DNA of 63,102 nucleotides, from IMG/VR virus record IMGVR_UViG_3300031952_000016, positions 1 to 63,102 of that record. The stretch is one strand, 5' to 3'. The notes under the pieces are model-generated. The model saw only the letters and a program-made list of their open reading frames with translations. It was not told the DNA's origin and made no database searches. This document shows positions 1-63,102 of the stretch, piece by piece. Both the position numbers and the translations under genes were made by a program. Every line of letters begins with the position of its first letter. Positions within the stretch are counted from its first letter, which is position 1. This stretch comes from a virus.

Positions 1-25
1 GTTTGAACAATTTAAAAACAAATAA
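1..25 (+). CDS. 3' end of a repeated phage gene family (partial)
   Basis: Only the last codons are present, reading FEQFKNK and a TAA stop. The same C-terminal tail ends the genes at 541-1305 and 62615-62863, so this is the tail of another family member. The reading frame matches that of the open gene at 62867-63102, so the two may be one gene if the molecule is circular. Function unknown. Confidence 0.6.
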
Positions 26-29
26 GATT

Positions 30-221
30 ATGGAATTAGTAAAAAGATTTGGGATAGGTTGCGTAGGGTTTTTAATTATGTATTTGATGTGTTCATTTTA
101 TAATGTAACATTTGACATATCAAAATGGAGTGCAGAATCAAGGTTTATAGCAACTATGATTGGAGGGTTTTCCTTTGCAATGTTAGCTACTTTTCCAAAT
201 TATAATTTTAAAAAAGAATAA
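30..221 (+). CDS. Small membrane protein
   Basis: The ATG at 30 is preferred over an in-frame TTG at 3 that lies inside the preceding gene tail. The product is 63 residues. It has a hydrophobic stretch after MELVKRF and a second near FIATMIGGFSFAMLATF, so two membrane passes are likely. It sits 1 base before the next small membrane gene, and the two are probably cotranscribed. I recognise no family. Confidence 0.55.
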   Translation: MELVKRFGIGCVGFLIMYLMCSFYNVTFDISKWSAESRFIATMIGGFSFAMLATFPNYNFKKE

Positions 222-222
222 G

Positions 223-420
223 ATGAGATATATTATAATACCGTTAGCAATAATCCTTTATTTATACTGGAGTTATAAAGCAATTGATAATTTAATTGAT
301 TGCTATAAAAACCCATATTTGGATGGAACTGATGGAGAAGATTATACTTCTGCATGGCTTCTTACACATTTATCTATCTTATTTGGAATCATTGTGTATT
401 TTGTAATTAGATATTGGTAA
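223..420 (+). CDS. Small two-helix membrane protein
   Basis: The product is 65 residues: an N-terminal hydrophobic helix (residues 2-17), a polar middle rich in D, G and Y (about 23-42), and a C-terminal hydrophobic helix (about 46-64). It starts directly after the stop of the preceding membrane gene. The pair could act at the host inner membrane, for example in exclusion of other phages, but nothing in the sequence proves this. Confidence 0.6.
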   Translation: MRYIIIPLAIILYLYWSYKAIDNLIDCYKNPYLDGTDGEDYTSAWLLTHLSILFGIIVYFVIRYW

Positions 421-450
421 AATTTATTAAACAATTTAAAAAGAAATAAG

Positions 451-537
451 ATGATAAGATTTATTATATGGTTAATGTTTCAACCTTTTAAGTTGGTATA
501 TGATTGTTTATTTATGAATCCATTTAAAAAGAAATAA
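451..537 (+). CDS. Very short ORF with a repeated 3' end
   Basis: This 28-codon ORF starts MIRFIIWLMF and ends NPFKKK. Its last 17 bases resemble the repeated 3' end (CAATTTAAAAACAAATAA) of the accessory gene family, as does 432-449 just before its start. It may be a real peptide or a remnant left by recombination between these repeats. Confidence 0.3.
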   Translation: MIRFIIWLMFQPFKLVYDCLFMNPFKKK

Positions 538-540
538 GTT

Positions 541-1305
541 ATGAAAAACATATACGTATTACCAACATCACAACCAAGTAGGTTAGTTAAGCAAAAATAT
601 GATACACTTGATAGACTATGTTTAGCTGATATAGCCACAAAAAGAACTGAATATAAAAGATTTAACATCTACATCAATTCTGATGAAGAAATTAAAAAAG
701 GAGATTGGGTTTATTCAGAAGCAAGAAAAACTTTGTTTAAAGTAAAATCAATTTGTAATACTTCTGCTGGTTATCTTCTTATTGAAGATGATGTTATTAT
801 GCCTTTAGAAATTAATGAAGTTGATTGTAAAAAAATAATCCTAACAACAGACCAAGACTTAATCAAAAATGGTGTACAATCTATTGATGATGAGTTTTTA
901 CAATGGTTTGTAAAGAATCCAAGTTGTGAGAATGTTGAGGTTGAGGAAGAAGACTACTCTCAAAAATGTAGAGAATGTGGAGAAACTGTAAAGAGAGGTT
1001 ATAGTTGTAAAAAAGGATGTTTTATGAGAGCAGGTAATTTTATACCTACAGATGAAAATATAAAATACAAAATAATTATTCCAAAAGAAAAACCTAAACA
1101 AGAAACACTTGAAGAAGTTGCTGAAATATATGCAAGTCATTCATTAAAAGAAGAAAGACAAAAAGATTTAAATATGGGTTTTAAAGAAGGTGCTAAATGG
1201 CAACAAGAGAGAAGTTATAGTGAGGAGGATATGAAACAAGCATTTAGAGGATTTGCATCAGGAAAAAGTTTTAAAGACTGGTTTGAACAATTTAAAAACA
1301 AATAA
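541..1305 (+). CDS. Repeated accessory phage protein (MKNI-VLPT family)
   Basis: The product is 254 residues. It begins MKNIYVLPTSQPSRL, then has a SDEEIKKGDW segment, a block beginning KIILTTDQDLIKNG (about residue 99), and a four-cysteine segment (CRECGETV...CKKGC) that could bind zinc. The C-terminal third is charged and ends DWFEQFKNK. Proteins of this modular kind are widespread in flavobacterial phages and have no known role. A second copy of the N-terminus begins at 62867, and the C-terminal module recurs at 62615-62863 and at 1-25. The family is therefore repeated and mosaic here. Confidence 0.75.
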   Translation: MKNIYVLPTSQPSRLVKQKYDTLDRLCLADIATKRTEYKRFNIYINSDEEIKKGDWVYSEARKTLFKVKSICNTSAGYLLIEDDVIMPLEINEVDCKKIILTTDQDLIKNGVQSIDDEFLQWFVKNPSCENVEVEEEDYSQKCRECGETVKRGYSCKKGCFMRAGNFIPTDENIKYKIIIPKEKPKQETLEEVAEIYASHSLKEERQKDLNMGFKEGAKWQQERSYSEEDMKQAFRGFASGKSFKDWFEQFKNK

Positions 1306-1306
1306 T

Positions 1307-1477
1307 ATGGAGAAAGGCACAACTTATACAGAAAATGAAATGGAAGAGATAGAGTTTCTTGAAGAAGAAATAAAAACTATTTTTTACAAAGATTATATAC
1401 CTGATAATTTAGCTAAAATAGGAACTAAGATGATTAACAAATGGAAACAATTAACCAATTGGAAAGAAGCAAATTAA
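1307..1477 (+). CDS. Small acidic hypothetical protein
   Basis: The ATG at 1307 follows the previous stop by one base and is preferred to an upstream out-of-context ATG inside that gene. The 56-residue product is rich in glutamate and predicted helical (EMEEIEFLEEEIK). No family was recognised. It is probably part of the same early accessory transcript. Confidence 0.6.
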   Translation: MEKGTTYTENEMEEIEFLEEEIKTIFYKDYIPDNLAKIGTKMINKWKQLTNWKEAN

Positions 1478-1480
1478 ATT

Positions 1481-1738
1481 ATGAAGAAATTATTATTATT
1501 AGGAATGTTTGCTATAATGTCTTGTAGCAAACCCGAGAGTGAAGAAGTTAAGGCTGATTGTAATTGCGATAGAATAGTGGAGATAGTTAACTACAATATT
1601 GTAGGAAACGCACAAAGTCCTGCACTTAAATATTACAGTAATTACACAACAATAAATGATTGCACTCAAATACAAAGAAGCAAAACAAGTAGTACAACAA
1701 ATTCTAGTTTAATTCCCAAAAAGGGACAATGTAAATAA
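1481..1738 (+). CDS. Phage-encoded lipoprotein
   Basis: The 85-residue product has a lipoprotein signal: a lysine pair, a hydrophobic core (LLLLGMFAI) and a lipobox-like MSC with the cysteine at residue 15. The mature part is polar, with further cysteines (CNCD, DC, QC at the end). It would be lipidated and placed in the host envelope. Phage lipoproteins of this size in other systems, such as T5 Llp, block receptor use by competitors. That role is an inference here. A second lipoprotein gene lies at 58504. Confidence 0.7.
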   Translation: MKKLLLLGMFAIMSCSKPESEEVKADCNCDRIVEIVNYNIVGNAQSPALKYYSNYTTINDCTQIQRSKTSSTTNSSLIPKKGQCK

Positions 1739-1741
1739 GTT

Positions 1742-2134
1742 ATGAAAATAGAAAGAATCGTATCGAGAGAGATACTTGAAAATGTATTAGTAACCGCACT
1801 TGAAGGCGGTAGTAACTATTGGTATTACTTGACTGACGATGCAGTCAAACTAATTAGAAAGGTTGTGCCTAACAATGAAGACCCTTATCTAAGCACGGCT
1901 ATATTAAAAGCAGTACTAGACCATCACATTGACATACCTATCAATGATGCAGAGAATGAGGATGATGTGTTAGGCTACTTGAGCCACAAGACTATGATGT
2001 CAAGGCTTCAAGAATTGTCAGAAGACAAAGGATGTATGTGGGCATTAGATAGAGAGCTTGAAGGACAAGGAGACGCAGACAGTAGTGATGTTGTCTTTCA
2101 GTGTTTGGTAATGGGAGAATGTGTATTCGGATAA
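1742..2134 (+). CDS. Conserved-looking early phage protein, unknown
   Basis: A soluble 130-residue acidic protein with an N-terminal MKIERIVSREILENVL segment and a compact D/E-rich C-terminal half. It shows no membrane segments and no recognisable catalytic motif. GC content is visibly higher than in the flanking accessory genes, suggesting an older phage gene. Its downstream neighbour begins 14 bases after its stop. Confidence 0.65.
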   Translation: MKIERIVSREILENVLVTALEGGSNYWYYLTDDAVKLIRKVVPNNEDPYLSTAILKAVLDHHIDIPINDAENEDDVLGYLSHKTMMSRLQELSEDKGCMWALDRELEGQGDADSSDVVFQCLVMGECVFG

Positions 2135-2148
2135 TTAATAGAAATAAT

Positions 2149-2451
2149 ATGAAAGATAAAATTGTACAATCGGTTTTGGAAAAGTACCAACAACGTTCAG
2201 AAGTTGGTCAAGAAAAGTATGGTGTTACCTTAGAGCGTAACGACCTCAACTTCCTGCAATGGTTAAACCATCTGCAAGAAGAATTAATGGATGCAACTCT
2301 GTATGCTGAAAAGCTAATGCTAGAGCTACAAGAAAGCTCTGCATTCCCGGATGGGCACGTTATTTCAAAAGAATCTTGGGATACTGCAGACAAGATAATC
2401 CACGATGGATTTACCTATGTAAGATTTACGGACTTAAAATTTTATAGATGA
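2149..2451 (+). CDS. MazG-like helical protein (possible nucleotide pyrophosphohydrolase)
   Basis: I start at the ATG at 2149, because the longer frame from 2101 runs through the previous gene. The product is 100 residues. The segment GQEKYGVTLERNDLNFLQWL followed by HLQEELMDATLYAEKL resembles the helical EExxD-type core of small phage MazG/dATP-dGTP diphosphohydrolase-like proteins, which hydrolyse nucleoside triphosphates. Only part of that motif set is visible, so the assignment is tentative. It overlaps the next tiny membrane ORF by ATGA. Confidence 0.5.
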   Translation: MKDKIVQSVLEKYQQRSEVGQEKYGVTLERNDLNFLQWLNHLQEELMDATLYAEKLMLELQESSAFPDGHVISKESWDTADKIIHDGFTYVRFTDLKFYR

Positions 2452-2531
2452 AATATAAGTTTTACGGATTCATAGCTTGGATGATTATAATAGTAGTCAT
2501 CTCTTTATCAATATTAATATTAATAAGATAA
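2448..2531 (+). CDS. Tiny single-pass membrane peptide
   Basis: A 27-residue ORF overlapping the previous stop by ATGA. After MKYKFYGFIAW it is a continuous run of I, V, L and S ending IRK-like (LILIR), so one membrane helix is likely. The ATGA coupling supports translation. It is the last gene before the inverted repeat at 2557. Confidence 0.45.
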   Translation: MKYKFYGFIAWMIIIVVISLSILILIR

Positions 2532-2556
2532 TTGTTAATAACATTATTACTAAATT

Positions 2557-2593
2557 GCAAAACTTATGAAAATTATTTGTAGTTTTGCTTTTT
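2557..2593 (+). terminator. Inverted repeat with T-run, possible terminator
   Basis: GCAAAACT at 2557-2564 pairs with AGTTTTGC at 2581-2588 across a 16-base loop and is followed by TTTTT. It would end the 30-2531 transcript. The right arm also holds a promoter-like TAGTTTTG, so the site may serve both roles. Confidence 0.45.
2580..2587 (+). promoter_or_regulatory. Candidate promoter -7 element TAGTTTTG
   Basis: It matches the Bacteroidota -7 consensus TAnnTTTG. A TTG sits 22 bases upstream (2555-2557), near the -33 position. The start of the DnaA-like gene is at 2610. This would launch the replication and recombination operon. Confidence 0.4.
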
Positions 2594-2609
2594 AATTAAA
2601 TCAAATGAA

Positions 2610-2912
2610 ATGAAAGAAGATGTGTTCAATCAGTACGTTGATAGGGTTGTGGACCTATTCAACATAGACAGAGAAGTTCTATTCTCAAAGTCTAAGCAAA
2701 GACATATAGTAGATGCACGACAGTTACTATATTACCTATGTTACAGTAGGAAAATGCAATTAGTTACTATCAAGAAGTTTATGAATGACAGAGGATGTTC
2801 TATCCTCCACAATTCAATCGTTAACGGTGTTAAGAACGTTGAGCTTAAGCTCGAGGAAGACAGAGACTACCAAACCGTTATCAGAGACATAGAGAAAGCA
2901 GTATTTATATAA
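2610..2912 (+). CDS. DnaA domain IV-like DNA-binding protein
   Basis: A 100-residue protein. RHIVDAR at residues 31-37 and SILHNSIVNG at 64-73 recall the two signature helices of DnaA domain IV (the RQ-ARQ-YL helix and the DHSTV-like recognition helix). The AAA+ ATPase part of DnaA is absent. Domain IV binds DnaA boxes at origins, so this could be a phage origin or operator binding protein, or could compete with host DnaA. It is the first gene of the replication operon. A second protein of this kind lies at 11248. Confidence 0.6.
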   Translation: MKEDVFNQYVDRVVDLFNIDREVLFSKSKQRHIVDARQLLYYLCYSRKMQLVTIKKFMNDRGCSILHNSIVNGVKNVELKLEEDRDYQTVIRDIEKAVFI

Positions 2913-2931
2913 TTTAATTTAATCAAATCAA

Positions 2932-3582
2932 ATGGAAAAAACAACATTCGAGAAATTGTCAGCTATCAATATGAACGCTCATACTGAGAAGAAAAGCAAC
3001 CTGACTTACCTTAGTTGGGCGTGGGCGTGGGGAGAGACTAAAAAGACTTGTCCTGATGCCACTTACAAAATTGGAGAGACAGACTATGACGAAGCACTTG
3101 GCTTTATGTGTCATACTACTGTAACAATCGCAGGAGAAACTTTAGAGATGTGGCTACCGGTTATGGATGGAGCCAATAAGTCTATGAAGAAAGTAGCCTA
3201 TACGTATCAAACAAAATACGGAGAGAAGTCAGTAGAGGCTGCAACAACATTCGACATCAACAAGACTATTATGCGTTGCTTGGTTAAGAACCTTGCTATG
3301 TTTGGTATGGGTATCTATATCTACGCAGGAGAGGACTTGCCTGATACTCCGGTAGAGACTACTGCTGTAGCAAAGCCATCAGCAAGTAACCTTAAGAAAG
3401 AGATTGAACTATCTGACCTTAAGAAAGGTACAGATGATTGGGAGAAAGTAGTTAAGTACGTTACAGCCAACAAAGAGTTGGGTATTGAGAAGATTGGTCA
3501 ACAGTTAACTCGTAAGTACAAAATCAGTCCTGCACTTAAAAAAGAAATCGCTAAAATAGTAACAACCACAAACGTAGAATAA
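2932..3582 (+). CDS. Single-strand annealing recombinase, Sak3-like (DUF1071)
   Basis: The 216-residue product contains the conserved blocks of the Sak3/DUF1071 group: YLSWAWAWGE (residues 26-35), EMWLPVMDGANKSM, and DINKTIMRCLVKNLAMFG followed by GIYIYAGEDLP. Proteins of this family anneal complementary single strands during phage recombination. The C-terminal 70 residues form a lysine-rich tail. It lies directly before an exonuclease gene (1-base gap), with an SSB-like gene next. This gives the classic exonuclease, annealase and SSB trio of a Red-type system. Confidence 0.8.
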   Translation: MEKTTFEKLSAINMNAHTEKKSNLTYLSWAWAWGETKKTCPDATYKIGETDYDEALGFMCHTTVTIAGETLEMWLPVMDGANKSMKKVAYTYQTKYGEKSVEAATTFDINKTIMRCLVKNLAMFGMGIYIYAGEDLPDTPVETTAVAKPSASNLKKEIELSDLKKGTDDWEKVVKYVTANKELGIEKIGQQLTRKYKISPALKKEIAKIVTTTNVE

Positions 3583-3583
3583 T

Positions 3584-4315
3584 ATGCAAGTACTAGAATT
3601 ATTAAAAGACGACAGAGAATACTACTCAGGTATTGGTAAGAATTACCTTTCAAACTCAGACATCGGAACATTGCTAGAGAATCCAAAAGAGTTTGGTAAG
3701 CCTAGAGAAGACAACAAAGCATTTGCAGAAGGCAGATACTTTCATCAGTCAATACTTGAGCCTGAGAAGATTAAAGATGTACCATTCGTTGATGTGAGTA
3801 CTCGGACTACTAAAGAGTACAAAGCATTTTGCGAAGCAAACAACCTACCTTTCTGTTTGCTGAAGAAAGAGATTGACGAGATTAAAGGTCTAGTTAATAT
3901 TATCAATAGTAATATTGTATTCTTTGAGGAGATATACAAGACCGGTAATCAGTTTGAGGTTCCTGCTATTGGAGAGATACAAGGTATGATGTGGAAAGGT
4001 AAGGCAGACATCGTAACAGATGATTGCATCATTGACTTGAAGACCACTAGTGATATACAGAAGTTCAAATGGAACGCAAAGAAGTACAACTATGACTCTC
4101 AGTGCTACATATACCAACACTTATTCGGTAAGCCTCTAGTGTTCTATGTGATTGACAAGGTTACAGGAATCCTAGCGGTGTTCAAGCCTACGCAAGAGTT
4201 TGTAGACGGAGGAGCAGTTAAGGTATCAAGAGCAATCGATATGTACCAAAGATACTTCTCAGAGAATCCATCAGACGACATCGACAACTATTACATTGAC
4301 GAATTTTTATACTAA
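3584..4315 (+). CDS. PD-(D/E)XK exonuclease of the recombination module
   Basis: The 243-residue product opens with YLSNSDIGTLLENPKEF and FAEGRYFHQSILEP, as in RecE/YqaJ-like phage exonucleases. The catalytic signature is GKADIV with D142, then IIDLKTT with D151 and K153, followed by YNYDSQCYIYQHLF. The expected role is 5' to 3' resection of double-strand ends to make substrate for the annealase encoded 1 base upstream. The predicted fold is complete. Its stop is followed within 6 bases by the structured leader of the SSB-like gene. Confidence 0.8.
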   Translation: MQVLELLKDDREYYSGIGKNYLSNSDIGTLLENPKEFGKPREDNKAFAEGRYFHQSILEPEKIKDVPFVDVSTRTTKEYKAFCEANNLPFCLLKKEIDEIKGLVNIINSNIVFFEEIYKTGNQFEVPAIGEIQGMMWKGKADIVTDDCIIDLKTTSDIQKFKWNAKKYNYDSQCYIYQHLFGKPLVFYVIDKVTGILAVFKPTQEFVDGGAVKVSRAIDMYQRYFSENPSDDIDNYYIDEFLY

Positions 4316-4320
4316 CAATA

Positions 4321-4375
4321 AACCAACTATCATCTCAGCCTTAGGGGGTGGTAGTTGGTTCAAATAGACTAAGGC
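4321..4375 (+). promoter_or_regulatory. Possible H-type pseudoknot leader of the SSB-like gene
   Basis: AACCAACTA (4321-4329) pairs with TAGTTGGTT (4352-4360); with two G-U pairs the stem can extend to 14 base pairs (4321-4334 with 4347-4360). The hairpin loop contains GCCTTAG (4338-4344), complementary to CTAAGGC (4369-4375) downstream, giving pseudoknot topology. The ATG is at 4396 after an A-rich unpaired stretch. This geometry resembles the T4 gene 32 leader, where the single-strand binding protein represses its own translation. Folding and binding are inferred only. Confidence 0.5.
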
Positions 4376-4395
4376 AAACTAAAACATTATTTACA

Positions 4396-4701
4396 ATGGC
4401 ACAAGAAGAAAAGATTTTCGCAGACGGTTTCTTATTCAAGAGAAACGAAAAAGCCCCTGACTTCGTAGTAGGGAGAATTAGTATCAAAGTTGATGAAGCA
4501 ATCGCTTTCATTAAACAACACCAAAAGAATGGATGGGTTAACCTTGGGGTTAAGACAGCTCGTAGTGGTAACTACTACATTGACCTTGATACTTTCGAGT
4601 CAAAGAGTCAAGAAGGCGCAGTTGATAAGTACGAGGCTAAAGCAAAAGCTGTCGCTCCTGTAGAAAAAGAAGACGATTATGATGATGATGTTCCTTTTTA
4701 G
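4396..4701 (+). CDS. Single-stranded DNA-binding protein-like
   Basis: I choose the ATG at 4396 because a longer frame from a GTG at 4348 would run through the leader dyad. The product is 101 residues with a compact mixed beta core (IFADGFLFKR, DFVVGRISIKVDEAIAF, GWVNLGVK, NYYIDLDTFE). It ends in an acidic tail DDYDDDVPF, the hallmark C-terminal tip that recruits partner proteins in bacterial SSBs. It lies after the annealase and exonuclease genes, as expected for this role. The size is small, and OB-fold assignment rests on pattern, not alignment. Confidence 0.7.
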   Translation: MAQEEKIFADGFLFKRNEKAPDFVVGRISIKVDEAIAFIKQHQKNGWVNLGVKTARSGNYYIDLDTFESKSQEGAVDKYEAKAKAVAPVEKEDDYDDDVPF

Positions 4702-4725
4702 TAACTAATTTATTATCAGGTAGAT

Positions 4726-4755
4726 AAAGAGGAATATAATCGTTCCTCTTTTTTT
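4726..4755 (+). terminator. Intrinsic terminator after the SSB-like gene
   Basis: AAAGAGGAA (4726-4734) pairs with TTCCTCTTT (4743-4751) around an 8-base loop and runs into TTTTTTT. It separates the recombination trio from the primase gene. Confidence 0.75.
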
Positions 4756-4874
4756 ACCAACAGCTTGTACCGTAAATGACAATAAATTTCCATACTACTA
4801 CTATATAGAATATATATATATTATTTTTTTTTAATTTAATAAAAAGAGAAAATAATTAACATAAAAGACAGTAG

Positions 4875-4932
4875 TATTGATTATCAATAAGTTATAAAAT
4901 AAAAAACGACATAAAATCGACACGAGATGACG
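4875..4932 (+). promoter_or_regulatory. Palindrome and CGACA boxes at the primase start
   Basis: TATTGAT-T-ATCAATA (4875-4889) is a perfect dyad. CGACA follows at 4907-4911 and 4918-4922, and ATGACG at 4927-4932 contains the primase start codon. The boxes are spaced 10-11 bases apart, so they lie on one face of the helix. The same motif, in both orientations, forms the array at 54651-54748. A shared initiator or repressor is a plausible reader. Confidence 0.45.
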
Positions 4933-7353
4933 CATATAATAACAATCTTCCAAAACATAAGGGATACAGACACTCCGTTCTTTAGAGATGTTCACGTTAT
5001 ACTTGAAAGAATAAAGGATGGAGCCGGTGCTACCAAAGACATCGTTAAAAGAATACGACAAGAAAAAAACAAAGCCGAACGAAACGAGATTAAAAAGCTA
5101 CTACCGGCTATTTGCTTTAGTGGTACTTTCAAAAAAAGATTAGACAGTGCACTCGAACAACATTCAGGACTTATATGTTTGGACTTTGATGGATATGCAA
5201 AGCAAAAAGAATTACTAAAAGACAAAGAGACTATATCTAAAAACAAATATGCTTTCGCTGTCTTTATTTCCCCTTCAGGAAATGGATTAAAAGTATTAGT
5301 TAAGATACCGGCTGACGAAGAGAATCACGTAAACTACTTCAATAGCCTAGAAAAGCATTTTAATAGCCCTTATTTCGACAAAACTAGTAAAAACCTTAGT
5401 CGAGTATGCTACGAGTCTTATGACCCTTTAATCAACGTTAATTTAAACTCCTCTGTTTGGGATGTGATTGATGAACCTGAATATACGGAAGTCAATAAGG
5501 TAAGAGACCAAGCTACTATACCAATTACAGATGAGAATAAGATTGTAGAGATATTAGTTAGGTGGTGGGAGAAGAAGTATCCGATGCAAGAAGGACAACG
5601 CAATCACAATGCTTACATACTTGCGATGGCTTTCAATGACTTCGGTGTAAATAAAAGTCTTGCGGCATACATCTTAAATCAGTTCTCTACTTCTGACTTT
5701 ACAATAGCAGAGATAGCTACCACGATTGACTCAGCTTATAAGCATACTGCTAACTTCGGTACTAAGTACTACGAAGACGAGGAGCGAATCAATCAGATAC
5801 GTGCTAAGTTAAGACGTGGTGTATCAAAAAAGGAGGTTCGCTACCAACTACAGGATTCCAATTTGGATAGCGAGACTATCGAATCGGTTCTAAATAAAAT
5901 CGAGGATGAAAATTATAAGATGACCTTTTGGACCAAGAACGATAAAGGAGCCATAAAGATTGAGCACATACTGTTCAAGCAATTCTTAGAGGATTCAGGA
6001 TTCTATAAGTTCTGTCCTGAGGGAAGTCGCAACTATGTATTCGTAAAGGTTACGAACAACCTTATAGACCATACATCAGAGAAAGAGATTAAAGACTTTG
6101 TGCTTACTCACTTACTAGAGTTAGATGACTATAGCGTTTACAATTACTTTGCCGACAACACGAGATTCTTTAGAGATGATTTCCTTTCAATGATTTCAAC
6201 TATTGAGATATACTTTATAGCAGATAGCAAAGATTCAGCTTACTTGTATTATAAGAACTGTGCTGTAAAGATTACGAAGGATAGCATACTTACTATTGAC
6301 TATTTGGATTTAGGAGGCTACGTTTGGAATGACCACGTTATCGATAGGAACTTCAACATCTGTGATGTTACCGGAGCCTGTGATTTCAAGCAATTCATAT
6401 CTAATATCAATGGAGGAGATGAGAATAGAATCAGAACTATGGAGAGTACACTAGGCTTCCTGCAACACGGATATAAAAATCTATCGTTCTGTCCTGCGGT
6501 AATCTTAAACGATGAAGTTATCAGCGACAATCCTGAGGGAGGAACTGGTAAGGGATTGGTTATGAACGCCCTTAGCAATATGAAGAAACTCGTAGTGATT
6601 GACGGTAAGTCTTTCAACTTTGAGAAGTCTTTCCCTTATCAATTAGTATCGGCAGACACGCAAATACTTTGCTTTGATGATGTCAAGAAACATTTTGACT
6701 TCGAGAGACTGTTCAGTGTGATTACAGAGGGTCTAACTCTTGAGAAGAAAAACAAAGATGCTATCAAGATTCCTTTCAATAAATCTCCTAAGGTTACAAT
6801 AACGACTAACTATGCTATAAAAGGCGCAGGGAACTCATTTGCGAGACGAAAATGGGAATTAGAACTACATCAGTATTACACGATGAATTTCACTCCTAGA
6901 GACGATTTTGGCAAGATGATGTTTGGAGATTGGAATGACGATGAGTGGTGTGAGTTTGATAATTATATGATTGGGTGTTTGAAATACTACCTATCAAGCG
7001 GATTGGTTAAGTCTAAGTTTGTGAACTTAAAGATTCGTCAGTTATCGGCAGAGACCTGCCACGAGTTTATCGAATGGTGTGGGCTCGTTGATATTAATGA
7101 TAAAAGCAATGTTCTTCCTGTAAACACTAGATTATACAAGAATGAATTATATAGTATATTTGTTGATGAATATCCGGACTACGGAGCTCGAGGTAAGATG
7201 ACAATTAGTAGAACTAAGTTTTACAAATGGTTAGTAGCTTACGCTATCTACAAAGAAGGCATTATGCCTGAGGAAGATAGAGACCACATTGGTAGATGGA
7301 TAATCATAAAAAAGAGAGCAGATAACGATACGCAAATACAACTCAACCAATGA
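4927..7353 (+). CDS. Primase-helicase (VirE_N-like domain plus SF3-type helicase)
   Basis: The 808-residue product has an N-terminal region of the VirE_N/BT4734 type (LDFDGY near residues 85-90, then FISPSGNGLKVLVKI), typical of Bacteroidota phage primases. A helical linker follows, then a C-terminal P-loop ATPase with Walker A GGTGKG (538-543) and Walker B ILCFDD (580-585), followed by TITTNYAI and FARRKWELE, as in superfamily 3 phage helicases. It would prime and unwind at the origin. No DNA polymerase gene was seen, so host polymerase probably completes replication. It overlaps the next gene by ATGA. Confidence 0.8.
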   Translation: MTHIITIFQNIRDTDTPFFRDVHVILERIKDGAGATKDIVKRIRQEKNKAERNEIKKLLPAICFSGTFKKRLDSALEQHSGLICLDFDGYAKQKELLKDKETISKNKYAFAVFISPSGNGLKVLVKIPADEENHVNYFNSLEKHFNSPYFDKTSKNLSRVCYESYDPLINVNLNSSVWDVIDEPEYTEVNKVRDQATIPITDENKIVEILVRWWEKKYPMQEGQRNHNAYILAMAFNDFGVNKSLAAYILNQFSTSDFTIAEIATTIDSAYKHTANFGTKYYEDEERINQIRAKLRRGVSKKEVRYQLQDSNLDSETIESVLNKIEDENYKMTFWTKNDKGAIKIEHILFKQFLEDSGFYKFCPEGSRNYVFVKVTNNLIDHTSEKEIKDFVLTHLLELDDYSVYNYFADNTRFFRDDFLSMISTIEIYFIADSKDSAYLYYKNCAVKITKDSILTIDYLDLGGYVWNDHVIDRNFNICDVTGACDFKQFISNINGGDENRIRTMESTLGFLQHGYKNLSFCPAVILNDEVISDNPEGGTGKGLVMNALSNMKKLVVIDGKSFNFEKSFPYQLVSADTQILCFDDVKKHFDFERLFSVITEGLTLEKKNKDAIKIPFNKSPKVTITTNYAIKGAGNSFARRKWELELHQYYTMNFTPRDDFGKMMFGDWNDDEWCEFDNYMIGCLKYYLSSGLVKSKFVNLKIRQLSAETCHEFIEWCGLVDINDKSNVLPVNTRLYKNELYSIFVDEYPDYGARGKMTISRTKFYKWLVAYAIYKEGIMPEEDRDHIGRWIIIKKRADNDTQIQLNQ

Positions 7354-7535
7354 TACCAAAAGAAATAGCAAAAAAATTATTTTTAAAAATTTACAAAACA
7401 GGCATTTACCAATATCAAGCTAAAAAATGCGCACTAATAACAGTTGACGAAATGATTGAAGAATCAATAATACATCTATCAGTTTATAGAAATAAATATT
7501 GGAAAGAAATAAAAAAAGAAATAGAAAAGCTATGA
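7350..7535 (+). CDS. Small tandem paralogue, copy 1
   Basis: A 61-residue protein beginning MIPKEIAKKL and ending KEIKKEIEKL, with a central KKCALITVDEMIEE. The next gene repeats this plan with clear similarity. It overlaps the primase stop by ATGA and the next start by ATGA. This pattern is common in flavobacterial phages and its role is unknown. Confidence 0.65.
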   Translation: MIPKEIAKKLFLKIYKTGIYQYQAKKCALITVDEMIEESIIHLSVYRNKYWKEIKKEIEKL

Positions 7536-7759
7536 CACCAAAAGAAAAAGCGTGGGAGTTATACCACAAGTATAGAACATTAGAAGGTAAATATGGCGAT
7601 AAAGTATTGTACAACTACGACGCTAAACAATGCGCCTTAATAACAGTTTATGAGATAATGGAAGAATTAGATTCAATAAGAGATGTTACAGGAAGTAGTT
7701 TTGTATTAGGAGTAATAGAGTATTACCAAGAAGTTAAACAAGAAATAGAGAAGCTATGA
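7532..7759 (+). CDS. Small tandem paralogue, copy 2
   Basis: The ATG at 7532 overlaps the previous stop and restores the family start MTPKEKAWELYHKY. The 75-residue product carries KQCALITVYEIMEELDSI and ends EVKQEIEKL, matching copy 1 over most of its length but with a longer middle. The pair looks like a local duplication. The product appears soluble and mostly helical. Confidence 0.7.
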   Translation: MTPKEKAWELYHKYRTLEGKYGDKVLYNYDAKQCALITVYEIMEELDSIRDVTGSSFVLGVIEYYQEVKQEIEKL

Positions 7760-7869
7760 AACAAAAAAATATGAACGAACTAGAGTTTGTGATAAAAACC
7801 ACATTCAAAATGCTATTGATACTTTTTTATTTTGTATTGATAGGAATGATATTATTTTTAGCAAGATAG
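7756..7869 (+). CDS. Tiny membrane protein
   Basis: A 37-residue ORF starting by ATGA overlap with copy 2. After a polar start (MKQKNMNELEF) there is one long hydrophobic helix (MLLILFYFVLIGMILFL). It probably spans the inner membrane once. Function unknown. Confidence 0.5.
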   Translation: MKQKNMNELEFVIKTTFKMLLILFYFVLIGMILFLAR

Positions 7870-7871
7870 AT

Positions 7872-8042
7872 ATGGAAAATGTTTATACACAAGAAGAAGT
7901 ATTAAGAAACATTAATATTTTTCAAAAGAAAGAAGAAGAGCTTGTAAATAAAAGAAAAGAGCTCAACAAAGAATTGTTGCAGACAAGAAAGCAAAAAGAG
8001 TATTGGAAAGAGCTAGACCTTAGTCAATTAAAATTATTATGA
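7872..8042 (+). CDS. Small coiled-coil protein
   Basis: A 56-residue, highly charged helical protein (KKEEELVNKRKELNKELL) that would form a coiled coil. It starts 2 bases after the preceding stop and overlaps the next tiny ORF by ATGA, so expression from the same transcript is likely. No family recognised. Confidence 0.55.
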   Translation: MENVYTQEEVLRNINIFQKKEEELVNKRKELNKELLQTRKQKEYWKELDLSQLKLL

Positions 8043-8116
8043 AAGAAGATTTAGTACCGTGTTATAAATGGTGTTACGGGAAGTATATATTGATTGGATA
8101 TATTAAAAAAGATTAA
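8039..8116 (+). CDS. Tiny ORF with two cysteines
   Basis: A 25-residue ORF (MKEDLVPCYKWCYGKY, then ILIGYIKKD) starting by ATGA overlap and ending 1 base before the next gene. Tight packing supports translation, but it may only serve translational coupling. Confidence 0.35.
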   Translation: MKEDLVPCYKWCYGKYILIGYIKKD

Positions 8117-8117
8117 T

Positions 8118-8522
8118 ATGACACTCGACATATTGGAAAGAAACTCAGGCTTTAGCAATAAAGAAATGTGGAAGCAATGTGAGTTATTAAAGAATGTTGT
8201 GTGCGCTACTGTTGATGTAAAAGTGGGCAGGGGTAAAAGTGTGAGAATAATAAAAGAGTACAAACATCAAACTCCTACCGAGATTAGAGAGCGCATAGTA
8301 AATAGTTGTGAACATTATAAAAAATTATATGAAATGAAAAAGAAAGAAATAGGGAGCCTTGAGATAACAAGGTACAAATTTGAATACGTTAACGGAGAAC
8401 CAAAAATAATAATTGAAATGGTAAAGGTGTTAGATACAGATGGCAACTATATGAAGTTTGCAAAACTCGAGGGCGTTGTTGGATTTCTCTCTAAGTATCC
8501 TGTAAAGTTTAAAGAAATATGA
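8118..8522 (+). CDS. Hypothetical phage protein before the SF2 helicase
   Basis: I use the ATG at 8118, after the tiny upstream ORF. The 134-residue product begins MTLDILERNSGFSNKEMW, with two predicted alpha-helical regions followed by a beta-rich C-terminus (ITRYKFEYVNGEPKIIIEMVK). Its stop overlaps the helicase start by ATGA, which suggests joint translation. I see no catalytic motif. Confidence 0.6.
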   Translation: MTLDILERNSGFSNKEMWKQCELLKNVVCATVDVKVGRGKSVRIIKEYKHQTPTEIRERIVNSCEHYKKLYEMKKKEIGSLEITRYKFEYVNGEPKIIIEMVKVLDTDGNYMKFAKLEGVVGFLSKYPVKFKEI

Positions 8523-9823
8523 TAACAGACAAGAGCCAAATAGATGCTGTGATTGATATTCTCAATGCAGTTCCTGAAGTATTTGTAAGTAATACTATTC
8601 AATTTAGAGATTATCAAACTAAGATTATATATGAAGGAGCTAAGATTATAAAAGAACACGGCTTCTTATATCTCGCAATGGAAGTGAGAATAGGTAAGAC
8701 CTTAACAAGTCTCGGTATAGCGTCAAAGATTTCAAGTAGCAACGTACTTTTCTTAACAAAAAAGAAAGCTATTAGTAGTATTCAAAAGGATTACGAGATG
8801 CTTAGCCCTTTCTATCATTTAACAGTTATCAACTACGAGAGTTTACATAAGTTACCCGATACTAAATGGGATTTGATTGTCTGTGATGAGGCTCACTCTA
8901 TGGGAGCTTTTACTAAGCCAAGTAGAAGAGCTATTCAAGTTAAAGACTTGATAGTAAAGACTAAAGCCAATGTTATTCTCCTATCGGGAACTCCAACTCC
9001 TGAGTCGTACTCTCAGATGTATCATCAGGTTTATGGCATACCGAACAACCCTTTCAGAGAGTTTAAAAATTTCTACAGATTTTGTGATAAATTTGTAATT
9101 GTAAAGAACAAAATGATTAACGGATTGTCGATGAATGATTACTCCGAAGGTATGTACACCATTATTGAAGCGATGGCTCCTTTCACAATCAACTACACTC
9201 AAGCTGAAGCAGGATTCGTGGCTACAACTACAGAAGAGATATTTGAGGTTGAGCTGAAAGAATTAACTTATAAGTTAATTAATAAGCTAAAAAGAGATTT
9301 AGTTGTTGAAGGAAAGGATGAAGTAATACTCGGAGATACACCTGTAAAACTAATGAGTAAAATACATCAGTTGTACTCAGGAACGGTTAAGTTTGAGAGT
9401 GGAAAGTCAATGGTTATTGACACTACCAAAGCTGAGTTTATCAAAGAGCAGTGGGAGGGGTGTCAGATTGGTATCTTCTATAAGTTTAAAGAAGAATTAG
9501 TAGCTTTACAGAAAATATTCGGAGATGAACTTACCACTGAGCTAGATGAATTTAATGATAGTTTTAAGAACATTGCATTGCAGATTGTATCAGGGCGAGA
9601 AGGCATTAGTTTAAAGAAAGCAGACTACCTTGTATACTATAACATAGACTTCAGTGCGACAAGCTATTGGCAGTCTAAAGATAGAATGACTACCAAAGAA
9701 AGATTAGAGAACCAAGTATTTTGGATTTTTGCTAAGGGAGGTATTGAACAAGAGATTTATAAAGCAGTAACTAAGAAGAAAGACTATACATTAGCACACT
9801 TTAAAAAAGATTTTTACTTATGA
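8519..9823 (+). CDS. Superfamily 2 (DEAH, SNF2-like) helicase
   Basis: The 434-residue product has the SF2 motif order: DYQTKII (Q-like region near 29), Walker A EVRIGKT with K60, Walker B CDEAH at 122-126, motif III LLSGTPTPES near 155, and motif VI QSKDRM at about 385-390. It is short, close to two RecA domains with few additions. Phage proteins of this kind remodel forks or branched DNA. It overlaps both neighbours by ATGA. Confidence 0.8.
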   Translation: MITDKSQIDAVIDILNAVPEVFVSNTIQFRDYQTKIIYEGAKIIKEHGFLYLAMEVRIGKTLTSLGIASKISSSNVLFLTKKKAISSIQKDYEMLSPFYHLTVINYESLHKLPDTKWDLIVCDEAHSMGAFTKPSRRAIQVKDLIVKTKANVILLSGTPTPESYSQMYHQVYGIPNNPFREFKNFYRFCDKFVIVKNKMINGLSMNDYSEGMYTIIEAMAPFTINYTQAEAGFVATTTEEIFEVELKELTYKLINKLKRDLVVEGKDEVILGDTPVKLMSKIHQLYSGTVKFESGKSMVIDTTKAEFIKEQWEGCQIGIFYKFKEELVALQKIFGDELTTELDEFNDSFKNIALQIVSGREGISLKKADYLVYYNIDFSATSYWQSKDRMTTKERLENQVFWIFAKGGIEQEIYKAVTKKKDYTLAHFKKDFYL

Positions 9824-10017
9824 AACCAAGAGAAAATGTATTTGATGTTGAAGCAATAGAGGCACAAATAAAAATTAATCAAGAAAGAGAAGATAACTTT
9901 GCTATTGCGTTTCATCAATGGATGAGAAAAAATGACACTCAGGAAAATGCTGAGAAGTATTTCCACTATACAGATAAAGATATGTTAAACGCATTTAAAG
10001 AAGAAAAAGGATTATGA
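9820..10017 (+). CDS. Small phage protein, copy 1 of a family ending EKGL
   Basis: A 65-residue protein with FAIAFHQWM and a C-terminal DMLNAFKEEKGL. The gene at 10192 shares FAIGFNDWV and the ending YKKEKGL, so the two are paralogues of about the same length. Overlapping ATGA junctions tie it into the operon. Function unknown. Confidence 0.6.
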   Translation: MKPRENVFDVEAIEAQIKINQEREDNFAIAFHQWMRKNDTQENAEKYFHYTDKDMLNAFKEEKGL

Positions 10018-10205
10018 ATACAATTTATTTTCAACCACCGGGCATCAAAGAGCAATATTGCGAAGCAGGTATGATTTCAGAAACAGACCCTGATTATATT
10101 TGGTATTACAGCGAACCTTGTAAAGTTTTAATAAGTGAAGTTAAAATTATACCAAAAGAAAATGTAATTTATAATAAAAAAAATAGGCTATATGAAATTA
10201 AATAA
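10014..10205 (+). CDS. Small phage protein, unknown
   Basis: A 63-residue product (MNTIYFQPPGIKEQY), beta-rich, with no recognised motif. It overlaps its upstream neighbour by ATGA and the next start by 14 bases. Confidence 0.5.
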   Translation: MNTIYFQPPGIKEQYCEAGMISETDPDYIWYYSEPCKVLISEVKIIPKENVIYNKKNRLYEIK

Positions 10206-10395
10206 AAAATATTGTGCATTAATAGATAGCGATAATGGATATGATAATCAATTATTAGCTGATTGTTGTGAGAATATAGCAGATGAATTTGCTATTGGAT
10301 TTAACGATTGGGTAAATGTGAATGCTTACAAATTTTCAACAAAAATAACTACACAAGAACTATTAGAAATCTATAAAAAAGAAAAAGGATTATGA
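10192..10395 (+). CDS. Small phage protein, copy 2 of a family ending EKGL
   Basis: A 67-residue product with FAIGFNDWV and the ending YKKEKGL, matching the gene at 9820. Two cysteines (CC in LLADCCENI) are unique to this copy. Short ATGA overlaps surround it. Confidence 0.55.
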   Translation: MKLNKKYCALIDSDNGYDNQLLADCCENIADEFAIGFNDWVNVNAYKFSTKITTQELLEIYKKEKGL

Positions 10396-10508
10396 ATTGG
10401 GAATATCAAGAAGAAGCAAAAGAGTGTACCTGCAAATATTGTGGAGAGGACTCAGAGAGAGAATTTTGTAGTAATGAATGTTTAAAAGCATATAAATCAG
10501 ACAACTAA
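10392..10508 (+). CDS. Tiny zinc-ribbon-like protein
   Basis: A 38-residue ORF beginning by ATGA overlap. It carries CKYCG and, ten residues on, FCSNEC, four cysteines spaced for a zinc knuckle. It may bind nucleic acid or a partner protein. It lies 1 base before the next gene. Confidence 0.55.
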   Translation: MNWEYQEEAKECTCKYCGEDSEREFCSNECLKAYKSDN

Positions 10509-10509
10509 G

Positions 10510-10788
10510 ATGAGAAACAAACTAGCCGGGAAACACCCATCGTATGACAAGTTAGGTATGTCAGAAGAAAGAAAGAAAAAGAAGTTAGCCTACGATAAGA
10601 AGTATCAGGACAATCCTAAAAGAGTCAAGTATCGTCAGGAGCTTAACAAAGCCAATCGTGATGCCGGAACCTACGGTAATGGAGATGGTAAAGATATGAG
10701 CCATACCAAAGCTGGGACTATGGTAAAAGAGAATATGATGTCCAATCGTGGGCGTAATGGTCAGAACGGGAAGTCAAGTAAGAAGTGA
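10510..10788 (+). CDS. Basic conserved-looking phage protein
   Basis: A 92-residue, strongly basic product. The C-terminal half holds GTYGNGDGKDMSHTKAGTM and MSNRGRNGQNGKS, a glycine- and lysine-rich pattern of a kind I associate with phage proteins near nucleases. The histidine and polar residues could form part of an active site, but I cannot assign a nuclease family. It overlaps the VRR-NUC gene by 4 bases. Confidence 0.55.
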   Translation: MRNKLAGKHPSYDKLGMSEERKKKKLAYDKKYQDNPKRVKYRQELNKANRDAGTYGNGDGKDMSHTKAGTMVKENMMSNRGRNGQNGKSSKK

Positions 10789-11027
10789 AAGAAAGTAAGA
10801 TACAGTCTGACAAAATAAAAGAACTTGAAGCTCAGGGGTACTATGTTATTAAGTTAATTCTTACAAATAAGAAAGGTATCCCTGACATCATTGCTATACC
10901 TCCTAACTCCGATGTTGAGTTCTACGAAGTCAAAGGACCTACAGGAGGGCTAGAGCCACTACAAGTATTTAGAATAAAAGAACTAACAAAGCACGGTGTT
11001 AAAGCCGAGCTATATAAACCAATTTAA
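10785..11027 (+). CDS. VRR-NUC domain nuclease
   Basis: An 80-residue single-domain protein with the VRR-NUC pattern GIPDIIAI (D34), EFYEVKG (E48, K50) and PLQ (Q60), then RIKELTKHG. Members of this PD-(D/E)XK family cleave branched or flapped DNA structures. Phage versions of this length are common. It probably resolves replication or recombination intermediates made by the upstream enzymes. Confidence 0.8.
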   Translation: MKESKIQSDKIKELEAQGYYVIKLILTNKKGIPDIIAIPPNSDVEFYEVKGPTGGLEPLQVFRIKELTKHGVKAELYKPI

Positions 11028-11031
11028 TCAA

Positions 11032-11247
11032 ATGGAAAATTATAAAATAGAAGTAAACGAAATATTTTTTAAAAATGTAATTAAATCTTTAAATGAAGGC
11101 GGTCTTTATGCGTTTCCTGATGCGATGGAAGTATATAAGAAAGAAGGAGAATTTCTTGTAGGAAGCGAAGTTGCTTTGTCAAAAATAAAAGATATAGTTA
11201 GCGAAGATTTTTACAATAAGTATTTTAAATTACAAAAATTAAATTAA
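11032..11247 (+). CDS. Small phage protein, unknown
   Basis: The ATG at 11032 follows TTTAATCA, the leader typical of this genome. The product is 71 residues (MENYKIEVNEIFF), of mixed character, with no motif. It ends directly against the next start. Confidence 0.55.
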   Translation: MENYKIEVNEIFFKNVIKSLNEGGLYAFPDAMEVYKKEGEFLVGSEVALSKIKDIVSEDFYNKYFKLQKLN

Positions 11248-11736
11248 ATGCACGAAAAAGAAATAGAAGAACTCAAAAGAATTGTCAATGATATTTTTTT
11301 AGTAAATTTGGATTCAAAAAGCAGAGAAAGAAATATTGTGGATGCTAGAAAAGTTTACTCTAAGATGTTAAGAGACAGTGGATTTAGTTATGAAGCAATA
11401 GGGAAGACCATAGGTAAATGCCACGCTACGGTTGTGCATTACATTAATAATGTAGAATACATATTATCTTACGATAAGATACTTAGAGATAAGTACATTG
11501 CCTGTAAGAATGATTTTATTAAAAAAAGAGAATCCATTTCAGAACAGATTAAAAAAGATGCAGATGTATATGTAACGGTAATAAGATTGGCAAATGAATT
11601 ACAAGAAGCTATATCGGATAAAAATAGAGTTCTAAATGACTTTGTTGACTATCTTGAAAATTTTCAAAAAACAGCAGGTCATTTCCCAAACGCTTTAGAT
11701 TTAAGAAGACATATACTACCATTGTTTACCAAATAA
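11248..11736 (+). CDS. Second DnaA domain IV-like DNA-binding protein
   Basis: A 162-residue protein. RNIVDAR at 28-34 and GKCHATVVHYIN at 56-67 form the helix pair of a DnaA domain IV-like fold, as in the gene at 2610, but the rest differs and is extended by a charged helical C-terminal half. No ATPase motif is present. The two related binders bracket the replication operon. Either could be the reader of the ATGTCG boxes. Confidence 0.6.
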   Translation: MHEKEIEELKRIVNDIFLVNLDSKSRERNIVDARKVYSKMLRDSGFSYEAIGKTIGKCHATVVHYINNVEYILSYDKILRDKYIACKNDFIKKRESISEQIKKDADVYVTVIRLANELQEAISDKNRVLNDFVDYLENFQKTAGHFPNALDLRRHILPLFTK

Positions 11737-11747
11737 ATAAATAATGT

Positions 11748-11942
11748 ATGAGCACACCACACCCCCAAGAAAATGAACGAGCAGGTAGAATAGCCTACAG
11801 AATAGAGGAATACCATTCTTTATTAGCTAACATTTACGAGAACCTAGTTGACCGTGATTTTAAAATCGTCAGGAGGGAAGCTCAAATTTTAATTATGGAG
11901 TTGAGGTGTGTGTTAAAATCCACAGAAGAAGATGACTTTTGA
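11748..11942 (+). CDS. Small helical phage protein
   Basis: A 64-residue, mostly helical protein (MSTPHPQENERAGRIAYRIE). It overlaps the following nuclease-fold gene by 11 bases. No family recognised. Confidence 0.55.
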   Translation: MSTPHPQENERAGRIAYRIEEYHSLLANIYENLVDRDFKIVRREAQILIMELRCVLKSTEEDDF

Positions 11943-12315
11943 AACTGAGCAAGACTTAAAGAGAGAGCATAAAGCAATAACAACATTTGTAAATACATTC
12001 GGAGGCTCGTTTCAAAAACTAGGACCTCAAGATATTGACTACAAAGTGTTCGACAAAGAAGGCAAACTAATTGCATACGTTGAAGTAAAGAGTCGTATAA
12101 GAACTATGCACGATGCATACCCTTTACCTATATCAGCAAAGAAGCTTGTCAAGCTAATGGATAAAAGATTAAATCCTGTGATAGTTTGGTCCTGTGAAGA
12201 TGGTATAATTTACGGACAAGTAAATCGTCTAACAGGAGAAATCAAGTTAGACGATTCAGAGCTTATGGTATTCTACAGCAAGCAGAAACCTTTAAAGTAT
12301 ATTAGATTCGTTTAG
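11932..12315 (+). CDS. PD-(D/E)XK nuclease-fold protein
   Basis: The 127-residue product has the compact restriction-like core: E11 in the first helix, DIDYKVF with D36, then AYVEVKSR with E51 and K53. A helix and a C-terminal beta region follow. It could be a Holliday-junction-type or end-processing nuclease. It is the last plus-strand gene of the replication module and ends 2 bases from the convergent stop of the giant late gene, with no terminator between them. Confidence 0.65.
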   Translation: MTFETEQDLKREHKAITTFVNTFGGSFQKLGPQDIDYKVFDKEGKLIAYVEVKSRIRTMHDAYPLPISAKKLVKLMDKRLNPVIVWSCEDGIIYGQVNRLTGEIKLDDSELMVFYSKQKPLKYIRFV

Positions 12316-12317
12316 AA

Positions 12318-15300
12318 TTATTTGTATGTTTTTGACTTTCTTACAACTGTTCCATCAGAATTATATCTTTCGCTACTACTACCATAAGAACTACCGTAAG
12401 AACTACCATAAGAACTTTTATCAGAAGTAGATTTTCTGTAATTGTACTCCTTTTCTTCTTTTTTTGTAATTTCTTCATTCATTTTCTCATTAGCCTGCTT
12501 TTCATACTTGTGGTCTTTATACCATTGTGAACGAGGTCCGAAATTTTTATTCCAAAGTCTTCTGTTGTACTTTTTTAAATCTTCTTCATTGTCATAAGAC
12601 TCGTTAGTAATTGGGTTGATAAGTAATTGACTCTTAGCTTCTTTCTCTGCTTTTCTTTCTGCAGTTAATTGAGCTTTTTCTTCAGGACTTTCAGTCAATA
12701 GTTCATTTCTTTTTGTTTCAAGAGCTTCTTCCAACTTAGGATTCGAGTTTTTTTCTAATAGCTTATCAAGAACTTCTACTTTTTCATTTAATTTTTCATC
12801 TACTTTTTGTTCAATTGCAGGAGGATTTTTTAAATCTTTATAGATATTATTCATCACTGTTTTTCTGATGTCTTTGTATAAAGGTATGAATCCTGCATTG
12901 CCTAACACCTCTAAAGGTATTCTAATGTTTTTAACATCTTCCTGTCTCTGAATTGCATCAGCTTCTTTTTTATCTCCGCCACTATATGTCTTTATAATCA
13001 AATTAGTGGTTTTAATTGCAGGACCAAAAGCTCCTGAAAAACTTTCTGCATAGTCATATAATCCTGTTTGCTTTCCTTTTTTCTCTATTGGAATAGATGT
13101 GTACTGTATGGCATCTTTGTATGGGTCATAAGGTCCTTCTCTTAAATCTTGAAGATACTCTTCATTAAACATCTCTAGTCCTTTATTTATAAACATTTTA
13201 GTTGCGTTACCAAAATCTCTATTAAAAAGTAATGAAGTAAAAGTAGATGTCAATGCTTGACCAATAGACTTGTCTAATGCTTTTTCTTCCTCTTCATCAT
13301 CGTCTCCAAATAATAACCCTATTAATCCTGAGCCTAACGCTTTTGAAAGTAAACTATATACAGTCATTCTAGTTGTAACAGCTCCTAGTAATGCAATTCC
13401 TTGTTTCTTACTTAAAGAACCATTACCCATAGCAGCCATTATACCTGTTCTTGCAGAAGTGTATTCGTAAATCAAGAACCTAGTCATAAAGTTATTGAAG
13501 TTATTAAATCCTTTAATAAAGTTAGATTGATTCGGTTTTGATGTTCCTTTTAAAATACCTGTAAAAGTATTATTACTAGCTCCTGTAATTACAGACCTTT
13601 CGTCTGCCGCATCTTTAGCCTTGTCAATAGCCTCTATATTCTGATTCATATATGCTTCATCATTAGCCGCTATCTTTTCAAAATCAATATCTTGACCTGT
13701 TTGTTTCTTAAAATTAGCAGCAAATGCTCCAAACCATATAGGTCTCATTATAGCTTTATCAGGTGTAGTTATTAATACATCAGCCGTTAATTCAACAGCA
13801 TTTTTATATTTCTTACCTGTTAAGTTCCAAATTTGTTGAGCTTTATTTACAACTTTGTTTTTAGCTTTCCCTCCTCTTATTCCATTTGCCTGACTTAAAA
13901 TATTAGTATCAATAAGCCTGCCTGATAAAGTATCAGAAGGAAAAATTCTATTTATCTCCTTGCTATTTACGTTATGCATTATTAATGGAGCGTCAGGAGA
14001 CATAAGTGTAGAAGTGTATTTTAAACCTTCAGCAAATGTTGTAGGGTCGCTTATTATAACAAAACCAACGTTCGATAAAAACTCTGCAGCAAATCTTCCT
14101 GTTCCTGCAAGAATAGAACGATAACCTTGTTTTTTTATATAGTCAATAACATCATCTCCTATTGATGTCTCCATATAACTATTTTGAACTAATCCTTCAA
14201 CTGCTTCTTCAAAAGAATTTTTTATAGCATTTATAATTTTTCTTTTGTCTTTGCTAATTCTTCCTTGATTTTCTAGTTCTGTTATAGCTTTGTTTATAGT
14301 TTTACGAGCAGTACGAATAGGCTCTGTTAAATTATAATCCATTAATACAAACTTAGCTCCCTTGTTAACAGATGCAAATACATCAAAATTAAGAGGAGAT
14401 ACTTTACCTGTTCTTTCTATTAATGATTTTGCTTTTGTAGATGGCTTCAATGAATTGTTGTACTGGTCAGCAAAAGACTCTCCTGATTGCAAATCATTAG
14501 GCTTGGTATCGCTAAGCACGTTTAAGTGAATATAGTTGCTTAAAGGGTTTATTCTTTGACCTCTAATAACTGAAGCAGTGTACTCAGCTTTTTCTGTCAA
14601 AGACTGATTTACTTCTTGAATTGTTTTTATACCTGCTTTTTCTGCACTATTAAAAGAATTGTATAGTTCATCAATATCTATCTCTCCATTAGGCGCAAAT
14701 TTGTCTAATATCTCTTGAAGCATATTGGCATCTCGTTCTTCAAATTGAGACTTTCCTTCATCAATATGTTTTATTGTTGCTTTTAAAAACTCAGCCGCAG
14801 GATTTACTTGTTTGCTATCAGGATTAGAATTGTGCTCAAGTTGAACCATATAAGTCATCATCTTAAACTTAGCCATTAATGTGGCATCAGGATTAAGACT
14901 GTGTGATTTTGCTATTTTTTCTTCCGCATTGGATAGCTTTAATTGAATAGCTTTTAATTCAGCTGTAAACTTAGCCTCTCCTTCAGCCGCTTTTTCTAAT
15001 ATAGAATTAAATATATCTTTCGTTTTAAAGTCTGAAAATATTTGGTCTATATTAAATAACGGATTTCTTCTTATCATCTCAAGAACATAATCTTTTTTTG
15101 TAATAACAGATTTTACCCGAGCATATATTTTTGATAAAGGAAGTAATACTGCTCTTTTTACAGAAGATACTAATGATTTTTTATTATTATTTGAGTTCAA
15201 TTCTTCTATAATCAATTGAGCAGAGTGAGCAAAATATCCATTATTGATATTATCAATGACCTTCAACAAATTCTTTAGTTGAGCATTTGTCAATTCTTTT

Positions 15301-18300
15301 ACCGCAGAAGTTTTTAATAGTGAAGCTAATTTTTTAGCAGCATCACGCTCAATTCTTGTCGGTAATTCATCTGAATTAATAGATAATTTTCCTACTTCTT
15401 TGAGTAAATCGTCTTTTTCTTTTTGTATTTCTGCATCAGTTGCTTGAGTCTTTTCTACTTGAGGAATAATTTCGCTCTTGTATTTATTCATTAGCTCTGC
15501 CTCTTCTTCAGTAATCTCTCCTTCTTTGAGCATCTTCTTAACTGTAGCGGCATAGTTTAATTTACCATCTTCAATTACTTGATTCTCTGAGTAATTAAAC
15601 CTTTGTGATAATTCATCAACAGCTGACCTTTCATTATTTATCTCATCAAGTATATCATTAACGTCATTAATAATTTTAGATTTTTCCTCAAGAGTAAGAA
15701 CAGCTTTTCTTTCAGAGAACATATCTACAAGCTCTATATACCTTTCAAGATTCTTTATAGGGATAAGGCTTGGGTTTATAGAAAGCAATCTTTGTAATGG
15801 TCCAATAAGACCATCAGCTATACCAATCTTAGTATTGATATTTTTCTTAGCGGTTTTTAATTTACCCTTCGCTACATTTATTTTATTATCATAGTCTGCA
15901 TCAGCAAATACCTTAGCCATATAATCTACAAAGTTAGATACTGATATTTCGTTCAGCATATTTACCTTGCTAAACTTAGAAATCATATTTAGAGATTGAG
16001 TAGGCGTTATTTTACCTGATGATTCTAACTCCTTAATTTCTTTTACTAATTGCTGACTAATTTCTTTTGTAGTTTTTATTACATCTTTAGCTCCTCTTAT
16101 TTTATCTCTTATTTGTTTAATCAACAACTCTTTCTCAGTCATTGTAATTTTCTTGATGTCTTTAATTGTTCCAAACAATTTACCTACAGACGGAGCTGAC
16201 TTTTGACTTAATCCAAACTTCTTACGAACCTCACGAACTAATAGTTCTTTTTGTACGTCATTAGCACGTTTATAAACATCTGACCTATTCATATAGTTCA
16301 GCGCATCATCTATCGTCTTACCTCCTGAAATTGCGCTGTCTACAACGCTAGAGAACTTATCGTAACCTTTTAATGCTTGTTCAGATAATTTTTCTCCTTT
16401 ATTGAATTTATTAAGTATTTCATCTTCTATTTTGTCTCTGTTTTTTTGTCCTAATAATCCTACTAAATCTTTTGAAGCTTCTTTAAGAGCTTTTGAGAAC
16501 TCAACTCCTGCATCCATTAATTGACCAAGTTTAATAACGGAGTCAGCGAATGCTCTTTTAAGTACAGTAGAGTCAACACCTTGTTTAGCACTTCCTTTAG
16601 CTCCTTCAGCAACCGCCCAATCAGGTAACTCAAGCTTCATTATTTCATCAGCTATTTTCTTAGCCTTGTCCTCAAATTTAGTTTCAGGAGCAGCTTTAGG
16701 TTTTGTTTTAGGTTTAGGAGTAGGAGCTTCATTTAGGTCTTCAAACTTAAACTCAATCTCTGAGTATCTTTCTCCCATACGGGTATTCAAGAAAGTTTTA
16801 ACTGACTGAGCATCTGATTCAAATGCTTTTTTAGCTCTTCTTAATGTGATTAAATCATAATTACTAGCAGGATTAACCCAAGCACTTGTATCAGGTCCAT
16901 TTGTTTCAAACAAAACCTCTATAGCGTTATCTATTTGCGCTATTCTCTGTTGCACTTTATCGGTAAGAGGCTTTGCTACTACAGGAGATACCTCTTCTAC
17001 TACAGGAGTCTCTGCTACAGGAGTTGGCTCTTCTATTACAGGAGTTACCTCCTCTACCGCAGGAGTCTCTGCTGTAGGAGCTGGCTCAGTTACAACATCT
17101 ATTTCTTGAGGCTTAACTTCTACTACTGTTTCAGGAGCAGGAGTTAATTCTCCTGTTCTTCCTCCTCTGTCAAGTCCTTGAACACTTCCCTGAGTATTTT
17201 TGCTTTTTCTTTTGGCGTTAGCCTCTCGAACTCCTCTGTTAAAACTTTCTCTTGCTGTTGCATCACTATTTATTTTTTTTGTTAAACCTCCTTGTTTTGC
17301 TAAATCAAACATCATAACTTCTGCTAAATCATTAGCCAACTCTCCTTTTATAGAATGAGTTACACCATTTACGTCTGTTATAACAACTCTTTTTACATTT
17401 CCATTCTTATCAGTCTTAATAGATTTTAAACCTGTCCCTTGAGGTGTTATTTTACCTTCAGGAACGCCATCAATTTCTTTCAATATAGTAATACCTCCAT
17501 CTTCACTAATATTAAAGTTAGGAGTTACTTCTTTTGCATTTAGACTATTATCACTCAAAACATCTTGAACAGTACCTAATGAAAACTCTTTGTTGCTATC
17601 TGTAAAAACAACCTCTTGACCATCAAAGAATATATTCCCTTTTAGTTTGTCTCCTGTTATTGGGTCTGTGTACTCGTAAATTTTACCTAATATATTATCT
17701 AAAAATGTTCCTTTTACTTCTTCCGGTTGCGAAGTAGTGATAGTTCCCCCTTGGGTGTCTCCTTCGCCCATTTCTTGCAATCCCAATTCGGGTTGTTCTG
17801 TGCGTAGCACGCTTTCATTTGCTGTTTGTTCTTGAATGGCATCTTGTTTTGTTTTTAAGTTGTCTAATTCTTTTAGTGCTTTTTCTGATTTTTCTACCGA
17901 ACCTTTATCGAATCCACTTTCAGGATTTTCTTTTAAAGCTTTTTTTGCTATCTCTAAAGTTTTTTCAATATATTTTCTTTTATCAGCAAAATATTCATTA
18001 GCCAGTTCTTTTTCCCAATCATAGCTTTTTTCATCTTCAAGAATTCTTTTATTATAATCATCTAAACGTGATATTTCAGGAGTTTCAAAAGAGCCTTCAA
18101 CTTCGCTAACAACTTCATCTGCTAATTGGTTTTCTTGAATATCTTTTATTTTGCCTTTAAGAAGAGAGGCTTTATCTTTACCGGTTTGAGTTTTATTTCC
18201 TTCTAAACCTTTGAGTTCTTTTTCTAACTCGGTAATAGCATTTAGACTTGGTTCATTCAAATTTGGATTAGCTGTTCTAACTTCTTTTTTAATTGCACTT

Positions 18301-19754
18301 GTAACTACTTTGTCTTGTATTTTAAACATTCTTCCTTCGTAGTCATTGTTTATTACAATATCTGTAGCGTGTAACTGCTCAGGAGTCATTGTGTTTATCA
18401 GTTCGTCAATTTGTTGTACTGAAACTTTTTCTCCATTAACTTCATAAGAAGGTTTAGCAAGTCTTGCCTGAATAGTAGAACGAACACCTCCGGGTAATTC
18501 AGCAAGTCCTTCAAGTGCTATTTCAGATACATCCATATCCTGACCTATAGCTAAACGAGCTGCTGCCTCTCCTGCAGAACCTCCTAAAGATTCAACAGCC
18601 GAGCCTGCTGCGACTGATTTTGTAACTGCTTGTTTTGTAGCAGTTCCAACTGATGACTTAGCGGCTGACTTTGTAAGTATTTTAGCACCAACGCCTGAAG
18701 CAAGTTTACCTGTAAGAGCGTCTACAGTACCTATTATTATACCTCTTGCAATCGCTCTATTTCTAATTGATTGTAATTTTTCAGGGTCCTCAAGAATGGC
18801 TCTTACGTTTTCTTTATTAAGGTCTTTCCCTTCTAGTTCTTCGTTAAGTAATTCTCCAAATGTAGAGCCTGCCTCTACTACCGTACTTGCTAATCCAAAC
18901 GCATAAGGAACAGCGCTTACTGCACCTGCTAAAGCACCCGGAACAGCACCTGCTCCTGCAAATTCAGGAGTAGCTATTGCTCCTGTAACTGCACCTCTTG
19001 TGGCTCCTACTCCTATAGCAGCACCTCCTGCTTTTAAAGCATCGGTATTTGTAGCCATTGAAATTATAGAACTCGATAGTACTTCAGGGATAATACTTGG
19101 GTTATTGGCTAATCCTTTTATAACTCCCCAAAATCCTTTACCTTCTTCCTCGTATATTTTATTGTAGTCTTCCATCTCAGCAGAAGATTTTAATTGCTGA
19201 GCACTCTTATTTGCGTCTATAAATTTTTGTATCTGTTCAGGAGTGGCTTTATGCCCTTTTAATAGCAAATCGTCAGCTACTTGAGCAACCTCTCCTTGTC
19301 TATATCCTGAGGCAACACTACGTGCCATATCATCAACAAAATCTCCTATACCTAAAGGAACAATATTGTCAAATCCTCTTAATACATTACCAAAGCCTCC
19401 TGTAAAATAATCTTCTTCTTCGTCAATTGGCTCTTTCTTAGGAGTTATTTTCTTAGGAGGTAACTGCGTAGCCGATAAACCATCTTCCGCAGGTAATTCC
19501 GTAGTACCTTGTTGAGGAATTGGATTTTCTGACGACCCAACAGTATTTTTTTTTTCAGTAGTTAACGAACCGACACCCATAAGTGTTTTATACTCGTCAA
19601 TACTTTTTGAATATCCGTTAGTAACAAATACATCATACGAGTCTTTTAACGCTTGAGGATTTACGTTTATTAATTTCTTATATTCATCAAAGCTTTTAGT
19701 GTATCCATTTGATACAAATACGTCATACGAGTCTTTTAATGCTTGTTCGTTCAT
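12318..19754 (-). CDS. Giant internal virion protein (2478 residues)
   Basis: The N-terminus has two tandem repeats of about 28 residues (ALKDSYDVFVSNGY and ALKDSYDVFVTNGY). A glycine- and alanine-rich hydrophobic region lies near 235-300, a P/E/V-rich low-complexity stretch near 885-935 (VEEVTPVIEEPTPV), then long coiled-coil regions. The conserved-looking C-terminal third includes SLLSKALGSGLIGLLFGDDDEEEE, and the end is SYGSSYGSSYGSS. It is the last and largest late gene. Such proteins in short-tailed phages are ejected with DNA. I see no lysozyme or RNA polymerase signature, so the ejection role is inference. Confidence 0.7.
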   Translation of the reverse strand: MNEQALKDSYDVFVSNGYTKSFDEYKKLINVNPQALKDSYDVFVTNGYSKSIDEYKTLMGVGSLTTEKKNTVGSSENPIPQQGTTELPAEDGLSATQLPPKKITPKKEPIDEEEDYFTGGFGNVLRGFDNIVPLGIGDFVDDMARSVASGYRQGEVAQVADDLLLKGHKATPEQIQKFIDANKSAQQLKSSAEMEDYNKIYEEEGKGFWGVIKGLANNPSIIPEVLSSSIISMATNTDALKAGGAAIGVGATRGAVTGAIATPEFAGAGAVPGALAGAVSAVPYAFGLASTVVEAGSTFGELLNEELEGKDLNKENVRAILEDPEKLQSIRNRAIARGIIIGTVDALTGKLASGVGAKILTKSAAKSSVGTATKQAVTKSVAAGSAVESLGGSAGEAAARLAIGQDMDVSEIALEGLAELPGGVRSTIQARLAKPSYEVNGEKVSVQQIDELINTMTPEQLHATDIVINNDYEGRMFKIQDKVVTSAIKKEVRTANPNLNEPSLNAITELEKELKGLEGNKTQTGKDKASLLKGKIKDIQENQLADEVVSEVEGSFETPEISRLDDYNKRILEDEKSYDWEKELANEYFADKRKYIEKTLEIAKKALKENPESGFDKGSVEKSEKALKELDNLKTKQDAIQEQTANESVLRTEQPELGLQEMGEGDTQGGTITTSQPEEVKGTFLDNILGKIYEYTDPITGDKLKGNIFFDGQEVVFTDSNKEFSLGTVQDVLSDNSLNAKEVTPNFNISEDGGITILKEIDGVPEGKITPQGTGLKSIKTDKNGNVKRVVITDVNGVTHSIKGELANDLAEVMMFDLAKQGGLTKKINSDATARESFNRGVREANAKRKSKNTQGSVQGLDRGGRTGELTPAPETVVEVKPQEIDVVTEPAPTAETPAVEEVTPVIEEPTPVAETPVVEEVSPVVAKPLTDKVQQRIAQIDNAIEVLFETNGPDTSAWVNPASNYDLITLRRAKKAFESDAQSVKTFLNTRMGERYSEIEFKFEDLNEAPTPKPKTKPKAAPETKFEDKAKKIADEIMKLELPDWAVAEGAKGSAKQGVDSTVLKRAFADSVIKLGQLMDAGVEFSKALKEASKDLVGLLGQKNRDKIEDEILNKFNKGEKLSEQALKGYDKFSSVVDSAISGGKTIDDALNYMNRSDVYKRANDVQKELLVREVRKKFGLSQKSAPSVGKLFGTIKDIKKITMTEKELLIKQIRDKIRGAKDVIKTTKEISQQLVKEIKELESSGKITPTQSLNMISKFSKVNMLNEISVSNFVDYMAKVFADADYDNKINVAKGKLKTAKKNINTKIGIADGLIGPLQRLLSINPSLIPIKNLERYIELVDMFSERKAVLTLEEKSKIINDVNDILDEINNERSAVDELSQRFNYSENQVIEDGKLNYAATVKKMLKEGEITEEEAELMNKYKSEIIPQVEKTQATDAEIQKEKDDLLKEVGKLSINSDELPTRIERDAAKKLASLLKTSAVKELTNAQLKNLLKVIDNINNGYFAHSAQLIIEELNSNNNKKSLVSSVKRAVLLPLSKIYARVKSVITKKDYVLEMIRRNPLFNIDQIFSDFKTKDIFNSILEKAAEGEAKFTAELKAIQLKLSNAEEKIAKSHSLNPDATLMAKFKMMTYMVQLEHNSNPDSKQVNPAAEFLKATIKHIDEGKSQFEERDANMLQEILDKFAPNGEIDIDELYNSFNSAEKAGIKTIQEVNQSLTEKAEYTASVIRGQRINPLSNYIHLNVLSDTKPNDLQSGESFADQYNNSLKPSTKAKSLIERTGKVSPLNFDVFASVNKGAKFVLMDYNLTEPIRTARKTINKAITELENQGRISKDKRKIINAIKNSFEEAVEGLVQNSYMETSIGDDVIDYIKKQGYRSILAGTGRFAAEFLSNVGFVIISDPTTFAEGLKYTSTLMSPDAPLIMHNVNSKEINRIFPSDTLSGRLIDTNILSQANGIRGGKAKNKVVNKAQQIWNLTGKKYKNAVELTADVLITTPDKAIMRPIWFGAFAANFKKQTGQDIDFEKIAANDEAYMNQNIEAIDKAKDAADERSVITGASNNTFTGILKGTSKPNQSNFIKGFNNFNNFMTRFLIYEYTSARTGIMAAMGNGSLSKKQGIALLGAVTTRMTVYSLLSKALGSGLIGLLFGDDDEEEEKALDKSIGQALTSTFTSLLFNRDFGNATKMFINKGLEMFNEEYLQDLREGPYDPYKDAIQYTSIPIEKKGKQTGLYDYAESFSGAFGPAIKTTNLIIKTYSGGDKKEADAIQRQEDVKNIRIPLEVLGNAGFIPLYKDIRKTVMNNIYKDLKNPPAIEQKVDEKLNEKVEVLDKLLEKNSNPKLEEALETKRNELLTESPEEKAQLTAERKAEKEAKSQLLINPITNESYDNEEDLKKYNRRLWNKNFGPRSQWYKDHKYEKQANEKMNEEITKKEEKEYNYRKSTSDKSSYGSSYGSSYGSSSERYNSDGTVVRKSKTYK

Positions 19755-19766
19755 ATTTCTTATTTA

Positions 19767-21608
19767 TTAATAGCTTCCTATTCTGCTTTGTGCGTTACCT
19801 GATGTTGTTGTTTCTTTTCCTATAGCTTTTAGCTTACCTGCCGCAGGCACAGCTTCTAGTATTTTTTGTAAATCAGTTGCGTGCCCTGCAGCGGTATCTT
19901 CATCTTCATTAGAATTTAACTCTATAGTTTTTGGAGTTGTTCCCTCTGTATATTTTATTGTAATAGTATTATTTCCGGGTAGTTTTGGATACTTCTCTAC
20001 CACCTGTATTCCCGGAACATCTTTAAGCATTACTTTTAGTTTGGAAACAGTAGGTCCTACTTTGTTACCTGTAAACAAATCAGGAGTTACTTTGTCAATT
20101 ATATTTGTTTTATATTCTCCTTCAACATCTCTTTCTGCTGCAAGTCCTGTTCCTGAGAAAGTAGTGTTAAATTTCTTACCAATCTTCATATTCTTAAACA
20201 CTAAGTCTTGAGGGAAATTCTGACCTGTAGCTCTTAATAGACCTCCAATAACAGCTCTACCTCCTGCGGTAACATCTCCGTCTTCTGTTTCTAATAAAAC
20301 ATACTTTCCTGTTTCGTTATTCATAATATAATTTCCTTTAGGTTTTCCTGCAGGATTAACCATAATATCAGCACCCATACCTGTGAAATAGGTAATAGCT
20401 TCTTTCTTCTGAGCGTCAGTTCCGTAAAGGAAGTTCGATGTATTAACTGCAAAGTTTTTAGCATCTTTCTCCATATTAGTTTGAGCATTTTCTTCAGAAG
20501 TTTTAGGTCTTCTTTCTTGTAATTGACTTTGAGCAGTAGGTTTAATACCTCTTTCTAAATCTATCTTACTGTATATTTTTTTAGCAACAAAATCTGAAGC
20601 CTCTTCATATTGCTTTTTGTAATTAGGACCCTCTTCATCTATTGTTGGTAAATTAGTTATAGGGTCAATTTTTAGCAGTATTTTAGTAGGGTCTTTAGCT
20701 GCCTCTGCTTTGTCATATATAAAAGAACTTGGATTATATTTTCCTAACTCATCTCCTAATATAGAAGTTAAATTATAAGGATTTTGAAAATAACTATCGA
20801 TTTGTAAAGATATACTATCCTTCGTATCTTTTACTATTTTTTGAGTAACAGGGTCTTTTTTTGTGGCTAAAAAGTCAGGTCCCATAAGTTCAGTAATACT
20901 TCCTGCTTTAGCGGTAGTAGCGGCTTCAATTAAAAAATCTTTACGAGTTCCAAGACCATCTACATAAGAGGTAGTAACTTCATCGACTTTAAATTTTAAA
21001 GGCTTATGCATCATTTTTGACATAGCCACATTTACAGGAACTGCATTTGTAGAAAGAACTTTTACCTTCTTTCCATCTATAATTTTATTTTCATATAAAT
21101 TAATACCAACTCTCCCATCTCCAAGTGAATCAATAGTAGCTACAGAGGAACTGAAATTACCTATACCTTCTACGCTACTCATATTGCTAATAGTAAGTCC
21201 TGATTGAAGTGTTCCATTATCAATGTCTGCCATTGTTTTAGCTGCCTCTGCTTGATATACTTTAGATAGGTTAAATAACTGACTTGTTCCGTCAGTATAA
21301 TTCTGTCTTCTTAGTCTATATTGCTTTTCACTCATTCGACCTGACTTAAATAATTTCTCATCCATTAACATTTGATTTGTCATTAAGTCAACGTAGTTGT
21401 TCGTGAAGCCATTTACATCTTGGTTTTCTCCTTGAGGAGCGTTAGCCAAGTTGTTCATATCTTCACGAGTAGCCTGATTATAAGCTTCTTTCTTTTCTTC
21501 CCGAATACGGTTAGCCTCAGAAAGGGTATCTGTTAACTCTTTCCCAACCTCAAACCAATTTACATCTGAATCAGCACTCCGTTCCGCATATTTATATCCT
21601 AAAGGCAT
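19767..21608 (-). CDS. Virion-associated protein, unknown (613 residues)
   Basis: A soluble, polar protein of 613 residues. The first 120 residues are helical and charged (ELTDTLSEANRIREEKKEAY); the rest is mixed and beta-rich. It sits between the small internal protein and the giant protein on the late transcript, so it is probably an internal virion or tail component. No enzyme motif seen. Confidence 0.6.
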   Translation of the reverse strand: MPLGYKYAERSADSDVNWFEVGKELTDTLSEANRIREEKKEAYNQATREDMNNLANAPQGENQDVNGFTNNYVDLMTNQMLMDEKLFKSGRMSEKQYRLRRQNYTDGTSQLFNLSKVYQAEAAKTMADIDNGTLQSGLTISNMSSVEGIGNFSSSVATIDSLGDGRVGINLYENKIIDGKKVKVLSTNAVPVNVAMSKMMHKPLKFKVDEVTTSYVDGLGTRKDFLIEAATTAKAGSITELMGPDFLATKKDPVTQKIVKDTKDSISLQIDSYFQNPYNLTSILGDELGKYNPSSFIYDKAEAAKDPTKILLKIDPITNLPTIDEEGPNYKKQYEEASDFVAKKIYSKIDLERGIKPTAQSQLQERRPKTSEENAQTNMEKDAKNFAVNTSNFLYGTDAQKKEAITYFTGMGADIMVNPAGKPKGNYIMNNETGKYVLLETEDGDVTAGGRAVIGGLLRATGQNFPQDLVFKNMKIGKKFNTTFSGTGLAAERDVEGEYKTNIIDKVTPDLFTGNKVGPTVSKLKVMLKDVPGIQVVEKYPKLPGNNTITIKYTEGTTPKTIELNSNEDEDTAAGHATDLQKILEAVPAAGKLKAIGKETTTSGNAQSRIGSY

Positions 21609-21630
21609 AGCTTATATTTTTTTATTTATC

Positions 21631-22371
21631 CTAAAATTTACGATTAGCTCTTCCCGTTCCAAATCCCGGTCCTCCTACGCTTGAAAAAATTGAATCGTAA
21701 GCGGTTGCTCCAAAAATAGGGTTTCTATCTGATGCAAGACTTTGAAATGCAGGATTAGCTCCATTTACATTCGTTCCTGATGTTGTGGCTTTAGATAAAT
21801 CAAACTTATCTTTTCCATCTTTAAAGTATAATGGCAGTAAATTAAGACCTTGACTAGCAAAACTTGATACTCCTTGAAACCCTTGAGCGATTTGTGCTGC
21901 TCTTGATTCTGAGGCATCTCTTGCTATTTGCTGCTGTCCTTCAACTTCTCCTAAATCCAACTGTACGTTTAAGTCTCTAAGACGACTTTGCTCTGCTATT
22001 TGTTGTCTCTCAATTTCGGTCATCTCTGCACCCATAGCAGTTCTTACTCCTGCTTGAGCTTCGTTCTGAGCCATCATTACTTTTCCTGCTGTAGCTGCTG
22101 CTCCTCTATCTGATTCTACTCCTGCCTCTATAGCCTGAGCACCTGCAGAAAGTAAAGCTTCTCTTTGAAGTTCGTAAGGCTCTTTCTTTACAGCCATCTC
22201 ATCGGTAAAGTTTATACCTAGTTTTTTTCTAGCTTCATCCATTGCCGCCTGAGCTGACGCTTCTGCCTCTCTTTGTTTCTGCTTTTGCTTTCCTGCTTGA
22301 ACAAACGAGTTTGTCGTAGTGGCTGCTGTAATTGCTAACCCTCCTATTGCTACTGCTGTTGCTACTCCCAT
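21631..22371 (-). CDS. Internal virion protein, T7 gp14-like architecture
   Basis: The 246-residue product starts with a hydrophobic helix (ATAVAIGGLAITAATT), followed by an alanine- and glutamine-rich coiled coil (KQKQREAEASAQAAMDEA) and a glycine-rich tail. This architecture is the same as small core proteins of podoviruses that build the ejection channel with larger internal proteins. Similarity is in organisation, not proven sequence homology. Confidence 0.6.
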   Translation of the reverse strand: MGVATAVAIGGLAITAATTTNSFVQAGKQKQKQREAEASAQAAMDEARKKLGINFTDEMAVKKEPYELQREALLSAGAQAIEAGVESDRGAAATAGKVMMAQNEAQAGVRTAMGAEMTEIERQQIAEQSRLRDLNVQLDLGEVEGQQQIARDASESRAAQIAQGFQGVSSFASQGLNLLPLYFKDGKDKFDLSKATTSGTNVNGANPAFQSLASDRNPIFGATAYDSIFSSVGGPGFGTGRANRKF

Positions 22372-22372
22372 A

Positions 22373-22783
22373 TTATAATATTTTTATCATTTCACTTGTG
22401 TATCCTTGTCCTTCAGACCAACCTTGGGCAGTATAGGTTTTAATTAAACTTTTGTTTTTAATCAATGCATATCCGTATTTACTTCCTGTGTTTTTACAAA
22501 TATTAGTAAGAGATTCTATTAATAGTCTTATTGCCTCTTTCCTTTTATCTTTTACTCGATACTCTTTGTTGGATATTATCCAATCAACCCAAGCAACTTT
22601 TGAATTTGTAATGTATATAAAACCTGCACAAATTGGTGTATCTCCATCGTAAATTATCAAACCTCCTTTACCATCGTCAGGTAAGAAATCTCTTACAGGT
22701 GCTTCCCAATTCCATTGCTTCCACCAACCTACGAGAATTTCTTCGTAATCGCCTTCCTTAAGAGGTCTAATAGTTAACTCCAT
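22373..22783 (-). CDS. GNAT-family N-acetyltransferase-like protein
   Basis: A 136-residue product with the GNAT plan: IRPLKEGDYEEIL at the start, a beta-hairpin region (LIIYDGDTPICAGFIYI), WVDWIISNKEYRVKDKRKEAIRLLIE in the acetyl-CoA loop and helix zone, and a C-terminal IKTYTAQGWSEG. It would acetylate a protein or small molecule. Such genes occur among podovirus structural genes, where the product may modify a virion or host protein. It has its own TAnnTTTG element upstream. Confidence 0.7.
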   Translation of the reverse strand: MELTIRPLKEGDYEEILVGWWKQWNWEAPVRDFLPDDGKGGLIIYDGDTPICAGFIYITNSKVAWVDWIISNKEYRVKDKRKEAIRLLIESLTNICKNTGSKYGYALIKNKSLIKTYTAQGWSEGQGYTSEMIKIL

Positions 22784-22790
22784 ATTGTTA

Positions 22791-22798
22791 CAAAGATA
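22791..22798 (-). promoter_or_regulatory. Candidate -7 element TATCTTTG before the GNAT gene
   Basis: The minus-strand sequence TATCTTTG fits TAnnTTTG and lies 8 bases upstream of the GNAT ATG. The leader would be very short. No clear -33 element is visible. Confidence 0.35.
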
Positions 22799-22804
22799 TT
22801 AAAT

Positions 22805-23632
22805 TTAAGGAAAACTTTTCATTACGTTAGATTCCGCTACAAACAACTCGATTTTACTGTTAAAAGCATTTTCAAGTGTAAATGTACAATAATGCCCCAA
22901 AACTCCGTGCGATTCTGCAACTGAATTTTTAATATATAAAAAGTAATTTGTATCAGTCGGAATTGGCGTTGTAGCAGGTGTAAGCATATTGTTGTTGATT
23001 ACAATTTGATTTATACCTGAAGGATAGTCTACGTTTACATCTGTAACAGGTCCTGCAAAAACAGGATTATTACCTGATAAAAAGTAAACATAATCTCCTA
23101 CACTTATGATATTCCCTATTGCTACAAGAGGAGATATGCTAAAGTTTATTACTGCACTGTTAGTACCTTTTCCTGTAACAGTTGTGCTACTACCTATACC
23201 ATTAACACTTCTAAGAGCAAGTTGTCCTAGTGAGGTATTTCTTACAAAAGCAAAGTACGAAGCTTCTTTTCTATCAAACCAATTCCCGTCTATAAACCCT
23301 GAGTATTGCAAGTCAGTTTCTAAAGTAACTCCCCAAGGAGCATCTCCTTCTAAGCTAATGGTCTTAAATAGCTTGTTCTCAATAGGAGAGGTATTAAATA
23401 CACTTTGAAGTCTTGAAGGAGTAAATGCATTTGGAGAAGGCACTATGTCGTCTTTTAAATCCCACCACGGTTGATAGAATGTATTACGAATTTCATTTAC
23501 ATTATGTCTGTAAAGATTTCCTCCTTTGAAGGTATAGAAAAAATTGTTCATTCCAATCATCCAATCAGGTTGATAAGAGTAAAAAGATACCCAACCGGCA
23601 ACTCCTTCGCTATATGATAATGTGTAATTCAT
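22805..23632 (-). CDS. Tail or hub-associated virion protein, unknown
   Basis: A 275-residue beta-rich protein that begins MNYTLSYSEGVAGWVSFYSYQP. It follows the 1687-residue tail-hub gene by 2 bases. Placement and aromatic-rich beta character suggest a tail tip or fibre-attachment subunit. I recognise no family with certainty. Confidence 0.55.
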   Translation of the reverse strand: MNYTLSYSEGVAGWVSFYSYQPDWMIGMNNFFYTFKGGNLYRHNVNEIRNTFYQPWWDLKDDIVPSPNAFTPSRLQSVFNTSPIENKLFKTISLEGDAPWGVTLETDLQYSGFIDGNWFDRKEASYFAFVRNTSLGQLALRSVNGIGSSTTVTGKGTNSAVINFSISPLVAIGNIISVGDYVYFLSGNNPVFAGPVTDVNVDYPSGINQIVINNNMLTPATTPIPTDTNYFLYIKNSVAESHGVLGHYCTFTLENAFNSKIELFVAESNVMKSFP

Positions 23633-23634
23633 AA

Positions 23635-26600
23635 TTATAATTCAGTTGGTAAACAAACTCGTATAGCATCCCATCCTGTACCTACACTGCCTGTTATTCT
23701 TATATTAACTTCATTAGATGCTATATAATCTGCAGCACTATATATCCACCAAATTCTTTGTTGGTAATCAGTTGTAAGAGGTAAGGTCGTTATTCCTGTA
23801 GCAGCTGTAAATTGAGTCATTCTAGTTGGAACAGTTCCTTTATCGGTCCCTATAAATTGGTCTGTTGCATTAGCTTGCAATACAGTAGGAACAACATCGG
23901 AAGGTCTAGTTCCGTAGTCATTATCAAAAGGACCTGAATTATTAGCAGCGGTCATACTACTTGTTGATTTCTTGATATACGAAGTACCTACCTTATGTAT
24001 TATCTCTAACTTATCAGGCACTGCAGCAGGTTTGAAATCAAATATAATAACACCTCCTGAAGGATTGTCTAAAATAACAGTAAGGTCATATATACCTGTT
24101 TCTCCTTCAGTTTCAACAGGCACGCCACAAGGCACTCCACAAGTAGGACAATTTTGTTTAGGTAGTAATACTCCATCTACAAGTTGTCTTACAATACCTC
24201 CTAATGAATAGAATCCATTTGCTGCAAATACAGTTAAATCGCTATTAGTAAATATTGATGTAGCCGTAGCGAACGGAGCGTTTAAATAGTAATTATCATC
24301 CGTACAATCACAACAAGCATCTTCTTTACTTGTAAGTGCGTAACATAATTCAGTAAAAAGAGACGTTCTTAAATCCCATAATAAATAAAGATATTCTCCA
24401 TCTACAACATCAGGAGTTATAAAGCTTGAGTAATACAAAGGAGAGCTACCTAAAATTGGAGTAGCTGTTATTGATTCATTGATTAAATCTTGAATCTCAA
24501 TACTATTGTTTTCATATAAAACAGAGCTTCTAAGGTATCTAAATTTATTTTTCTCAGGATTAAATACAAAGTCATCAGGGTTTATTCTGTTTGTAGACAA
24601 TATCATCGTGCTTCCTGCAGGAGGATAAGCTCCTTGACCTGCAAATCCTGAAGAAATATTGTACCTAGACACTAATGGAGTTTCTGTTCCACTATCGAAT
24701 AAAACAAGATTAGATAATAATGGACCTATAAAATTATCATTAGTATATCTATACTGAGTATGTATTGTTTTCCCTGAATCTGCGTTATCTGTTAAGACAA
24801 CTTCCACAATTTTTACCTCTTCAGAAATAGGACAATCAGATGTTACAGAAACAACCATATCTCCTTTATATGTTATTGTTATTTCTGCAGTACTAACAGA
24901 TATATTATTTTTGTTAAAAGATATAGTTCCATTTGAAGCAGTTTCTATAGAATCTACAACTACTCCATTATAGTTTACGCTTATCTGTATAGAGGCTCCT
25001 TCTTGAATACTTGTAAATACCCAATTTATATCTGAAATTCCTACAATAGCTCCTAAATTAACGCAGTATATCTCTTGTTTTTCTTCTATCAAGTCTTCTG
25101 ATGATAAAGTAAATGTTTGACTAATACCACATCCTATACATTGAGGGGTTGATGGTAATGGTTGGTCATTCATAGATAGTACATACTCGTTCATATAAGG
25201 GTCGTAACCTCCTAGTTTTTGATAATTGAACGAAGAGTTAAATTCATCTCTAAACCAAGTTCTCATATTTTGATTAGAGATAGCTACCAATTCTTCATTC
25301 TGAGTATCTCCTCCTTTTAATTGGAGAACAACTCCACGTTTTACATCTGTAAAGAACCTATCAAATCCCCATTGAACATAACTTTCAGGATTGAAACTAA
25401 TACCATACTTTTCAGTACGTGCTATTTGCGTTCCTAAGACCTCAGGAGTGGCTGTAATTATACCTCCGGCACTTGCATCAGACAATAAATTTTTCTCCGC
25501 TAAAACGTAAGATATTTTATCTTCTTGTAAAACCAACACATCTGTATTTCTTGCATCTAAAAGTTGTATCTCTCCGAATGAAGACTCGCATTTTTTAAAG
25601 TTTAATAGTCCTGAGTTAAATTGGTTTAATCTATTAATATTTGATTCATTATTATAAACTCCACTATATGTTATATCTGACATTCTGTGAGCTTTTTTAT
25701 AATCTTGAGCTGAAACAGTAGTTACTCTTTCTCCTAGATTGAAACTTCTTCCAACTATTGAGTCTCTAATTTTATAGCTTTCTGCTCCGTTACCAAAAGC
25801 AAAGCAGTTAAAAAATTCAGTATCTACAACACCGTTTATCCCTGCGCTTATATCTTGATTCGTAACATTACCTAAGTGGTTTCCATCTTCATCAATAGCG
25901 AACGACAATTCATTTTCAAAGAAAATATCAGGTAAAGCATCTTGAGGTTCTGTCTCAAAAATAATTGTATTTAAAGCTCTTAGTATCTGAATAGTAACAT
26001 TTAAACGATACTCTCTACGGCTAGGTCTTGAGAATCCTCTACACGCTTTACCTATTGTCAACTGAAGTATTGTTTCGTTTGTTATATCGTCAGTATAAAA
26101 CTGAAGATATTGTGGACCAAAACTCTCTATATCTAGTATTCCTTTTGTAGGAATATATACCAAACTAGTTACATCATCCTTTGGCGTTCCTGTACTTAAT
26201 AAAGCACCTATGTTATCGCCATTCCACCAATCTTCAAAACTATCATAATCAGCAGAAGATTGAATCTCTCTTTGAAATAAATACCCTAGAGGGTCGCATT
26301 TTCTTCCTGAAAAACCTGCTCTATTCCAATTAAAATCTAAAGTGATTATACTTCCTGCAGGAATTGAGTAGTCTTTATACTCCCAAAAAGGGTGTAAATC
26401 GTCAAAACCTGCTCCTTTAAATTCATTAACGCCATACTTCATCATTCCGTAATTACCATCAAAAGTATAATCGTATTCGGCTCCAAGATTTACAAAAGCA
26501 TCAGGAGCTACAACTGCTAAAAAACTATTTGGGTTTATCTTAACGTATAGACCTGCAGGAGGAGTTATATCTCCAATAACAGTAATATCTCCTGATGCTT

Positions 26601-28698
26601 TTGCTTCTTTTGCTAAGATAGTTGCATAAGCACAATTTTGTCTAGGACCACCTGTATCTGCTTTAACAATTAACCTATCTCCTGTTTCTACTTTTCTAAT
26701 ATTTTCTCCTTCTAAATAAAACCAATTCTCGTTGGTTTCAGAATCTGTAAAAAATAAATTACAGTAGATTGTTTCGTAATTCTCTTCATCAGGTTTGATG
26801 ACAAACTTATATCTCTTTGCAAATTTAGGAGCCACTTGGCTAAAAGGTATAGTTACTCTAATACCGTTTTTAGTATCAGAATCATCGCACGAAGTAAATA
26901 CTGCATTGTTTTGACTTACCAAAGCGGTTGTAGACCTATTAAATTCATCCATATAAACAATGCCTATCTCATAACCTCTATTACTGTGTAGGCTTTTTGG
27001 ATTTCCTATTTCTTGAAAAACAGCACTAGAAAAAAGAACTTTGTAATACTCATATATAGTTACCGTAGGAGTTACAATGTCATCTACATATTTTGCTGCA
27101 CATAATTGTAATCCTATTTCAGTACTTGCCGGAGTAGTAACAATTCTTATTGGTTGATTAATTGCATCTATACCACTTTCTACTTTTATTAATAAATCTA
27201 AGGCACTAGGAATATTACAATTTACTCTGTCAGTAAAAGTAATCCCATCGCAAGCAGTAGCCATAGGCTCTATATTTGTAACACTTCCAACAACATCTTG
27301 AAATTCTACGCTAGTGGCTAGTTCATAAACAGAAGAGTAATTTCTATTTAAAAAGAAATCAAATGTAACTTGTGTGTCTCCTGTTTCTTGTGTAGGCTCA
27401 GGAGTTCCTGAAAATCTATCGTGAGTAAAAGTAAAATCTAAATTAATAAAAGCACCCTTTACAAGGTTTAATCCTACTAAATCAATATACACTATAGAAT
27501 CAGGTATAGTTAATGCTGTATCTATAGTGTAGTTTCCACTTCCTGTTCTATCAGTAACTGCGGATTCTCCTATATCTTCTGATATTATTTCAGGTCTATA
27601 TTCAATTTTTGTAGCATATCCAAATTTATCAATTAAATCATACCCTTCTACATAGTTCCCGTACATTAATCTATTACCCATAATCGTTTGAGCTTTAGCT
27701 ATTAATGGTACGTTATCGTATAATCTCAATATCTCAGCCTCAGTTAATATAGTAAAAATCTTACTGTTGTTAAATGAAAAACTTTGTATGCTGTTATCAG
27801 AAAAGCCTGCTTCTTTCTTATCTATTTTTTGTATGACTTTTATTATATTATTGTTTGCTTGCTTAAAAAGTAAGTCAATTCCTACAACAAGAGGTCCTCC
27901 TGTATTGTATTTAACAATAGCTGCGTTGAAAAAATTACTCATCCCTTCATTTAGCATACTATTTACGCTAAACTGAAATGAATTAGGAGCAAACGCAGGT
28001 GCTGACCATTGTGATGTAGCTGAATACTCTCCATCTTCATATTTATATCTATAAGCAAAACATATAAATCTAGTATCTAAGTAATTCTCTTGACCACTCG
28101 TGGTTATAGGAGTTACTTCAGGAGACTCTGTAGGCGGTTTCTTTATAACGAGAATTGCTTCAGGATTTAATACGTCAATATCTCCAACAGGATTAGGATA
28201 ATTTTTATCTATGTTTATAAAACGAGGAGGATTATAATTATCAGTCCAAAACAAAAGATTATCAATTAAATTGATTCCTGTAATAAGATAAGAAGGATTA
28301 AAATTTAATGTAGTATCTACTCCATCTCCATTATCTATACTGATAACGTGATACGTTAGTATATCTGTAAGCACGTTGTAAGACACAACTAAATCAAGTT
28401 TCCCTGTGTCTCCAACAGTAAATTCAGGGTCGTGAACAAACCAATATACTGTTTCGTTAGCACTATCTTCAACAGCACCAATGCATCTTGCATTTATACT
28501 TAATGGAGTTCCATCTAAATAGGTCAATATGGTTAATGATGAATTTCCTTTAGTGTTAGTAATAACGCCTACTTCTGATTTTTCAGTAGACCCCATTCTA
28601 ATATTCATAGCATCGACATATTCTCCATCAGGAAGTAGTCGTTGGTCTACGACTTTGTTCATTCTTCCTGCTATAAAATTCCTTGTTACTTTTGCCAT
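23635..28698 (-). CDS. Tail hub/stabilisation (muzzle-like) protein
   Basis: The 1687-residue protein opens with NFIAGRMNKVVDQRLLPDG and EYVDAMNIRMGS, the N-terminal block typical of crAss-like phage stabilisation proteins, which are compared to P22 gp10. Most of the rest is beta-rich, with a cysteine-rich stretch near residues 1450-1530 (CCDCTDD, CPTCGVPCG). It follows the two ring protein genes, as in short-tailed Bacteroidota phages, and would close the tail tube. Length is large for the family, so extra receptor-facing domains are likely. Confidence 0.7.
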   Translation of the reverse strand: MAKVTRNFIAGRMNKVVDQRLLPDGEYVDAMNIRMGSTEKSEVGVITNTKGNSSLTILTYLDGTPLSINARCIGAVEDSANETVYWFVHDPEFTVGDTGKLDLVVSYNVLTDILTYHVISIDNGDGVDTTLNFNPSYLITGINLIDNLLFWTDNYNPPRFINIDKNYPNPVGDIDVLNPEAILVIKKPPTESPEVTPITTSGQENYLDTRFICFAYRYKYEDGEYSATSQWSAPAFAPNSFQFSVNSMLNEGMSNFFNAAIVKYNTGGPLVVGIDLLFKQANNNIIKVIQKIDKKEAGFSDNSIQSFSFNNSKIFTILTEAEILRLYDNVPLIAKAQTIMGNRLMYGNYVEGYDLIDKFGYATKIEYRPEIISEDIGESAVTDRTGSGNYTIDTALTIPDSIVYIDLVGLNLVKGAFINLDFTFTHDRFSGTPEPTQETGDTQVTFDFFLNRNYSSVYELATSVEFQDVVGSVTNIEPMATACDGITFTDRVNCNIPSALDLLIKVESGIDAINQPIRIVTTPASTEIGLQLCAAKYVDDIVTPTVTIYEYYKVLFSSAVFQEIGNPKSLHSNRGYEIGIVYMDEFNRSTTALVSQNNAVFTSCDDSDTKNGIRVTIPFSQVAPKFAKRYKFVIKPDEENYETIYCNLFFTDSETNENWFYLEGENIRKVETGDRLIVKADTGGPRQNCAYATILAKEAKASGDITVIGDITPPAGLYVKINPNSFLAVVAPDAFVNLGAEYDYTFDGNYGMMKYGVNEFKGAGFDDLHPFWEYKDYSIPAGSIITLDFNWNRAGFSGRKCDPLGYLFQREIQSSADYDSFEDWWNGDNIGALLSTGTPKDDVTSLVYIPTKGILDIESFGPQYLQFYTDDITNETILQLTIGKACRGFSRPSRREYRLNVTIQILRALNTIIFETEPQDALPDIFFENELSFAIDEDGNHLGNVTNQDISAGINGVVDTEFFNCFAFGNGAESYKIRDSIVGRSFNLGERVTTVSAQDYKKAHRMSDITYSGVYNNESNINRLNQFNSGLLNFKKCESSFGEIQLLDARNTDVLVLQEDKISYVLAEKNLLSDASAGGIITATPEVLGTQIARTEKYGISFNPESYVQWGFDRFFTDVKRGVVLQLKGGDTQNEELVAISNQNMRTWFRDEFNSSFNYQKLGGYDPYMNEYVLSMNDQPLPSTPQCIGCGISQTFTLSSEDLIEEKQEIYCVNLGAIVGISDINWVFTSIQEGASIQISVNYNGVVVDSIETASNGTISFNKNNISVSTAEITITYKGDMVVSVTSDCPISEEVKIVEVVLTDNADSGKTIHTQYRYTNDNFIGPLLSNLVLFDSGTETPLVSRYNISSGFAGQGAYPPAGSTMILSTNRINPDDFVFNPEKNKFRYLRSSVLYENNSIEIQDLINESITATPILGSSPLYYSSFITPDVVDGEYLYLLWDLRTSLFTELCYALTSKEDACCDCTDDNYYLNAPFATATSIFTNSDLTVFAANGFYSLGGIVRQLVDGVLLPKQNCPTCGVPCGVPVETEGETGIYDLTVILDNPSGGVIIFDFKPAAVPDKLEIIHKVGTSYIKKSTSSMTAANNSGPFDNDYGTRPSDVVPTVLQANATDQFIGTDKGTVPTRMTQFTAATGITTLPLTTDYQQRIWWIYSAADYIASNEVNIRITGSVGTGWDAIRVCLPTEL

Positions 28699-28699
28699 A

Positions 28700-29623
28700 T
28701 TACTTAATTACTTTGTCCATACCTCTTAAATTCATTAAGAGTCTTCCCGGATGAAGGTTGCTAATTCTTATTCTTGCATTTCTTAATAATGCAGCTCTTT
28801 TCTTACGACAACGATTAATAACATACTCCTGAACATTAAACTTAGAACTTAATATTTCATATTCAATTGCTGCATAGATATATGCTTCAAACATTTTATT
28901 TACAGTAATCAAAGAATTATCTCCACCCTCCATACCATCAGATACATACTCAAGGATACAAAGTTCTCCTGCCATACTTGAATCAAAATTTATAACCCCT
29001 GCTTTTTTATCAATTTTAAAAGTAGGATTAAAATTCGCAGTTTCGGTATTCAAGCCAAACTTTGCCCCAATATTATAATCAAAATACCACATCCCATCAA
29101 AGTTATATCCTTCTTGACCGTGAAATTGATGACCTTGATTCAAGTAAATGCTTTTCTTCATTTTATGGAGTCTATCGTAGTCAATATCAGAGTATTGAGG
29201 TCTAAGGATATTCCCATTTTGGTCAAATAAAATATTCCCCTGTTGGTCTTGTAGGTATGCGTTAGATGACATTATTTGAATATTTTCAGTCAAAGGTCTT
29301 AAATATCCATCTTTGTATAAAGAGATACGAACCCAATTCACAAAATCTGATGGAAGTACATATCTCAAAGAATCAGCTACGCTTAGTTCTAATATTTTAA
29401 TTTCTTTAAAAGCATCGTAATTAAGCTCTTGTATCGCTCTCTTTGCGTGAAAGATTACTTTATATCGCTCCTCATTATTTATTAATGAATGATTCCCTGC
29501 ATACATCAGTAAGAAATTATTAACTACATCGTCTAAGCTAATGTATTGATAAGAGCCCCAATTTGTATCTTGAGGAGCATTCCCGCTATTGTCGTAATAT
29601 TGATATTGTGATATATATGCCAT
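28700..29623 (-). CDS. Ring/tail-tube protein 2 (crAss-like)
   Basis: The 307-residue product contains NNEERYKVIFHAKRAIQELN and ILELSVADSLRYVLPSDFVN, blocks I associate with crAss-like tail tubular/ring proteins. The C-terminal segment is basic (RCRKKRAALLRNARIR). It should form part of the collar between portal and hub. Order and spacing (1 base from the hub gene) match podovirus neck modules. Confidence 0.7.
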   Translation of the reverse strand: MAYISQYQYYDNSGNAPQDTNWGSYQYISLDDVVNNFLLMYAGNHSLINNEERYKVIFHAKRAIQELNYDAFKEIKILELSVADSLRYVLPSDFVNWVRISLYKDGYLRPLTENIQIMSSNAYLQDQQGNILFDQNGNILRPQYSDIDYDRLHKMKKSIYLNQGHQFHGQEGYNFDGMWYFDYNIGAKFGLNTETANFNPTFKIDKKAGVINFDSSMAGELCILEYVSDGMEGGDNSLITVNKMFEAYIYAAIEYEILSSKFNVQEYVINRCRKKRAALLRNARIRISNLHPGRLLMNLRGMDKVIK

Positions 29624-29634
29624 TTGTTTTTATT

Positions 29635-30585
29635 TTATTGTTGCATACTAAATGTAGGCTGTTCGTGTTGTTGTTGCGCCATACCAAACTGTGTAACTTC
29701 CATTTCACGAATAGTGATACCACAATACTCAAGTATCTTTGTTACTAACTTGTAGCCATCTTCAAGAGGAAGCTCAAAATCTTGATAATCAGATTGTGAT
29801 TGGTCAAATGCTGGCTCTCCACTAAATAAAGTTACATAAGTCCATTTCGGAACTTTAGGGTGTCTAAAATACACTGCTTCAACTTGACCTAATGTGTTAA
29901 TGGTATTTGGATATATCTTAATATTTTGACCTTGTAATGTGTATGAGGGATATAAGTCAGAAGGAGTAGTTAATAATGAAGAATTAAGCATCGTTATTTT
30001 TCCAACACTTACTTTGTCTGCTTCTTTAGACTTATTAGAATATATTTCATAATCATTATTTGAGGTAAGAAATATATTTTTATCTAACAATACTGCTGTT
30101 TGAGACAAGACGCTTATAATTGTAGCTACTTTTCCTGTTTCATTATTAATAACTATATATCCTGTAGTTATTCCTTCTGTTATAAAAGCAGCTACAACAT
30201 CAACAAGTTGATTTGCCGCTACAGATGTATTGGCATTTGAAGTTACAAACTCGGTATGACATAATATTTTCAGTATATAATAAGCATCATTTCCAACGGT
30301 AGTAACAGTAGGAGCTGAAAATATATTTCCTCCTAAGTGCGTTAAAAAATCTGTCATTAAAAAAGTTTCTAATGTCTCAGCTATTGGACTCTCAATATCA
30401 GCGTAATCAGTACCCGAACCTCGTTGATTTTCAGCGTTTATAGTTTTATTATAACTGCTATAATACTCTTCATAGATTTCCATCTGTGCATTTGCAGCAA
30501 ACAAATTAAAGTCTGATGGAGAGATATATCCATAATTATTCTTATTCAATATGGACAATACTGCATTTCTAACTTCGTTTATCAT
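29635..30585 (-). CDS. Ring/tail-tube protein 1 (crAss-like)
   Basis: I start at the ATG at 30585, giving MINEVRNAVLSILNKNNYG and YISPSDFNLFAANAQ, the N-terminal signature of crAss-like ring proteins. The in-frame ATG at 30621 would read through the promoter-like element. The product is 316 residues and ends in a Q-rich tail (MAQQQHEQPTFSMQQ). Its own promoter-like element and an upstream terminator (30610-30638) suggest separate dosing from the capsid genes. Confidence 0.7.
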   Translation of the reverse strand: MINEVRNAVLSILNKNNYGYISPSDFNLFAANAQMEIYEEYYSSYNKTINAENQRGSGTDYADIESPIAETLETFLMTDFLTHLGGNIFSAPTVTTVGNDAYYILKILCHTEFVTSNANTSVAANQLVDVVAAFITEGITTGYIVINNETGKVATIISVLSQTAVLLDKNIFLTSNNDYEIYSNKSKEADKVSVGKITMLNSSLLTTPSDLYPSYTLQGQNIKIYPNTINTLGQVEAVYFRHPKVPKWTYVTLFSGEPAFDQSQSDYQDFELPLEDGYKLVTKILEYCGITIREMEVTQFGMAQQQHEQPTFSMQQ

Positions 30586-30599
30586 CTTAAATGTTTTTA

Positions 30600-30607
30600 C
30601 AAATATA
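30600..30607 (-). promoter_or_regulatory. Candidate -7 element TATATTTG before the ring gene
   Basis: Minus-strand TATATTTG matches TAnnTTTG and lies just downstream of the terminator at 30610-30638. Transcription would restart here for the ring, hub and internal protein genes. Confidence 0.45.
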
Positions 30608-30609
30608 CA

Positions 30610-30638
30610 TAAAAAAAGCACAGAATTATTTCTGTGCT
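30610..30638 (-). terminator. Intrinsic terminator, minus strand
   Basis: AGCACAGAA (30617-30625) pairs with TTCTGTGCT (30630-30638) over a 4-base loop. On the minus strand it is followed by seven T bases. It ends the transcript that covers the capsid-region gene at 30667-31410. Confidence 0.8.
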
Positions 30639-30666
30639 AATTTTGAACTAATCCAAATGTGATTGA

Positions 30667-31410
30667 TTATTGCGGAATATTTGCCTCTAACATTTTGAGA
30701 GAATCTATACCTTCATCACTTGATAAAAATGACGCTGCCATATCGTAAGGGTCTTCCCCATAAGGTATAGACATCATTTTCTTTTTATTGGTCGGAGTGC
30801 TAAACCAAATCTCTTTATCGTTATTACGTAATGCTAATAATTTTTCTGCAAAGAATACACGAATCTTATCCTGAAATTGTAACTCAGGGTCATTCAATGT
30901 AGCCAAGAATCCTCTTGGGTCATTTTTAGCAAACACTAATATATCTCGTTTTAATTCTGCTGTAGAGATTATTGAAGGGTCCTTGCCAAACATTACTCTT
31001 GTAAGAGTTTCAAGTTGCTCAAGGCTTAATTTTCTTGCCTCAACTAATGCATCGATTTCAAGGTCTAAATATTCTACTTCAGATACTGCATCTTTCTCGT
31101 CATCTACTTCTACGAAAACTCTTCCGTTTAAAGGATGATAATGCAAGAAGGCTTGTAGTGCAGGGTTCTCTCTTGGAACTCTTAAAAAGCCATCTTCAAA
31201 CATAATTGGCTCAATGACTACATTCCCATCTTGTTCATCCTCGAAAGGAGACTTTTGGTTTATTGCATATCTAAGAGCTCTATTTTCATTCTTTTTTTCA
31301 TCATACCACATTAGTGGGAATCTTGGATGATTTCTTGATGCTAAACTATAGGAAAGAGGACTGCCTATTTTTAATTTGTAAACTTTGTTTACTGAAACTA
31401 CTGTTGCCAT
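30667..31410 (-). CDS. Head-associated structural protein (crAss-like position)
   Basis: A 247-residue soluble protein (MATVVSVNKVYKLKIG), with YAINQKSPFEDEQDGN and a long acidic helical middle. It directly follows the major capsid gene and is flanked by terminators on both sides. The place corresponds to a conserved head gene between capsid and ring proteins in crAss-like phages. The exact role, such as head completion, is not shown by motif. Confidence 0.55.
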   Translation of the reverse strand: MATVVSVNKVYKLKIGSPLSYSLASRNHPRFPLMWYDEKKNENRALRYAINQKSPFEDEQDGNVVIEPIMFEDGFLRVPRENPALQAFLHYHPLNGRVFVEVDDEKDAVSEVEYLDLEIDALVEARKLSLEQLETLTRVMFGKDPSIISTAELKRDILVFAKNDPRGFLATLNDPELQFQDKIRVFFAEKLLALRNNDKEIWFSTPTNKKKMMSIPYGEDPYDMAASFLSSDEGIDSLKMLEANIPQ

Positions 31411-31440
31411 TTTTAATAATGATTTAATTTGATTAAATAT

Positions 31441-31479
31441 TTTTTTAAAAAATACAGAGCCCCACTAATGAGGCTCTGT
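31441..31479 (-). terminator. Intrinsic terminator after the major capsid gene
   Basis: ACAGAGCC (31454-31461) pairs with GGCTCTGT (31472-31479). On the minus strand the stem is followed by ATTTTTT. It would limit readthrough beyond the abundant capsid message. Confidence 0.8.
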
Positions 31480-31494
31480 TATTTAAACTATATA

Positions 31495-32934
31495 CTATCC
31501 GAAACGGAATAATACGAAGTTGTTTGCACCTAAAGTACATACACATCTCTCAGACAAGAAGTTAACCTCCATTGCATCCAAGTCGCTTGTGGCAGCACCA
31601 CCGGCAGAACCTGTAATCCAAGTTTTGTAACGTCTATCTTCAGCTTCAGAAGCACGGTAACGAACGTGCAAGAATGGTCTCTTAGCGTTTTTACCCATAA
31701 TTTGGTCATACACTGAAGTAGAACCTGCAGGAACTAAAAGACCTGTGATTGTACCTGTTGCTGTAGCAGCAGTAGTATTCAATCCACCTCTCATAGTTGG
31801 GTCGTTTAGGTATTTCCAATCAGACTTGTAAAAATCATAACCTCTACGGAATCCTGTGAATCCTAAGTTCAAAGCCATATCAGTATCGTTATCGAACAAT
31901 CCATAAGAAGCTGCAGCTGCAGGAGATGCTCCGTTGAAACCGTTCAATGTTGCTAACATATTGTCGATGTCAAAAGACAATCCACGGTTAACAAATATTA
32001 CGTTCTCTTCGATAGCTCCTTGTTTGTCCAAACGAGAAACAATAGAATCCCAATCAGTTAATGAAGTTGGTGTACCACCACCCCATACATTTCCTCTGTT
32101 GTTAACAACATAGAAGATACCTTCTGACCCTGCTGAGCCTGCAACTCCTGCAGAACCTAATGCAGATATTGCTCCCGAACCTACTTCAGCAGGAACAGTT
32201 TCAATCATTGCAGTTTCTAAGTAATCCTCGAAACGCAAACGAGTTTCGTGCTCTGATTTCAAATACCACAAGTATCCTGTAGCACCGTTCTCAGTAGTAA
32301 CCTCAACCCATCCGATTTGAGCCATATCAGACCCATTAACAGCATATTTATCTTTAATGATAATAGGCTTGTTGCTGTAGATTTCATCTTCAGCTTCCAA
32401 AGAACCAACCATTCCATTAGTTCCTTTTTTGAACTCAGAACCGTAAATAAATACAGTACAAGCAGTAGACACAGCAAAAGCTTGACCACCTGCCTCATAG
32501 TAAGCTACTGTAAAAGTAGTTGCTGAAGGAACAGCAGTAACAACTGCTTTGTTGAAAACTCCTGAAGAGTTGTTTTGAATCATAACAGTTTGACCAACTC
32601 TAATAGCGATGTAAGTAACACCTGAATCAGCTACTGTAAAAGTTGCTGTATCAGCAGCAAGAGCTGCAGCTGAAGTACAGTTAGTGTACTTAATGTGAAG
32701 ACGACCTTGTTCTGCCCATTTGATTTGGTCAGAGTTAGAAGGCATCTCAGCGCCTACCATTCTTAAGAATGATGCGATGGTTCTATTACCATATCTTTCA
32801 AACTCTTTTTCGTAAGTATCAGGAAGATACTGATTCAAAAAGTTAAAGTTGGTAATATAGTTTGTTGATAACGCTACTTGCTCCGCTGCCGGTTGTAATG
32901 CAAAAGTAGGGTTGTTTAATAAAGCACTTGCCAT
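31495..32934 (-). CDS. Major capsid protein (crAss-like)
   Basis: The 479-residue product includes FERYGNRTIASFLRMVGAEM and PSNSDQIKWAEQGRLHIKY, the block most conserved in crAss-like major capsid proteins of HK97 fold. An inserted beta domain (about residues 88-165, VADSGVTYIAIRVGQTV) follows, then the spine-helix and P-domain region. It lies downstream of the scaffold gene and ends in TAG. Codon choice is richer in GC third positions than in its neighbours, as expected for a highly expressed gene. Confidence 0.85.
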   Translation of the reverse strand: MASALLNNPTFALQPAAEQVALSTNYITNFNFLNQYLPDTYEKEFERYGNRTIASFLRMVGAEMPSNSDQIKWAEQGRLHIKYTNCTSAAALAADTATFTVADSGVTYIAIRVGQTVMIQNNSSGVFNKAVVTAVPSATTFTVAYYEAGGQAFAVSTACTVFIYGSEFKKGTNGMVGSLEAEDEIYSNKPIIIKDKYAVNGSDMAQIGWVEVTTENGATGYLWYLKSEHETRLRFEDYLETAMIETVPAEVGSGAISALGSAGVAGSAGSEGIFYVVNNRGNVWGGGTPTSLTDWDSIVSRLDKQGAIEENVIFVNRGLSFDIDNMLATLNGFNGASPAAAASYGLFDNDTDMALNLGFTGFRRGYDFYKSDWKYLNDPTMRGGLNTTAATATGTITGLLVPAGSTSVYDQIMGKNAKRPFLHVRYRASEAEDRRYKTWITGSAGGAATSDLDAMEVNFLSERCVCTLGANNFVLFRFG

Positions 32935-32952
32935 TTTTTTTTAATTTAAAAT

Positions 32953-34059
32953 TTATACTCTTTTTATACTACGGATTTTTAGGCTTTTACCGGAATCAGG
33001 ATTTACCGCTTTTACCTGCATTCCTCCTGTTGTTTTTGTAACTTCAGGTGCTCTATTGGCAGACATTTGAATATTCTTAATGCCTTTCATAGTAACATCT
33101 GTAGCATCTGCTTGCCCTTGTTCGTAAAAGAACCTTGCAAACTTCTCAGGATTCATAGCTACTGCTAATGACCTATGATAACCTGCCGCATCCTTAACTA
33201 AGCCTTGCTCATCTAAAAACTTGTTTATAAAGTTTGCAGGTGTAGATTGTGCTTTTTTAAGTTCATTAGCATCTCCGGGATTGAAAGTGATTCGTTTGTC
33301 GTTAACATTGAACTCAAAACCTTTGAACTCTCCGTTAAACACTTCATCAGACTTTTGGTTAAACCAATTTCTTTTTCTTTCGTTCTCTTCTTCAATAGTC
33401 TTCGCTTGCTTGGTATATTGCTTATAGCTTTCGTAAGTCTCTTTCTCATCATCAGAAACAAATGCCGCACTTGACTCAAGTGGCACTTTGTATTGTTCTT
33501 TTTGATTATTAAAAAACTTTCTTGCCTCAGCAACTGCCTTTTTAGTTGTAATCTTAACTCTCTTAATGTGAGATTCATCATCAATATCTTCGTCATATCG
33601 ATAGTCATCCATTAAAGAATCAATGTCGTCAGCATCAAGTCCTTCTTGAGTTGCTGCCAAATAATTTTTAAGTAAACTCTCAGAGTCCATAGAATCAAAG
33701 TCTTTTTTAAGACTTAAGAAATCCTCAAAACCTCTTCCTGTTTCTTTTTTGTATTTCATATAAGCAGCAACATCTTCAGGCAAAGCCTCAGACTCTACTC
33801 TTTGAGCTGTTAATTCATCTAATGAATTAATCTGCTTATTGTATCTTTTCCCAATATATGAAAGAACTTGCTCTTCGCTTAATTCAGCAGGGACCTCTAT
33901 TTCAGGAGTTTCTACCTCAGGAACCTCTATCTTTGCTACTTCTTGTCCGGGGATTCTTACGTTTTCAAACTGTTGCTCGTGTCTTTCAAGTAACTCTTGT
34001 TCAACTTGAGCAGTTCCCTTTTCTTCTGTACCGTCTAATAATCTAACTTTTAATTCCAT
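32953..34059 (-). CDS. Capsid scaffold protein
   Basis: A 368-residue highly charged, mostly helical protein with an acidic, repetitive N-terminal part (EVPEVETPEIEVPAELSEEQ). The C-terminal third is basic, with QVKAVNPDSGKSLKIRSIKR near the end. This composition, and the position just upstream of the major capsid gene and after the portal, fits a scaffold. No protease gene is seen nearby. Confidence 0.65.
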   Translation of the reverse strand: MELKVRLLDGTEEKGTAQVEQELLERHEQQFENVRIPGQEVAKIEVPEVETPEIEVPAELSEEQVLSYIGKRYNKQINSLDELTAQRVESEALPEDVAAYMKYKKETGRGFEDFLSLKKDFDSMDSESLLKNYLAATQEGLDADDIDSLMDDYRYDEDIDDESHIKRVKITTKKAVAEARKFFNNQKEQYKVPLESSAAFVSDDEKETYESYKQYTKQAKTIEEENERKRNWFNQKSDEVFNGEFKGFEFNVNDKRITFNPGDANELKKAQSTPANFINKFLDEQGLVKDAAGYHRSLAVAMNPEKFARFFYEQGQADATDVTMKGIKNIQMSANRAPEVTKTTGGMQVKAVNPDSGKSLKIRSIKRV

Positions 34060-34081
34060 TTTAATTTGATTTAATTTTTTA

Positions 34082-34089
34082 CAAATCTA
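34082..34089 (-). promoter_or_regulatory. Candidate -7 element TAGATTTG before scaffold and capsid
   Basis: Minus-strand TAGATTTG fits TAnnTTTG and lies 22 bases upstream of the scaffold ATG in the only sizeable gap of the head module. It could boost scaffold and capsid expression together with the terminator after the capsid gene. Confidence 0.45.
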
Positions 34090-34108
34090 TACAATTTTTC
34101 TGACATTT

Positions 34109-36541
34109 TTAACGAGGGTCAAATTCTCCTAAATCAAACCCGTCTAAACTATCTTCATTTGATTCAAAATTCAATGGAGGTAGGTTGTTTTTACGTTGGT
34201 CTATTAGTTTAGATTGGTTCGTACTTTGTATGTTTATACGCTTGTCTTTAGCTATTTCACTATCTTGTTGCTTCTTGCTTATAGTCTGCATCTCCATACT
34301 GTGAAGCTGTTGATTGTATTGAAACTCTTCAGCCATTAAGTGAGATTTTAATTCAGCTTGGACCTGCATAGTTTTGATATTATATTCAGTCTCCATTTGC
34401 TTCAATTTCAATTTAGAATCTAAATCTGCCTGTGTTTTTTGCATTGCGGTTTGAGCTGCTAACTGCTGAGATTGTAATTGTAGTTGAGAAGTCATCGTTT
34501 GTTTCTGCATCTCCATTTGCTCTCTTTTGTCCTGAATTTTAATTCGTTTCATTTTTAACAATTGGTTTGCAAGTTTAAGGTTTCTCAACTCACGAATATC
34601 AATAGCATCTTCAAGGTTTATATCTCCTTTTTGTAGAGCCATTTGAACGTTAGCTTCAAGCTGTGCTTTTTGTTCTTCATCAGGAGCTACCTCAATAAAG
34701 ATTCCAAAATCATAAATATAAAGGTCTGATATTTCATTTAATATAGATACATTGTACTTACCGATTTGATTTGCAAACTCATCTTTGAAATCAGAGTATT
34801 GTAGAATATCTGCAATCCTATAAGTCAAAGCCTCCGCCATTGAACGATAGATAAATAAACCACCTTCGAGGATATGTCTAGTAGCTGTATTTGAATTTAA
34901 AGCTGCTAACTTCTGTAAACCAACTAAAGAGTTAGGGTCAGGTGCATCAGCTCTTGCTTCATTTAATCCTGTTACCGTTCTAATCATATCCATATAATGA
35001 TTATAATTAGCAATAAGCATTTGAGTTTTACCTGAACCTGAATTTGAACTTAATTGAGTAACAGGAACTTTAGCATTATTAAAGTCTCCATCTTGCGTAA
35101 AACTTCTACCTACAACGGACCCCGTTTGGAAATATAACCTTAAAGCATCTTCAGGAGTATAGGCAGAGCCATTTCCTAAATCAACCTCATTAAGTCCATC
35201 AGCATCAATAAATACACCATCAGGTACAACACGATTTATTACTTGTTGTAGTTTTAAGTGGGTAATCTGAATAAGGTCAGCAAATGGTATCATTCTACGA
35301 ACCAAAGACTCAATAGCTCCTTTATACATACGAGGAGCAGAAGCTACATAGTTTGGAAGTGCGTGCTGAGAAGCTGATTTAGGTCTTACCATATTTTCAG
35401 ACATTCTCCATTGCAATAGGATATTAGTACCCATAACCATAATGCCTTCGTACCATACGTCGATAGTCTTCTCAATTTTCTCAAATTTTCCTTCCTCCAT
35501 CATTTCTACAGGAGGATTAAAGGTATCGTCTTTCTCTATAACTCGTGCCCCACCATTTTCTAATATCTTTTTCTTATATACTATCTTCTTGGTAGTCTTA
35601 TAGTTAAAATACATTAACGTACAAGTATCTCTTGAGAATACGCTATTCTCATAAAACTGAGCTACATTGAAATAATCATACCAACCTTGACTGTATTGTG
35701 TAATTTCTTGCAAGTCTTCTTTAGTAAGACTTTGGTCAATCTTCATCAACTCTGTTATTGGAAGAGTTTTAATTTCTCCCCAATAAAAACAATCTCTAAA
35801 GTAAGGGTCTTCAGTATAGCTGTAAACAACATTAGCAGGGTCAACGTATGAAATCTTAACTCCTGAGCCTTGTAGAAACTCGTGCTTAGCTATAGATATT
35901 CCTAGTACCGTAGCATCATAATCAAGTCTCTTACGGATTTCATCATAATGGTTTTCATCAAACATTGTATTGATAGCCTCTTCTTCAGCAATCTCAATAG
36001 CAGGCTTGTAATTTAACTGCATATACAATTTCAACTCTTCGTCTGTTTCAGGTAATTTCTCAGGGTCGGTTGAAAATGGATTGAATCCTGTCTTGTCTTG
36101 AATTATTTTCAATACAGGTTTTGCAATCATCTGACCTTCAATCATATCCTGATACTTACTTCTCTTAGATTGAGACATTGCATCTTGCGCATATACTTTA
36201 ACCTTGAACAACCTATCGGACATTCCGTTGACAACAATATCAACAAACTTAGGTATTACAGGAACGGGTGTCCAATCTAAATTTAGATAAGACAAATCTC
36301 CATCAATAGCTAATTCGTTTTTATATTTTCCAACCGATTGCTCTCCTCTAGCATACAGTCTAAGTCTATGAAATTCCTTCCATTGACCATAATATCTACA
36401 ATTATTTCCATCCTTTCTAAACCACTCATACTGAATAGCTTGACCTACTTGTAAGCCGAATTGTTCGGATGCTTTTTCTGCATCAGTTGCTAACTGACTT
36501 GGAAAGGCTGACGATGTAATATCTATTGCTACGTTTTTCAT
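34109..36541 (-). CDS. Portal protein (crAss-like)
   Basis: The 810-residue protein has a stem-and-wing portal core: QWKEFHRLRLYARGEQSVGK, WTPVPVIPKFVDIVVNGMSD and the PANVVYSYTEDPYFRD block. A long glutamine-rich coiled coil occupies about residues 665-770 (the C-terminal barrel). It follows the large terminase gene with a 4-base overlap, the standard order in short-tailed Bacteroidota phages. It forms the dodecameric DNA channel at one capsid vertex. Confidence 0.8.
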   Translation of the reverse strand: MKNVAIDITSSAFPSQLATDAEKASEQFGLQVGQAIQYEWFRKDGNNCRYYGQWKEFHRLRLYARGEQSVGKYKNELAIDGDLSYLNLDWTPVPVIPKFVDIVVNGMSDRLFKVKVYAQDAMSQSKRSKYQDMIEGQMIAKPVLKIIQDKTGFNPFSTDPEKLPETDEELKLYMQLNYKPAIEIAEEEAINTMFDENHYDEIRKRLDYDATVLGISIAKHEFLQGSGVKISYVDPANVVYSYTEDPYFRDCFYWGEIKTLPITELMKIDQSLTKEDLQEITQYSQGWYDYFNVAQFYENSVFSRDTCTLMYFNYKTTKKIVYKKKILENGGARVIEKDDTFNPPVEMMEEGKFEKIEKTIDVWYEGIMVMGTNILLQWRMSENMVRPKSASQHALPNYVASAPRMYKGAIESLVRRMIPFADLIQITHLKLQQVINRVVPDGVFIDADGLNEVDLGNGSAYTPEDALRLYFQTGSVVGRSFTQDGDFNNAKVPVTQLSSNSGSGKTQMLIANYNHYMDMIRTVTGLNEARADAPDPNSLVGLQKLAALNSNTATRHILEGGLFIYRSMAEALTYRIADILQYSDFKDEFANQIGKYNVSILNEISDLYIYDFGIFIEVAPDEEQKAQLEANVQMALQKGDINLEDAIDIRELRNLKLANQLLKMKRIKIQDKREQMEMQKQTMTSQLQLQSQQLAAQTAMQKTQADLDSKLKLKQMETEYNIKTMQVQAELKSHLMAEEFQYNQQLHSMEMQTISKKQQDSEIAKDKRINIQSTNQSKLIDQRKNNLPPLNFESNEDSLDGFDLGEFDPR

Positions 36542-38784
36542 TTAATTAATTGACTTGTTGAACCATCATTAGAATACCTTGCGAAGTTAATACTTATTTT
36601 TGAATCTTTTTTCTCAGGCATATATACGTGCTTTTGATTAGCCATAATAGCCAATCCCGAACTAATAGACGCATCAAATTTAGTTCTATCGTTAATATCA
36701 AACTTTGCCCAATCCTCTAACGTTCGAGTAAAAGGCATAGTACCCATATCTTGACTACTTCTATAATCTCCTGCGAAATCTATACCTACATATTTTTCTA
36801 TGTAGGACTCAATTGCAGATGCGTGAGATTGCTTAACATCTTCAGAGGTGTTGGGTATCCCTCCAAGTTCTCGTTCTGTTTTTGTTAGTTTGTTGTATTG
36901 TTTATCAGGTCTATTCAAACAGTAATGTCTGTATCCTCTATTCTTAAAATGATATAACAGACGAGGTTTGTTGTTCTCTATAAGGATTGGCATACCGTAA
37001 AACACACAAGCCATTAAGACTTCTTCAAAAAATATCTCTGCCGTTTGAGGTCTAGCAATATACTCTAAGAAAAACTCATTTGAAGGAGCGTCATCCATAT
37101 TAAACTTAGTAAGTCCGTGTAATGAACCATTAGACCCTCTACCTCCTACAACTGCCGATATATCATAGCTATCACAACCAAAGGACCCAATATGCTCATT
37201 GCCCGGATGTTTCATTCCGTTTAAAGAATGTACGTTGTTTTGAAGATGCTTTGCAGGAGTCCAACTTACTCTGAATCTACCCCTCGAATCAGGCGTAAAA
37301 ATTACCTTCGTATCTTTTTCTCCGTCTCTCCAATGAAAAGACCCACGAGTTATAAAATGCTCTTTTATCAAACTATCATTATAGTCAATCTGTTGGTAAA
37401 TTTTTGTAAGGTTAAAAAGAGATTGCTTGCTCTCATCTCTAAAGGCGTGAGAATGTGTTCTCGGGAACTGTCGATAAAATTCATTTAATGCGTCAGCATC
37501 ATTTTTCAAAGAATCAACTTCATTTTGCCAATAATCAACAGCTCCATTTTTAATCATAATACCATCAACCCCCAGTATAGGAGTTTCAGGCTTCTCAAAA
37601 ACAGGCATACCGTATCTATCGATGAACCCTTCCATATTCCATTCCATCGGAATAAACAAAGCATACAATCCACTTTTTGTTTGCCCATTGGCATTACGAG
37701 TTAAGATGTCTGAATCCTCAAACATATCTTTGTAGTTCTGACCTCCTTTAGATAATGCATTTGATGTTGAGCCCATCATACACTTCCCAATGATTTTAGA
37801 ACCCAATCTAAGACAAGTTTTAGTTACTCGCCAATTGTCTTTTATATTGTTTGGTTTCAACCATTTAGCACTTTCATCGTGAGCTAATAATAATAGCTTT
37901 TCCCCATCATAGGAGTTGTCATCTGTATTTCTCCAATCTATAGACGTATCTAATCCGTCAATTGAATCTGACTCAGAATCATACATATTTTTCTTGGTAA
38001 TCTTAGAAGCAGGTATTCTGTAGGATAATTCTGTCTTTGGTTTATCCATACCATCCATAATTGGCTTGAAGAAGAAAGGTAGTCTGCTATTTATAGGAAC
38101 TACTTTGTCTGTAAACATCTTCTTAGCATCGGCTCCTGTCTTTGACAAGATGCCTATACGTGCATCACGAGCAAGAGTACCCATATTCACACATTCAGAC
38201 GAAGCCATAAACGAAAACCCTGAACGTCTAATCTTTAGGTATATCATTCCAAAACTTCTTGAGTCTGCTCTACACGCTTCCCAAAAAATCCAATATATTC
38301 TATTTGCTTCACGAAAATCAGGGTAACCTATATCAATACTCGCCCATTGAAGATACATATAGTGAGAGCCTGTTATATACGTTGGAGAGCCATTGTTCAT
38401 AAACCACACTCCATTATCTCTGCAATCAAATTCGTTCTCAATGTAATCAACCCACTTATTCTTAAAATCAGAGGGCATTTCGTTCCATTGGAATATTGAT
38501 TGTATTTTTGAAAGTTGTTTTGGAAGAGGTTCTCTTCCCCAATACTGTTCCGATTTGCTAATACTTCTTTGAGTGCATTTTTTAGGAGTAGGAGGTAGTG
38601 CAATATAAAGACCTGCTATGTTTACAATCTCTCCAATTTTACCTGTCTTAGATATTACTACAAGATTATACTGTTCGTTATAGCCGTACAGCCAAGACGT
38701 ATTACTATTTTTTTTAGTAATAGCATTAGCCGGAACATAGTCTCTAACTACTCTGTATAAATTATCTTGACCTTCTTTCTGCAA
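36538..38784 (-). CDS. Terminase large subunit (crAss-like)
   Basis: The 748-residue product carries an ATPase domain with a degenerate Walker A region (KIRRSGFSFMASSE, about 187-200) and Walker B LLLLAHDE near residue 300, then a coupling motif MMGSTSNAL. The C-terminal nuclease domain includes GCDSYDISAV and later acidic residues. It powers packaging and cuts concatemers. It overlaps the gene before it by 23 bases and the portal by 4. Confidence 0.8.
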   Translation of the reverse strand: MQKEGQDNLYRVVRDYVPANAITKKNSNTSWLYGYNEQYNLVVISKTGKIGEIVNIAGLYIALPPTPKKCTQRSISKSEQYWGREPLPKQLSKIQSIFQWNEMPSDFKNKWVDYIENEFDCRDNGVWFMNNGSPTYITGSHYMYLQWASIDIGYPDFREANRIYWIFWEACRADSRSFGMIYLKIRRSGFSFMASSECVNMGTLARDARIGILSKTGADAKKMFTDKVVPINSRLPFFFKPIMDGMDKPKTELSYRIPASKITKKNMYDSESDSIDGLDTSIDWRNTDDNSYDGEKLLLLAHDESAKWLKPNNIKDNWRVTKTCLRLGSKIIGKCMMGSTSNALSKGGQNYKDMFEDSDILTRNANGQTKSGLYALFIPMEWNMEGFIDRYGMPVFEKPETPILGVDGIMIKNGAVDYWQNEVDSLKNDADALNEFYRQFPRTHSHAFRDESKQSLFNLTKIYQQIDYNDSLIKEHFITRGSFHWRDGEKDTKVIFTPDSRGRFRVSWTPAKHLQNNVHSLNGMKHPGNEHIGSFGCDSYDISAVVGGRGSNGSLHGLTKFNMDDAPSNEFFLEYIARPQTAEIFFEEVLMACVFYGMPILIENNKPRLLYHFKNRGYRHYCLNRPDKQYNKLTKTERELGGIPNTSEDVKQSHASAIESYIEKYVGIDFAGDYRSSQDMGTMPFTRTLEDWAKFDINDRTKFDASISSGLAIMANQKHVYMPEKKDSKISINFARYSNDGSTSQLIK

Positions 38785-39046
38785 ACCCTTGTTTTGTATC
38801 AGTTCTATTTACTCCTTTTTCAGACATTTCAATACTTTCTCTTTCCGATTCTATTCTACTAAGAATCTCGAAAGCATCAAATATAGCTAACTTTTTTGTA
38901 GCTGCTGCATTTTTTAATTTATCAGCCGACAAATCATCTCCCTCCATATCAGGATTTAAAATAGCATCTTCAGCAACTTTAATCAACTCTAACACAGCTT
39001 TATGACCTGCAGCAATAATCTTTAACTTTATCTCTTTATTTGTCAT
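38762..39046 (-). CDS. Candidate small terminase subunit
   Basis: A 94-residue helical protein (EIKLKIIAAGHKAVLELIKV, then KLKNAAATKKLAIFDAFEIL) encoded directly before the large terminase and overlapping it by 23 bases. Size, helical content and position suit a small terminase that recognises the packaging site. No helix-turn-helix could be verified. Confidence 0.5.
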   Translation of the reverse strand: MTNKEIKLKIIAAGHKAVLELIKVAEDAILNPDMEGDDLSADKLKNAAATKKLAIFDAFEILSRIESERESIEMSEKGVNRTDTKQGFAERRSR

Positions 39047-39050
39047 ACGA

Positions 39051-39617
39051 TTATCTATAAAACATTACATATACCATTCTTCCCTCTTTCCACCCTGTGT
39101 TTGGATATTTGCTATGAAAGTAATTAGAAGGATACATAAGAGCACGATTTGGTCTATATCCTACTACAGAATGTAAATCCCAATTATCTAAATTGTTCGC
39201 TTCGTCTGAAAGAAACCTATCAGCTTCTTCATTTGAAACATCTAATGGCATTTCATAACCTACTTCTTTATGCTTCCAAAAAGCGGTTCCGTGAAGCCCT
39301 TCTTTTGTTGACGGAGACAAGTATAACACTAAAGCTCTTTCAGGTCTAATATCGCCTACCTTTGAGTCTGCGTGGATTCTCCAATCAGTATCGAACTCTT
39401 CAGTTGCTACCCTAAAAAACCCTAGTAAACATTCTCTCTTGGTTTTATCTATATCGCTTAGTTTATAGGTAATAAAATCATCAAATTCTTTATTACTATA
39501 TTGTACCCAAAATTTCTTATCTCCAACTTCAACTTCTTGAAATTGATTACTTGCTAAACTATTATAAATATAGTTATAAATATCTTCATCCAAAAAATCA
39601 TCTACAATATTTATCAT
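39051..39617 (-). CDS. 2-oxoglutarate/Fe(II)-dependent oxygenase
   Basis: The 188-residue product has the full double-stranded beta-helix signature: H82 and D84 in WRIHADSK, H168 in NYFHSKYP, and R180 in GWKEGRMVYV as the likely 2-oxoglutarate contact. It resembles prolyl-4-hydroxylase-type phage oxygenases, which hydroxylate a protein or nucleic acid target. It lies directly upstream of the terminase genes in the late operon, which suggests a virion or packaging-linked substrate. The substrate is unknown. Confidence 0.8.
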   Translation of the reverse strand: MINIVDDFLDEDIYNYIYNSLASNQFQEVEVGDKKFWVQYSNKEFDDFITYKLSDIDKTKRECLLGFFRVATEEFDTDWRIHADSKVGDIRPERALVLYLSPSTKEGLHGTAFWKHKEVGYEMPLDVSNEEADRFLSDEANNLDNWDLHSVVGYRPNRALMYPSNYFHSKYPNTGWKEGRMVYVMFYR

Positions 39618-40177
39618 AGCTTTACAGTTATTTGATGGTCATACATACGATACAACTTCTCTCCATCAACAGTAAACTCATATTCACTGTCAGGAGTAAA
39701 GCAGATATAATCTCCTTCTTTTATTCCTTTACTTGAAAGGTATTCATTTGGATATACCATCTGCCCCATTAGAGGTTCTTCTTTTAAAAATTTTTCTATG
39801 TAATACTCTGTAGCTGAAATAGGTCTGACGAAGCAATACTTATCATAAGCATTCCAAGTAGCCCCTTTTTTGTACATAAAGAATTGGTCTGTCTCTATAA
39901 AGAATAAGTCATCTTTAAAAAAACTTTTACCGCTTTTTTGACGACCTCTCATATCATTATAATACTTAAAAGCATTATGGTGTACAAGAAGGGTGTCTCC
40001 TATTGATATAGGACCGGTATAGCCTAAAGGAAGCTCAATAACCTCAGCATATCTATTGGAAAACTTATGGTCCTCCTCTGAAGTGCTGACTATAAAATCA
40101 GCAACTCCTATGTCTTTTGTATTATCGTAACGCTTTCCATTCATAGGCTTAACTATAAAGTAGAATGGAGATTTCAT
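39614..40177 (-). CDS. Hypothetical late protein, 187 residues
   Basis: A beta-rich protein with YTGPISIGDTLLVHHNAFKY and a second segment SSKGIKEGDYICFTPDSEYE. The two loops have a distant similarity in feel to GroES-like barrels, but I do not assign it. It overlaps the oxygenase gene by 4 bases, so the products may act together. Confidence 0.5.
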   Translation of the reverse strand: MKSPFYFIVKPMNGKRYDNTKDIGVADFIVSTSEEDHKFSNRYAEVIELPLGYTGPISIGDTLLVHHNAFKYYNDMRGRQKSGKSFFKDDLFFIETDQFFMYKKGATWNAYDKYCFVRPISATEYYIEKFLKEEPLMGQMVYPNEYLSSKGIKEGDYICFTPDSEYEFTVDGEKLYRMYDHQITVKL

Positions 40178-40404
40178 TAAAAGTCTATATTAAATTCGAT
40201 TGAAATTGGAATTGTAAAGGTAAACTCTTTCCACAAGACTACCTCTTCTTTTTCATTAATAATATATATTAGTATAGCACCTGTTTCAGCTTGTCGCTTA
40301 ATATGATGAATTTCATTAGAGTTTCCAAGTATTTTTTGACCAACAATATAGTGCATTGCACCACTCTTGTAGTCAGGACCTATTGATATTTTTCTTATAT
40401 CCAT
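40177..40404 (-). CDS. Small late protein, unknown
   Basis: A 75-residue beta-rich protein (MDIRKISIGPDYKSGAMHYI). It shares one base with the next gene and is part of the tightly packed late operon. No family recognised. Confidence 0.55.
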   Translation of the reverse strand: MDIRKISIGPDYKSGAMHYIVGQKILGNSNEIHHIKRQAETGAILIYIINEKEEVVLWKEFTFTIPISIEFNIDF

Positions 40405-40764
40405 CTACACTAGTATATAAATTATTATCCCTACTATTGAAGATATAACCCAACTAGCAACAACATCTTTATCGCTTTCAAATTGGTCAGGTCTGCTCTT
40501 TCCTTTATAACTTGCATACATACCTTGCCCTCTTTCAAATCCCCAATACAAAGCAAGTGGTACAAATAGTAACACAAAATACTGAAACCACAATGCTTCA
40601 TTAAGAAGGAATAACTTGTACTTAAGCGTTAATGAAAAAAATATAATAAATCCAACACTTACAAAAATGTGTTCAATCCAATTGTTTGCTACTATTTTCT
40701 CTTTGTTCTTCATATCTTGAAAATAAGAGATGAATACTTTTTTTATGTAATTTAATGTTTCCAT
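40405..40764 (-). CDS. Late membrane protein
   Basis: I start at METLNYIKK (40764), 1 base after the upstream stop, not at the in-frame ATG inside the upstream gene. The 119-residue product has about three membrane segments (HIFVSVGFIIFFSLTL, FQYFVLLFVPLALYW and a C-terminal VISSIVGIIIYIL). It may be an accessory holin-like or envelope protein, but the main holin lies at 47481. Confidence 0.55.
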   Translation of the reverse strand: METLNYIKKVFISYFQDMKNKEKIVANNWIEHIFVSVGFIIFFSLTLKYKLFLLNEALWFQYFVLLFVPLALYWGFERGQGMYASYKGKSRPDQFESDKDVVASWVISSIVGIIIYILV

Positions 40765-40765
40765 T

Positions 40766-41098
40766 TTAATTAAATTTAATTGCATCTATACAATGCTTCT
40801 CGGTTAATATCCACACAAGAACTTTTCCTGTATTTGTTAAGTTGTTTAATAATATATTCTTTCCCAAAACACTTGATATTGTTTCTCCTTGTAATCCAAA
40901 TGGATAAGATATTTTATTTTTTATTAAATGATTATTCCAAAAAGTTCTAAACTCAACATTTCCCCAAATATCTAGATTTAAAGCAGTGCTTCTGAAATAA
41001 CCTTTCTTATTTTTTACTTCAATAAAATTTATTATAGTCATTACAAAAATAAGAATTAATGCTAGAGTAAATAATAAAAACCCTTTTATTTCTTTCAT
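40766..41098 (-). CDS. Late protein with N-terminal membrane anchor
   Basis: A 110-residue product with one N-terminal hydrophobic helix (FLLFTLALILIFVMTI) and a soluble C-terminal domain. It may be anchored in the inner membrane. No motif recognised. It is adjacent to a second membrane gene. Confidence 0.5.
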   Translation of the reverse strand: MKEIKGFLLFTLALILIFVMTIINFIEVKNKKGYFRSTALNLDIWGNVEFRTFWNNHLIKNKISYPFGLQGETISSVLGKNILLNNLTNTGKVLVWILTEKHCIDAIKFN

Positions 41099-41099
41099 A

Positions 41100-41486
41100 C
41101 TACAAAGGAGTAAAATCCCAATCTTCTATATGAGTTTTAAAGTTTTGACCATTTTCCATAGTTAATTGAATTACTGTAAATTGCGTAACTCTCTCTAATA
41201 TACTATTTAATAACGCCAAAGAGTTTATAGGAGGAAGTTGAGCTATTTCAACATAAGCAACTGTATTCCAAGACATCAGTGTTGTAATGTTTCTTAACTT
41301 AACCACCTTTTCAACCTCTACTTCATTTAGGATTTCTGGTATCTTATAGTAATAATATCCTTTTGCGGTTATATCATTCCTATCCATATATAAATTTTCA
41401 ATGGTAAGATATATTTCTTTGTTATATATTACATTGTAACTTATATCTAAAATATCAAAAGGTTTGTTTGTTTTAATTGTTAACAT
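41100..41486 (-). CDS. Late hypothetical protein, 128 residues
   Basis: A beta-rich protein (MLTIKTNKPFDILDISYNVI) that lies between the LamG-like tail gene and membrane genes. A tail accessory role is possible from position only. Confidence 0.5.
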   Translation of the reverse strand: MLTIKTNKPFDILDISYNVIYNKEIYLTIENLYMDRNDITAKGYYYYKIPEILNEVEVEKVVKLRNITTLMSWNTVAYVEIAQLPPINSLALLNSILERVTQFTVIQLTMENGQNFKTHIEDWDFTPL

Positions 41487-41495
41487 AATATTTTT

Positions 41496-42251
41496 TTAAA
41501 AGTTAGGGTAATAGTTTGTTTGTAATGTTGCTACTTGTGTAGCTGTAAGAGCAGCATTAAAAATATATAATTCATCTATAGTACCTACAAACTTAATACT
41601 TCCTGATGCCGATGCACCGATTACAGGTGTTATTGCTGTGTTTCCCATACTAAGATAAGTACCAAAAATTACATTGTTAGTAGATTGTAATGCATTATTA
41701 ACATATAACTTAATCCCAGCAGCTGTTCCACTACCATCATAAGTTACAACTACATATTGTACAGCACCTGTTGGTATTGTTGCAATAGTCTCAACTAAAA
41801 GATAAGCTCCTCCTGCAGTTCTATTTAACAACAACAATGCTAATCTACCGTTGGTTCTAACATAGAATAGATATTCTGAAGTATTATCATTAGCACCACT
41901 GTATTTACTAAAGATTCCATTATTAGTAGCGTAGTTATTAATTCTAATATTTGCTTTAATTGAAAAAGGTTTATCTACACCATTACCTACTCCTGTACTT
42001 GTTGTAAATGAAAATACATCATTATCGGGAATAGTTATTCTTGTAGTTGTAGTAACTGTAAATTGTGCTGCTAATCCATTAACTGCATTTAATGTAGAGA
42101 ATGTAGTACCTACACCCACTGTACCATTATACCCACCTGTATGTGAATCATTACCATTGTTTTCAAACTTATAAGCAGCTATTAGTAAGTTTTTAAAACT
42201 TGCTGGTGCTGTTATTATATTATAATAAAATATGGGATTAAATGTACTCAT
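41496..42251 (-). CDS. Receptor-binding candidate with LamG/concanavalin-like domain
   Basis: The 251-residue product matches the jelly-roll plan of Laminin_G_3 domains: LIAAYKFENNGNDSHTGGYN at the start, FSIKANIRINNY in the middle, and the closing FVGTIDELYIFNAALTATQV. Such domains bind glycans. It directly follows the long fibre gene, overlapping by one base (TAATG), so it is probably the distal adhesin or a separate fibre tip. Confidence 0.7.
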   Translation of the reverse strand: MSTFNPIFYYNIITAPASFKNLLIAAYKFENNGNDSHTGGYNGTVGVGTTFSTLNAVNGLAAQFTVTTTTRITIPDNDVFSFTTSTGVGNGVDKPFSIKANIRINNYATNNGIFSKYSGANDNTSEYLFYVRTNGRLALLLLNRTAGGAYLLVETIATIPTGAVQYVVVTYDGSGTAAGIKLYVNNALQSTNNVIFGTYLSMGNTAITPVIGASASGSIKFVGTIDELYIFNAALTATQVATLQTNYYPNF

Positions 42252-44677
42252 TAGTAATTAGTTATTTGTAAATAATAAATACTACCATTTCTTGATAAAC
42301 AAGCTTTACTTCCTGCCACTCCCGTCATAGCAGCTGTTCCTGATAAAGTTGTAAGTGTTACTCCTGCCCCTGCTGTAAAAGTAATAGCTCCTGTTCCTAT
42401 TTTTTCGTAACTTGCTACAAAATCTGCATTAGAAGTTGTTTGAACAGTTAAGTTTATTGCATTAGCTCCGTTTGATATTTTATTATGTCTACCGTGTTGA
42501 CCATAAGTACCATTTGTTGTATCTGTAGTTATTGAAACAGCAGTTGTAATAGTAATTACATTTACATTTACAGCATCAATTTGTGTTTGAATAGGACTTG
42601 TTACTCCTTTTACATTTGCTAATTCTGCTAAACTGGGGTAAATTGTAGTATCTAAACCTGCTATATTGCTACCATTTGATGTAAAGTAAGCAATTTGATT
42701 AGTTAATGCTGCTCCTGTTACTGTTCCTGCACCAATAGCTATTCTAAATGTAGAAGCATCTAATGTTGATATACTATTGTCAGCATTAATCTGTATAAAT
42801 GTAATTGCAGAAGGATTAGCAAGGATAAATAAATTACTGCCAACTGTGTTTGCTCCTAAAGATGTTCTACCTATTGCAGCAACTAATCCTGTTGCTCCCC
42901 CATCCCATTTTAATCTATCTGTATAAGCTGTATTAAAATTTGTCCAATCTGTTGTGCTTAATGCTCCTCTGTTAGATGCACTTGCTGTTGGTAAATTAAA
43001 TGTATGTGTGTCAAGTAAACTATTAATAGTAAAGTCAGTACCGCTTGTACCTACTGCTAAATATTGTGTATTTGCAGTTAATCCATTTAATGAAGTTACA
43101 CCACCTGAAAAAGTAGTAATGATTTCACATAAATGACTATTTTCAGTATGTAATGTAGCTGTTCTACCACCTGAATTATCAACTATATAAACTCTAATAG
43201 CAAGTCTATCTGTAACTAATAATGCTGTTGTAGGAACTGCTAAAGATGTTAAATATAAATCAATTGGAATACCTCCACTTATTGTTTCAGGCGTTGCAGA
43301 GTTTGATGCAATACTTGTAAAAGTTGTGCCATTATATTTTAAAAGTTCAACATAAAATTTAGGACTTCCTCCACCTGAAGACATACTAAAAAACATCTCA
43401 AAGTTCCACGCACCCCCTGGTATCTCAGTTCTATTTGGATTACCTACATCTGTTAAAAACTGTGCTATTAATCCATTACCTGTTAATGGAAAGTCAGTAC
43501 CTGCTCCAATTATTGCAGTGTTTGACATCTGCTTATAAGTTGCAACTGATGCAGCAATTGAACCATTTAAATAATAATTAACAGAAGAACCGCCACCACC
43601 ACCACTTGGGAAAGTTGCTAATTGTCCATCTCCTCTAACATATTGAGAGGCAGTTCCTGCACCAGTTATTGCAAATGTACCTGATGTAGTTATTGTACTA
43701 GGCGTAACATTAAATGCAGAAGGCACAGTTAATCCAACAGATGTTACTGCTGTAGTTAAATATGTAGATGTATCAAGAGTGAATGTGCCTAATGCGCTCA
43801 TCTTAACAAATCCTAGAGAAGAATATGTAAGTCCTGATAAAGACGTAAGATTAGTTGATAATGGTTGTCCATTTAGTCCACTTAATGTGTACGTTGGTAT
43901 ATTTAAGACTCCTGCTATTAATGTAGAGGGTCCTGAATTTCCTGTTACTGTTAAAGACGTAACTGTAGAATCGGAATTAGTTATCCATTCTAACCCCCCG
44001 GCCCCAACGCTTAAAACTTGATTTAAAGAACCGTTACTGTCCGTACTATCTTTTATATCAGTAGGTTTTATGTACCCATTTAAAATAATATTATTTGTAG
44101 CTGTATTTCCAACCAATAAAACATCAGCTAAGCCTGCGGTATATACTGTAGGATTATTTATCCATCGTACCCCCGATGCTGTTTTTGAAAGTATCTGACC
44201 TGTTGTTCCTACTCCTGAAGTATCATCTTGTATGTTACCCGGTATTATCTTTGTTGCCGTGATGTCTCCAACAAGATTTATATTTTGAGTAGCAGTATTC
44301 CCTGTATTAAGAACTGCCTGAAGATTACTTATAGGTAAATCTACCCAATTTATACTTGACGTTCCTTTACTAAGGTATTGAAATGTAGTTCCTTGACTTC
44401 CTGTTGGGTCCTCAATATTCACAGGTTTTATTAATGTAGCATTAATAGTTCCTATCAATGTAATGTTTTGAGTAGCAGTATTTCCTGTATTAAGAACAGC
44501 CTGCAACGAAGCTGCAGGAAAGTTTGAAGAGAACAATTGCAACAACTCCCCTAGCGAGAAGTTCTTTGTCGCAAGAGGAGTTGAAGTAGGCGGTGTTCTA
44601 ATAGCTTCCGTACCTATCAGCCTATCGCTTAATTGTAAAGGGGTATCCGCTGAAGGATAAGTAGATATTTTAGACAT
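42251..44677 (-). CDS. Tail fibre with repeats
   Basis: An 808-residue fibre. The N-terminal anchor (MSKISTYPSADTPLQLSDRL, IGTEA, LATKNFSLGEL) is shared with the neighbouring fibre gene. Repeats of about 60 residues follow (LQAVLNTGNTATQNI twice, then ILSKTASGVRWINN-like ends). A glycine-rich linker (SGGGGGSS) precedes the distal part, which holds LNGLTANTQYLAVGTSGTDF, typical of phage tail fibres. It is likely host-range determining. Confidence 0.75.
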   Translation of the reverse strand: MSKISTYPSADTPLQLSDRLIGTEAIRTPPTSTPLATKNFSLGELLQLFSSNFPAASLQAVLNTGNTATQNITLIGTINATLIKPVNIEDPTGSQGTTFQYLSKGTSSINWVDLPISNLQAVLNTGNTATQNINLVGDITATKIIPGNIQDDTSGVGTTGQILSKTASGVRWINNPTVYTAGLADVLLVGNTATNNIILNGYIKPTDIKDSTDSNGSLNQVLSVGAGGLEWITNSDSTVTSLTVTGNSGPSTLIAGVLNIPTYTLSGLNGQPLSTNLTSLSGLTYSSLGFVKMSALGTFTLDTSTYLTTAVTSVGLTVPSAFNVTPSTITTSGTFAITGAGTASQYVRGDGQLATFPSGGGGGSSVNYYLNGSIAASVATYKQMSNTAIIGAGTDFPLTGNGLIAQFLTDVGNPNRTEIPGGAWNFEMFFSMSSGGGSPKFYVELLKYNGTTFTSIASNSATPETISGGIPIDLYLTSLAVPTTALLVTDRLAIRVYIVDNSGGRTATLHTENSHLCEIITTFSGGVTSLNGLTANTQYLAVGTSGTDFTINSLLDTHTFNLPTASASNRGALSTTDWTNFNTAYTDRLKWDGGATGLVAAIGRTSLGANTVGSNLFILANPSAITFIQINADNSISTLDASTFRIAIGAGTVTGAALTNQIAYFTSNGSNIAGLDTTIYPSLAELANVKGVTSPIQTQIDAVNVNVITITTAVSITTDTTNGTYGQHGRHNKISNGANAINLTVQTTSNADFVASYEKIGTGAITFTAGAGVTLTTLSGTAAMTGVAGSKACLSRNGSIYYLQITNY

Positions 44678-44683
44678 CGTATA

Positions 44684-46051
44684 TTAATTATATATTTCTA
44701 TTTTAAATTGACTATTATTTAAAAGACCATCCTCGAAACTAAAAGTTGCTGTATTATATGTTCTTAATATAAACGTATTAGCAGATGTAGTATTTGCAGT
44801 ACAAGTACATCCTTGTTTAGCATTTAAAGTAGCAAAAAAAGTTTTAATAGTAAATTCACTAGTAGTAATAGTTCCAATATATTGCCCGTCTGCAAATCTT
44901 GACCACACAATAGGGTCTGTTATATCGTTTTTATATTCCAAATTTACTATTGGTGCATTTCCTCCTGTTTGACTTAATGTAACTGCATAAATTTTTTGAG
45001 TTTTTTGGTCTACATAAGTTTTGACAGCATTTTGAGAAGGATATAGAATATCACTTGTTCCTAAAGCTACATCGGTAGATTTATTAGCTATGTTTTCAGT
45101 CGTATAACCCTCTAAAATTTCTGCTTTCCAATATCCACCAAAACCAACATAAGTAAATCTATATACTTCATTTGTAGCTAATGTTACAGACGATACAAAT
45201 GTTTGAAATTTAACAAACATAAAATTTGTCCCTGCTGAATTTGCTCTAATTTCAATATTATTTGCTGTTGATAAAACAATTATTTCTTTTCCATTTTCAG
45301 TTGTTGTTGGTAAAAAAGCTTTTCCACCACCAAAAGAACAACTATTTATATCATAAGGCAATACTTGAAAAGTGCCGTTTAGAGTTATAGTACCACTTGT
45401 TTTTGGACTGCCACCACTAACAACTAAATCTCCACTACCTAAAATATCGCTTCCATTAATAGTTTTAATATTAGTGCCACTTACTAATGTGTTTTGTTTT
45501 AAATCTAAAACAGCTTTTAATTTTACAGGAGTTACAATATTTGTACCATTAATACCTTGCCCTACTTCAACAGTTGAAGCTAAAGAAGCAATTCCTTTAA
45601 CTCCCTCTTGAGCATTAGGGACTATGCCTACTCCTCCTTGAGGTCCTGTAGGTCCTTGCACTCCTTGAGGACCTTGCGCTCCTTGAGAGGCTAATAATGC
45701 CCAATTAGTTGGGTCTGCATTTGGAGGCGTAGTCCCTGTTACTGCAGATATACAAAACCAAGATGCCCCATTATATGAAACAGAATCATTAGCAACATAA
45801 GAAGTTCCTGATACCCAAATCCCCTCCCAAGTTAATCCTGCAGGACCTACAGCTCCATTAGCTCCTGTAGGTCCTTGCACTCCTTGAGGACCTATAGGTC
45901 CTTGAGTTCCAATATTTTGAGTACCTAAAAAAGTTATAAAATCTCCAATCAAATAATTTTTTGTAGCTAACGAACTATCAGCATCCGTACCTATTAATTT
46001 GTCCATTAAAGATATGTTTGAATCTTTAGGATAACTACTAATAATCGCCAT
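44684..46051 (-). CDS. Collagen-like tail fibre with carbohydrate-binding module
   Basis: The 455-residue product shares the N-terminal anchor with the other fibre (ISSYP, LMDKLIGTDA, LATKNYLIGDF). Two G-x-y blocks follow (GPIGPQGVQGPTGANG and GAQGPQGVQGPTGPQG), with a chitin-binding-like module between them (WEGIWVSGTSYVANDSVSYN, then WFCISA and NWALLA). A beta-rich distal half ends the chain. The collagen blocks should trimerise, and the module could bind a surface glycan. Confidence 0.75.
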   Translation of the reverse strand: MAIISSYPKDSNISLMDKLIGTDADSSLATKNYLIGDFITFLGTQNIGTQGPIGPQGVQGPTGANGAVGPAGLTWEGIWVSGTSYVANDSVSYNGASWFCISAVTGTTPPNADPTNWALLASQGAQGPQGVQGPTGPQGGVGIVPNAQEGVKGIASLASTVEVGQGINGTNIVTPVKLKAVLDLKQNTLVSGTNIKTINGSDILGSGDLVVSGGSPKTSGTITLNGTFQVLPYDINSCSFGGGKAFLPTTTENGKEIIVLSTANNIEIRANSAGTNFMFVKFQTFVSSVTLATNEVYRFTYVGFGGYWKAEILEGYTTENIANKSTDVALGTSDILYPSQNAVKTYVDQKTQKIYAVTLSQTGGNAPIVNLEYKNDITDPIVWSRFADGQYIGTITTSEFTIKTFFATLNAKQGCTCTANTTSANTFILRTYNTATFSFEDGLLNNSQFKIEIYN

Positions 46052-46078
46052 TTTGTTTTAGTTTAAAGTTAATAAGTG

Positions 46079-46318
46079 TTATTCTGTTTTATGAGTTACT
46101 TCTCCTGTTTGAATATTTATAACTGCATCTGCGCCATATTTCTCTACCAACAATTTTTCGTGTGCAGTAAATTGAGCCTTTAATTCCTCAATATGACGAA
46201 TTATATTTGCTTTCTGCAACTCAGCGTCTCCAATAGCCATTTTAGCCTTGTTGAACTCTGCGTTTAATTCTTGAATTATTGTTAATTCTTCCTGCGATAC
46301 TGATTCTACTTTTTTCAT
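46079..46318 (-). CDS. Small coiled-coil late protein
   Basis: A 79-residue protein with heptad-like helices (ELTIIQELNAEFNKAKMAIG). It has its own TAnnTTTG element upstream. Small coiled coils of this kind sit near fibre genes in many phages and may aid assembly. Role unproven. Confidence 0.6.
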   Translation of the reverse strand: MKKVESVSQEELTIIQELNAEFNKAKMAIGDAELQKANIIRHIEELKAQFTAHEKLLVEKYGADAVINIQTGEVTHKTE

Positions 46319-46339
46319 TTTAGTTTGATTTAATTTTTA

Positions 46340-46347
46340 CAAATATA
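46340..46347 (-). promoter_or_regulatory. Candidate -7 element TATATTTG before the fibre genes
   Basis: Minus-strand TATATTTG matches TAnnTTTG. It lies between the lysis cassette and the coiled-coil/fibre genes. Confidence 0.45.
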
Positions 46348-46348
46348 A

Positions 46349-46726
46349 TTATTTTATTATAAACAAAACCGCTAGTATTATAGAGGTTATTTTATAAAGG
46401 TTTTTTTTGTTTTTTTCTTTGCGGATTATCTTGTCCTGAAGTTGTATTGATTTTTTCAACTCATTAGATTCAAGTACTCTTTCATCGTAAGCTGTTTCTA
46501 AATTAAAATTAGCCGTTGTAAGCGTTCTAATTCTTTTTACGCACAAACTATCCATTTCTTTGTAAATCTTTAATTCTGACTTAGCTATATCCCCTTGAAT
46601 GAGTTGATTGATAATCTTGTTTGACTGAATGCTATCTAGTATTACTACTTTCTTATTTTGTGCGTTCGTCAAAGTAATGCTGCATATCAGAAACAGAATA
46701 CTTATTAACCAATTTGATTTTTTCAT
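46349..46726 (-). CDS. Outer spanin-like secreted protein
   Basis: The 125-residue product has an N-terminal signal sequence (LISILFLICSITLTNAQ), a coiled coil, and a C-terminal hydrophobic segment (ITSIILAVLFII). Its first 74 bases overlap the end of the preceding membrane coiled-coil gene in another frame, as in Rz/Rz1 pairs. A C-terminal membrane segment is unlike classic o-spanins, so a unimolecular or atypical spanin role is also possible. Confidence 0.5.
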   Translation of the reverse strand: MKKSNWLISILFLICSITLTNAQNKKVVILDSIQSNKIINQLIQGDIAKSELKIYKEMDSLCVKRIRTLTTANFNLETAYDERVLESNELKKSIQLQDKIIRKEKNKKNLYKITSIILAVLFIIK

Positions 46727-46976
46727 TGTACTGTATTTTAATTTTATTTTTCTCTACAAACAAGCTATCGTATTTTACTTCTAATATGCTATCCTTTTGC
46801 ATTAGGTCTTCGTATATTTCTTTATAAAGTATAGCTTTTGTTTCGTGCTCTTTGGCTTTTAAAGAAGCATCTTTAATCTTCTCGTCTAAAAATCCTATTC
46901 TGTTAAATAAAAAATAGATAACAATAAGCAATATGCTTATCAATATCCATTTCCAATTGGCTTTAACTTGTTCCAT
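46653..46976 (-). CDS. Inner spanin-like protein
   Basis: I start at MEQVKANWKW (46976), 4 bases after the endolysin stop. The 107-residue product has one N-terminal membrane helix (ILISILLIVIYFLFN) then a long coiled coil (DEKIKDASLKAKEHETKA). This is the plan of an inner-membrane i-spanin. It follows the holin and endolysin genes and overlaps the putative partner at 46349. Confidence 0.6.
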   Translation of the reverse strand: MEQVKANWKWILISILLIVIYFLFNRIGFLDEKIKDASLKAKEHETKAILYKEIYEDLMQKDSILEVKYDSLFVEKNKIKIQYNEKIKLVNKYSVSDMQHYFDERTK

Positions 46977-46980
46977 AAAA

Positions 46981-47481
46981 TTATATTTTTGGATAAACAA
47001 TTCCATTATCAACAATAGTAACGCCCCTGTCTACTCTTTGTTTTAAAACTTTCCAATCAAATCCGAAGTCCATCTGAAAATGCGGAGCGTCTTTAAAGCT
47101 TTTCCAATCGCCTCCCCATTCCCATCCTTTTGATTTAAAATAGTCAGTTACTTCTTTCCAATCAGCAATACTGTCTTTATCAAAGTCTTTAACTTGCGAC
47201 CAACTTGCTTCTTCAAATGTACCATTACCATCATTGTCATATAGCATTACAATATCAAATGCCAATCCATAATTATGAATTGATTGACCGCCTTTAGCAT
47301 TGGTAACTTTAGGGCGTTGGTTATATAGCTTATCTTGTAGCGCATTACTTCTGTAAACGTAAGCAAAACGCAATCTTGCTCCTTTACCAAGCAAGTTATT
47401 AGCTTCTTGATACTGCTGTAAAAGCATACTCCTAAGTTTAGGATGCGCTTCTTTTATTCTATCAAGTGTTATTTGGTCCAT
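46981..47481 (-). CDS. Endolysin, peptidase M15-type (VanY-like)
   Basis: The 166-residue product carries the zinc-peptidase motif SIHNYGLAFD (H69, D76) and the downstream WEWGGDW and APHFQ (H134), the M15 signature of L-Ala-D-Glu or D-Ala-D-Ala peptidases. No signal peptide is seen, so export depends on the holin whose gene it touches at 47481. It degrades peptidoglycan cross-links at lysis. Confidence 0.85.
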   Translation of the reverse strand: MDQITLDRIKEAHPKLRSMLLQQYQEANNLLGKGARLRFAYVYRSNALQDKLYNQRPKVTNAKGGQSIHNYGLAFDIVMLYDNDGNGTFEEASWSQVKDFDKDSIADWKEVTDYFKSKGWEWGGDWKSFKDAPHFQMDFGFDWKVLKQRVDRGVTIVDNGIVYPKI

Positions 47482-47912
47482 TACGTTAATTCATCAATGT
47501 TATTTTTAACTTCTTTTGCTCTAAGAAATACTTTCTTGAGTAGTTTCCAAATATCAATATTAAAACTCTCTTCAATGTTTTCTTTTATAGATACCAACTC
47601 TACAAAAATCAATAGTATAGCACATATTTTTGTGAACATATATGTTATTCCAAAAGCCCTGATTACAAACTCATTTAAAGCATATTTGTCAATCGCAAAA
47701 AGAAATAATATACAAAGTTCGTATAATGCCATTTTTGATATTATGTTCGATAATATTCTACTTCTAATACTGCTTACTCCCTTTAGTTTTATGGTTTTAA
47801 AAATACCTGTTAGAGTATCAAGAAAAATAGCGGCTCCAACCGCTATTAACAACCCATATATGGGTACAAATAATAGTATCAAAGATGATGCTATATAATT
47901 TAAGTATTTCAT
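47481..47912 (-). CDS. Holin
   Basis: A 143-residue protein with three to four membrane segments (YIASSLILLFVPIYGLLIAV, then AIFLDTLTGIF, and a pair near 70-105). It has the DTLTGIFK motif typical of the Bacteroidota/Firmicutes phage holin family 4-like group. Its first base overlaps the previous stop (TAATG), and its stop touches the endolysin start. Confidence 0.75.
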   Translation of the reverse strand: MKYLNYIASSLILLFVPIYGLLIAVGAAIFLDTLTGIFKTIKLKGVSSIRSRILSNIISKMALYELCILFLFAIDKYALNEFVIRAFGITYMFTKICAILLIFVELVSIKENIEESFNIDIWKLLKKVFLRAKEVKNNIDELT

Positions 47913-48046
47913 TATCTTCCCTGACCTTTATACGCTTTCACGTAATTCTTACTTGTTTTTAGAGTGCTCGTTTTTGTTTTTGCAGCTACACCTGACTTAC
48001 TTGAATTAGACTTGTGGGTAGTTTCTTGTTGCTTAACTTTTGCCAT
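47912..48046 (-). CDS. Small basic protein
   Basis: A 44-residue lysine-, serine- and threonine-rich protein (MAKVKQQETTHKSNSSKSGV), overlapping the holin start by one base. It belongs to a run of small basic late proteins. Possible nucleic-acid or capsid-lining role is speculation. Confidence 0.5.
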   Translation of the reverse strand: MAKVKQQETTHKSNSSKSGVAAKTKTSTLKTSKNYVKAYKGQGR

Positions 48047-48047
48047 C

Positions 48048-48533
48048 TTACCAAAGAGCGTTTACTAGAGTAGCAGTTGTGCCTGTTGATTTTAAAGCTA
48101 TAACTTGAACAGGCAAAATTGTGCCCACAGGGACAGCACTAAACGTTATATCATCTCCTCCAATAGTTGTAACAGCTACATTACCTGCACCACCAACATA
48201 TAAAAAAGCACCTGTATTTCCTAAACCTGTTTGCGCAGATTGTTGGTAAATTTTAAATGATTGACCGCCTGTTGTAAAAATATTTGCATTTAAAGTGATT
48301 TCGGTTTCACTATTAACAGATACTACCGTTGCGGCTGTTGATGAAGACGTATTGTAAACAACATCTCCTGTTTTTACATTGTCAAAAATAAAATCGCCCG
48401 TAATTGTGATTAATTTATTAGTTGCGACACTTGTATTTGCTCCGGTATGTATTAAATTAATACTTGGTATTACTGCATTATCAGATTTTATAACTGATAA
48501 CGCTCTTGAGAATGTTGTTTTAAATACAGACAT
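48048..48533 (-). CDS. Virion surface protein, spike-base/decoration-like
   Basis: A 161-residue beta-rich protein. The C-terminal VGTILPVQVIALKSTGTTAT, then LVNALW, resembles phage spike-base proteins with endings of the type TGTTAT-x-ALW. It also shares TGDVVYN-like segments with the insert domain of the capsid protein. A decoration or fibre-base role is likely but not certain. Confidence 0.55.
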   Translation of the reverse strand: MSVFKTTFSRALSVIKSDNAVIPSINLIHTGANTSVATNKLITITGDFIFDNVKTGDVVYNTSSSTAATVVSVNSETEITLNANIFTTGGQSFKIYQQSAQTGLGNTGAFLYVGGAGNVAVTTIGGDDITFSAVPVGTILPVQVIALKSTGTTATLVNALW

Positions 48534-48539
48534 AGTTTC

Positions 48540-48710
48540 TTATTTATATAATGTTTTGTTAATCAATAGATTGGGGTTATTCAAAGCTTTTTTTCTTTCA
48601 CTACATTCACAATCTTTACCTGTTGCTTTAGCTACAGCTTCTACTACAGTTTTTATTCCTGTAGCAGTAGTTATTTTTTCAATTGTATCTCCTAGCCCTT
48701 TTGATTTCAT
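48540..48710 (-). CDS. Small late protein with CEC motif
   Basis: A 56-residue product (MKSKGLGDTIEKITTATGIK) with helical N-terminus and DCECSERKKALNNPNLLI at the end. Small proteins with this plan occur in many Bacteroidota phages near structural genes. Function unknown. Confidence 0.55.
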   Translation of the reverse strand: MKSKGLGDTIEKITTATGIKTVVEAVAKATGKDCECSERKKALNNPNLLINKTLYK

Positions 48711-48732
48711 TTTGTAAAGGTATTAAATTTTT

Positions 48733-49071
48733 TTAAACTTTTGAAACTCTGTTTCCCATACCAACCTTAGTCTTTTCTGCTTTTTTAGAAGCCAATTTAG
48801 ACTTGCTAATTTCAGATATAGTCTTTGGTGTTTTTGAAGAAACTTTTACTTTTGGTCTACAGTATTCATTACTTCCTCCTGCGCCACAAGCCTTGCCTGT
48901 TTTAGTATCGGTCCATTTCTCTTTATCCCATCTCTTTAAAGATGTACCTGCCTCAGTCTTTCTTACAACGCCTGAGCCTTTACGGCATTTAGCAATAGCC
49001 TGAGAGGCTCTTGCAGATGGAAAGATATCATACTGTGCCTTTACTTTTTTATAACAAGCATCTTTTGGCAT
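48733..49071 (-). CDS. DUF5872-like basic protein
   Basis: A 112-residue basic protein. YDIFPSARASQAIAKCRK, then GTSLKRWDKEKW and GKACGAGGSNEYCRP followed by KVSSKTPKT, make up the pattern I recall as DUF5872, found in phages and large algal viruses. Its strong charge suggests a packaged or DNA-contacting protein. Confidence 0.6.
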   Translation of the reverse strand: MPKDACYKKVKAQYDIFPSARASQAIAKCRKGSGVVRKTEAGTSLKRWDKEKWTDTKTGKACGAGGSNEYCRPKVKVSSKTPKTISEISKSKLASKKAEKTKVGMGNRVSKV

Positions 49072-49072
49072 C

Positions 49073-49267
49073 TTATTTCTTTTTAGCAGGGATTACTCCT
49101 TTTGCAATAAGAATGTCTTTCTTGGTTACTTTACCATCGCCACTAGCGTCAGGAAATTTACCTCCTTTAGCCGGAGCTTTTTTAACATTCCCTTTTAGGA
49201 ATTTCATTTTACCGTCTAATGATTTCTTAGACTCGTATTGTTTTGCTTTTTCAATTACTTTTTTCAT
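49073..49267 (-). CDS. Small lysine-rich protein with a calcium-loop-like motif
   Basis: A 64-residue protein ending in DASGDGKVTKKDILIAKG, which matches the DxSGDGKVTxxD loop of dockerin/EF-hand type. The rest is lysine-rich. A single loop may bind calcium or aid dimer contacts. It overlaps its neighbour by one base. Confidence 0.55.
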   Translation of the reverse strand: MKKVIEKAKQYESKKSLDGKMKFLKGNVKKAPAKGGKFPDASGDGKVTKKDILIAKGVIPAKKK

Positions 49268-49557
49268 TAGTATTTTCCTTTACGATTACTTGGATTACTT
49301 GTTGTTGAACCTCCTGCACCTGCCCATAAATTTTTACACGCCCAATATCTTGCAGTTAGCCTGTCTTTTGCTTCAGCGCAATTATGTCTTGCTTTAAAAC
49401 TTTTACGTGCGGCATCTGAATAATTATTGCCATAGCCTTTTGCTCCAAAATGAATAAGTTTTTCTTGTCCATTTGAACAGGCTTTTACCATTTTCTTTTT
49501 ACCCGGTCTGTCTGACGAGACCGGGCTATTACATTTCATTTTAGATTTATCAGCCAT
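49267..49557 (-). CDS. Conserved-looking basic late protein
   Basis: A 96-residue basic protein with LIHFGAKGYGNNYSDAARKS, FKARHNCAEAKDRLTARYWA and CKNLWAG, a pattern that recurs in Bacteroidota phages and some large viruses. It is likely a virion component by operon position. No enzymatic motif. Confidence 0.6.
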   Translation of the reverse strand: MADKSKMKCNSPVSSDRPGKKKMVKACSNGQEKLIHFGAKGYGNNYSDAARKSFKARHNCAEAKDRLTARYWACKNLWAGAGGSTTSNPSNRKGKY

Positions 49558-49560
49558 AAC

Positions 49561-49689
49561 TTATTGTCTAAATGCTCTTGTATTATGACCCGGATACTTG
49601 TCATCTACTACAGTAGGAGTCTCTACTACAGGAGTCTCGTTTACTACTTCTTCTACGGTTTCTACAACCTCAATTTGTTTCTTTGCCAT
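49561..49689 (-). CDS. Very small acidic protein
   Basis: A 42-residue product rich in V, E and T-P steps (VVNETPVVETPTVV) with a basic tip KKQ and RAFRQ. The P/V/E repeats recall the low-complexity belt in the giant internal protein. Function unknown. Confidence 0.45.
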   Translation of the reverse strand: MAKKQIEVVETVEEVVNETPVVETPTVVDDKYPGHNTRAFRQ

Positions 49690-49694
49690 CTTAA

Positions 49695-49862
49695 TTAACA
49701 ATAAGAGTTACTACCTTTCATTCCTTTTCCTTTAGCAGAAGACATTACTTTACTAGTAGCGCCTTTGCTGTTTTGATTGATAGCCAATTTTTTGTTGCTA
49801 CCACTTGTAGCCGGAGCCTTCATACGAGACGAACCCGGTAATTTTGGTGTTGATTTTGCCAT
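49695..49862 (-). CDS. Small basic protein
   Basis: A 55-residue lysine- and serine-rich protein (MAKSTPKLPGSSRMKAPATS) ending NSYC. It is one of the run of basic late proteins. Possible DNA-contact role is inference. Confidence 0.5.
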   Translation of the reverse strand: MAKSTPKLPGSSRMKAPATSGSNKKLAINQNSKGATSKVMSSAKGKGMKGSNSYC

Positions 49863-49876
49863 TGTGTTTATATTTA

Positions 49877-50155
49877 TTATGTTAATCTTGTTCTATCTGA
49901 AAATGATGCCAATCCGTGAAGTCTACCGCCTGCTGTAGAACGACTTTCTACCCTACTTCTCTCTACTCTTTTAACCTCTGCATCTTGACTTATTTTATCT
50001 TTAACAGCCTTTCTCTCTGCAGCTCTTTGTTTGATACCTGCTAACGCATCCTCAATATTACCTACTTTAGGGCTATCCCCCAACGGAGTAGACTCTCTGT
50101 ATTTTGCTGCAGAATCTGCCTGTCTCTCTTCTTTTGTTTTTTTAGTAATTGGCAT
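49877..50155 (-). CDS. Small late protein with DTPLA-like tag (1)
   Basis: A 92-residue charged protein. Residues 22-30 read STPLGDSPK, a variant of the tag shared by four neighbouring genes. The rest is helical and charged (KQRAAERKAVKDKISQ). It may be a virion protein with a docking peptide, by inference. Confidence 0.5.
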   Translation of the reverse strand: MPITKKTKEERQADSAAKYRESTPLGDSPKVGNIEDALAGIKQRAAERKAVKDKISQDAEVKRVERSRVESRSTAGGRLHGLASFSDRTRLT

Positions 50156-50157
50156 AG

Positions 50158-50340
50158 CTATGGTTGTTCAGGTTGAGGTTGAGGTTGAGCAGGAGCAATA
50201 TTTTTCTTAGAAATATTACCTACCTGCTGAATAGCAGCATCTGCTGTTGCTTGGTATTTATTAACAGGCATTGGCTGTTGTCCTGAGTTAACAGGCATTG
50301 GCTCGGGCGTAGCCGCTAATGGAGTATCGGGTCTCATCAT
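50158..50340 (-). CDS. Small late protein with DTPLA-like tag (2)
   Basis: A 60-residue protein whose residues 3-12 read RPDTPLAATPEP-like. A proline- and glutamine-rich tail ends it (PAQPQPQPEQP). Apart from the tag it is unlike its neighbours. Confidence 0.5.
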   Translation of the reverse strand: MMRPDTPLAATPEPMPVNSGQQPMPVNKYQATADAAIQQVGNISKKNIAPAQPQPQPEQP

Positions 50341-50359
50341 AATTATTTTTTATTAAAGT

Positions 50360-50689
50360 TTATTCTGTTGAGTAATAATTTCCTTTTGTACAACTTCCTC
50401 TAGGGTCGTCTTTTGTAAATCCGTTTGCTTGACCACAATAAGGGTCGGCATTGGGTTTCTTTTTATCTTTCTCTTGTTTAGCTCTAACTTCTTCTCTTGT
50501 CTTGCCTTGAGCATTAGCATTTCTATTTAAAATAGAATCTCTAGCTCTAATATTTTTTTGTTTAACTAAATCTTGAGCAGCTCTCTTTTGCATATAAGGA
50601 CTTATCTTTTCTTTAACAGTATCTTTAACTGCAGTAAATCTTGGTTCAGGAGATGTAGCCAAAGGGGTATCTCTATTTAAAATTGCCAT
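50360..50689 (-). CDS. Small late protein with DTPLA-like tag (3)
   Basis: A 109-residue, strongly basic protein with RDTPLATSPEPR at 6-17 and a C-terminal cysteine pair (PYCGQANG, SCTKGN). The helical basic middle could contact nucleic acid. The tag matches genes (1), (2), (4) and (5). Confidence 0.5.
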   Translation of the reverse strand: MAILNRDTPLATSPEPRFTAVKDTVKEKISPYMQKRAAQDLVKQKNIRARDSILNRNANAQGKTREEVRAKQEKDKKKPNADPYCGQANGFTKDDPRGSCTKGNYYSTE

Positions 50690-50691
50690 AA

Positions 50692-50946
50692 TTATTTTTT
50701 ATTTTTAGGTAGTAATTTTCTTTCTTTAGCTTCCTGATAACCTCTAACCGATGAAGCTGTTGGGAAGAATTTATGTTTTCCTGTTGTACCTCTTTCAAAA
50801 CCAACTCTGTACTCAGCACTATCTTGTGCTGTTGCTGTGTATGGCTTGTCTTTAAAAAACTCCCTTTTTGATGTTGGAATGTTTCTGTAATCAGGAGTTG
50901 GGCTATCTGCCAACGGAGTATCCGGTCTTTTTTTAGGTTGTAGCAT
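50692..50946 (-). CDS. Small late protein with DTPLA-like tag (4)
   Basis: An 84-residue protein with RPDTPLADSPTPDY at 7-20 and a later GFERGTTGKHKFFP segment. Shares only the tag with its neighbours. Confidence 0.5.
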   Translation of the reverse strand: MLQPKKRPDTPLADSPTPDYRNIPTSKREFFKDKPYTATAQDSAEYRVGFERGTTGKHKFFPTASSVRGYQEAKERKLLPKNKK

Positions 50947-50951
50947 AATTA

Positions 50952-51170
50952 TTAGTCTAATAAGTTTGTTAAAAATCCTTTTTTTGTTAAATCTTCAGGG
51001 TTTTTACTAGCTCTGATTTCAGCTTTAGCAATTTCATCATTAGTGAAAAGCAAACATCTTTCGTTTTTCCCATTTGAATCCTCTACTTGGATAGCTATAT
51101 AGTTATTAGCAGAACCAAATTTTCTTTCTGTATTGTCTACAAAAATTAATCTTCCTTTAACTACTTTCAT
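50952..51170 (-). CDS. Small beta-rich protein, unknown
   Basis: A 72-residue product (MKVVKGRLIFVDNTERKFGS, then NYIAIQVEDSNGK, CLLFTNDEI). The beta pattern hints at a small barrel. It lacks the tag of its neighbours. Role unknown. Confidence 0.55.
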   Translation of the reverse strand: MKVVKGRLIFVDNTERKFGSANNYIAIQVEDSNGKNERCLLFTNDEIAKAEIRASKNPEDLTKKGFLTNLLD

Positions 51171-51171
51171 A

Positions 51172-51501
51172 TTATTTATTTTTTAAATATTTGAAATCAT
51201 TAGGATTAGCTTTTTCATCTTTCTTAGAAACAACAACTCCTTCTGCGTATTTCTTTACAGCAGAATTAGCTTTAGCTTTCTTTTCTTGCGCTTTTAGAAC
51301 TCCGGGGTCTGTTTTTGAAGAACCTGTATGAATATTTTTTAAATCCATCATTGTTCTTGGCTCAGGACTAGGAGCTAATGGTATGTCTCTACCTGAATTA
51401 GGACCTTTAAAAATAGGTCTTGAATTAATACCTCCTCCTGAAGTGGCATCTATAATATTTTGCTCTTGCTTACTTAAACTCTTTTTAGGCTGCTTTGGCA
51501 T
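51172..51501 (-). CDS. First late gene; small protein with DTPLA-like tag (5)
   Basis: A 109-residue lysine-rich protein in which RDIPLAPSPEPR (about 39-50) carries the shared tag at an internal position. It is the first gene after the divergent promoter region, so it should be produced early in the late phase. Confidence 0.5.
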   Translation of the reverse strand: MPKQPKKSLSKQEQNIIDATSGGGINSRPIFKGPNSGRDIPLAPSPEPRTMMDLKNIHTGSSKTDPGVLKAQEKKAKANSAVKKYAEGVVVSKKDEKANPNDFKYLKNK

Positions 51502-51520
51502 AACTAATTATTTTAATTAA

Positions 51521-51528
51521 TAACTTTG
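51521..51528 (+). promoter_or_regulatory. Candidate -7 element TAACTTTG for the plus-strand gene
   Basis: TAACTTTG fits TAnnTTTG and lies 25 bases before the ATG at 51554. A TTTG at 51494-51497 may be the -33 part (23-base gap). Confidence 0.5.
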
Positions 51529-51531
51529 TAG

Positions 51532-51539
51532 CAAATATA
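51532..51539 (-). promoter_or_regulatory. Candidate -7 element TATATTTG for the late operon
   Basis: Minus-strand TATATTTG lies 30 bases before the first late ATG (51501). It overlaps the footprint of the plus-strand promoter, so the two could exclude one another. Confidence 0.5.
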
Positions 51540-51553
51540 TAAAAAAAAATCAA

Positions 51554-51994
51554 ATGAAATCAGATAGAGATGACTACCTAAAATATTACAGGGTAATACG
51601 ACAGTTTATAAAAATTAAATACGAGATAACTCAGGCTGACTTAGATATGCTTTTGTTCTTGTATTCAGAGAAGTACTTCGGAAGGGATAAGTTTGATGAA
51701 TATACCAAACTGCTAGGATGGGATGTAGTGCGCTTTTTTAGACTCCAACAAGAAGGTTGGATTGTCAAATTTAGAAATCGAGTTGGTAAGAGAAAAGCTT
51801 TGTACAAACTTACCATAAAATCTGAACGTATGATTCAGTCGATATATAGAAAACTAAGTGGGGAAGAAATCCCCACTAGTTTATCCCAAAATAAAATGTT
51901 TTTAAAAAATGCATCATACCTAGATAAAGCGTATCGTGATATGATTATTCAGATGAATGAAGTTATAAGACAACAACGACATCTCTCTCAGTAA
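51554..51994 (+). CDS. Putative winged-helix regulator
   Basis: A 146-residue basic protein that looks like a winged-helix domain: TQADLDMLLFLYSEKYFGRD, LLGWDVVRFFRLQQEGWIVK and a turn FRNRVGKRKALYKLT. It is transcribed away from the late operon across overlapping promoters and converges with the groES gene by 32 bases. A switch-like control role is likely from context, but DNA binding is not shown. Confidence 0.55.
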   Translation: MKSDRDDYLKYYRVIRQFIKIKYEITQADLDMLLFLYSEKYFGRDKFDEYTKLLGWDVVRFFRLQQEGWIVKFRNRVGKRKALYKLTIKSERMIQSIYRKLSGEEIPTSLSQNKMFLKNASYLDKAYRDMIIQMNEVIRQQRHLSQ

Positions 51995-52226
51995 TAATCG
52001 TGTACTGCTTTTCATCAATTAGCATTGTAAATCCGTGTGCCTTGTCATAGTAGATGTCATCATCTTTCTTTATGTTAGGCACATCTGTTCCTGCTTCAAT
52101 AACTAAACCACGTTTGTATCGCATTTGGTTTACATCTTCTCCCGATAGAATCAATCCTGACTCTGTCTTCAACTCTTCATCAACGGTCTTGATGACTATG
52201 TATTTTCCTATGGGCTTTAATGACAT
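51963..52226 (-). CDS. groES: GroES-like co-chaperonin
   Basis: The 87-residue product has the GroES beta-barrel plan: IGKYIVIKTVDEELKTESGL with the mobile loop (residues 19-33), RGLVIEAGTDVPNIKKDDDI and a final EKQYTIITERDVVVVL. It caps the phage GroEL made upstream on the same strand. A homing endonuclease gene lies between them and overlaps the start of this gene by 10 bases. Confidence 0.8.
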   Translation of the reverse strand: MSLKPIGKYIVIKTVDEELKTESGLILSGEDVNQMRYKRGLVIEAGTDVPNIKKDDDIYYDKAHGFTMLIDEKQYTIITERDVVVVL

Positions 52227-52897
52227 AATTTTTTTATTTTTAATTGTTTATTTAATATTTTACTGTTTACTTTTTTAGACCTTCCGTATAGGTTATTTGA
52301 TATTGCTGTCTCTAAACATCCTAATTTTTTTGCTGCTTCTCTTACAGAAGAAAAATTTTCAATAAATTCAGAAGTATAATAGTCATAACAAGAAATAGGA
52401 ACGGATGTTATTATTTTTGACTTATTTGACAATCTCATTTTAGCTTTAACTTGCTCAGGTATCTTTGTTCCTGTTCTTGCTTTGGCTATATTTTCTCTAT
52501 GCTCTTTAGATTTTATCTTTCCTTTATGAGATAAAGATATTTTATTTTTCCATTCTTCAGTTCTTATAACAGATTTTAAAGATTCTATTTTCTTTTTTAA
52601 AATGCTAAAAGAAACTGCTTCGACAGTAATTCCTCCTTTTGTTTGATTAATAAGTTGGCCATTTTTTAAATCTATTCTTCCGTATTTAGTAATAAGTTCT
52701 ATCTCTAACTCAAATGCTTGCTCTTGAGTTAATCCATCTTTATATATTTCAATTATATAACCATATTTACTTACTACTCTATTCCACCATTCAGGTCTTT
52801 GCTTACAATAGGCTCTTTTTAAATCCCCCATACCTACATAGAAAACAGAATTATCTGTTTTCTTTTTATGTAGATATACAACTTTGTTATTTTTCAT
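52217..52897 (-). CDS. GIY-YIG homing endonuclease with NUMOD modules
   Basis: The 226-residue product begins with a GIY-YIG-like nuclease domain (VVYLH at 6-10, FYVG at 19-22, R28 in the active site region, E63-E65). A NUMOD3-like segment follows (KNKISLSHKGKIKSKEHREN), then a NUMOD1-like helix-turn-helix near residues 165-210 (FSSVREAAKKLGCLETAISN). Free-standing enzymes of this kind cut near their own insertion site to spread. It interrupts the groEL-groES pair. Confidence 0.8.
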   Translation of the reverse strand: MKNNKVVYLHKKKTDNSVFYVGMGDLKRAYCKQRPEWWNRVVSKYGYIIEIYKDGLTQEQAFELEIELITKYGRIDLKNGQLINQTKGGITVEAVSFSILKKKIESLKSVIRTEEWKNKISLSHKGKIKSKEHRENIAKARTGTKIPEQVKAKMRLSNKSKIITSVPISCYDYYTSEFIENFSSVREAAKKLGCLETAISNNLYGRSKKVNSKILNKQLKIKKLCH

Positions 52898-52901
52898 TTA
52901 A

Positions 52902-52909
52902 CAAAAATA
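52902..52909 (-). promoter_or_regulatory. Candidate -7 element TATTTTTG before the homing endonuclease
   Basis: Minus-strand TATTTTTG matches TAnnTTTG 5 bases upstream of the endonuclease ATG, so a nearly leaderless message is implied. Confidence 0.35.
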
Positions 52910-52946
52910 GTAATTTTATTTGTATTTCCCGATTGGTTTCATATCC

Positions 52947-54554
52947 TTACTCGTTTGATTGTTCGTAGCTTCTCGCCATTGTGATTATCGCATCTGTGCT
53001 TAGGATTGTTACCGCTACACTCACTGCGTTTTGCAATGCTGAACGGGTTACTTTCAACGGGTCTATTACTCCCATTTTTACCAAGTCTCCAAACTCTCTT
53101 GTTTTTAGATTGTACCCGTGACCCTGAGCTACACCATCTGAATAGATGTCTGATGCTCTTAGTCCTGCGTTAGCAAGTATCTGTAAGAACGGAGCCATAA
53201 GTGCTACGCTTAAAATATTTATTGCCGCATTGTACTCCTCACTCTTGTTATCGTCTAAATGTAACGCTGCACTCTCCTCAAGTAATGCTTTCCCTGCTCC
53301 GGGCACGATACCTTCCTCTAGTGCTGACCTTACCGCACATACCGCATCATCAACTCTATCAAATAACTCTTTCTGCTCTAGGTCTGTCTGACCTCCTACG
53401 AATATCACTCCGATACCTCCTGTAAGGGAAGCGATACGCTCTAAGATAAAGTCTTTCTCGTGTTTCTTAGTTGCGTTCTTATGCGCATCCCACAACTGAG
53501 ACACTCTTTCGTCAATTGCTTTTTGGTCTAACCTCAAGTCTGACTTGATGATAACAGTTTTGTCCTTGCTCACAATTATCTTAGCTGCGTGCCCTAGGTC
53601 TCCAAAGTTGATGATACTCAAATCATCTCCCGTTTTCTCGCTGAAGTAAGTCGCTCCAACGCTAATGGCAATGTCATACATCAACTCGTGTTGCTTGTAC
53701 CCAAAACTAGGTGGTGCAACTGCACATACCTTGATGTTCCCCTTTACAACATTTGCCGCCAAACTATTGATTAGGTTCTGACCACAAGGAGATATTATCA
53801 ATAACTTTTTACCCTCACTAACAATTGGCTTAAGCACGTTCTCAATCTGAAGGATATTAGTAATCTCCATATCAGCAACCAACACCATAACATCCTCAAA
53901 TATGCACTCATCTTTTTTCTGCTCGTTTATAAACATCGGACTCAAATACCCTCTGTCAAATTTCAACCCTAAAGTGGTCTCCGCATACGTCTCGTCAGTC
54001 TGACTTTTCTCCACCGTTACAATACCGGTCTTACCAACATCTTTGTACACCTCAGAGATTATCTTCCCTATCTCTCTATCGTTGTTTGCAGATATGCTCG
54101 CTACATCCACCAACATAGAGCTAGTAACTCTCTTGCTCTTTTTGCGCAACCTATCCACCACCTTGTCGCTTATCTCCACCATACTCCTTAAGACCTCAGT
54201 CCTGTTTAGATTTGGCGTAATATGCTCAAGTCCTCCCAATACCAACCCCTCTGTAAGCACAATAGCCGTAGTGGTCCCATCTCCTGCGGCAGTAGCGGTA
54301 CGCTCAGCAGCCTCCTTCATCATCTTAACCGCAAGGTTCTCCGAAGGGTCTAACAAGTCAATAGCCTTAGCCACTGTTACACCATCTTTAGTAACCGTGA
54401 TGCCGTGAGTGTGTGTAGGGCTCTCTATCAAGACCGGATTACCTCCCGGACCTAACGTAGCTTTTACAGCTTTTGACATCTTTACCACTCCATTTACTAA
54501 TTTTTTCCTTCCTGTGTCCCCAAAACACAAATCTTTAGGCGAATACTCTAGCAT
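52947..54554 (-). CDS. groEL: GroEL-like chaperonin
   Basis: The 535-residue product is a full-length chaperonin: VKATLGPGGNPVLIE, AGDGTTTA (about 91-98, ATP site), the apical region with TNILQIENVLKPI, and the C-terminal ATP-site block AVRSALEEGIVPGAGKALLE. It ends ARSYEQSNE, without the GGM tail of host GroEL. GC-richer codons than the flanks suggest a separate history. It probably folds the capsid or other large virion proteins with the phage GroES. Confidence 0.9.
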   Translation of the reverse strand: MLEYSPKDLCFGDTGRKKLVNGVVKMSKAVKATLGPGGNPVLIESPTHTHGITVTKDGVTVAKAIDLLDPSENLAVKMMKEAAERTATAAGDGTTTAIVLTEGLVLGGLEHITPNLNRTEVLRSMVEISDKVVDRLRKKSKRVTSSMLVDVASISANNDREIGKIISEVYKDVGKTGIVTVEKSQTDETYAETTLGLKFDRGYLSPMFINEQKKDECIFEDVMVLVADMEITNILQIENVLKPIVSEGKKLLIISPCGQNLINSLAANVVKGNIKVCAVAPPSFGYKQHELMYDIAISVGATYFSEKTGDDLSIINFGDLGHAAKIIVSKDKTVIIKSDLRLDQKAIDERVSQLWDAHKNATKKHEKDFILERIASLTGGIGVIFVGGQTDLEQKELFDRVDDAVCAVRSALEEGIVPGAGKALLEESAALHLDDNKSEEYNAAINILSVALMAPFLQILANAGLRASDIYSDGVAQGHGYNLKTREFGDLVKMGVIDPLKVTRSALQNAVSVAVTILSTDAIITMARSYEQSNE

Positions 54555-54580
54555 TTGATTTAATTTTTAATTGTTATATG

Positions 54581-54588
54581 CAAATATA
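54581..54588 (-). promoter_or_regulatory. Candidate -7 element TATATTTG before groEL
   Basis: Minus-strand TATATTTGC matches TAnnTTTG and is the same octamer, followed by C, as at the late promoter (51532). It lies 26 bases upstream of the GroEL ATG. Confidence 0.5.
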
Positions 54589-54650
54589 GTACAATAAATT
54601 ATATTTGATACCATACTTGATGGGAAATGCGAAGCAGAGATGGATTTTTA

Positions 54651-54748
54651 TGTGTCGTTTATTGGGTTATGTCGGTTTGTATGTCGGTTTTATGACGATT
54701 TATGACGAAAAATGTCGAGAAATGTCGGTTAATGTCGAAAAAATGTCG
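54651..54748 (+). repeat. Nine ATGTCG/ATGACG-type boxes, about 10-bp phased
   Basis: TG(T/A)CG cores occur at 54653, 54670, 54682, 54693, 54703, 54713, 54723, 54733 and 54744. Spacing is 10-12 bases for seven of the steps, so most boxes face the same side of the helix. Confidence 0.75.
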
Positions 54749-54979
54749 CAGGAAGTCCAGTAAACATTGAAAAAACGACAAAAATGCAATTTTATTTTCT
54801 CTACCTCTCTCTCAGAAAATATATACTCTTCTTCTTTTTTTTATTATTTCATTCTCTTCTTTTTTTCGACATTATCGACATTAAAAGAATAAAGTATTAA
54901 TAATCAAATAGTTAGAAAAATTGAGTCGTCGCAAAAACGTCGTAAAATATAACCGATTGTGTCGATTATAAGTAAAAAG

Positions 54980-55012
54980 AAACCCTATAGTTCGTATAGG
55001 GCTTTTTTTACT
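54980..55012 (-). terminator. Bidirectional intrinsic terminator
   Basis: CCCTATA and TATAGGG form a 7-bp stem around GTTCG. T-rich runs flank it on both strands (GCTTTTTTT on plus, GGGTTTCTTTTT on minus). It ends the 55033-55266 gene and could also end a plus-strand RNA. Confidence 0.75.
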
Positions 55013-55032
55013 CTGTTGATTGGGATTGTTTT

Positions 55033-55266
55033 TTAATCACAACAATCTTCTTCCATCATCTCAGACATAGCATTGCCTCTTGCAACAATAGAAATCTTCT
55101 CAGCGGTTCTAATAGACTTTCTCATCTGTGCCATCTGTGCAATACCAGTTTGTCCATCAGGGCGTTCGTTAATCAACATACCATTCTTTACAGTCAATCC
55201 ACTATATGAACCACTAGCGGTCTTCTGTTGGTAGATACTGTTCTTTAAATTTAAAGGATTTTTCAT
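55033..55266 (-). CDS. Small protein with DCCD end
   Basis: I start at the ATG at 55266. A longer frame from TTG at 55290 would begin inside the promoter element. The product is 77 residues (MKNPLNLKNSIYQQKTASGS), with a methionine-rich C-terminal part and acidic cysteine end (MMEEDCCD). No family recognised. It has its own promoter and terminator, so it is a single-gene unit. Confidence 0.65.
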   Translation of the reverse strand: MKNPLNLKNSIYQQKTASGSYSGLTVKNGMLINERPDGQTGIAQMAQMRKSIRTAEKISIVARGNAMSEMMEEDCCD

Positions 55267-55287
55267 AGTGTACTTATTTAAGTTAGA

Positions 55288-55295
55288 CAAAGATA
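55288..55295 (-). promoter_or_regulatory. Candidate -7 element TATCTTTG
   Basis: Minus-strand TATCTTTG matches TAnnTTTG and lies 21 bases upstream of the ATG at 55266. Confidence 0.45.
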
Positions 55296-55833
55296 ATAAT
55301 TTTTAGATAGTAGTAGTGATTGGGCTATATGTAGGTTTGACGACAGCGCGCCCCAAACGAAAACGACTTTTTTTTCGCATAGTGGGGTACTGTTTTGTAG
55401 GATTTTCCCTACATTTTTTCAGCTTTTTGCAAGCTACTTTGTAGTCCTTCTCCTACAAATACGCTATACGCTTGTACTAATTCTCCTACATTTTGCACTA
55501 GTTTCTTACTACATTTTTTATCGTTGCTATCCTGCTAATTGCTTGACTGTCAGTGTGTTATGAATGTAAGAATCCACTTACAAACGCTTACAATAGGCTA
55601 TTTTAGGGCTTGACTTAAAACCTCTTTTGTAGTCCTAATCCTATTAAAACTTAAAAATATTAATTCCATAACTACCTGATTTTAAACAACTTACATTTAA
55701 TATCTCAAAAAAAACTAAATTTTAACATTTTAAATATTGTATTGTAAAACTATTGTATTAATATTGCTAAAGATTTGCAAAGGGAATTAACCATATTAAC
55801 CACAAATCAAAACAACGATTAAAATTTAATATT
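55296..55833. other. Non-coding region with TGTAG/CTACA boxes
   Basis: No gene seen. TTTGTAG or CCTACA boxes recur in both orientations from about 55330 to 55630, several as dyads (TGTAGG-N6-CCTACA and TTTGTAG-N7-CCTACAAA). The last 200 bases are very AT-rich and lead into the 55834 gene, with a repeated ATTAACC just before it. Confidence 0.55.
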
Positions 55834-56112
55834 ATGGGAACTAAAGTAACAATTCAGAATGTAAGAAACGTAAACAATGCTAAAAAAGAGCAAAACAAAA
55901 CAATAGGCGGTATTATATCCAACATCTTAACGCTAGACAAAAACAAGCTAGAGAATAAAGAAGATAAAAGTATAATTGAATATTTAGTTAAGGCAAAAAA
56001 AGATAGTAACGTATATAAAAGATTATGCGAAAATGTTAAGCTCCACTACAAAACTAATCTACCTAATCAATACGCCGTATTACAAGCCGTTAAGGTTATA
56101 TTAAACAAGTAG
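55834..56112 (+). CDS. Small basic protein within the repeat region
   Basis: A 92-residue lysine- and asparagine-rich protein (MGTKVTIQNVRNVNNAKKEQ) with a helical C-terminal half (NQYAVLQAVKVILNK). It is isolated between two box-rich non-coding regions, so it may be a binder of those boxes or an RNA-linked protein. No domain was recognised. Confidence 0.65.
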   Translation: MGTKVTIQNVRNVNNAKKEQNKTIGGIISNILTLDKNKLENKEDKSIIEYLVKAKKDSNVYKRLCENVKLHYKTNLPNQYAVLQAVKVILNK

Positions 56113-56244
56113 GAATTATCTTACATTTTCAGGGTGCCTACTTTGTTGAGAATAGACAAAGGTAAAAATCGAATTTTTGCACTCTACAAAAGTGGTTTTA
56201 TTGTGTTACACTAGATTAACACAAAATTTATAAAAGTATCTTAT

Positions 56245-56318
56245 TTTGTAGCTCCTAGAGTGCAATTTTAGAAACGTAAACTTTTATAAATAGTTGTATT
56301 TGTAGCTCCTAGAGTGCA
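56245..56318 (+). repeat. 20-bp direct repeat, two copies
   Basis: TTTGTAGCTCCTAGAGTGCA occurs at 56245-56264 and 56299-56318 without mismatch. An inverted shorter copy lacking CTCCTAG (TGCACTCTACAAA) lies at 56178-56190. Confidence 0.85.
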
Positions 56319-56480
56319 TTTAATAACTGTTATTTGAAATTTCGATATATTACAAAGGTGCAAAAGTGTACTAAAATAACCGTATTGTTATACGTTTAAA
56401 ATTAGTACTCGATTAGCTAACAAAGTACATATCGATATGTAAAAAAATGCATTAAACAGTATAAAAAAACTGTTTACAAT

Positions 56481-56513
56481 TGTAACACTACAACGTTACA
56501 AACGTGGTTTTTT
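56481..56513 (+). terminator. Terminator-like hairpin with an alternative stem
   Basis: ACGTT (56493-56497) pairs with AACGT (56501-56505), followed by GG and six T bases. An overlapping alternative, TGTAAC (56481-56486) with GTTACA (56495-56500), would prevent that stem, as in attenuators. Confidence 0.4.
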
Positions 56514-56679
56514 GTGTGTTTTTTATCCATAGGACTGTACGAGGCAAAAGTATGAAGACTCGCCTAAACTAAGTTAATGACTTAATGATACAGTACACAA
56601 AGGTACTAAAGACAAGCTATGTCTAGTAGTGGGCGACCTTTGTAGTAAAAAAGCCAAACGTTGAACGGGGCGAACGGTA

Positions 56680-56707
56680 TTTACAAATGTAAATTTACAA
56701 ATGTAAA
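56680..56707 (+). repeat. Tandem 14-bp dyads
   Basis: TTTACAAATGTAAA occurs twice head to tail (56680-56693 and 56694-56707). Each copy has TTTACA/TGTAAA arms, so it may be a paired operator or two small hairpins. Confidence 0.8.
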
Positions 56708-56722
56708 CAACAATATTAAACT

Positions 56723-56752
56723 ATTCCACTTCAAACGAGGTGGAATTTTTAT
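56723..56752 (+). terminator. Intrinsic terminator, plus strand
   Basis: ATTCCAC (56723-56729) pairs with GTGGAAT (56740-56746) and continues into TTTTT. No protein gene lies within 600 bases upstream, so it most simply ends a non-coding RNA. Confidence 0.75.
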
Positions 56753-56755
56753 ATA

Positions 56756-56802
56756 GCATAGTCATTGGAATGATTAATTAAGGTTCGATTCCTTACTATG
56801 CG
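56756..56802 (+). ncRNA. Minimal tRNA-like fold (acceptor stem plus T arm)
   Basis: GCATAGT (56756-56762) pairs fully with ACTATGC (56795-56801), followed by one unpaired G. Directly inside lies a T-arm, AAGG-TTCGATT-CCTT (56780-56794). The 17 bases between hold only CATT/AATG with a 2-base loop. The D arm and anticodon arm are missing. It could be a tRNA remnant or a tRNA mimic. Confidence 0.5.
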
Positions 56803-56823
56803 CTAATTTAAAACCAAATAAAG

Positions 56824-57006
56824 ATGAGAACACGAATGAACACAAAGGTTGATGTTACAAATGTAATACAACAAATTGAGATTGAGATTAGAGCCTATTC
56901 AAAAGCGGTACGTACTATAATGCTACTTAAGAAGGTGGAGTACAAGGACGCAAAAAGAATTTTGGAAATGAGATTAACTGAACGTTTAATATTTAAAACA
57001 GCATAA
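56824..57006 (+). CDS. Small paralogue with RLTERL motif, copy 1
   Basis: A 60-residue helical protein with VEYKDAKRILEMRLTERLIF. The gene at 57644 shares this block almost fully. It is the first gene after the tRNA-like fold, 21 bases on. Function unknown. Confidence 0.65.
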   Translation: MRTRMNTKVDVTNVIQQIEIEIRAYSKAVRTIMLLKKVEYKDAKRILEMRLTERLIFKTA

Positions 57007-57007
57007 A

Positions 57008-57232
57008 ATGAACAGTCTAACAAATCATCAGTACTACAAAGGATTAAATAATAGGTTTGACAATAGGGTAAAAAAGCTAGTGAAAGCAGGACTTTTTTAT
57101 GATAAAGAACTTATAGGATTTAGAGTAAGGAATAGAAATCAAAGTAACCCGAATAATTATATTTTAAATTCAATAATAATGCATTCAGACAAGAGACATT
57201 TCAATTTAACATTAAACAATATGATACAATGA
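57008..57232 (+). CDS. Small basic protein, unknown
   Basis: A 74-residue product rich in N, K and R (NRFDNRVKKLVKAGLFYD). It starts 1 base after the previous stop and overlaps the next membrane peptide by ATGA. Confidence 0.55.
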   Translation: MNSLTNHQYYKGLNNRFDNRVKKLVKAGLFYDKELIGFRVRNRNQSNPNNYILNSIIMHSDKRHFNLTLNNMIQ

Positions 57233-57342
57233 AAATAGCTTTAAACATTATTATAGCGAGCATATGCATGTTAACATCATATCCCATCGTTTTAATTATA
57301 GGAATAGTAGTATTAGTAGCAATCAATTATAAAACCAATTAG
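57229..57342 (+). CDS. Tiny two-helix membrane protein
   Basis: A 37-residue ORF starting by ATGA overlap. It is almost wholly hydrophobic (IIIASICMLTSYPIVLIIGI) with a short polar end (NYKTN). A membrane location is likely. Confidence 0.5.
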   Translation: MKIALNIIIASICMLTSYPIVLIIGIVVLVAINYKTN

Positions 57343-57346
57343 TAAG

Positions 57347-57640
57347 ATGGAAGATTTTATCACACCAATCAAAGACAAATTAGACTTTGAAATGCATCAA
57401 CAGTGCGTAGTGTTCATGTTATTAGGTACGCCAAGGGAGTCGCCAAGATGGCTAAACTATGGAGGCTTTGACATAGACACGAAGGTACTACGTATAGAGA
57501 GTACACAGACATCTCATATATTCTTTGAGATAGAGACAGAAGGCTTCAATCATATACCGTGTGATGAGTTTTGGTTACAGTTCAAAAAGTATAGAACAGA
57601 GTTTTTAGAGAAGTATTACCCAACAATTAAAACCTATTAG
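57347..57640 (+). CDS. Hypothetical phage protein, 97 residues
   Basis: A soluble protein (MEDFITPIKDKLDFEMHQQC, then ESPRWLNYGGFDIDTKVLRI). Mixed alpha/beta, with no motif I can name. It is part of a short accessory operon. Confidence 0.6.
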   Translation: MEDFITPIKDKLDFEMHQQCVVFMLLGTPRESPRWLNYGGFDIDTKVLRIESTQTSHIFFEIETEGFNHIPCDEFWLQFKKYRTEFLEKYYPTIKTY

Positions 57641-57643
57641 ATT

Positions 57644-57814
57644 ATGAATGACAACCAAGAATTAGCAAGCGCTATTCAACAAATCGACTATGAGTTTAAT
57701 GCGTACTGTAATGCAATCAGAACAGTAATGAAATTAGACAACGTAAAGTACAAGGATGCAAAGGCTATCCTAGACAGAAGACTAACCGAACGTTTACTAT
57801 TTAAAAAAGCATAG
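57644..57814 (+). CDS. Small paralogue with RLTERL motif, copy 2
   Basis: A 56-residue protein with IQQIDYEFNAYCNAIRTVMK and VKYKDAKAILDRRLTERLLF, matching copy 1 at 56824. It follows the 97-residue gene by 3 bases and precedes the next gene by 2. The two copies flank three unrelated genes, so the duplication is not strictly tandem. Confidence 0.6.
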   Translation: MNDNQELASAIQQIDYEFNAYCNAIRTVMKLDNVKYKDAKAILDRRLTERLLFKKA

Positions 57815-57816
57815 CT

Positions 57817-58179
57817 ATGAAGACATATACATTTTACGAGCAAACCATTATAGACAACATTGACTTTAGTGGTTACGAGGATGATGCCGATATATTCGGG
57901 GATTATCCATTGTACACAAACATTCAGAATGTGTACTCAATATTCAAAAAAGAATATGTACATCAAAACAATTCGTTTATGAATGAGGAGATACTATTCA
58001 AAGAGTGGCTTCAAGGGTTGCCATCTATATTAACGGTTCCGTTCTACAACTATGATATAATAGAGAACGCAAGGAAAGCAGGATTCAGTCTTATGACAGA
58101 GAGTAAAGAGGAACAATTTTTAGATACGTATTGGAGTAGGTTAGCCAATGCTTTCTTCACTTTAAAAGAGAACTTATGA
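57817..58179 (+). CDS. Hypothetical phage protein, 120 residues
   Basis: An acidic helical protein (MKTYTFYEQTIIDNIDFSGY) with EWLQGLPSILTVPFYNYDII and ENARKAGF, a block that I have seen as a typical phage accessory protein without known role. It overlaps the next ORF by ATGA. Confidence 0.65.
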   Translation: MKTYTFYEQTIIDNIDFSGYEDDADIFGDYPLYTNIQNVYSIFKKEYVHQNNSFMNEEILFKEWLQGLPSILTVPFYNYDIIENARKAGFSLMTESKEEQFLDTYWSRLANAFFTLKENL

Positions 58180-58337
58180 AACAAAAAGTATGGGAGATAT
58201 GGTTTATTATCTCAATAGTCATTTCAATTGCCTTCTTTCTAGTAGGCACATTGCCCAATTTTTTATATGGTTTTATACCATCAATCATTAACCTAGTCGT
58301 ATGCGTATGCTATGGCACAATCAATTCAGACAAATGA
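58176..58337 (+). CDS. Small membrane protein
   Basis: A 53-residue product starting by ATGA overlap. Two hydrophobic helices (IWFIISIVISIAFFLVGTL and FIPSIINLVVCVCYG) are joined by a short turn. It overlaps the next start by ATGA. Confidence 0.55.
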   Translation: MKQKVWEIWFIISIVISIAFFLVGTLPNFLYGFIPSIINLVVCVCYGTINSDK

Positions 58338-58489
58338 GAACAGAGATAACAGACATTCAAAAGTGGGTACGAGAGTACAACTATCCAACAAGTGAACAAC
58401 AATTTGTTAAGGCAAAGCGAGAGCTTGAGAAAGTCCATAATAAGTACGGCACAATAGATATAAGTATAATCAAATCATTAATCAATTAA
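58334..58489 (+). CDS. Small helical protein
   Basis: The ATG at 58334 overlaps the previous stop. The 51-residue product is helical and charged (TSEQQFVKAKRELEKVHNKY). The product of a longer frame from 58301 would run through the membrane gene. Function unknown. Confidence 0.5.
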   Translation: MRTEITDIQKWVREYNYPTSEQQFVKAKRELEKVHNKYGTIDISIIKSLIN

Positions 58490-58503
58490 CAAAGTATCAC
58501 GCT

Positions 58504-58671
58504 ATGGAAAAATTAATATTATTTATAATCATCGTGGCTACGCTATCAAGTTGTGGCTCAAACTGTAGCAGAACGAGAAGGTATTGGAGCACCCACAGAT
58601 GTGTGTACCAACCTACTCAAATTGACACTCAATTCACATTTATTAACAACCAAATTGTAATACTTAGATAA
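58504..58671 (+). CDS. Second phage lipoprotein
   Basis: A 55-residue protein with a lipoprotein signal (MEKLILFIIIVATLSSCGSN; cysteine 17 after LSS). The mature part is short and basic, with two further cysteines (NCSRTRRYW, HRCVYQ). It would be lipidated in the host envelope. Tiny lipoproteins like this act in immunity against superinfection in other phages; here that is inference. Confidence 0.65.
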   Translation: MEKLILFIIIVATLSSCGSNCSRTRRYWSTHRCVYQPTQIDTQFTFINNQIVILR

Positions 58672-58685
58672 CGGTTTGCAGCTAA

Positions 58686-58713
58686 CAGAAGTGGCTGCTT
58701 TTAAGAACTTCTG
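58686..58713 (+). other. Hairpin CAGAAGT-N14-ACTTCTG
   Basis: A perfect 7-bp inverted repeat after the lipoprotein gene. No T-run follows, so it is not a standard terminator; it could stabilise the upstream message. Confidence 0.4.
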
Positions 58714-58725
58714 AATTGAAAACAA

Positions 58726-58833
58726 ATGCCTGAAGCATCCATTTTTGTTAGGTGCTGTTATAAAGGGTATTCACTAACTGATAAAAATAACTTAGATGAA
58801 CCTGCCACTTGGGGTGGTTGGGGAGACTACTAA
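58726..58833 (+). CDS. Possible tiny ORF
   Basis: A 35-residue ORF (MPEASIFVRCCYKGYSLTDK, then a GGWGDY end). It fills the gap between the lipoprotein and the next gene but has no recognised homologue, and its codon pattern is not decisive. Confidence 0.3.
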   Translation: MPEASIFVRCCYKGYSLTDKNNLDEPATWGGWGDY

Positions 58834-58842
58834 TTCAAGAGT

Positions 58843-59052
58843 ATGACAAACATTATACATTATTCAGACCAAGAACTTAGCTTATTGTTTCTAAACGATG
58901 AGGTATTGTACAAAGAATTGATGAGAGCAGTTAGAAGAACTGACTTTACCATTGTAAAGGAACTGTGTGATGAGTTATTCATATACACTGAAGACCAATT
59001 AGAAGATTTGGCAGACACATTTAACGATGAATTAATAGAGTACGAACTATAA
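58843..59052 (+). CDS. Small acidic helical protein
   Basis: A 69-residue acidic protein (HYSDQELSLLFLNDEVLYKE, then EDQLEDLADTFNDELIEYE). It lies 26 bases before the amidoligase gene and may be part of its operon, perhaps as a substrate or adaptor. That is inference from position. Confidence 0.55.
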   Translation: MTNIIHYSDQELSLLFLNDEVLYKELMRAVRRTDFTIVKELCDELFIYTEDQLEDLADTFNDELIEYEL

Positions 59053-59078
59053 TAATTATTAACTAAACAATTAACATT

Positions 59079-60284
59079 ATGAGATTATCAGTATTAAGAA
59101 CGCTTTACGAAGTGTTCAACGATGACAGAGAGAAAGTACAACGTGCAATCTCTAGTTTAGAAAATGGGGATGTATCTATCCAAGAGATAGAGTCCGGAGA
59201 ATACTTCTCCCACGAAGATGGCTACTATTCCTGTGAGGACTATGTAACTACCGAAAATGGAGATGTACTACATAGAGACGATGCTTTCTATTGTAATGGC
59301 TATGAAGAGTATTATCACGAGGATGATATGGTAACTGTGTACGAGGATGGAGACACGAACTATTACAGCCGACAATGGATAGAGAACAGGACTGATGACT
59401 ATGCTTTTTATGAGGGCGAGTGGTATGACAACAGTGCACAACAAAGATACTGTCTTGTGTGGGCACAAGATATGAACCAATTAATCCACGAGGACTGTGC
59501 GTACTACCACGATGGAGATGGTTGGTACTCGTATGAGCCTGACGAGACTGAGGAGTATGTTCGTGGCTATCACAATGGTAGCTATCAGTCCATTAACTTT
59601 GACAACAAGTCTAAGTATCGTATCGGCTACGAGATTGAGAAGGAGGACTCAGAGGTATTGGAGAGTATCAACATCCAAGACTTCGAGAGTAATACTGATT
59701 ACAAGTGGCGTAAAGAAAAAGATGGCTCTCTCGATGATGATTCAGGCTATGAACTTATCAGTCCTACCTTTGAGTTTAACATCGACAAGATATTTGAGCA
59801 TATTGAGAGTAATGATGTATTAGTAGAGCATATCAATGCAAAGTACAGTACAAGTTGTGGTGGACACATTCATCTATCAGAGAAGAACCTTAATGGAGAG
59901 CAGTTGTTCGAGAAGATTAAAGGGTACACACCTCTGTTGTATGCCTTGTACTACGGCAGGGTAGACAAGAACTTCTGCAAAGGTAAAGCCAATAAAGACC
60001 TAGCCTATGAGAATGAGAAGTATCAGGCTATCAAGATACACCACGATAGGGTAGAGTTTCGTATCATCAGTGCGGTTATCAATGTTAAGACTCTCAAGTG
60101 GAGAACAAAGTTATTGATGATGATTTTGCAGAACCCTACCCACGATGTCATCAGAGCGTACTACAACGTGGATACTAAGTTCACAAAGTTACTCAAGCAG
60201 ACTTATACAGACAGCAAGTTAGTTGACTTGAAGGAACGCTTTATAAAATTTACAAAACAATTTGAAGGAATAGATATTAAATAA
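59079..60284 (+). CDS. Amidoligase-family enzyme
   Basis: The 401-residue product has an N-terminal part with repeated Y/C/D-rich hairpins (SCEDYVTTENGDVLHRDDAF, YCNGYEEYYHEDDMV), which look like LIM-like or treble-clef-like modules. From about residue 185 it is amidoligase-like: YRIGYEIEKE, DGSLDDDSGYELISP and SCGGHIHLS (H262-H264 region) form the metal and ATP-binding strands of a glutamine-synthetase-like fold. Such phage enzymes are predicted to form peptide-like bonds on proteins. A glutamine amidotransferase gene follows. Confidence 0.75.
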   Translation: MRLSVLRTLYEVFNDDREKVQRAISSLENGDVSIQEIESGEYFSHEDGYYSCEDYVTTENGDVLHRDDAFYCNGYEEYYHEDDMVTVYEDGDTNYYSRQWIENRTDDYAFYEGEWYDNSAQQRYCLVWAQDMNQLIHEDCAYYHDGDGWYSYEPDETEEYVRGYHNGSYQSINFDNKSKYRIGYEIEKEDSEVLESINIQDFESNTDYKWRKEKDGSLDDDSGYELISPTFEFNIDKIFEHIESNDVLVEHINAKYSTSCGGHIHLSEKNLNGEQLFEKIKGYTPLLYALYYGRVDKNFCKGKANKDLAYENEKYQAIKIHHDRVEFRIISAVINVKTLKWRTKLLMMILQNPTHDVIRAYYNVDTKFTKLLKQTYTDSKLVDLKERFIKFTKQFEGIDIK

Positions 60285-60303
60285 CAATTAAACAATTAAC
60301 ATT

Positions 60304-61113
60304 ATGTGCATAGCAATTTTAAACACGAAAAAAGCAGGTAGATTACCTAAGAATCAAATCAAAAACTCTTGGGATAACAATGATATGGGAGCAGGTCTCC
60401 TATGGAACAAAGACGGTAAGTTAAATGTATTCAAGTCGTATGACTATGATGACTACATAGACAAGTACAATGCCCTTAGAGATGACAATACCATCAACAG
60501 TATAGTGTTACATTTCAGGATAGCCACTAGTGGTTACAATGGAGAGCATAACCTTCATCCCTTTCTTGTCAATGACAACGTAGGATTTGTACACAACGGA
60601 GTCATTAGTGGACTAGGTAACAAGACCTTCTCAGACACGTATGAATTTAATGATATGCTTAAAAAGTTTAAGCACGATTTCTTATCTTGCGATATGAGTA
60701 AGTTCTTCATATCAGAGTACATAGGGTACAGCAAGCTAGTGTTCTTAGATAACAAAGACAAGCATACCATTATCAATGAGGAGTTAGGTAAGTGGTCCAA
60801 TGGTAATTGGTACTCCAATGATTCCTACAAAGAGTACAAGCCCTATGTTTATTATGGGAATCAAAAGGTTGCTAAGACGGATGTTGCAGGCAGTAAGACC
60901 TACCCTCACTATGATTACAGCAAAGATGCGTGGGATGATTTAGACGAGGGAATAGAGTATGACGAGTGGGATGTGTATGACTACCTATGTAGCGTGTACG
61001 GACTAAACCCTGAGGCAGACGATTCAATAGATGAGTTAGAGACGTATATGACGCTGAACAACGTAGACAACATCATAGATTTGTACAAAATCATAGGCGG
61101 GGAAATGGAATAA
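60304..61113 (+). CDS. Class II glutamine amidotransferase-like protein
   Basis: The 269-residue product starts MCIAIL, placing the catalytic cysteine at position 2, as in N-terminal nucleophile amidotransferases. LHFRIATSGY, then NLHPFL and GFVHNGVISG, are the glutamine-site blocks. It would release ammonia from glutamine, presumably for the amidoligase upstream. Its leader repeats 18 bases (TAAACAATTAACATTATG) found before the amidoligase gene. The C-terminal third is acidic and unique. Confidence 0.8.
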   Translation: MCIAILNTKKAGRLPKNQIKNSWDNNDMGAGLLWNKDGKLNVFKSYDYDDYIDKYNALRDDNTINSIVLHFRIATSGYNGEHNLHPFLVNDNVGFVHNGVISGLGNKTFSDTYEFNDMLKKFKHDFLSCDMSKFFISEYIGYSKLVFLDNKDKHTIINEELGKWSNGNWYSNDSYKEYKPYVYYGNQKVAKTDVAGSKTYPHYDYSKDAWDDLDEGIEYDEWDVYDYLCSVYGLNPEADDSIDELETYMTLNNVDNIIDLYKIIGGEME

Positions 61114-61125
61114 ACTATCATCATT

Positions 61126-61236
61126 ATGGAAAACGTAAACAGATTTTACGAGTGGATGCTTAAAGTGAAGAGCATCCACTTATCGGACAACGAGCGTATG
61201 ACTAGAGCATACGAAATAGTATATCAAAACAGTTAG
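61126..61236 (+). CDS. Tiny helical protein
   Basis: A 36-residue ORF (MENVNRFYEWMLKVKSIHLS) 12 bases after the amidotransferase gene. Probably translated; no family known. Confidence 0.45.
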   Translation: MENVNRFYEWMLKVKSIHLSDNERMTRAYEIVYQNS

Positions 61237-61241
61237 AAATT

Positions 61242-61391
61242 ATGGTAAAAGTGTATTTTGAAACAGATGGCTATGTAGAATTAGTAGCTATATTTGCAAC
61301 GGAGAGCAACTATATGGTTTGCTTGCCTATATTAGAATTAGAGGCTATTAAACAAGGGTTTATGCGTGTAACCGAATCAATTGAAGTATGA
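61242..61391 (+). CDS. Small protein, unknown
   Basis: A 49-residue beta-alpha protein (MVKVYFETDGYVELVAIFAT). It overlaps the next start by ATGA, so coupling is likely. The start YFETDGYVELVAIF suggests a small ferredoxin-like half, but nothing more can be said. Confidence 0.5.
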   Translation: MVKVYFETDGYVELVAIFATESNYMVCLPILELEAIKQGFMRVTESIEV

Positions 61392-61612
61392 AAGTATATA
61401 GAGTAAACACAACAGCGTACAAGGAGGAAGATTTCTACCTCCTTACAGACCTATCAGAGGAAGAGATTGCAGATGTTATAACACCAATAGTTGTCCGAGA
61501 GCGAGATGGGTATGAGGAATATGATAATGAATTATTAGTAGATGCACTAAAGAAAAAGTATCCAAGAAAAAAGGTTGAGCTCTATTCAGAGTTTGACCTT
61601 ATTACAATCTAA
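61388..61612 (+). CDS. Small acidic protein, unknown
   Basis: A 74-residue acidic protein (MKVYRVNTTAYKEEDFYLLT) with EEEIADVITPIVVRERDGYE. It ends just before the structured non-coding stretch. No family recognised. Confidence 0.55.
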   Translation: MKVYRVNTTAYKEEDFYLLTDLSEEEIADVITPIVVRERDGYEEYDNELLVDALKKKYPRKKVELYSEFDLITI

Positions 61613-61615
61613 GTG

Positions 61616-61756
61616 GAATGACGGTTAAAAATCCTTACTTGTCGGTAATGTAGGCAGTTGTAATGCCATTGGTTAATTCAGTACGTCATTCAGCATCAAT
61701 AGATGCTCACTCATATAGCTGAAATTACAATAAGACTGACTGATGGAAAGACATCA
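61616..61756 (+). ncRNA. Structured stretch before the tRNA-like gene
   Basis: GAATGACG (61616-61623) pairs with CGTCATTC (61684-61691), enclosing GGCA/TGCC (61653-61667). AGCATC-AATA-GATGCT (61692-61707) stacks next to it. TGATG-N6-CATCA (61741-61756) follows. These helices lead directly to the tRNA-like gene, so they may be part of one precursor RNA. Confidence 0.4.
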
Positions 61757-61758
61757 AT

Positions 61759-61832
61759 GGGGGATTAGCTCAATTGGTAGAGCCGTGAGCATAGGCATAA
61801 CGAGGTTACAGGTTCGAGTCCTGTATTCCCCA
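61759..61832 (+). tRNA. tRNA-like gene with abnormal anticodon arm
   Basis: Acceptor GGGGGAT (61759-61765) pairs with ATTCCCC (61825-61831; one G-U). The D arm is GCTC-AATTGGTA-GAGC, and the T arm ACAGG-TTCGAGT-CCTGT (61808-61824) is perfect, with discriminator A and no encoded CCA. The region between the D and T arms is one base too long and has no normal 5-bp, 7-base-loop anticodon arm. The best fit is CGTGA/TAACG with one mismatch and a 9-base loop. No anticodon can be assigned. It may be degenerate or specialised. Confidence 0.55.
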
Positions 61833-61852
61833 CTAATTTTAAATTTAATCAA

Positions 61853-62368
61853 ATGAAAACAGTAAGAGAAAAAGTAATTGAACAGATTAGACTGCAGGAG
61901 AAAATGCAAAGTCTAGCAAAAGTAAACCTAGTTACTTGTGGTAATTGTGGTGCTACATTATTGCACGAGCTGAATGAAGAGCAAATTGACTGCTTTGCGT
62001 GTGGTAATATGATTGACCAATCAGACTGCCCGGACTATTGGTATAGTGGACTAGAGAACTCAGAAGAGTACAATAGAGAGGAGCCTACTCTTTATGGAAA
62101 GTTAATTGACATAGAGGTTAATGAAGCGGTAGAACTCAGCACTATCATCAAACAAGAAAACATTGAGAACGCAAAAAAACTACTTAAAAGTGAGGGCTAC
62201 TATATAGACAGCCTTTGGACGACAGATGACGTTACAGAGAACTACAATTGCACAGAGGAACAGGCTCAAGAGGTGCTTGATAGCGCATTAAATAACGAGG
62301 CAACTATGCAACAGATATGGGATGCCATCAAGTGTAGTGCAGAGGATTTAAAACTAAAAGAGATATGA
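61853..62368 (+). CDS. Protein with N-terminal zinc ribbon
   Basis: The 171-residue product has a four-cysteine ribbon, TCGNCG (about 29-34) and CFACG (about 47-51), and then an acidic, helical C-terminal part (ENIENAKKLLKSEGYYID, CTEEQAQEVL). It starts after the TTTAATCAAATG leader. Nucleic-acid or protein binding is likely; function unknown. It overlaps the next gene by ATGA. Confidence 0.65.
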   Translation: MKTVREKVIEQIRLQEKMQSLAKVNLVTCGNCGATLLHELNEEQIDCFACGNMIDQSDCPDYWYSGLENSEEYNREEPTLYGKLIDIEVNEAVELSTIIKQENIENAKKLLKSEGYYIDSLWTTDDVTENYNCTEEQAQEVLDSALNNEATMQQIWDAIKCSAEDLKLKEI

Positions 62369-62622
62369 AACAAGAAACACTTGAAGAATTTATTTTTAAA
62401 GTTCCTTTTGATTATAACATCAAACCTAAAGAGGTTATTAATATGTGTATGAAAGAACAAGAAAATATTATTCTTACTTGGAGATTAGGTTATTTTATAG
62501 ATATGATTAATTCTTTACCTGATGACACAGAAAAGAATAGAATATTAAAATCTGTTTTTGATAACAGAGATGGAGAATTATTATTAGAATCTTATAAATC
62601 AATGAAATCACATTATGAATAA
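62365..62622 (+). CDS. Small accessory protein, KQETLEE family
   Basis: An 85-residue protein that begins MKQETLEEFIFKVPFDYNIK. The KQETLEE block also occurs in the 541 gene and in the next gene, so this is another member of the shuffled accessory family. It lacks the FEQFKNK tail. Confidence 0.55.
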   Translation: MKQETLEEFIFKVPFDYNIKPKEVINMCMKEQENIILTWRLGYFIDMINSLPDDTEKNRILKSVFDNRDGELLLESYKSMKSHYE

Positions 62623-62863
62623 ACAAGAAACACTTGAAGAAGCTGCTAAAGAATTTTTTAGAAAATTTAAACATACACACAGTCCTGATAATTATTATTT
62701 AGCTTTAGTTGAATTTGCTAAATGGCAACAAGAAAGAAGTTATAGTGAGGAAGATTTAAAAGAAGCATTTAAACAATCTCGATAATATTTTATATTCCAA
62801 AAAGATATGCCACCATTATATAAAAATTTTGAAGAATGGTTTGAACAATTTAAAAACAAATAA
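62615..62863 (+). pseudogene. Accessory family gene split by an in-frame TAA
   Basis: The first part (56 codons, MNKQETLEEAAKEFFRKF to EAFKQSR) stops at TAA 62783-62785. The same frame then continues, with MPPLYKNFEEWFEQFKNK and a TAA at 62861-62863. Intact family members run from SYSEED-EAF through to FEQFKNK without a stop (as in 541-1305). A nonsense change, for instance CAA or GAA to TAA, explains this. The downstream ATG at 62807 could still make an 18-residue peptide. Confidence 0.6.
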
Positions 62864-62866
62864 ATT

Positions 62867-63102
62867 ATGAAAAACATACACGTATTACCAACTTTACAAG
62901 CAAGTGAATACTTCATTAACAAAGAAGGTATTCTATCAGAAAGTTATTCACTAAAAAGAGGGGGTGCAGTACATTTCTACATCACTTCTGATGAAGAAAT
63001 TAAAGAAGGTGATTGGTTTATTACAGACAAAAACACAATTTGTAAATGTGTTAGAGTAGATTGGAAATATGCTTACTCTATTGAAGCAGGAAGTAGAAGT
63101 AA
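62867..63102 (+). CDS. Repeated accessory phage protein (MKNI-VLPT family), 5' part
   Basis: The frame opens MKNIHVLPTLQASEYFINKE and carries SDEEIKEGDW, matching the N-terminal third of the 541 gene. It is open to the window end (78 codons plus two bases). If the molecule closes on itself, the frame continues into FEQFKNK at 2-25 and would give a protein of about 86 residues. Otherwise it is simply cut by the window edge. Confidence 0.65.
   Translation, partial: MKNIHVLPTLQASEYFINKEGILSESYSLKRGGAVHFYITSDEEIKEGDWFITDKNTICKCVRVDWKYAYSIEAGSRS

Follow-up and report, generated by a model that had tools for sequence, protein, structure and literature searches.

Five small late proteins encoded in the 63,102-base stretch of viral DNA analysed here (the window) carry a common twelve-residue peptide tag with the consensus [RK]-P-D-T-P-L-A-x-[TS]-P-[ED]-P, which recurs in related phage sequences on many proteins with unrelated bodies. 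The tag is portable: the same peptide is found on either end of unrelated proteins, which suggests that one partner recognises it whichever terminus carries it. We give about an even chance to the reading that it is a sorting motif that docks small basic late proteins at one shared site, most likely the interior of the procapsid. The phages that bear it are uncultured Bacteroidota viruses of one family.

The preliminary description had placed five such peptides in genes at 49877, 50158, 50360, 50692 and 51172. All are present there, in five minus-strand open reading frames between 49877 and 51501:

49877..50155, minus strand: tagged small basic protein of 92 residues, family 2 (ORF; relatives carry DTPLA or DTPLG and then [TS]PD)
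50066..50095, minus strand: eroded tag ESTPLGDSPK, residues 21–30 of the 49877 protein (sequence)
50158..50340, minus strand: tagged small protein of 60 residues, family 0 (ORF, clustering)
50299..50334, minus strand: tag RPDTPLAATPEP, residues 3–14 of the 50158 protein (sequence)
50360..50689, minus strand: tagged small basic protein of 109 residues, family 1 (ORF, clustering)
50639..50674, minus strand: tag RDTPLATSPEPR, residues 6–17 of the 50360 protein (sequence)
50692..50946, minus strand: tagged small basic protein of 84 residues, family 3 (ORF, clustering)
50893..50928, minus strand: tag RPDTPLADSPTP, residues 7–18 of the 50692 protein (sequence)
50952..51170, minus strand: untagged protein of 72 residues inside the tagged run (ORF)
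51172..51501, minus strand: tagged small basic protein of 109 residues (ORF, pairwise matches to L036 and L023)
51355..51390, minus strand: tag RDIPLAPSPEPR, residues 38–49 of the 51172 protein (sequence)

Three of the five copies start near the N-terminus, at residue 5–9, and the others start at residues 22 and 39. The eroded STPLGDSPK copy in the 49877 protein corresponds to DTPLAETPDP in its L055 relative and to DTPLGESPDP in its L058 relative. The five bodies were claimed to be unrelated, and none has a significant match to the families of the others. The same description allowed that a known domain might explain the motif; searched against Pfam and PHROG, the five window proteins gave no significant family.

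A search for the motif across phage sequences, which the preliminary description had called for, was carried out with a DNA back-translation of DTPLAxxPEP. It matched 89 stretches in viral contigs, and a control pattern one base shorter (6 N) matched five, all spurious; a few of the 89 match by chance within larger proteins with no relation to the tagged ones (e.g. in L039, L040 and L048) and were excluded. The fetched loci together contain 136 distinct tagged proteins, on about 60 contigs. Clustered with the tag masked, they form about 15 clusters, of which cluster 1 probably strings several families together and family 0, the commonest, has 40 distinct members. Along the consensus, conservation is 92% for R, 80% for P, 99% for D and 95% for T, then, past P and L, 95% for A and, past x and T/S, 99% for P, 78% for E/D and 77% for the last P, values that are partly conditioned on the search pattern. 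In the 15,218 small ORFs that the fetched loci contain, DTPLA occurs 135 times against 0.64 expected from composition, and the other orderings of its five letters occur 0.66 times on average; the loci were partly selected via the tag, and the additional copies on each contig were not so selected. No shared 6-mer comparable to the tag was found in untagged relatives. A text search of the literature found no description of the DTPLA motif among the papers listed, in line with the earlier statement that no description was known.

DTPLA has 66 different spellings in DNA, and the tag is therefore a protein-level motif and not a DNA repeat. Copies within one locus differ mostly at 2–4 nucleotides, all synonymous, a pattern that speaks against a repeat or recombination joint in the DNA and against a signal in the RNA. 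Remoter relatives carry degenerate versions, RDYPLSTTP (G026 49594–49830), RDFPLAPTSAP (G026 48181–48543) and KDLPLGSTPR (L137 3250–3507), whose sequences suggest a broader motif family. There is also a second N-terminal motif, approximately [DST][TI]?P[NDK]LP[AG]SS[RK], which each genome has on one small basic protein or on two neighbouring ones; it is seen at 49695–49862 in the window and also in G022, G033 and G037.

The tag had been described as N-terminal in most cases. This is correct for most copies, which begin within about ten residues of the N-terminus, and does not hold for other families, in which the tag is C-terminal: 15 proteins end 5–10 residues past it, among them the products of two adjacent genes in L045 (GGRPDTPLATTPEPKKIK and YARPDTPLAETPEPKKID). 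Both placements occur in family 3, that of the 50692 protein, where the tag is N-terminal in 17 members and C-terminal in two (L018 and L088), and members with opposite placements match one another with pairwise E values of 2e-16 and 2e-15. The tag also travels as part of a larger module. Residues 6–49 of the 51172 protein, tag included, match a protein of L036 (61%), the part of which downstream of the tagged module matches the 50158 protein, and the body of the 51172 protein matches a short L023 protein with the tag near its N-terminus.

Tags are lost as well. The body of the 50360 protein is 73% identical to an L010 body that has no tag, and family 2 (49877) includes 17 relatives with no recognisable tag, some of which carry an eroded one. 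In G030, the phage of L010, the capsid protein is 45% and the scaffold-like protein 35% identical to those of the window; an untagged body in so diverged a setting is what one would expect of a tag that fits no capsid but its own. Window segments 40405–41098 and 50360–50689 are 73–89% identical to G030 genes and the G030 terminase is about 41–44% identical; by this comparison the two segments were exchanged recently, and in G030 the 50360 body so exchanged is untagged. The spread over about 15 unrelated families, the placement at either terminus, the module swapping, the tag loss and the absence of a known domain give good support to the earlier proposal of a short signal on diverse cargo.

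The tagged proteins have a median length of 93.5 residues and a median net charge of +11, and 96% of them are net positive, as was to be expected from the earlier account of mostly basic bodies. In the genomes scanned, the tag is confined to small proteins and is found on no structural, portal, tail or chaperonin protein. In the model of the 50692 protein (pLDDT 76), an unstructured tag precedes a small fold of two short strands and two helices. The body of this protein and its relatives in the alignment display a GF..A..GK...FP......GY.EA pattern that recalls ribosome modulation factor (RMF). The candidate Foldseek match of the model is 9iot_y (54 residues; TM 0.60 by target length, E 2.3), chain y of a hibernating ribosome entry that contains RMF. 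The body has no match to the Pfam RMF model, and hhalign against E. coli RMF gives a probability of 2.5%. The resemblance lies in motif spacing and modelled fold, is not supported by profiles, and is treated here as a lead only.

Wherever a tagged contig includes a terminase gene, it falls in a single clade of Bacteroidota podoviruses, with terminases 71–90% identical to that of the window; several tagged contigs are fragments with no terminase, so this restriction covers the terminase-bearing contigs. The window terminase and portal are 75–76% identical to those of the uncultured podovirus ctfjg026 and about 32–49% identical to those of cultured relatives (Maribacter phage Panino, Flavobacterium elemo phages, Cellulophaga phages and Tenacibaculum phage Gundel). 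Among the complete or long genomes compared, the number of tags peaks (2–5) in the subclade to which the window belongs. G037, which branches just outside this subclade, has none despite a capsid protein that is 91% identical, and on the terminase tree the tag must have been gained or lost three times or more. The 84,980 species genomes of bacteria and archaea contain no match to a stricter, exact tag pattern. In tblastn searches with the 50360, 50692 and 50158 proteins, named phages yielded no credible relatives, and no named phage with the tag was found. Untagged phages of the clade retain similar clusters of small basic proteins. Should these be packaged, the tag would provide an additional way of loading and not the sole one.

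The tagged genes are located on the late strand between the tail and M15-peptidase genes and GroES/GroEL, among other small, mostly basic proteins. The parts of the window that bear on their function are:

31495..32934, minus strand: probable major capsid protein (same gene position as the Calle_1 protein labelled major capsid protein)
32953..34059, minus strand: acidic helical protein between the portal and capsid genes, likely scaffold (charge, position, model)
47912..49862, minus strand: untagged members of the late cluster, mostly small and basic (ORFs, Pfam/PHROG)
48733–49071, minus strand: DUF5872-like small basic protein (Pfam match)
49267–49557, minus strand: PHROG 7595/220-like small basic protein (PHROG match)
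49695–49862, minus strand: untagged late-cluster member (ORF)
51963–52226, minus strand: phage GroES (ORF; part of 51963..54554)
52947–54554, minus strand: phage GroEL (ORF; part of 51963..54554)

The 32953–34059 protein has a net charge of −17 and a mostly helical model with a flexible N-terminal segment and a C-terminal tail, and is likely the scaffold; a Foldseek search with this low-confidence model gave no meaningful match. It would be the first candidate for the tag receptor. The capsid protein, 31495–32934, which has no significant match among PDB sequences, would be another. The structural proteins contain 0–4 columns each that separate tagged from untagged phages, and this comparison yields no clear receptor candidate. 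Only two widespread genes are found solely with the tag, the small basic 10510–10788 and the DUF6445-like 39051–39617, neither of them universal. The latter is present in six of 13 other tagged genomes and in none of six untagged ones; it was rejected as the tag partner since G003, a genome with five tags, lacks it. In the comparable region of the relative phi38:1, two proteins of charge +24 are annotated as structural, a label that is inherited annotation, and small proteins in the comparable region of Calle_1 are labelled structural too.

Several neighbours of the tagged genes merit description in their own right. The 49267–49557 protein matches PHROG 7595 and a segment of the head/DNA-pilot profile PHROG 220. 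Its relatives are spread over phages of Flavobacterium, Aeromonas, Roseobacter, Pelagibacter and others, and given this spread the type may be a widespread virion-associated module. The adjacent tiny basic late protein (49073–49267, minus strand) contains a dockerin/EF-hand-like DASGDGKVTKKDI motif with a weak Pfam match. Between GroES and GroEL there is an inserted gene (52217–52897) that, by eye, looks like a GIY-YIG homing endonuclease; a similar gene is present in just one other compared genome.

The late operon, the small basic proteins, the scaffold-like protein, the phi38:1 annotation and the precedent of phage T4 make the capsid a plausible destination. Its precursor's interior is the likeliest site because the cargo is late, basic and fast-changing and because of the same precedent. 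The route that we infer, with its capsid destination, receptor, packaging and ejection, would be as follows. The peptide would mark small basic late proteins for one common docking site, most likely inside the assembling procapsid, on either the scaffold-like protein or the capsid protein. Bound at this site, tagged proteins would become trapped as the shell closes and would then travel with the DNA or be ejected along with it. Each phage could exchange its cargo by adding the tag to either end of a new gene. That a tailed-phage clade possesses such a terminus-independent cargo code, for capsid loading and delivery with the DNA of a fast-evolving injected set, is a tentative proposal to which we assign somewhat less than an even chance.

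The tag could instead dock its bearers to a hub in the infected cell, such as a protein of the host or a phage factor for replication or lysis; effectors would then share a target and would not need to be in the virion. Any hub would fit a short linear motif shared by many bodies, and the possible RMF resemblance of one tagged family is a weak lead in this direction. The late-operon position and the small, basic, cargo-like character of the proteins make such a hub unlikely, as does the restriction to one phage clade, though a single host group could produce the same pattern. A site of modification or cleavage for a phage or host enzyme, for instance a removable propeptide, would explain the two [ST]P sites, the several prolines and the conserved T-P and [TS]-P-[ED]-P. 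It would have a parallel in the T4 targeting peptides, which are removed by cleavage (PMC9026906), and the distribution of the DUF6445 gene is in its favour. Against this, the five-tag genome G003 has no DUF6445 gene, tags are also found at the extreme C-terminus, and the late virion-type proteins scanned contain no protease family besides the M15 lysis peptidase; such a site is quite improbable. Recruitment of clients to the phage's own GroEL/GroES is suggested by the position of these genes next to the tagged cluster in the window and by a methylated GroEL peptide reported from free phi38:1 virion samples (PMC13288928). However, the untagged G037, G035, G038, G040 and ctfjg026 also have GroEL and GroES, and such short bodies should need little help in folding, which leaves chaperonin recruitment very improbable.

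Two further explanations are already contradicted by the data. Many tagged genes lie next to one another and distant paralogy could link some families, so the peptide might simply be the still recognisable N-terminus of diverged paralogues, with no signal function. C-terminal tags, the two placements within one family, the single tagged N-terminal module on different bodies and the 66 DNA spellings leave hardly any room for common descent alone. Phage gene boundaries can bear conserved recombination joints, and the conserved sequence might act in DNA or RNA as such a joint or as a translation signal. Since codons vary freely at synonymous positions and copies are found at both the 5' and the 3' ends of genes, we regard an action in DNA or RNA as the least probable of all.

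If sorting into the procapsid is confirmed, the tag would be a sequence handle for predicting packaged and injected small phage proteins, a class beyond the reach of homology; the T4 capsid-targeting principle would extend to podoviruses of Bacteroidota, and a short peptide would become available for loading chosen proteins into capsids. Even with another destination, one peptide on so many families suggests a common partner, which should therefore be findable.

Three known systems invite comparison. The crassvirus phicrAss001 carries the cargo proteins gp45–gp50 inside its virions (PMC10172136), and the tagged proteins, which would likewise be located in the virion, also belong to podoviruses of Bacteroidota. 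The phicrAss001 cargo is large (60–277 kDa), and the available text of PMC10172136 does not mention a shared tag on it, whereas the tagged proteins are small. The window terminase has a distant match to Azobacteroides phage ProJPt-Bp1, apparently the termite-gut BP1 that this text lists among the crassviruses.

A second likeness is to the small basic internal proteins of T4, present in about 300 copies each, in which the ten-residue signal of IPIII is carried on divergent mature parts and binds the scaffold core (PMC9026906). The T4 CTS (IPI–IPIII) and the tag are both signals of about ten residues, shared at a terminus by small basic late proteins with divergent bodies; in both systems the cargo repertoire varies among relatives, and a scaffold-like core protein is encoded in the window too (PMC9026906). 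The tag differs from the CTS in its unrelated, proline-rich sequence and in its position, which is often C-terminal, and no maturation protease or cleavage motif was detected among the late proteins scanned; its bearers would be packaged in the same manner. Encapsulin cargo-loading peptides are short, are located at the N- or C-terminus of unrelated cargo, as is the tag, and are recognised by a shell of HK97 fold (PMC7355545). Their cargo, however, lies in a compartment of the cell and includes enzymes and ferritin-like proteins (PMC7355545), whereas the tag has another sequence and is found in a tailed-phage late operon, in a region with portal, terminase and tail genes in place of an encapsulin shell gene adjoining the cargo genes. 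Because the tag is not confined to the N-terminus and lacks the encapsulin context, it is classed with neither the T4 CTS nor the encapsulin peptides, but it would work like either of them.

Follow-up and report, generated by a model that had tools for sequence, protein, structure and literature searches.

Upstream of the GroEL gene of a virus record lies a tightly phased cluster of short TGWCG boxes, which raises the question of whether this DNA serves as a replication origin, as a plasmid-like centromere, or in some other role. The record, 63,102 bases long and analysed here in full as "the window", also contains terminase, portal and GroES genes. The original prediction described nine TG(T/A)CG boxes within 98 bp, followed by inverted CGACA boxes and an AT/TC-rich stretch. 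The features in question are as follows.

52947-54554, minus strand: phage GroEL gene (phrog_5725, 1e-129)
54581-54588, minus strand: -7-like promoter box of GroEL, TATATTTG, which matches TAnnTTTG
54653-54748, plus strand: phased array of nine TGWCG boxes, with steps of 10-12 bp save the first (17 bp)

The description holds on every point. On the plus strand the boxes start at 54653, 54670, 54682, 54693, 54703, 54713, 54723, 54733 and 54744, giving steps of 17, 12, 11, 10, 10, 10, 10 and 11 bp in order, seven of the eight within 10-12 bp as claimed. This is far above chance: dinucleotide shuffles placed at most three boxes in 98 bp when the whole window was shuffled (n=200) and at most four when the region was (n=2000), against nine observed, and the phased run of eight compares with shuffle maxima of three and two, respectively. 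Beyond the array, inverted CGACA boxes are present at 54776, 54867 and 54876, a T/C- and AT-rich stretch spans 54796-54866, and a further TGTCG box occurs on the plus strand at 54960. The next densest clusters in the window reach four boxes per 200 bp, at 19530 and at 4907, the latter within the second element described below.

Conservation of the box spacing in relatives, which had been proposed as a check, gave a divided answer. Phased runs of at least three boxes occur in 13 of 75 homologous regions and runs of at least five in only five (the window, L006, L007, L008 and L015), whereas spacing within an adjoining element is mostly kept. The conserved unit is thus not the array but this neighbour, at 54777-54967, which has a second copy at about 4760-4935; both had been overlooked. 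We refer to them as the G element (upstream of GroEL) and the P element (upstream of the primase-helicase gene). The array itself, located between the G element and the GroEL promoter, is best read as initiator boxes that have multiplied in one lineage, bordering a conserved element.

54777-54967, minus strand: G element, consisting of box pair, IHF-like site, box pair and AT-purine tract (nhmmer E=1.9e-39, with the window copy itself part of the model)
54796-54866, no strand assigned: AT-rich tract of the G element, T/C-rich on the plus strand and purine-rich on the minus strand
54867-54880, minus strand: inner TGTCG boxes of the G element, paired at a 9-bp step
54902-54914, plus strand: match to the IHF consensus in the G element
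54960-54964, plus strand: outer TGTCG box of the G element
54975-55009, minus strand: terminator-like inverted repeat followed by a minus-strand T run, ending the small gene before the element

A GroEL-based search yielded 80 related loci, from which a profile of the G element was built using 65 distinct copies. Intergenic and about 190 bp long, the element precedes phage GroEL in each of the 76 regions of sufficient length, most of which were also in the model. It contains, in order, CGACAT, a pair of TGTCG-type boxes mostly 10-12 bp apart, and TAACT(A/T)ATTGATTATTAATA, which includes the IHF consensus as generally known. Next come a second box pair, whose step is 9 bp in 71 of 71 measured copies, an AT/purine tract that is poor in C and includes TATATATA, and outer CGACA boxes. 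In the window, the outer boxes of the G element are degenerate. Pairwise identity is 0.60-0.81 for the element DNA, compared with 0.37-0.62 for four-fold sites of GroEL (2741 pairs, not independent of one another). When viral contigs were searched with the core pattern, GroEL lay directly downstream in 51 of 52 loci; the one exception, L134, looks like a chance match and was set aside. TAnnTTTG, the Bacteroidetes promoter consensus, is present no more than 80 nt from GroEL in 73 of 78 regions (against a background of 5.9%), and the last TGWCR pair of the element lies 167-733 bp away. Thus, GroEL has a promoter box of its own, from which the G element is separate. As for a role as RNA, the element has no Rfam match in the window, where the sole match is a tRNA.

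The core-pattern search left the synteny with GroEL unbroken, and it is the P copy that breaks it.

4760-4935, minus strand: P element, the second copy, directly before the primase-helicase gene (G-only nhmmer model)
4907-4932, no strand assigned: P-element boxes CGACA, CGACA and TGACG, lying where the primase gene begins
4927-7353, plus strand: primase-helicase (phrog_28855; BT4734-like N-terminal domain; DUF5906 below cut-off)

A profile built from G copies only matches the window at 4943-4867 (E=4.9e-9). The inner P-element boxes of the window are degenerate. The same model matches 71 of 72 regions upstream of primase, and all 71 matches have the expected orientation. In the remaining locus, L141, the P element is kept in the same orientation about 1.8 kb upstream of primase (E=7.9e-19), with small ORFs intervening. 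TAnnTTTG was seen upstream of primase in 1 of 70 regions.

A sequence-only model of both copies locates the two on the same strand in each of 33 near-complete records, some of which supplied training rows; the second copy in G033 is weak (1.4e-4), and there are also a few weak matches on the opposite strand. In 24 of these records the directly repeated copies are 8.7-15.9 kb apart. GroEL and primase are encoded in opposing directions; with respect to one of the two genes the element is therefore reversed, and this favours a DNA transaction over promoter architecture. Gene order is common to the group, however, so the orientation counts reflect a few inherited events rather than 33 independent ones.

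Spacing within the elements is also constrained. From the IHF-like site to the inner box pair, the distance in G copies is 24 bp (10 of 71) or 34 bp (61 of 71), and in P copies 23 bp (20 of 65), 24 bp (44 of 65) or 33 bp (1 of 65), five G and seven P copies being unmeasurable. From the outer box pair to the IHF-like site it is 17-18 bp in 68 of the 69 G copies with a value; among P copies it is 17-18 bp in 39, 7 bp in 15 and another value in 10, and some of these odd P distances are probably mis-assigned boxes. The main large changes thus amount to about one helical turn, in line with what a stereospecific complex would predict. Against such a reading, only 56 of 76 G regions and 28 of 72 P regions match the strict IHF consensus; the window contains 13 such matches, of which two fall inside the elements (at 4882 and 54902).

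Both elements contain DNA that is predicted from nearest-neighbour energies to open readily.

4802-4901, no strand assigned: the 100 bp of lowest stability in the entire window, a candidate unwinding tract

By the same measure, the corresponding stretch of the G element, 54819-54918, ranks within the 15 least stable separate sites in the window. Among relatives, the least stable 100 bp of the locus falls in the P region in 53 of 58 cases and in the G region in 33 of 64. A control with random windows gave 1.15 of 58; part of this signal may reflect AT-rich intergenic DNA generally. Cumulative GC skew, which had been proposed as a check around 54.7 kb, reaches its minimum nearby, at 55816, and its maximum at 12334. 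The minimum coincides, however, with a gene-strand switch (the gene arms run apart near 55.5 kb and meet near 12.3 kb), and the sign of the skew is unchanged at the P element. As skew switches with gene strand and is confounded by transcription, it was dropped as a decisive test for an origin.

Which protein might bind the boxes? Three candidates are encoded in the window.

2610-2912, plus strand: DnaA1, a free-standing DnaA domain IV and candidate box binder (PF08299, 7.4e-9)
11248-11736, plus strand: DnaA2, a second protein with a DnaA domain-IV helix-turn-helix (PF08299, 3e-8)
51554-51994, plus strand: winged-helix-like putative regulator, a rival binder (phrog_17028, 3.5e-12; phrog_12817, 7e-4)

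At least one PF08299 match is present in 30 of 30 records, above cut-off in 26. In its structure model (pLDDT 94.7), the entire DnaA1 protein is a DnaA domain IV, and its ten best PDB matches are all DnaA (TM 0.73-0.81 by query length, E 1e-3 to 8e-2), including 1J1V and 3PVP, which contain DNA. No AAA+ part was seen in the DnaA domain-IV proteins of the phage. The recognition helix of DnaA1 departs from the Asp-His pair of a canonical TTATNCACA-box binder: the His is kept in at least 90% of the proteins, and the Asp position is occupied by L in the window and by K, Q, A, S or other residues in relatives. The box TGTCGATAA differs by a single base from the familiar DnaA box TGTGGATAA, at what we take to be the position read by the Asp-His part of the helix, and the sole canonical TTATNCACA in the window, at 7883, is in neither element. 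The one-base change and the lost Asp would fit a shifted specificity, which is a matter of consistency and not of proof. Helix residues of DnaA1 and box variants showed no clear covariation when judged by eye, and DnaA1 was not found on the partial contigs L218 and L219. DnaA domain-IV proteins are the best candidate binders, and the link between the boxes and DnaA1 is circumstantial. In DnaA2 the helix reads KDHATI in many relatives and KCHATV in the window, with Cys in place of the Asp of the pair; the specificity of DnaA2 may differ within the group. A further feature of the DnaA1 proteins is a C-terminal tail under strong conservation, ending up as AVFI in most of them, which may be an interaction motif.

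Taken together, these observations suggest that the G and P elements are probably paired homologous replication-initiation sites, with the array as the expanded edge of one of them. Each site could serve as scaffold for a DNA-protein complex, in which the phage initiator, most likely DnaA1 with its recognition helix lacking the Asp of the Asp-His pair, would bind paired TGTCG-type boxes flanking a bend at the IHF-like site. With the boxes held on defined helix faces, such a complex would strain the adjacent AT tract until it opened, and the primase-helicase, encoded next to the more meltable copy, would load at the opened site. The P element (about 4.76-4.94 kb) would be the likelier site of unwinding; the G element with its array could serve as another origin, or as a partner site, titrating initiator or looping to P. 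The sequences show the element, its duplication, conservation, spacing and meltability, and that DnaA-IV proteins are encoded; binding, bending, opening and the choice of the copy that fires are what we infer from this arrangement. The evidence is comparative throughout, and its counts are of sequences rather than of separate evolutionary events. A replication origin had been the original prediction for the array, and that reading survives in part: the phased boxes, the IHF-like site, the meltable tract, the conservation and the proximity of the skew minimum speak for it, but the array is lineage-specific (5 of 75), the conserved unit adjoins it, and the more meltable copy is at 4.8 kb. A broader formulation has, in our estimate, somewhat less than an even chance of being right as a whole: that widespread GroEL phages initiate from a pair of homologous, directly oriented sites, at which a DnaA domain devoid of AAA+ would read TGTCG instead of TGTGG and the primase-helicase would be loaded beside one site, boxes and initiator co-evolving (to TTGGACA in a diverged relative).

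The roles could also be split, with the P element as sole origin and the G element plus array as a site of titration, looping or silencing. Precedents are the crr site of P4 and plasmid control repeats. P is the more meltable copy, in the window and in relatives, and sits beside the primase-helicase gene, while in the window the array adds boxes at G only. The GroEL copy may be a regulatory partner and not an origin. Against this, the meltable tract at G is complete, with the least stable 100 bp of the locus lying there in 33 of 64 cases, and G is nearer the skew minimum. We regard such a division of labour as possible, if somewhat doubtful.

The main alternative to paired initiation sites is a transcription operator, in which the boxes would bind a regulator of the primase and GroEL operons, either DnaA-like or the winged-helix protein encoded at 51554, with the array as an upstream activator or repressor array. 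Both copies do precede key operons and follow a terminator-like repeat, the P-element boxes abut the primase start codon, and many relatives have a winged-helix-like gene next to GroES. Yet the element is reversed relative to one of the two genes, and GroEL has the separate promoter box noted above in 73 of 78 regions, with the element 167-733 bp away. Moreover, L141 and the diverged locus L219 keep the element though small ORFs or an ordinary promoter box precede primase, and a regulator alone leaves the meltable tract unexplained. We therefore consider an operator unlikely.

The two remaining readings fail through missing partners and the variability of the array. Box pairs around an IHF-like site resemble the layouts of attP and cosB, but a recombination or packaging site (attP, cos or pac) is very improbable: a tyrosine integrase domain was found in 0 of 22 records, as the original remark on an absent integrase implied (control positive in 14 of 14 genomes), 24 records carry two directly repeated copies 8.7-15.9 kb apart, and the terminase genes, at 36.5-38.8 kb, are far from both elements. 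A ParR-type centromere for plasmid-like persistence, originally suggested by the 10-12 bp direct repeats in the window, is not supported and very improbable, since runs of at least five boxes are confined to those five regions, a ParA-type ATPase was found in 0 of 22 records, GroEL lies downstream, the boxes recur before primase, and ParR was not recognised among the proteins scanned, some small ORFs falling outside the scan. A ParM/StbA search likewise gave 0 of 22 for StbA, but with a control that was silent too, and is uninformative.

The elements also resemble known systems. Theta origins, as described in passages of PMC5043065, combine several initiator sites, helical phasing and an A+T-rich opening region with help from IHF or HU; the anatomy of the element matches this, which is why we hold paired initiation sites to be most likely. 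In those passages, iteron-type plasmid theta origins and the lambda origin have the helix-phased initiator sites, the adjoining A+T-rich region and IHF/HU in common with the element. Unlike them, the phage has two homologous copies, with box pairs that flank a central IHF-like site, and neither a plasmid Rep nor a lambda O homologue was identified in it. Bacterial oriC with its DnaA boxes, treated in the same source, resembles the elements in its IHF-like site and unwinding tract, and the candidate binder in the phage is of the DnaA domain-IV type; unlike in the oriC system, the phage proteins consist of domain IV, with the AAA+ part not seen. Satellite phage P4 needs separate comment. Its ori1 and crr, with the alpha protein, likewise form a system in which repeats are common to two cis sites lying apart and a primase-helicase takes part; the likeness noted is one of layout, and in the present phage a separate DnaA-IV protein is the probable initiator. 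Both crr and the P4 origin are named in a passage of PMC9942202. Among titles and opening lines of abstracts, a scope that excludes most subscription papers, we found no description of the element.

Individual relatives add to this picture. L219, a contig of a Bacteroidota assembly whose primase is 45% identical, has six TTGGACA boxes in 250 bp and none elsewhere in 10 kb, with 1.0 expected in the whole 10 kb. The layout is kept, with the 9-bp pair step and AATCAAATAGTTAG between the pairs, and a TATATTTG promoter box lies between element and primase. All boxes have thus shifted together to TTGGACA under an unchanged layout. In L218 the boxes are mostly of the YAACA type; this contig, filed under Aliivibrio, carries a P element (2261-2335) and a 68% identical primase (2331-4754), and is probably a mis-binned phage contig. 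A complete annotated relative, Podoviridae sp. ctfjg026 (MW202828.1), called a podovirus, shares with the window its gene order, both elements and two DnaA-annotated proteins, and its listed annotations include no origin or repeat feature. Among cultured relatives, the element was not matched in Elemovirus MT497078, which has GroEL and a primase 41.7% identical in its N-terminal part, or in Muminvirus tooticki NC_048844, which has a DnaA-like protein. Primase relatives occur in phages of Flavobacterium, Polaribacter, Cellulophaga, Maribacter and Bacteroides. Based upon the promoter type, these primase relatives and L219, the host of this GroEL-encoding podovirus probably belongs to the Bacteroidetes.

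If paired initiation sites are the right reading, they provide a concrete origin candidate for a large, mostly uncultured group of GroEL-encoding phages, and predict that a DnaA DNA-binding domain without ATPase can act as phage initiator. The site pair and the concerted change of boxes would offer a natural experiment on the co-evolution of initiator and origin. The target for experiments shifts as well, to 4.8 kb first and not just 54.7 kb.

Several other features of the window deserve mention. It encodes a Sak annealing protein and an exonuclease, and a homing-endonuclease-like gene (52217-52897; phrog_314, 6.5e-19) lies between GroEL and GroES. A long early leader at 55290-56830 is largely non-coding, with one short ORF (55834-56112), repeats resembling TGTAGCTCCTAGAGTGCA near 56250 and near 56300, and, at 56679-56707, a tandem of 14 bp, ATTTACAAATGTAA. 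At 59079-61113, adjacent genes weakly match an amidoligase (phrog_7469; PF12224 below cut-off) and a glutamine aminotransferase family (phrog_4736), a pair that could possibly modify peptide or wall. Finally, a tRNA-Leu gene is found at 61759-61833.

Follow-up and report, generated by a model that had tools for sequence, protein, structure and literature searches.

In mitochondria, tRNAs punctuate polycistronic transcripts, and the bacterial Y RNA YrlA carries a tRNA-like module that mimics tRNA without decoding. Structured leaders are also known; the put antitermination RNA of HK022 lies ahead of early terminators. In the available excerpts of PMC11143913, RNase P cleaves model substrates made up of an acceptor stem, T-stem and T-loop, and processes the phage M3 and C4 RNAs. 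Neither a phage case of tRNA punctuation nor a report of phage mini-tRNAs was found in the open-licence literature searched, as far as its accessible excerpts extend.

The window analysed here (the whole stretch of DNA, 63,102 bases of a virus record) encodes GroEL on the minus strand (54554-52947) and a primase/helicase with relatives in phages of Flavobacterium, Polaribacter, Cellulophaga, Maribacter and Bacteroides; it probably belongs to a phage of Bacteroidota. Approximately 2 kb upstream of groEL, between the leftward and rightward gene blocks, lie a structured RNA (type A, 56529-56663, plus strand), a terminator-like hairpin and, directly 3' of the latter, a 46-nt mini-tRNA that lacks an anticodon arm (56756-56801, plus strand). 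Because the terminator is followed by the mini-tRNA and then by a co-directional gene 20 nt further on, a more fitting reading of the stretch is a leader for a rightward phage operon, with the mini-tRNA as a processing mark (probability roughly 0.6). The initial annotation had covered 56534-56752, correctly described as free of ORFs (nothing over 31 amino acids is encoded). The most telling element, the mini-tRNA, is just outside those coordinates, and the description of the terminator as one that no protein gene needs was incomplete.

Loci for comparison were taken from 80 of 122 groEL relatives. Named phage records held no close DNA relative covering most of the query, and the single lead from them (cr53_1; H5, E 0.02) turned out to be a mini-tRNA. 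Many contigs (L005-L008, L016, L058, L059) stop approximately 1 kb upstream of groEL, at a genome end or an assembly break. Upstream of the type A RNA, the window carries two copies of the direct repeat TTTGTAGCTCCTAGAGTGCA, 54 nt apart (56224-56321).

Relatives have related DNA at the same distance from groEL as in the window, and further type A copies were found by a pattern built from the conserved 3' side of the RNA. The resulting alignment holds seven sequences (the window, L100, L101, L102, L104, L105 and L107); three of the nine pattern matches (L103, L106 and L108) were without the structure and coding-like, and were dropped. Across the seven homologues, 93.7% of cells are paired in the named structure, compared with 83.7% in shuffles, and 13 of 34 pairs have changed on both sides. 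Cells changed on both sides number 23, against 8.5 in shuffles (none of 500 shuffles as high), while sliding the structure along the alignment lowers pairing to 33-44%. An unconstrained consensus fold of the same alignment recovers helices P1, P2 and P4. The type A RNA is almost certainly real, and the original proposal of an undescribed structured RNA with base pairs preserved in homologues was borne out by this covariation and by Rfam, in which no family matches at the gathering threshold; at E up to 10, only chance-level hits appear in 56000-57000 (all E ≥ 1.7, below thresholds). A covariance model of type A (R2) matched seven places in 33 sources; each is a training locus, lies in the same record as one or is an overlapping copy, and no additional type A member came to light in these sources.

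The helices differ in how well they are kept. P1 (56534-56539 with 56589-56594) has changes on both sides in five of its six pairs, and P2 (56542-56544 with 56563-56565) shows compensatory changes in the consensus fold. P4 (56595-56646), present as first described, is a long interrupted hairpin with an asymmetric internal loop (GTGGGCG side), in which 8 of 19 pairs have changed on both sides among the seven homologues. The P3 hairpin (56570-56584) occurs in only 3/7 homologues with zero compensatory change, its variation being one broken pair and nothing else; the three-way junction of the initial annotation is therefore not a conserved feature, although its P1 and P2 are kept. L102 and L100 do not retain the CGTT/AACG hairpin, and the suggestion of a packaging RNA found no support. 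A possible further helix upstream of the core, P0 (56502-56530, plus strand), is weak, with only 4 bp in the window (GTGG/CCAT), where an alternative pairing scores higher; its counterparts have 7 bp in L104 (GTCGTGT/ACACGAT) and in L101 (GTTGTGT/ACATAAC).

Fold energy was rejected as proof of an RNA. On the plus strand, 56534-56752 folds with -51.2 kcal/mol (z -3.33), but the minus strand folds even better (z -4.26), and a z of -3.33 or below is found for 5 of 200 random 219-nt stretches taken from this contig. At the scale of the genome, the density of complementary segments by itself is therefore no higher than chance would give.

In other relatives, the slot of type A is occupied by a different conserved RNA, type B, for which five sequences (L110-L113 and L004) show changes on both sides in 8 of 32 predicted pairs; one of the five type B pattern matches (L109) lacked the structure, was coding-like and was dropped. 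Types A and B, and a type C at a second site (below), are kept while the first downstream ORF differs among relatives. That type A persists as the first downstream gene changes favours either a role of its own or control over the whole operon.

Between the type A RNA and the mini-tRNA, the annotated intrinsic terminator was found as a terminator-like hairpin at 56723-56746 (plus strand; 10 bp with four G-C pairs, TTTTTATATAG), the 3' arm of which contains AGGTGGA. It combines a GC-containing hairpin with a T run, a combination that shuffles give 0.7 times per region. The terminator is weaker in some relatives, with AATTGTTATAT or AATATTG after the hairpin (L064, L009, L100), and GGTGGA stands ahead of the mini-tRNA in 11/11 relatives tested. 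The two tandem dyads of the initial annotation are present as exact TTTACAAATGTAAA copies (56680-56707), but look like DNA operators. With up to one mismatch, the window has 7 occurrences of TTTACANNTGTAAA, where 0.82 would be expected, in palindrome sites at 56680-56707, 56473, 23034, 25340, 22869 and 58945, some of them far from the type A RNA; TTTACANNTGTAAA palindromes are also found near the RNA in relatives. By their sequence and distribution, the TTTACAAATGTAAA/TTTACANNTGTAAA dyads are probably operators of a phage regulator.

Between terminator and mini-tRNA, L004, L011, L021, L026 and L081 have a conserved hairpin (e.g., TTGTGGCGAAATCCCACGA inside TTCCTT...AAGGTGGAA) that is perhaps a second, decayed tRNA-like element. 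A shared ACTATCAT box follows a terminator, upstream of the tRNA-like element, in L067, L073, L077, L079 and L082, some of which also have AATGTGGTC repeats; box and repeats are a possible phage promoter or operator. The window carries AAACTATCATCATT near 61110 (61110-61126).

The mini-tRNA itself consists of a 6-bp acceptor (56756-56761/56796-56801, GCATAG/CTATGC), a D-like arm (56762-56773, TCAT TGGA ATGA) and a T-arm with the 5 bp and TTCRANN loop of tRNAs (56779-56783/56791-56795, TAAGG TTCGATT CCTTA), with an acceptor-to-T-arm spacing of 17 nt. The discriminator, G56802, is followed by CTAATTTAAA and an ATG at 56824. The mRNA leader (56803-56823, plus strand) opens in its sequence with the tRNA-like +1 C (CTAATTTAAAACC...), and the first gene after the mini-tRNA is a 60-aa ORF (56824-57006, plus strand), with similar first ORFs (MRxRI...) in L004, L009, L026 and L081. 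All five features that define the class are thus found in the window: paired acceptor and T-arm, a GG-containing D-like segment, no anticodon arm, the +1 C and a nearby ORF. Lacking an anticodon arm, the element cannot decode.

Nine aligned family members (alignment A4) have 100% of cells paired, with changes on both sides in 7/15 pairs; counts of further standard pair types are not above shuffles in this nine-member set. Omitted from A4 were L021, L022, L029, L032, L048 and L107 (inserts), L101 (a differing element) and L038, which is identical to L041 in the mini-tRNA stretch (T-loop AGCGAAA in both). The space of the anticodon arm is empty in the site 1 relatives or holds unrelated inserts (L048, L032, L022). 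A covariance model built only from the elements of other phages (R1) has its best match in the window at 56769-56796 (E 3.4e-4; the second has E 1.1), spanning the D-like segment and T-arm without the acceptor. We have very little doubt that the mini-tRNA is a real element. Among groEL loci that extend 3.3 kb or more upstream, the close form is found in only 13/46 and a diverged form in 5 more, and the mini-tRNA is thus dispensable. The Rfam tRNA model (RF00005) reported nothing at 56756-56801 in the window; the copy in L029 passes its threshold (34.2 bits). A full tRNA at site 1 was rejected, as ARAGORN found 0 tRNAs in 52 upstream regions, and so was a tmRNA (RF00023), in which a split tRNA-like domain encloses a tag ORF and pseudoknots: its model gave no more than two partial matches (E 2.1 and 2.9), and both acceptor strands of the element lie within 46 nt.

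A second tRNA-like element lies at 61759-61831 (plus strand), preceded by a structured leader RNA conserved in relatives (type C, 61630-61758, plus strand), in which 5 of 29 predicted pairs have changed on both sides. The element is called tRNA-Leu by ARAGORN and scores 48.1 bits in Rfam; its sequence reads as having a mismatched anticodon stem and an A at position 33. It is followed by A-CTAATTTT and an ORF at 61853. In relatives, this slot holds an intact tRNA-Met (L087), other tRNA-like elements with anticodon loops of, e.g., 3 nt (L088) or 9 nt (L090), or no such element (L144); L091 was omitted from the alignment (A5), being near-identical to L088. In the phage G032, a U-tract and a gene come after the type C RNA and no tRNA-like element is present, which counts against punctuation. 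Real tRNA-Gly and tRNA-Met also precede CTAACTTTAAA...ATG in other phages. Real tRNAs and mini-tRNAs therefore interchange in the same slot.

Similar elements are common in other phages. A first pattern, joining a T-loop to CTAACTTTAAA, matched 24 stretches in viral contigs; in these, one and the same position ahead of an ATG is taken by mini-tRNAs, by tRNA-like elements carrying long inserts or by real tRNAs. A second pattern, restricted to a D motif and a T-loop with its closing pair, matched at least 120 stretches in viral contigs and 14 in genome contigs. Among the matches listed, the acceptor is paired in 102 of 116 distinct elements, and 50 different acceptor pairs occur; an ATG lies within 90 nt of 98/102 (median 22 nt), and CTAA follows 47/102. 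An ORF of 30 aa or more starts at the first downstream ATG in only 57/102 of the listed elements, a proportion that counts against punctuation. An alignment (A3) of 50 of the 84 distinct complete elements among the matches listed, poor-acceptor ones included, was restricted to those in which an unpaired base before the 3' acceptor strand scored at least as well as none; the 34 others were omitted. In these 50 listed elements, pairing reaches 96.9% versus 56.4% in shuffles, 224 cells versus 68.1 have changed on both sides, and the covariation score is 1.039 versus 0.242. Pairs with changes on both sides (10/11 versus 9.7 in shuffles, again among the matches listed) are a count that is not telling.

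A structural descriptor (gap 8-40) gave 9 matches in the window family (394,553 bases) and 27 in 13 phages, each chosen for at least one pattern match, against 0.1 in shuffles of either set. A pattern for the form in the window matched 13 stretches of viral contigs; four are real, all in the window family, and the nine outside it, which serve as a negative control, are chance matches with unpaired stems, so that the UGGA-hairpin form is seen only in this family. Acceptor and T-stem stack to 11 bp, or to 12 with a mismatch in many minimal elements (canonically 7+5 in tRNA), and the outer acceptor pair of minimal elements is mostly A-U or U-A, where G-C is usual in tRNA. The phage G045 has an array of 11 mini-tRNAs over 4.5 kb (L182 18674 to L183 3165), spaced by 278-654 nt, with a small ORF after each element and often a hairpin directly downstream. 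Other phages have 2-5 mini-tRNAs spaced along one strand, some among real tRNA-Met or tRNA-Gly. R1 recognises the cr53_1 copy (E 1.3e-7); over 33 sources it gave only nine matches at E up to 1, and this minimal model therefore misses most insert-bearing elements of the window family and most of the G045 array. It had no match in an isolated elemoF phage (L138, L139), and in crAss001, which has ordinary tRNAs, it gave one weak candidate outside them (E 0.022). The minimal elements are covered by no Rfam family; in nine sources, only two real tRNAs were found with it. The phages scanned likely infect Bacteroidota, judging by the primase relatives, the crAss-like match and the genome contigs; of the 14 matches in genome contigs, all from metagenome bins, 8 are labelled Bacteroidota or a group within, and the other 6 Bacillota, Bacilli, Lachnospiraceae, Aliivibrio (twice) and Gammaproteobacteria.

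The 3' junction was compared with that of tRNAs. A C follows the discriminator in 29/29 tRNAs of three host-like genomes and in 62/64 phage tRNAs found with a descriptor blind to the 3' flank (33/33 and 95/97 by ARAGORN), and in 57/64 mini-tRNAs; C makes up 17% of these phage contigs. Mini-tRNAs thus share the 3' junction of tRNAs. CCA is encoded in only 2/65 mini-tRNAs, which counts against the punctuation reading. The tRNAs of the host-like genomes (G057-G059; loci L330-L359) keep the C after the discriminator and have CCA in 2/33, and C without CCA after tRNAs is a possible signature of 3' processing in Bacteroidota. Of 98 elements, 25 have a hairpin that begins within 6 nt after them, compared with a mean of 12.9 and a maximum of 19 in 50 shuffles; 15-21 nt further on, the count does not exceed that in shuffles (13 versus 12.2).

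In the mechanism that we propose, transcription of the operon leader would yield the type A RNA (56529-56663), ending at the terminator-like hairpin, and read-through transcripts would reach the mini-tRNA with its acceptor stem, UGG-containing D-like arm and T-arm. Host RNase P (5' side) and RNase Z (3' side) would most likely recognise and cut it, and the structured RNA would thereby be parted from an mRNA whose short leader opens with CUAAUUUAAA and whose translation starts at 56824. The same device would act at 61759 and, in a minimal form of approximately 40 nt, before ORFs in many phages. Against this mechanism count, besides the points named above, the short acceptor and the mostly A-U or U-A outer pair of the minimal elements, the lack of an Rfam tRNA match for the copy in the window, the dispensability of the mini-tRNA at groEL loci and the restriction of the UGGA-hairpin form to one family. 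That mini-tRNAs punctuate transcripts by being cut, with these enzymes as the presumed agents, we regard as reasonably probable. For the broader statement that phages of Bacteroidota use a widespread, hitherto undescribed class of ~40-nt anticodonless mini-tRNAs as cut marks, which would provide every downstream gene with a defined mRNA 5' end in the manner of mitochondrial tRNAs, and that types A, B and C are new families of leader or non-coding RNA released in this way, the chances appear even.

Type A could instead be a cis-acting antitermination or attenuation leader that controls the terminator at 56723-56746 in the manner of the HK022 put RNA or a riboswitch, the mini-tRNA being secondary. 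This tentative alternative fits the location of type A between the divergent upstream region and the terminator, where a long block of rightward genes begins, as well as the conservation of RNA types A, B and C ahead of a variable first ORF; yet the terminator is poorly kept in the three relatives named above, and type A contains no recognised ligand- or protein-binding motif. If type A were an sRNA acting in trans, or a protein sponge, with its end at the terminator, this would explain a discrete conserved structure with its own terminator-like hairpin after it. We consider this role rather unlikely given that the only long conserved single-stranded seed is the tail AGTARRAAAGCCAAA and that the structure sits in an operon leader, and we slightly favour a cis-acting leader over an sRNA.

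Other alternatives concern the mini-tRNA. Its short, constant distance to the start codon (the median of 22 nt among the matches listed) would suit a 5'-UTR element that binds ribosomes or proteins and affects translation or stability without being cut, but intact tRNAs occupy the same slot and a hairpin often lies right after the mini-tRNA, as expected for a new 5' end; such a role is unlikely. Decoys against host defences that attack tRNAs are conceivable in view of Cas12a3, which, in the available excerpts of PMC12851939, engages the acceptor stem and T-arm of tRNA and cuts CCA tails, since mini-tRNAs retain exactly these contacted parts. The fixed place before ORFs, the arrays and the missing encoded CCA would be left unexplained, and we think this function very improbable. 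Fragments of tRNA genes are known to arise by integration (PMC9897764, available excerpts), and the series at site 2 does run from an intact tRNA to degenerate anticodon arms, as decaying, functionless tRNA genes might. Covariation between the two acceptor strands contradicts an origin as fragments or decaying genes, and integration would copy host tRNA ends rather than give 50 distinct acceptor pairs (among the matches listed), making this origin the least credible of all.

If mini-tRNAs are indeed processing marks, phages with Bacteroidota hosts, at least one crAss-like phage (cr53_1) among them, would share a general device of gene expression, and tRNA-like sequences that escape tRNA finders or are called as odd tRNAs would be accounted for. 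Mini-tRNAs would also be naturally occurring minimal substrates of RNase P and RNase Z, as well as compact parts with which mRNA ends could be set. What had been a vague 'structured RNA' becomes a testable arrangement, with cuts predicted at single-base resolution (56755/56756 and 56802/56803).

Of the known systems, mitochondrial tRNA punctuation is similar in that tRNA-shaped elements lie between genes and are expected to be cut by tRNA-processing enzymes; the phage elements, for which cutting is predicted, differ in being non-decoding mini-tRNAs that lie in phage operons, mixed with real tRNAs. The M3 and C4 RNAs, set beside the mini-tRNAs by description and not by sequence, are single RNAs of other phages and, to our knowledge, not a repeated element before ORFs. 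What likens the M3 RNA and the C4 antisense RNA to the mini-tRNAs is that they are phage non-tRNA transcripts processed by RNase P (PMC11143913, available excerpts). Minimal RNase P substrates have the same helical stack as the mini-tRNAs (same excerpts), but are synthetic, and the phage elements add a UGG-containing D-like segment. The element in the window shares with tRNA (RF00005) a T-arm with TTCRA, a D-loop-like GG and the +1 C of host tRNAs, and differs from it in an acceptor of 6 rather than 7 bp, the absent anticodon arm and a score below the gathering threshold. The HK022 put RNA resembles type A as a structured leader, a likeness of description rather than sequence. A bacterial Y RNA was rejected, with a TROVE/Ro gene in 0/16 phage records including the window; among the phages tested, only crAss001 has this gene (gp96), and the tRNA-like element with a 107-nt insert downstream of it (96205-96340, minus strand; L361 46205-46340) might be a tRNA-like Y RNA. 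Both tRNA punctuation and tRNA-like processing signals thus belong to known kinds of device; what looks new is a dedicated, anticodonless mini-tRNA that is repeated before phage genes.

Follow-up and report, generated by a model that had tools for sequence, protein, structure and literature searches.

The closest described systems are the peptidoglycan-modification cassettes of the phages phiEco32, LUZ24/tf, and RIO-1/PSA-HP1 (Iyer 2009 and Hardies 2013, as cited in passages of PMC5498523 and PMC10580990). In those passages, both of which cite Iyer and colleagues for the peptidoglycan proposal, the same gene pair is proposed, as a hypothesis, to modify peptidoglycan against superinfection. Extracts from two further papers report the same kinds of genes in LUZ24-like phages (PMC3890496, PMC3517423), and an amidoligase with a GATase is reported in OM43 phages in the pertinent part of PMC10580990. 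The MurT/GatD system of Staphylococcus aureus, as outlined in part of PMC3267633, resembles the proposal made below in performing glutamine-dependent amidation with a ligase and a separate glutaminase; its ligase, as described there, differs in being Mur-ligase-like, and the system is not taken as homologous to the pair studied here. A search of mainly open-access literature returned no experimental study of an amidoligase/glutaminase pair, and its activity and target are given there only as hypotheses; a paper on Giles interactions deals with other proteins, and papers on jumbo phages and on lipocone do no more than cite Iyer 2009.

The window, the whole stretch of DNA that was analyzed, is a 63,102-base virus record with the cassette at its plus-strand end (Table 1). 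As in the published phage cassette, to the extent that the cited passages describe it, the genes for a GS-fold amidoligase and a class II glutamine amidotransferase occur together, within the early/replication portion of the genome. The published cassette also has GGCT and a second ligase, whereas neither gave a significant match in the six-frame open stretches of at least 40 aa in the window, and no ATP-grasp came up when proteins of the window, though not every small ORF, were compared with Pfam or PHROGs. The window ligase further differs from the published cassette in its long acidic N-terminal hairpin region. The OM43 phages MEP401 and MEP402 likewise carry an amidoligase and a GATase, as adjacent genes in MEP402, with a glutaminase 40% identical to that of the window, whereas their ligase has only about 17% overall identity and a different N-terminal region. 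The phage ctfjg026 (MW202828) and the GGCT-fused clade share the ligase core and the glutaminase with the window, and ctfjg026 has a GroEL nearby with 59% identity to the window GroEL; in contrast to the window, the glutaminase in this group is fused to a cyclotransferase and most members have a short ligase lacking the N-terminal region. The window pair is a reduced member of an already known phage amidoligase/amidotransferase cassette. That these genes are an amidoligase and a class II glutamine amidotransferase, as the first-pass annotation had proposed, was confirmed by profiles, predicted folds, and intact catalytic residues.

Table 1. Positions of the cassette features within the window and the basis of each assignment.
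Feature	Position	Strand	Basis or remark
69-aa acidic protein	58843-59052	+	ORF; probably a separate small phage gene outside the system
18-base leader including ATG, ligase gene	59064-59081	+	Identical to the glutaminase leader
GS-fold amidoligase, 401 aa	59079-60284	+	phrog_7469 match, AlphaFold2 model, GS-type fold, conserved residues
18-base leader including start codon, glutaminase gene	60289-60306	+	Identical to the ligase leader
Class II (N-terminal-Cys) glutaminase/amidotransferase, 269 aa	60304-61113	+	phrog_25883 match, model, conserved residues

By their coordinates, 26 bases separate the 69-aa ORF from the ligase and 19 bases separate the ligase from the glutaminase, and these short gaps suggest that the three ORFs form one transcription unit. 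The identical 18-base leader before the ligase and glutaminase genes, pointed out previously as shared by both, is exact within the window, but it does not stand as a special link between them, with none of 18 relatives having the same leader before both genes. The leaders of both genes are A-rich in those relatives, and at one related locus (L010) the leader of the window recurs, but only in front of the ligase. Because the leader is not common to both genes in the relatives and no Shine-Dalgarno-like motif was found within 20 bases of the start in any of the 31 window genes checked, it looks like the ordinary start context of this genome; its interpretation as a regulatory or duplication signature was rejected as a general one, as the identity does not recur in the relatives. 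Of the 15 nearest loci, 6 have a homolog of the 69-aa protein, with 27-696 bp between it and the ligase, and its cluster over all loci has 14 members, several of which are the same contig fetched twice. The suggestion that this protein might be the substrate is not supported, because of its presence in only these six loci at variable distance, and it was rejected as an obligate partner or substrate.

Folds and active sites of the two enzymes

In the PHROG profile search the ligase matched phrog_7469, "amidoligase enzyme," over residues 178-288 (E 1.9e-5). Its score against Amidoligase_2 (PF12224) was 20.8 bits (E 4e-4), which does not reach the Pfam cut-off of 22, and the protein is therefore filed as a GS-fold phage amidoligase rather than as a formal Pfam member; 12 of 42 aligned ligase relatives matched Amidoligase_2 at E ≤ 0.1, the best at 3.2e-7. 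The ligase profile gave no meaningful match to the sequences of solved structures. The AlphaFold2 model of the ligase, built with an alignment of 42 proteins, has a mean pLDDT of 93.3, and structure searches with it mostly covered residues 175-386. Over this range the model matched glutamine synthetase (Z 9.5, rmsd 3.8, 175 aligned) and YbdK (Z 9.2, rmsd 3.6, 185 aligned), with GmaS also among the matches, and Foldseek returned Dop and PafA more weakly. Amidoligases of crAss-like and Cellulophaga phages are among the structural neighbors as well. The catalytic core of the ligase, at about residues 175-386, has the glutamine-synthetase fold in the predicted structure. The conserved motifs are G183xE185xE187, D215xS217, G223xE225, G261xH263, R294, and E326xR328. 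In an alignment of 145 homologs, with gapped rows set aside for each column, E185 and E187 are invariant (132/132 each), as are E225 (142/142), H263 (143/143), E326, and R328 (141/141 each), and D215 (142/143) and R294 (138/141) are nearly so; H265 is variable (66/143). By these conserved columns the ligase has a GS-type active-site set of acidic, His, and Arg residues, presumably equivalent in kind to the Mg2+- and ATP-binding positions of glutamine synthetase.

The glutaminase, of 269 aa, belongs to the class II glutamine amidotransferases as a divergent member. It matched phrog_25883 (E 4.4e-9, PHROG profile search) and scored 17.9 bits against GATase_6 and 13.8 bits against GATase_4, reaching neither Pfam cut-off (27 and 23, respectively), and 39 of 40 aligned glutaminase relatives matched GATase_4 at E ≤ 0.1 (best 7.9e-11). 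Alignment to Amidoligase_2 and GATase_6-type profiles had been suggested as a check of the pair, and both scored under their Pfam cut-offs; the matches obtained were with the two PHROG families. The glutaminase model, from an alignment of 40 proteins, has a pLDDT of 86.4 and consists of an Ntn domain at about residues 2-177 followed by an acidic C-terminal tail. Residues 2-177 matched EgtC (Z 14.0, rmsd 2.9, 161 aligned) and the glutaminase domain of GlmS (Z 13.8), and the predicted structures settle the folds of both the ligase and the glutaminase. Among 139 aligned homologs, with gaps set aside, C2 (129/129), R72 (136/136), N98 and G99 (138/138), and D111 (137/137) are invariant in the scored sequences, as are H70 and G77, and H97 is less constant (111/138). 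We take C2, R72, N98, G99, and D111 to be the residues that in class II enzymes supply the nucleophile and the oxyanion hole and bind glutamine. The Ntn fold, the N-terminal Cys, and the HxRxxT/NG/Asp set are all present in the glutaminase, as judged from the model and the conserved columns. Missing catalytic residues, which would have spoken against the first-pass annotation, are not the case here, both proteins having full sets.

The N-terminal region of the ligase, at about residues 40-160, is predicted with high confidence to form successive β-hairpins with short helices, and it varies in length and make-up from phage to phage. Its earlier description as a repeated Y/C/D-rich region was accurate for Y and for D/E, the 131 residues from 30 to 160 containing 20 Y and 36 D+E together with 4 K+R, but only 4 residues in this stretch are C and the repeat is weak, with 37 of 500 shuffles scoring equally high in self-similarity. 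Reading of the window ligase's N-terminal sequence revealed no CxxC metal ligands, and related ligases at 10 loci (L117, L119, L126, L127, L129, L140, and L168-L171) have at least six CxxC pairs at the N-terminus. In a search of BFVD viral structures with the ligase model, the third match was a phage protein with the name "LIM domain containing." These CxxC relatives and the LIM-named neighbor raise the idea of a degenerate zinc-ribbon array at the ligase N-terminus, yet the tests of sequence homology were not significant and it stands as an idea only. A zinc-ribbon HMM scored as high against 77 of 100 shuffles as against the window region, and profile-profile comparison of this region with the zinc-ribbon arrays of related ligases gave a probability of 0.8%, which is not significant. 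With Cys masked, 1 of 100 shuffles reached the window score, a result that was mixed across 42 family rows.

Pairing of the two genes in related loci

The ligase was found upstream in all 15 of the nearest viral loci retrieved by the glutaminase alone. In locus L015, an ORF that by eye resembles a GIY-YIG endonuclease lies between the two genes. A profile-based set comprised 80 loci found via the ligase and 79 via the glutaminase, with near-copies included in the counts and with profiles built from genomes having both genes; both were present in 74/80 and 73/79 of these loci, respectively, and the ligase stands directly before the glutaminase (<150 bp) in 68/80 and 42/79. In four of the six loci without a glutaminase the ligase ORF runs to the contig end (L037, L062, L081, L091), in L069 the contig ends about 160 bases past the ligase, and in L080 the ligase is at the very start and no glutaminase was found in the next 5.8 kb. 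Three of the six loci without a ligase have the glutaminase less than 600 bases from the contig end (L115, L125, L149), and in the other three (L124, L130, L152) no ligase was detected in the roughly 1.9 to 5 kb upstream. The gene order is reversed in L118. The ligase-glutaminase pairing is strong, far beyond chance.

A second clade has a short ligase that is mostly parted by small genes from a glutaminase-cyclotransferase fusion with a Cys-rich end. The GGACT domain was found in 2 of the 40 members scanned in the glutaminase alignment (best E 5.2e-23), and a GGCT fusion was called by motif in 24 of 114 untruncated non-redundant pairs, ctfjg026 included. By the same motif call, these 114 pairs divide into 89 with a long ligase and no GGCT, 23 with a short ligase and GGCT, and 2 exceptions. 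On the 114-row tree the short-ligase type requires three label changes and falls mainly in one clade, with bootstrap values not settled and many long branches. A functional exchange between the N-terminal region and GGCT was considered, but the short/GGCT type is essentially one event on the tree and so gives no evidence of it. In L132 (6001-7092) and L154 (5962-7119), the glutaminase, the cyclotransferase, and a C-terminal Cys-rich stretch are joined in a single protein, and a short ligase is encoded upstream of it. Two ligases per locus occur in 11 of 121 non-redundant pairs. Pairs are also present in bacterial genomes, for example those of Nocardia and Saccharopolyspora, where the ligases have CxxC arrays; two Nocardia contigs (L168, L171) have two such CxxC-array ligases per locus, with glutaminase ORFs nearby.

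Proposed reaction and alternative explanations

The leading reading, to which we give about an even chance, is that the two genes encode a two-subunit, glutamine-dependent amide ligase, for which we infer coupling of the subunits and the use of ammonia as the nucleophile. In such a reaction, removal of Met1 would allow Cys2 of the glutaminase to act as the nucleophile that splits glutamine, and ammonia would be delivered to the ligase. The GS-fold ligase, with ATP and Mg2+, would activate an acceptor carboxylate as an acyl phosphate, which would react with ammonia so that the amide is released. The acidic N-terminal hairpin region of the ligase is probably where either the acceptor or the partner subunit binds. 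The leading candidate for the acceptor is a cell-wall precursor, of which the D-glutamate or diaminopimelate carboxylates of the peptidoglycan stem peptide may be altered during infection, and the purpose could be, for example, to hinder competing phages. This cell-wall target and anti-competitor purpose are guided by published proposals and are put forward tentatively; since the window is without GGCT and a second ligase, and an ATP-grasp was not seen among its scanned proteins, the idea of a cell-wall target is borrowed from cassettes that have more genes. An M15-type peptidase, a probable endolysin (46984-47481, minus strand), adjoins a holin (47484-47912, minus strand), in that listed order, so that the window phage's own lysis may act on the same stem peptides, which is no more than suggestive. 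We know of no characterized amidotransferase in which a class II glutaminase is combined with a GS-fold partner, and GatD is a class I glutaminase. Stated in full, the candidate system would be a two-subunit amidotransferase of crAss-like phages infecting Bacteroidota, with a GS-fold ligase as its synthetase and a separate class II glutaminase supplying it. A region descended from a zinc-ribbon array, but free of metal, would direct the ligase to a macromolecule, and the host wall or a host protein would be amidated; in this form the proposal is possible but rather doubtful.

The ammonia-coupled model is opposed by the closest structural match of the glutaminase, EgtC, being a hydrolase; EgtC hydrolyses a gamma-glutamyl amide and does not feed ammonia to a ligase. 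In the ergothioneine route the GCS-type ligase is EgtA and the hydrolase is EgtC, and an analogous gamma-glutamyl chemistry could operate here, with the ligase coupling glutamate, or a different amino acid, to a peptide or small molecule, and with a gamma-glutamyl hydrolase, the Ntn enzyme, taking the glutamate off again. The top rank of EgtC (Z 14.0), tied with GlmS (13.8), and the gamma-glutamylamine cyclotransferase (GGACT) domain fused to the sister-clade enzyme, detected at a best E of 5.2e-23, argue for this chemistry, which is nevertheless unlikely, with no cyclotransferase detectable in the window and no acceptor-biosynthesis gene among the window proteins scanned. Alternatively, the ligase could modify a host or phage protein that its N-terminal hairpin array recruits, joining ammonia, an amino acid, or a peptide to carboxylates of the side chains or of the C-terminus. 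Such protein modification is consistent with the core fold shared with PafA and Dop, both of which act on protein side chains. The N-terminal region also differs in length and make-up between phages, as an acceptor-binding part would, and one structural neighbor, a phage protein, is named "LIM domain containing"; there is, however, no conserved small acidic neighbor, the 69-aa protein being found in 6/15 nearest loci, and we regard this explanation as unlikely too.

The same N-terminal region bears on modification of phage DNA or nucleotides, in which an amide on a carboxylated base would shield the genome from restriction. Base hypermodification in phages does include steps of the amidotransferase type, but the acidic composition of this region (36 D+E versus 4 K+R, residues 30-160) is unfavorable for nucleic acid binding and no base-modification enzyme was named among the window proteins scanned, so that this explanation appears highly improbable. 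For the glutamine-dependent amide ligase, the window offers a convenient system for finding the substrate. The amidoligase/amidotransferase pair recurs in many phage lineages, and the two-gene version of the window is about its smallest form, with two proteins, complete active sites, and clear catalytic mutants. Should peptidoglycan prove to be the target, the phage wall-editing idea could be tested directly; otherwise, a new phage modification would be revealed.

Genome context

CrAss-like muzzle domains were found in the window at 22808-23632 (minus strand; PF25729, E 3.8e-12) and 23638-28698 (minus strand; PF25731, E 7.3e-13), which suggests a crAss-related podovirus whose genome is about 63 kb. 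The crAss-type muzzle domains, together with the starts devoid of Shine-Dalgarno motifs, suggest a host among the Bacteroidota. A full-length phage GroEL is encoded at 52950-54554 (minus strand), and 42 of the related loci that were clustered contribute members to its cluster. A multi-copy small-protein family is found near the cassette (L005, L010, and others) as a cluster of 87 ORFs in 43 loci, and the window ORF at 61853-62368 looks related to it, membership for the window having been judged from overlapping positions. Two neighboring small genes, of 60 aa (56824-57006, plus strand) and 56 aa (57644-57814, plus strand), are paralog-like, and in related loci they share their matching ORFs.
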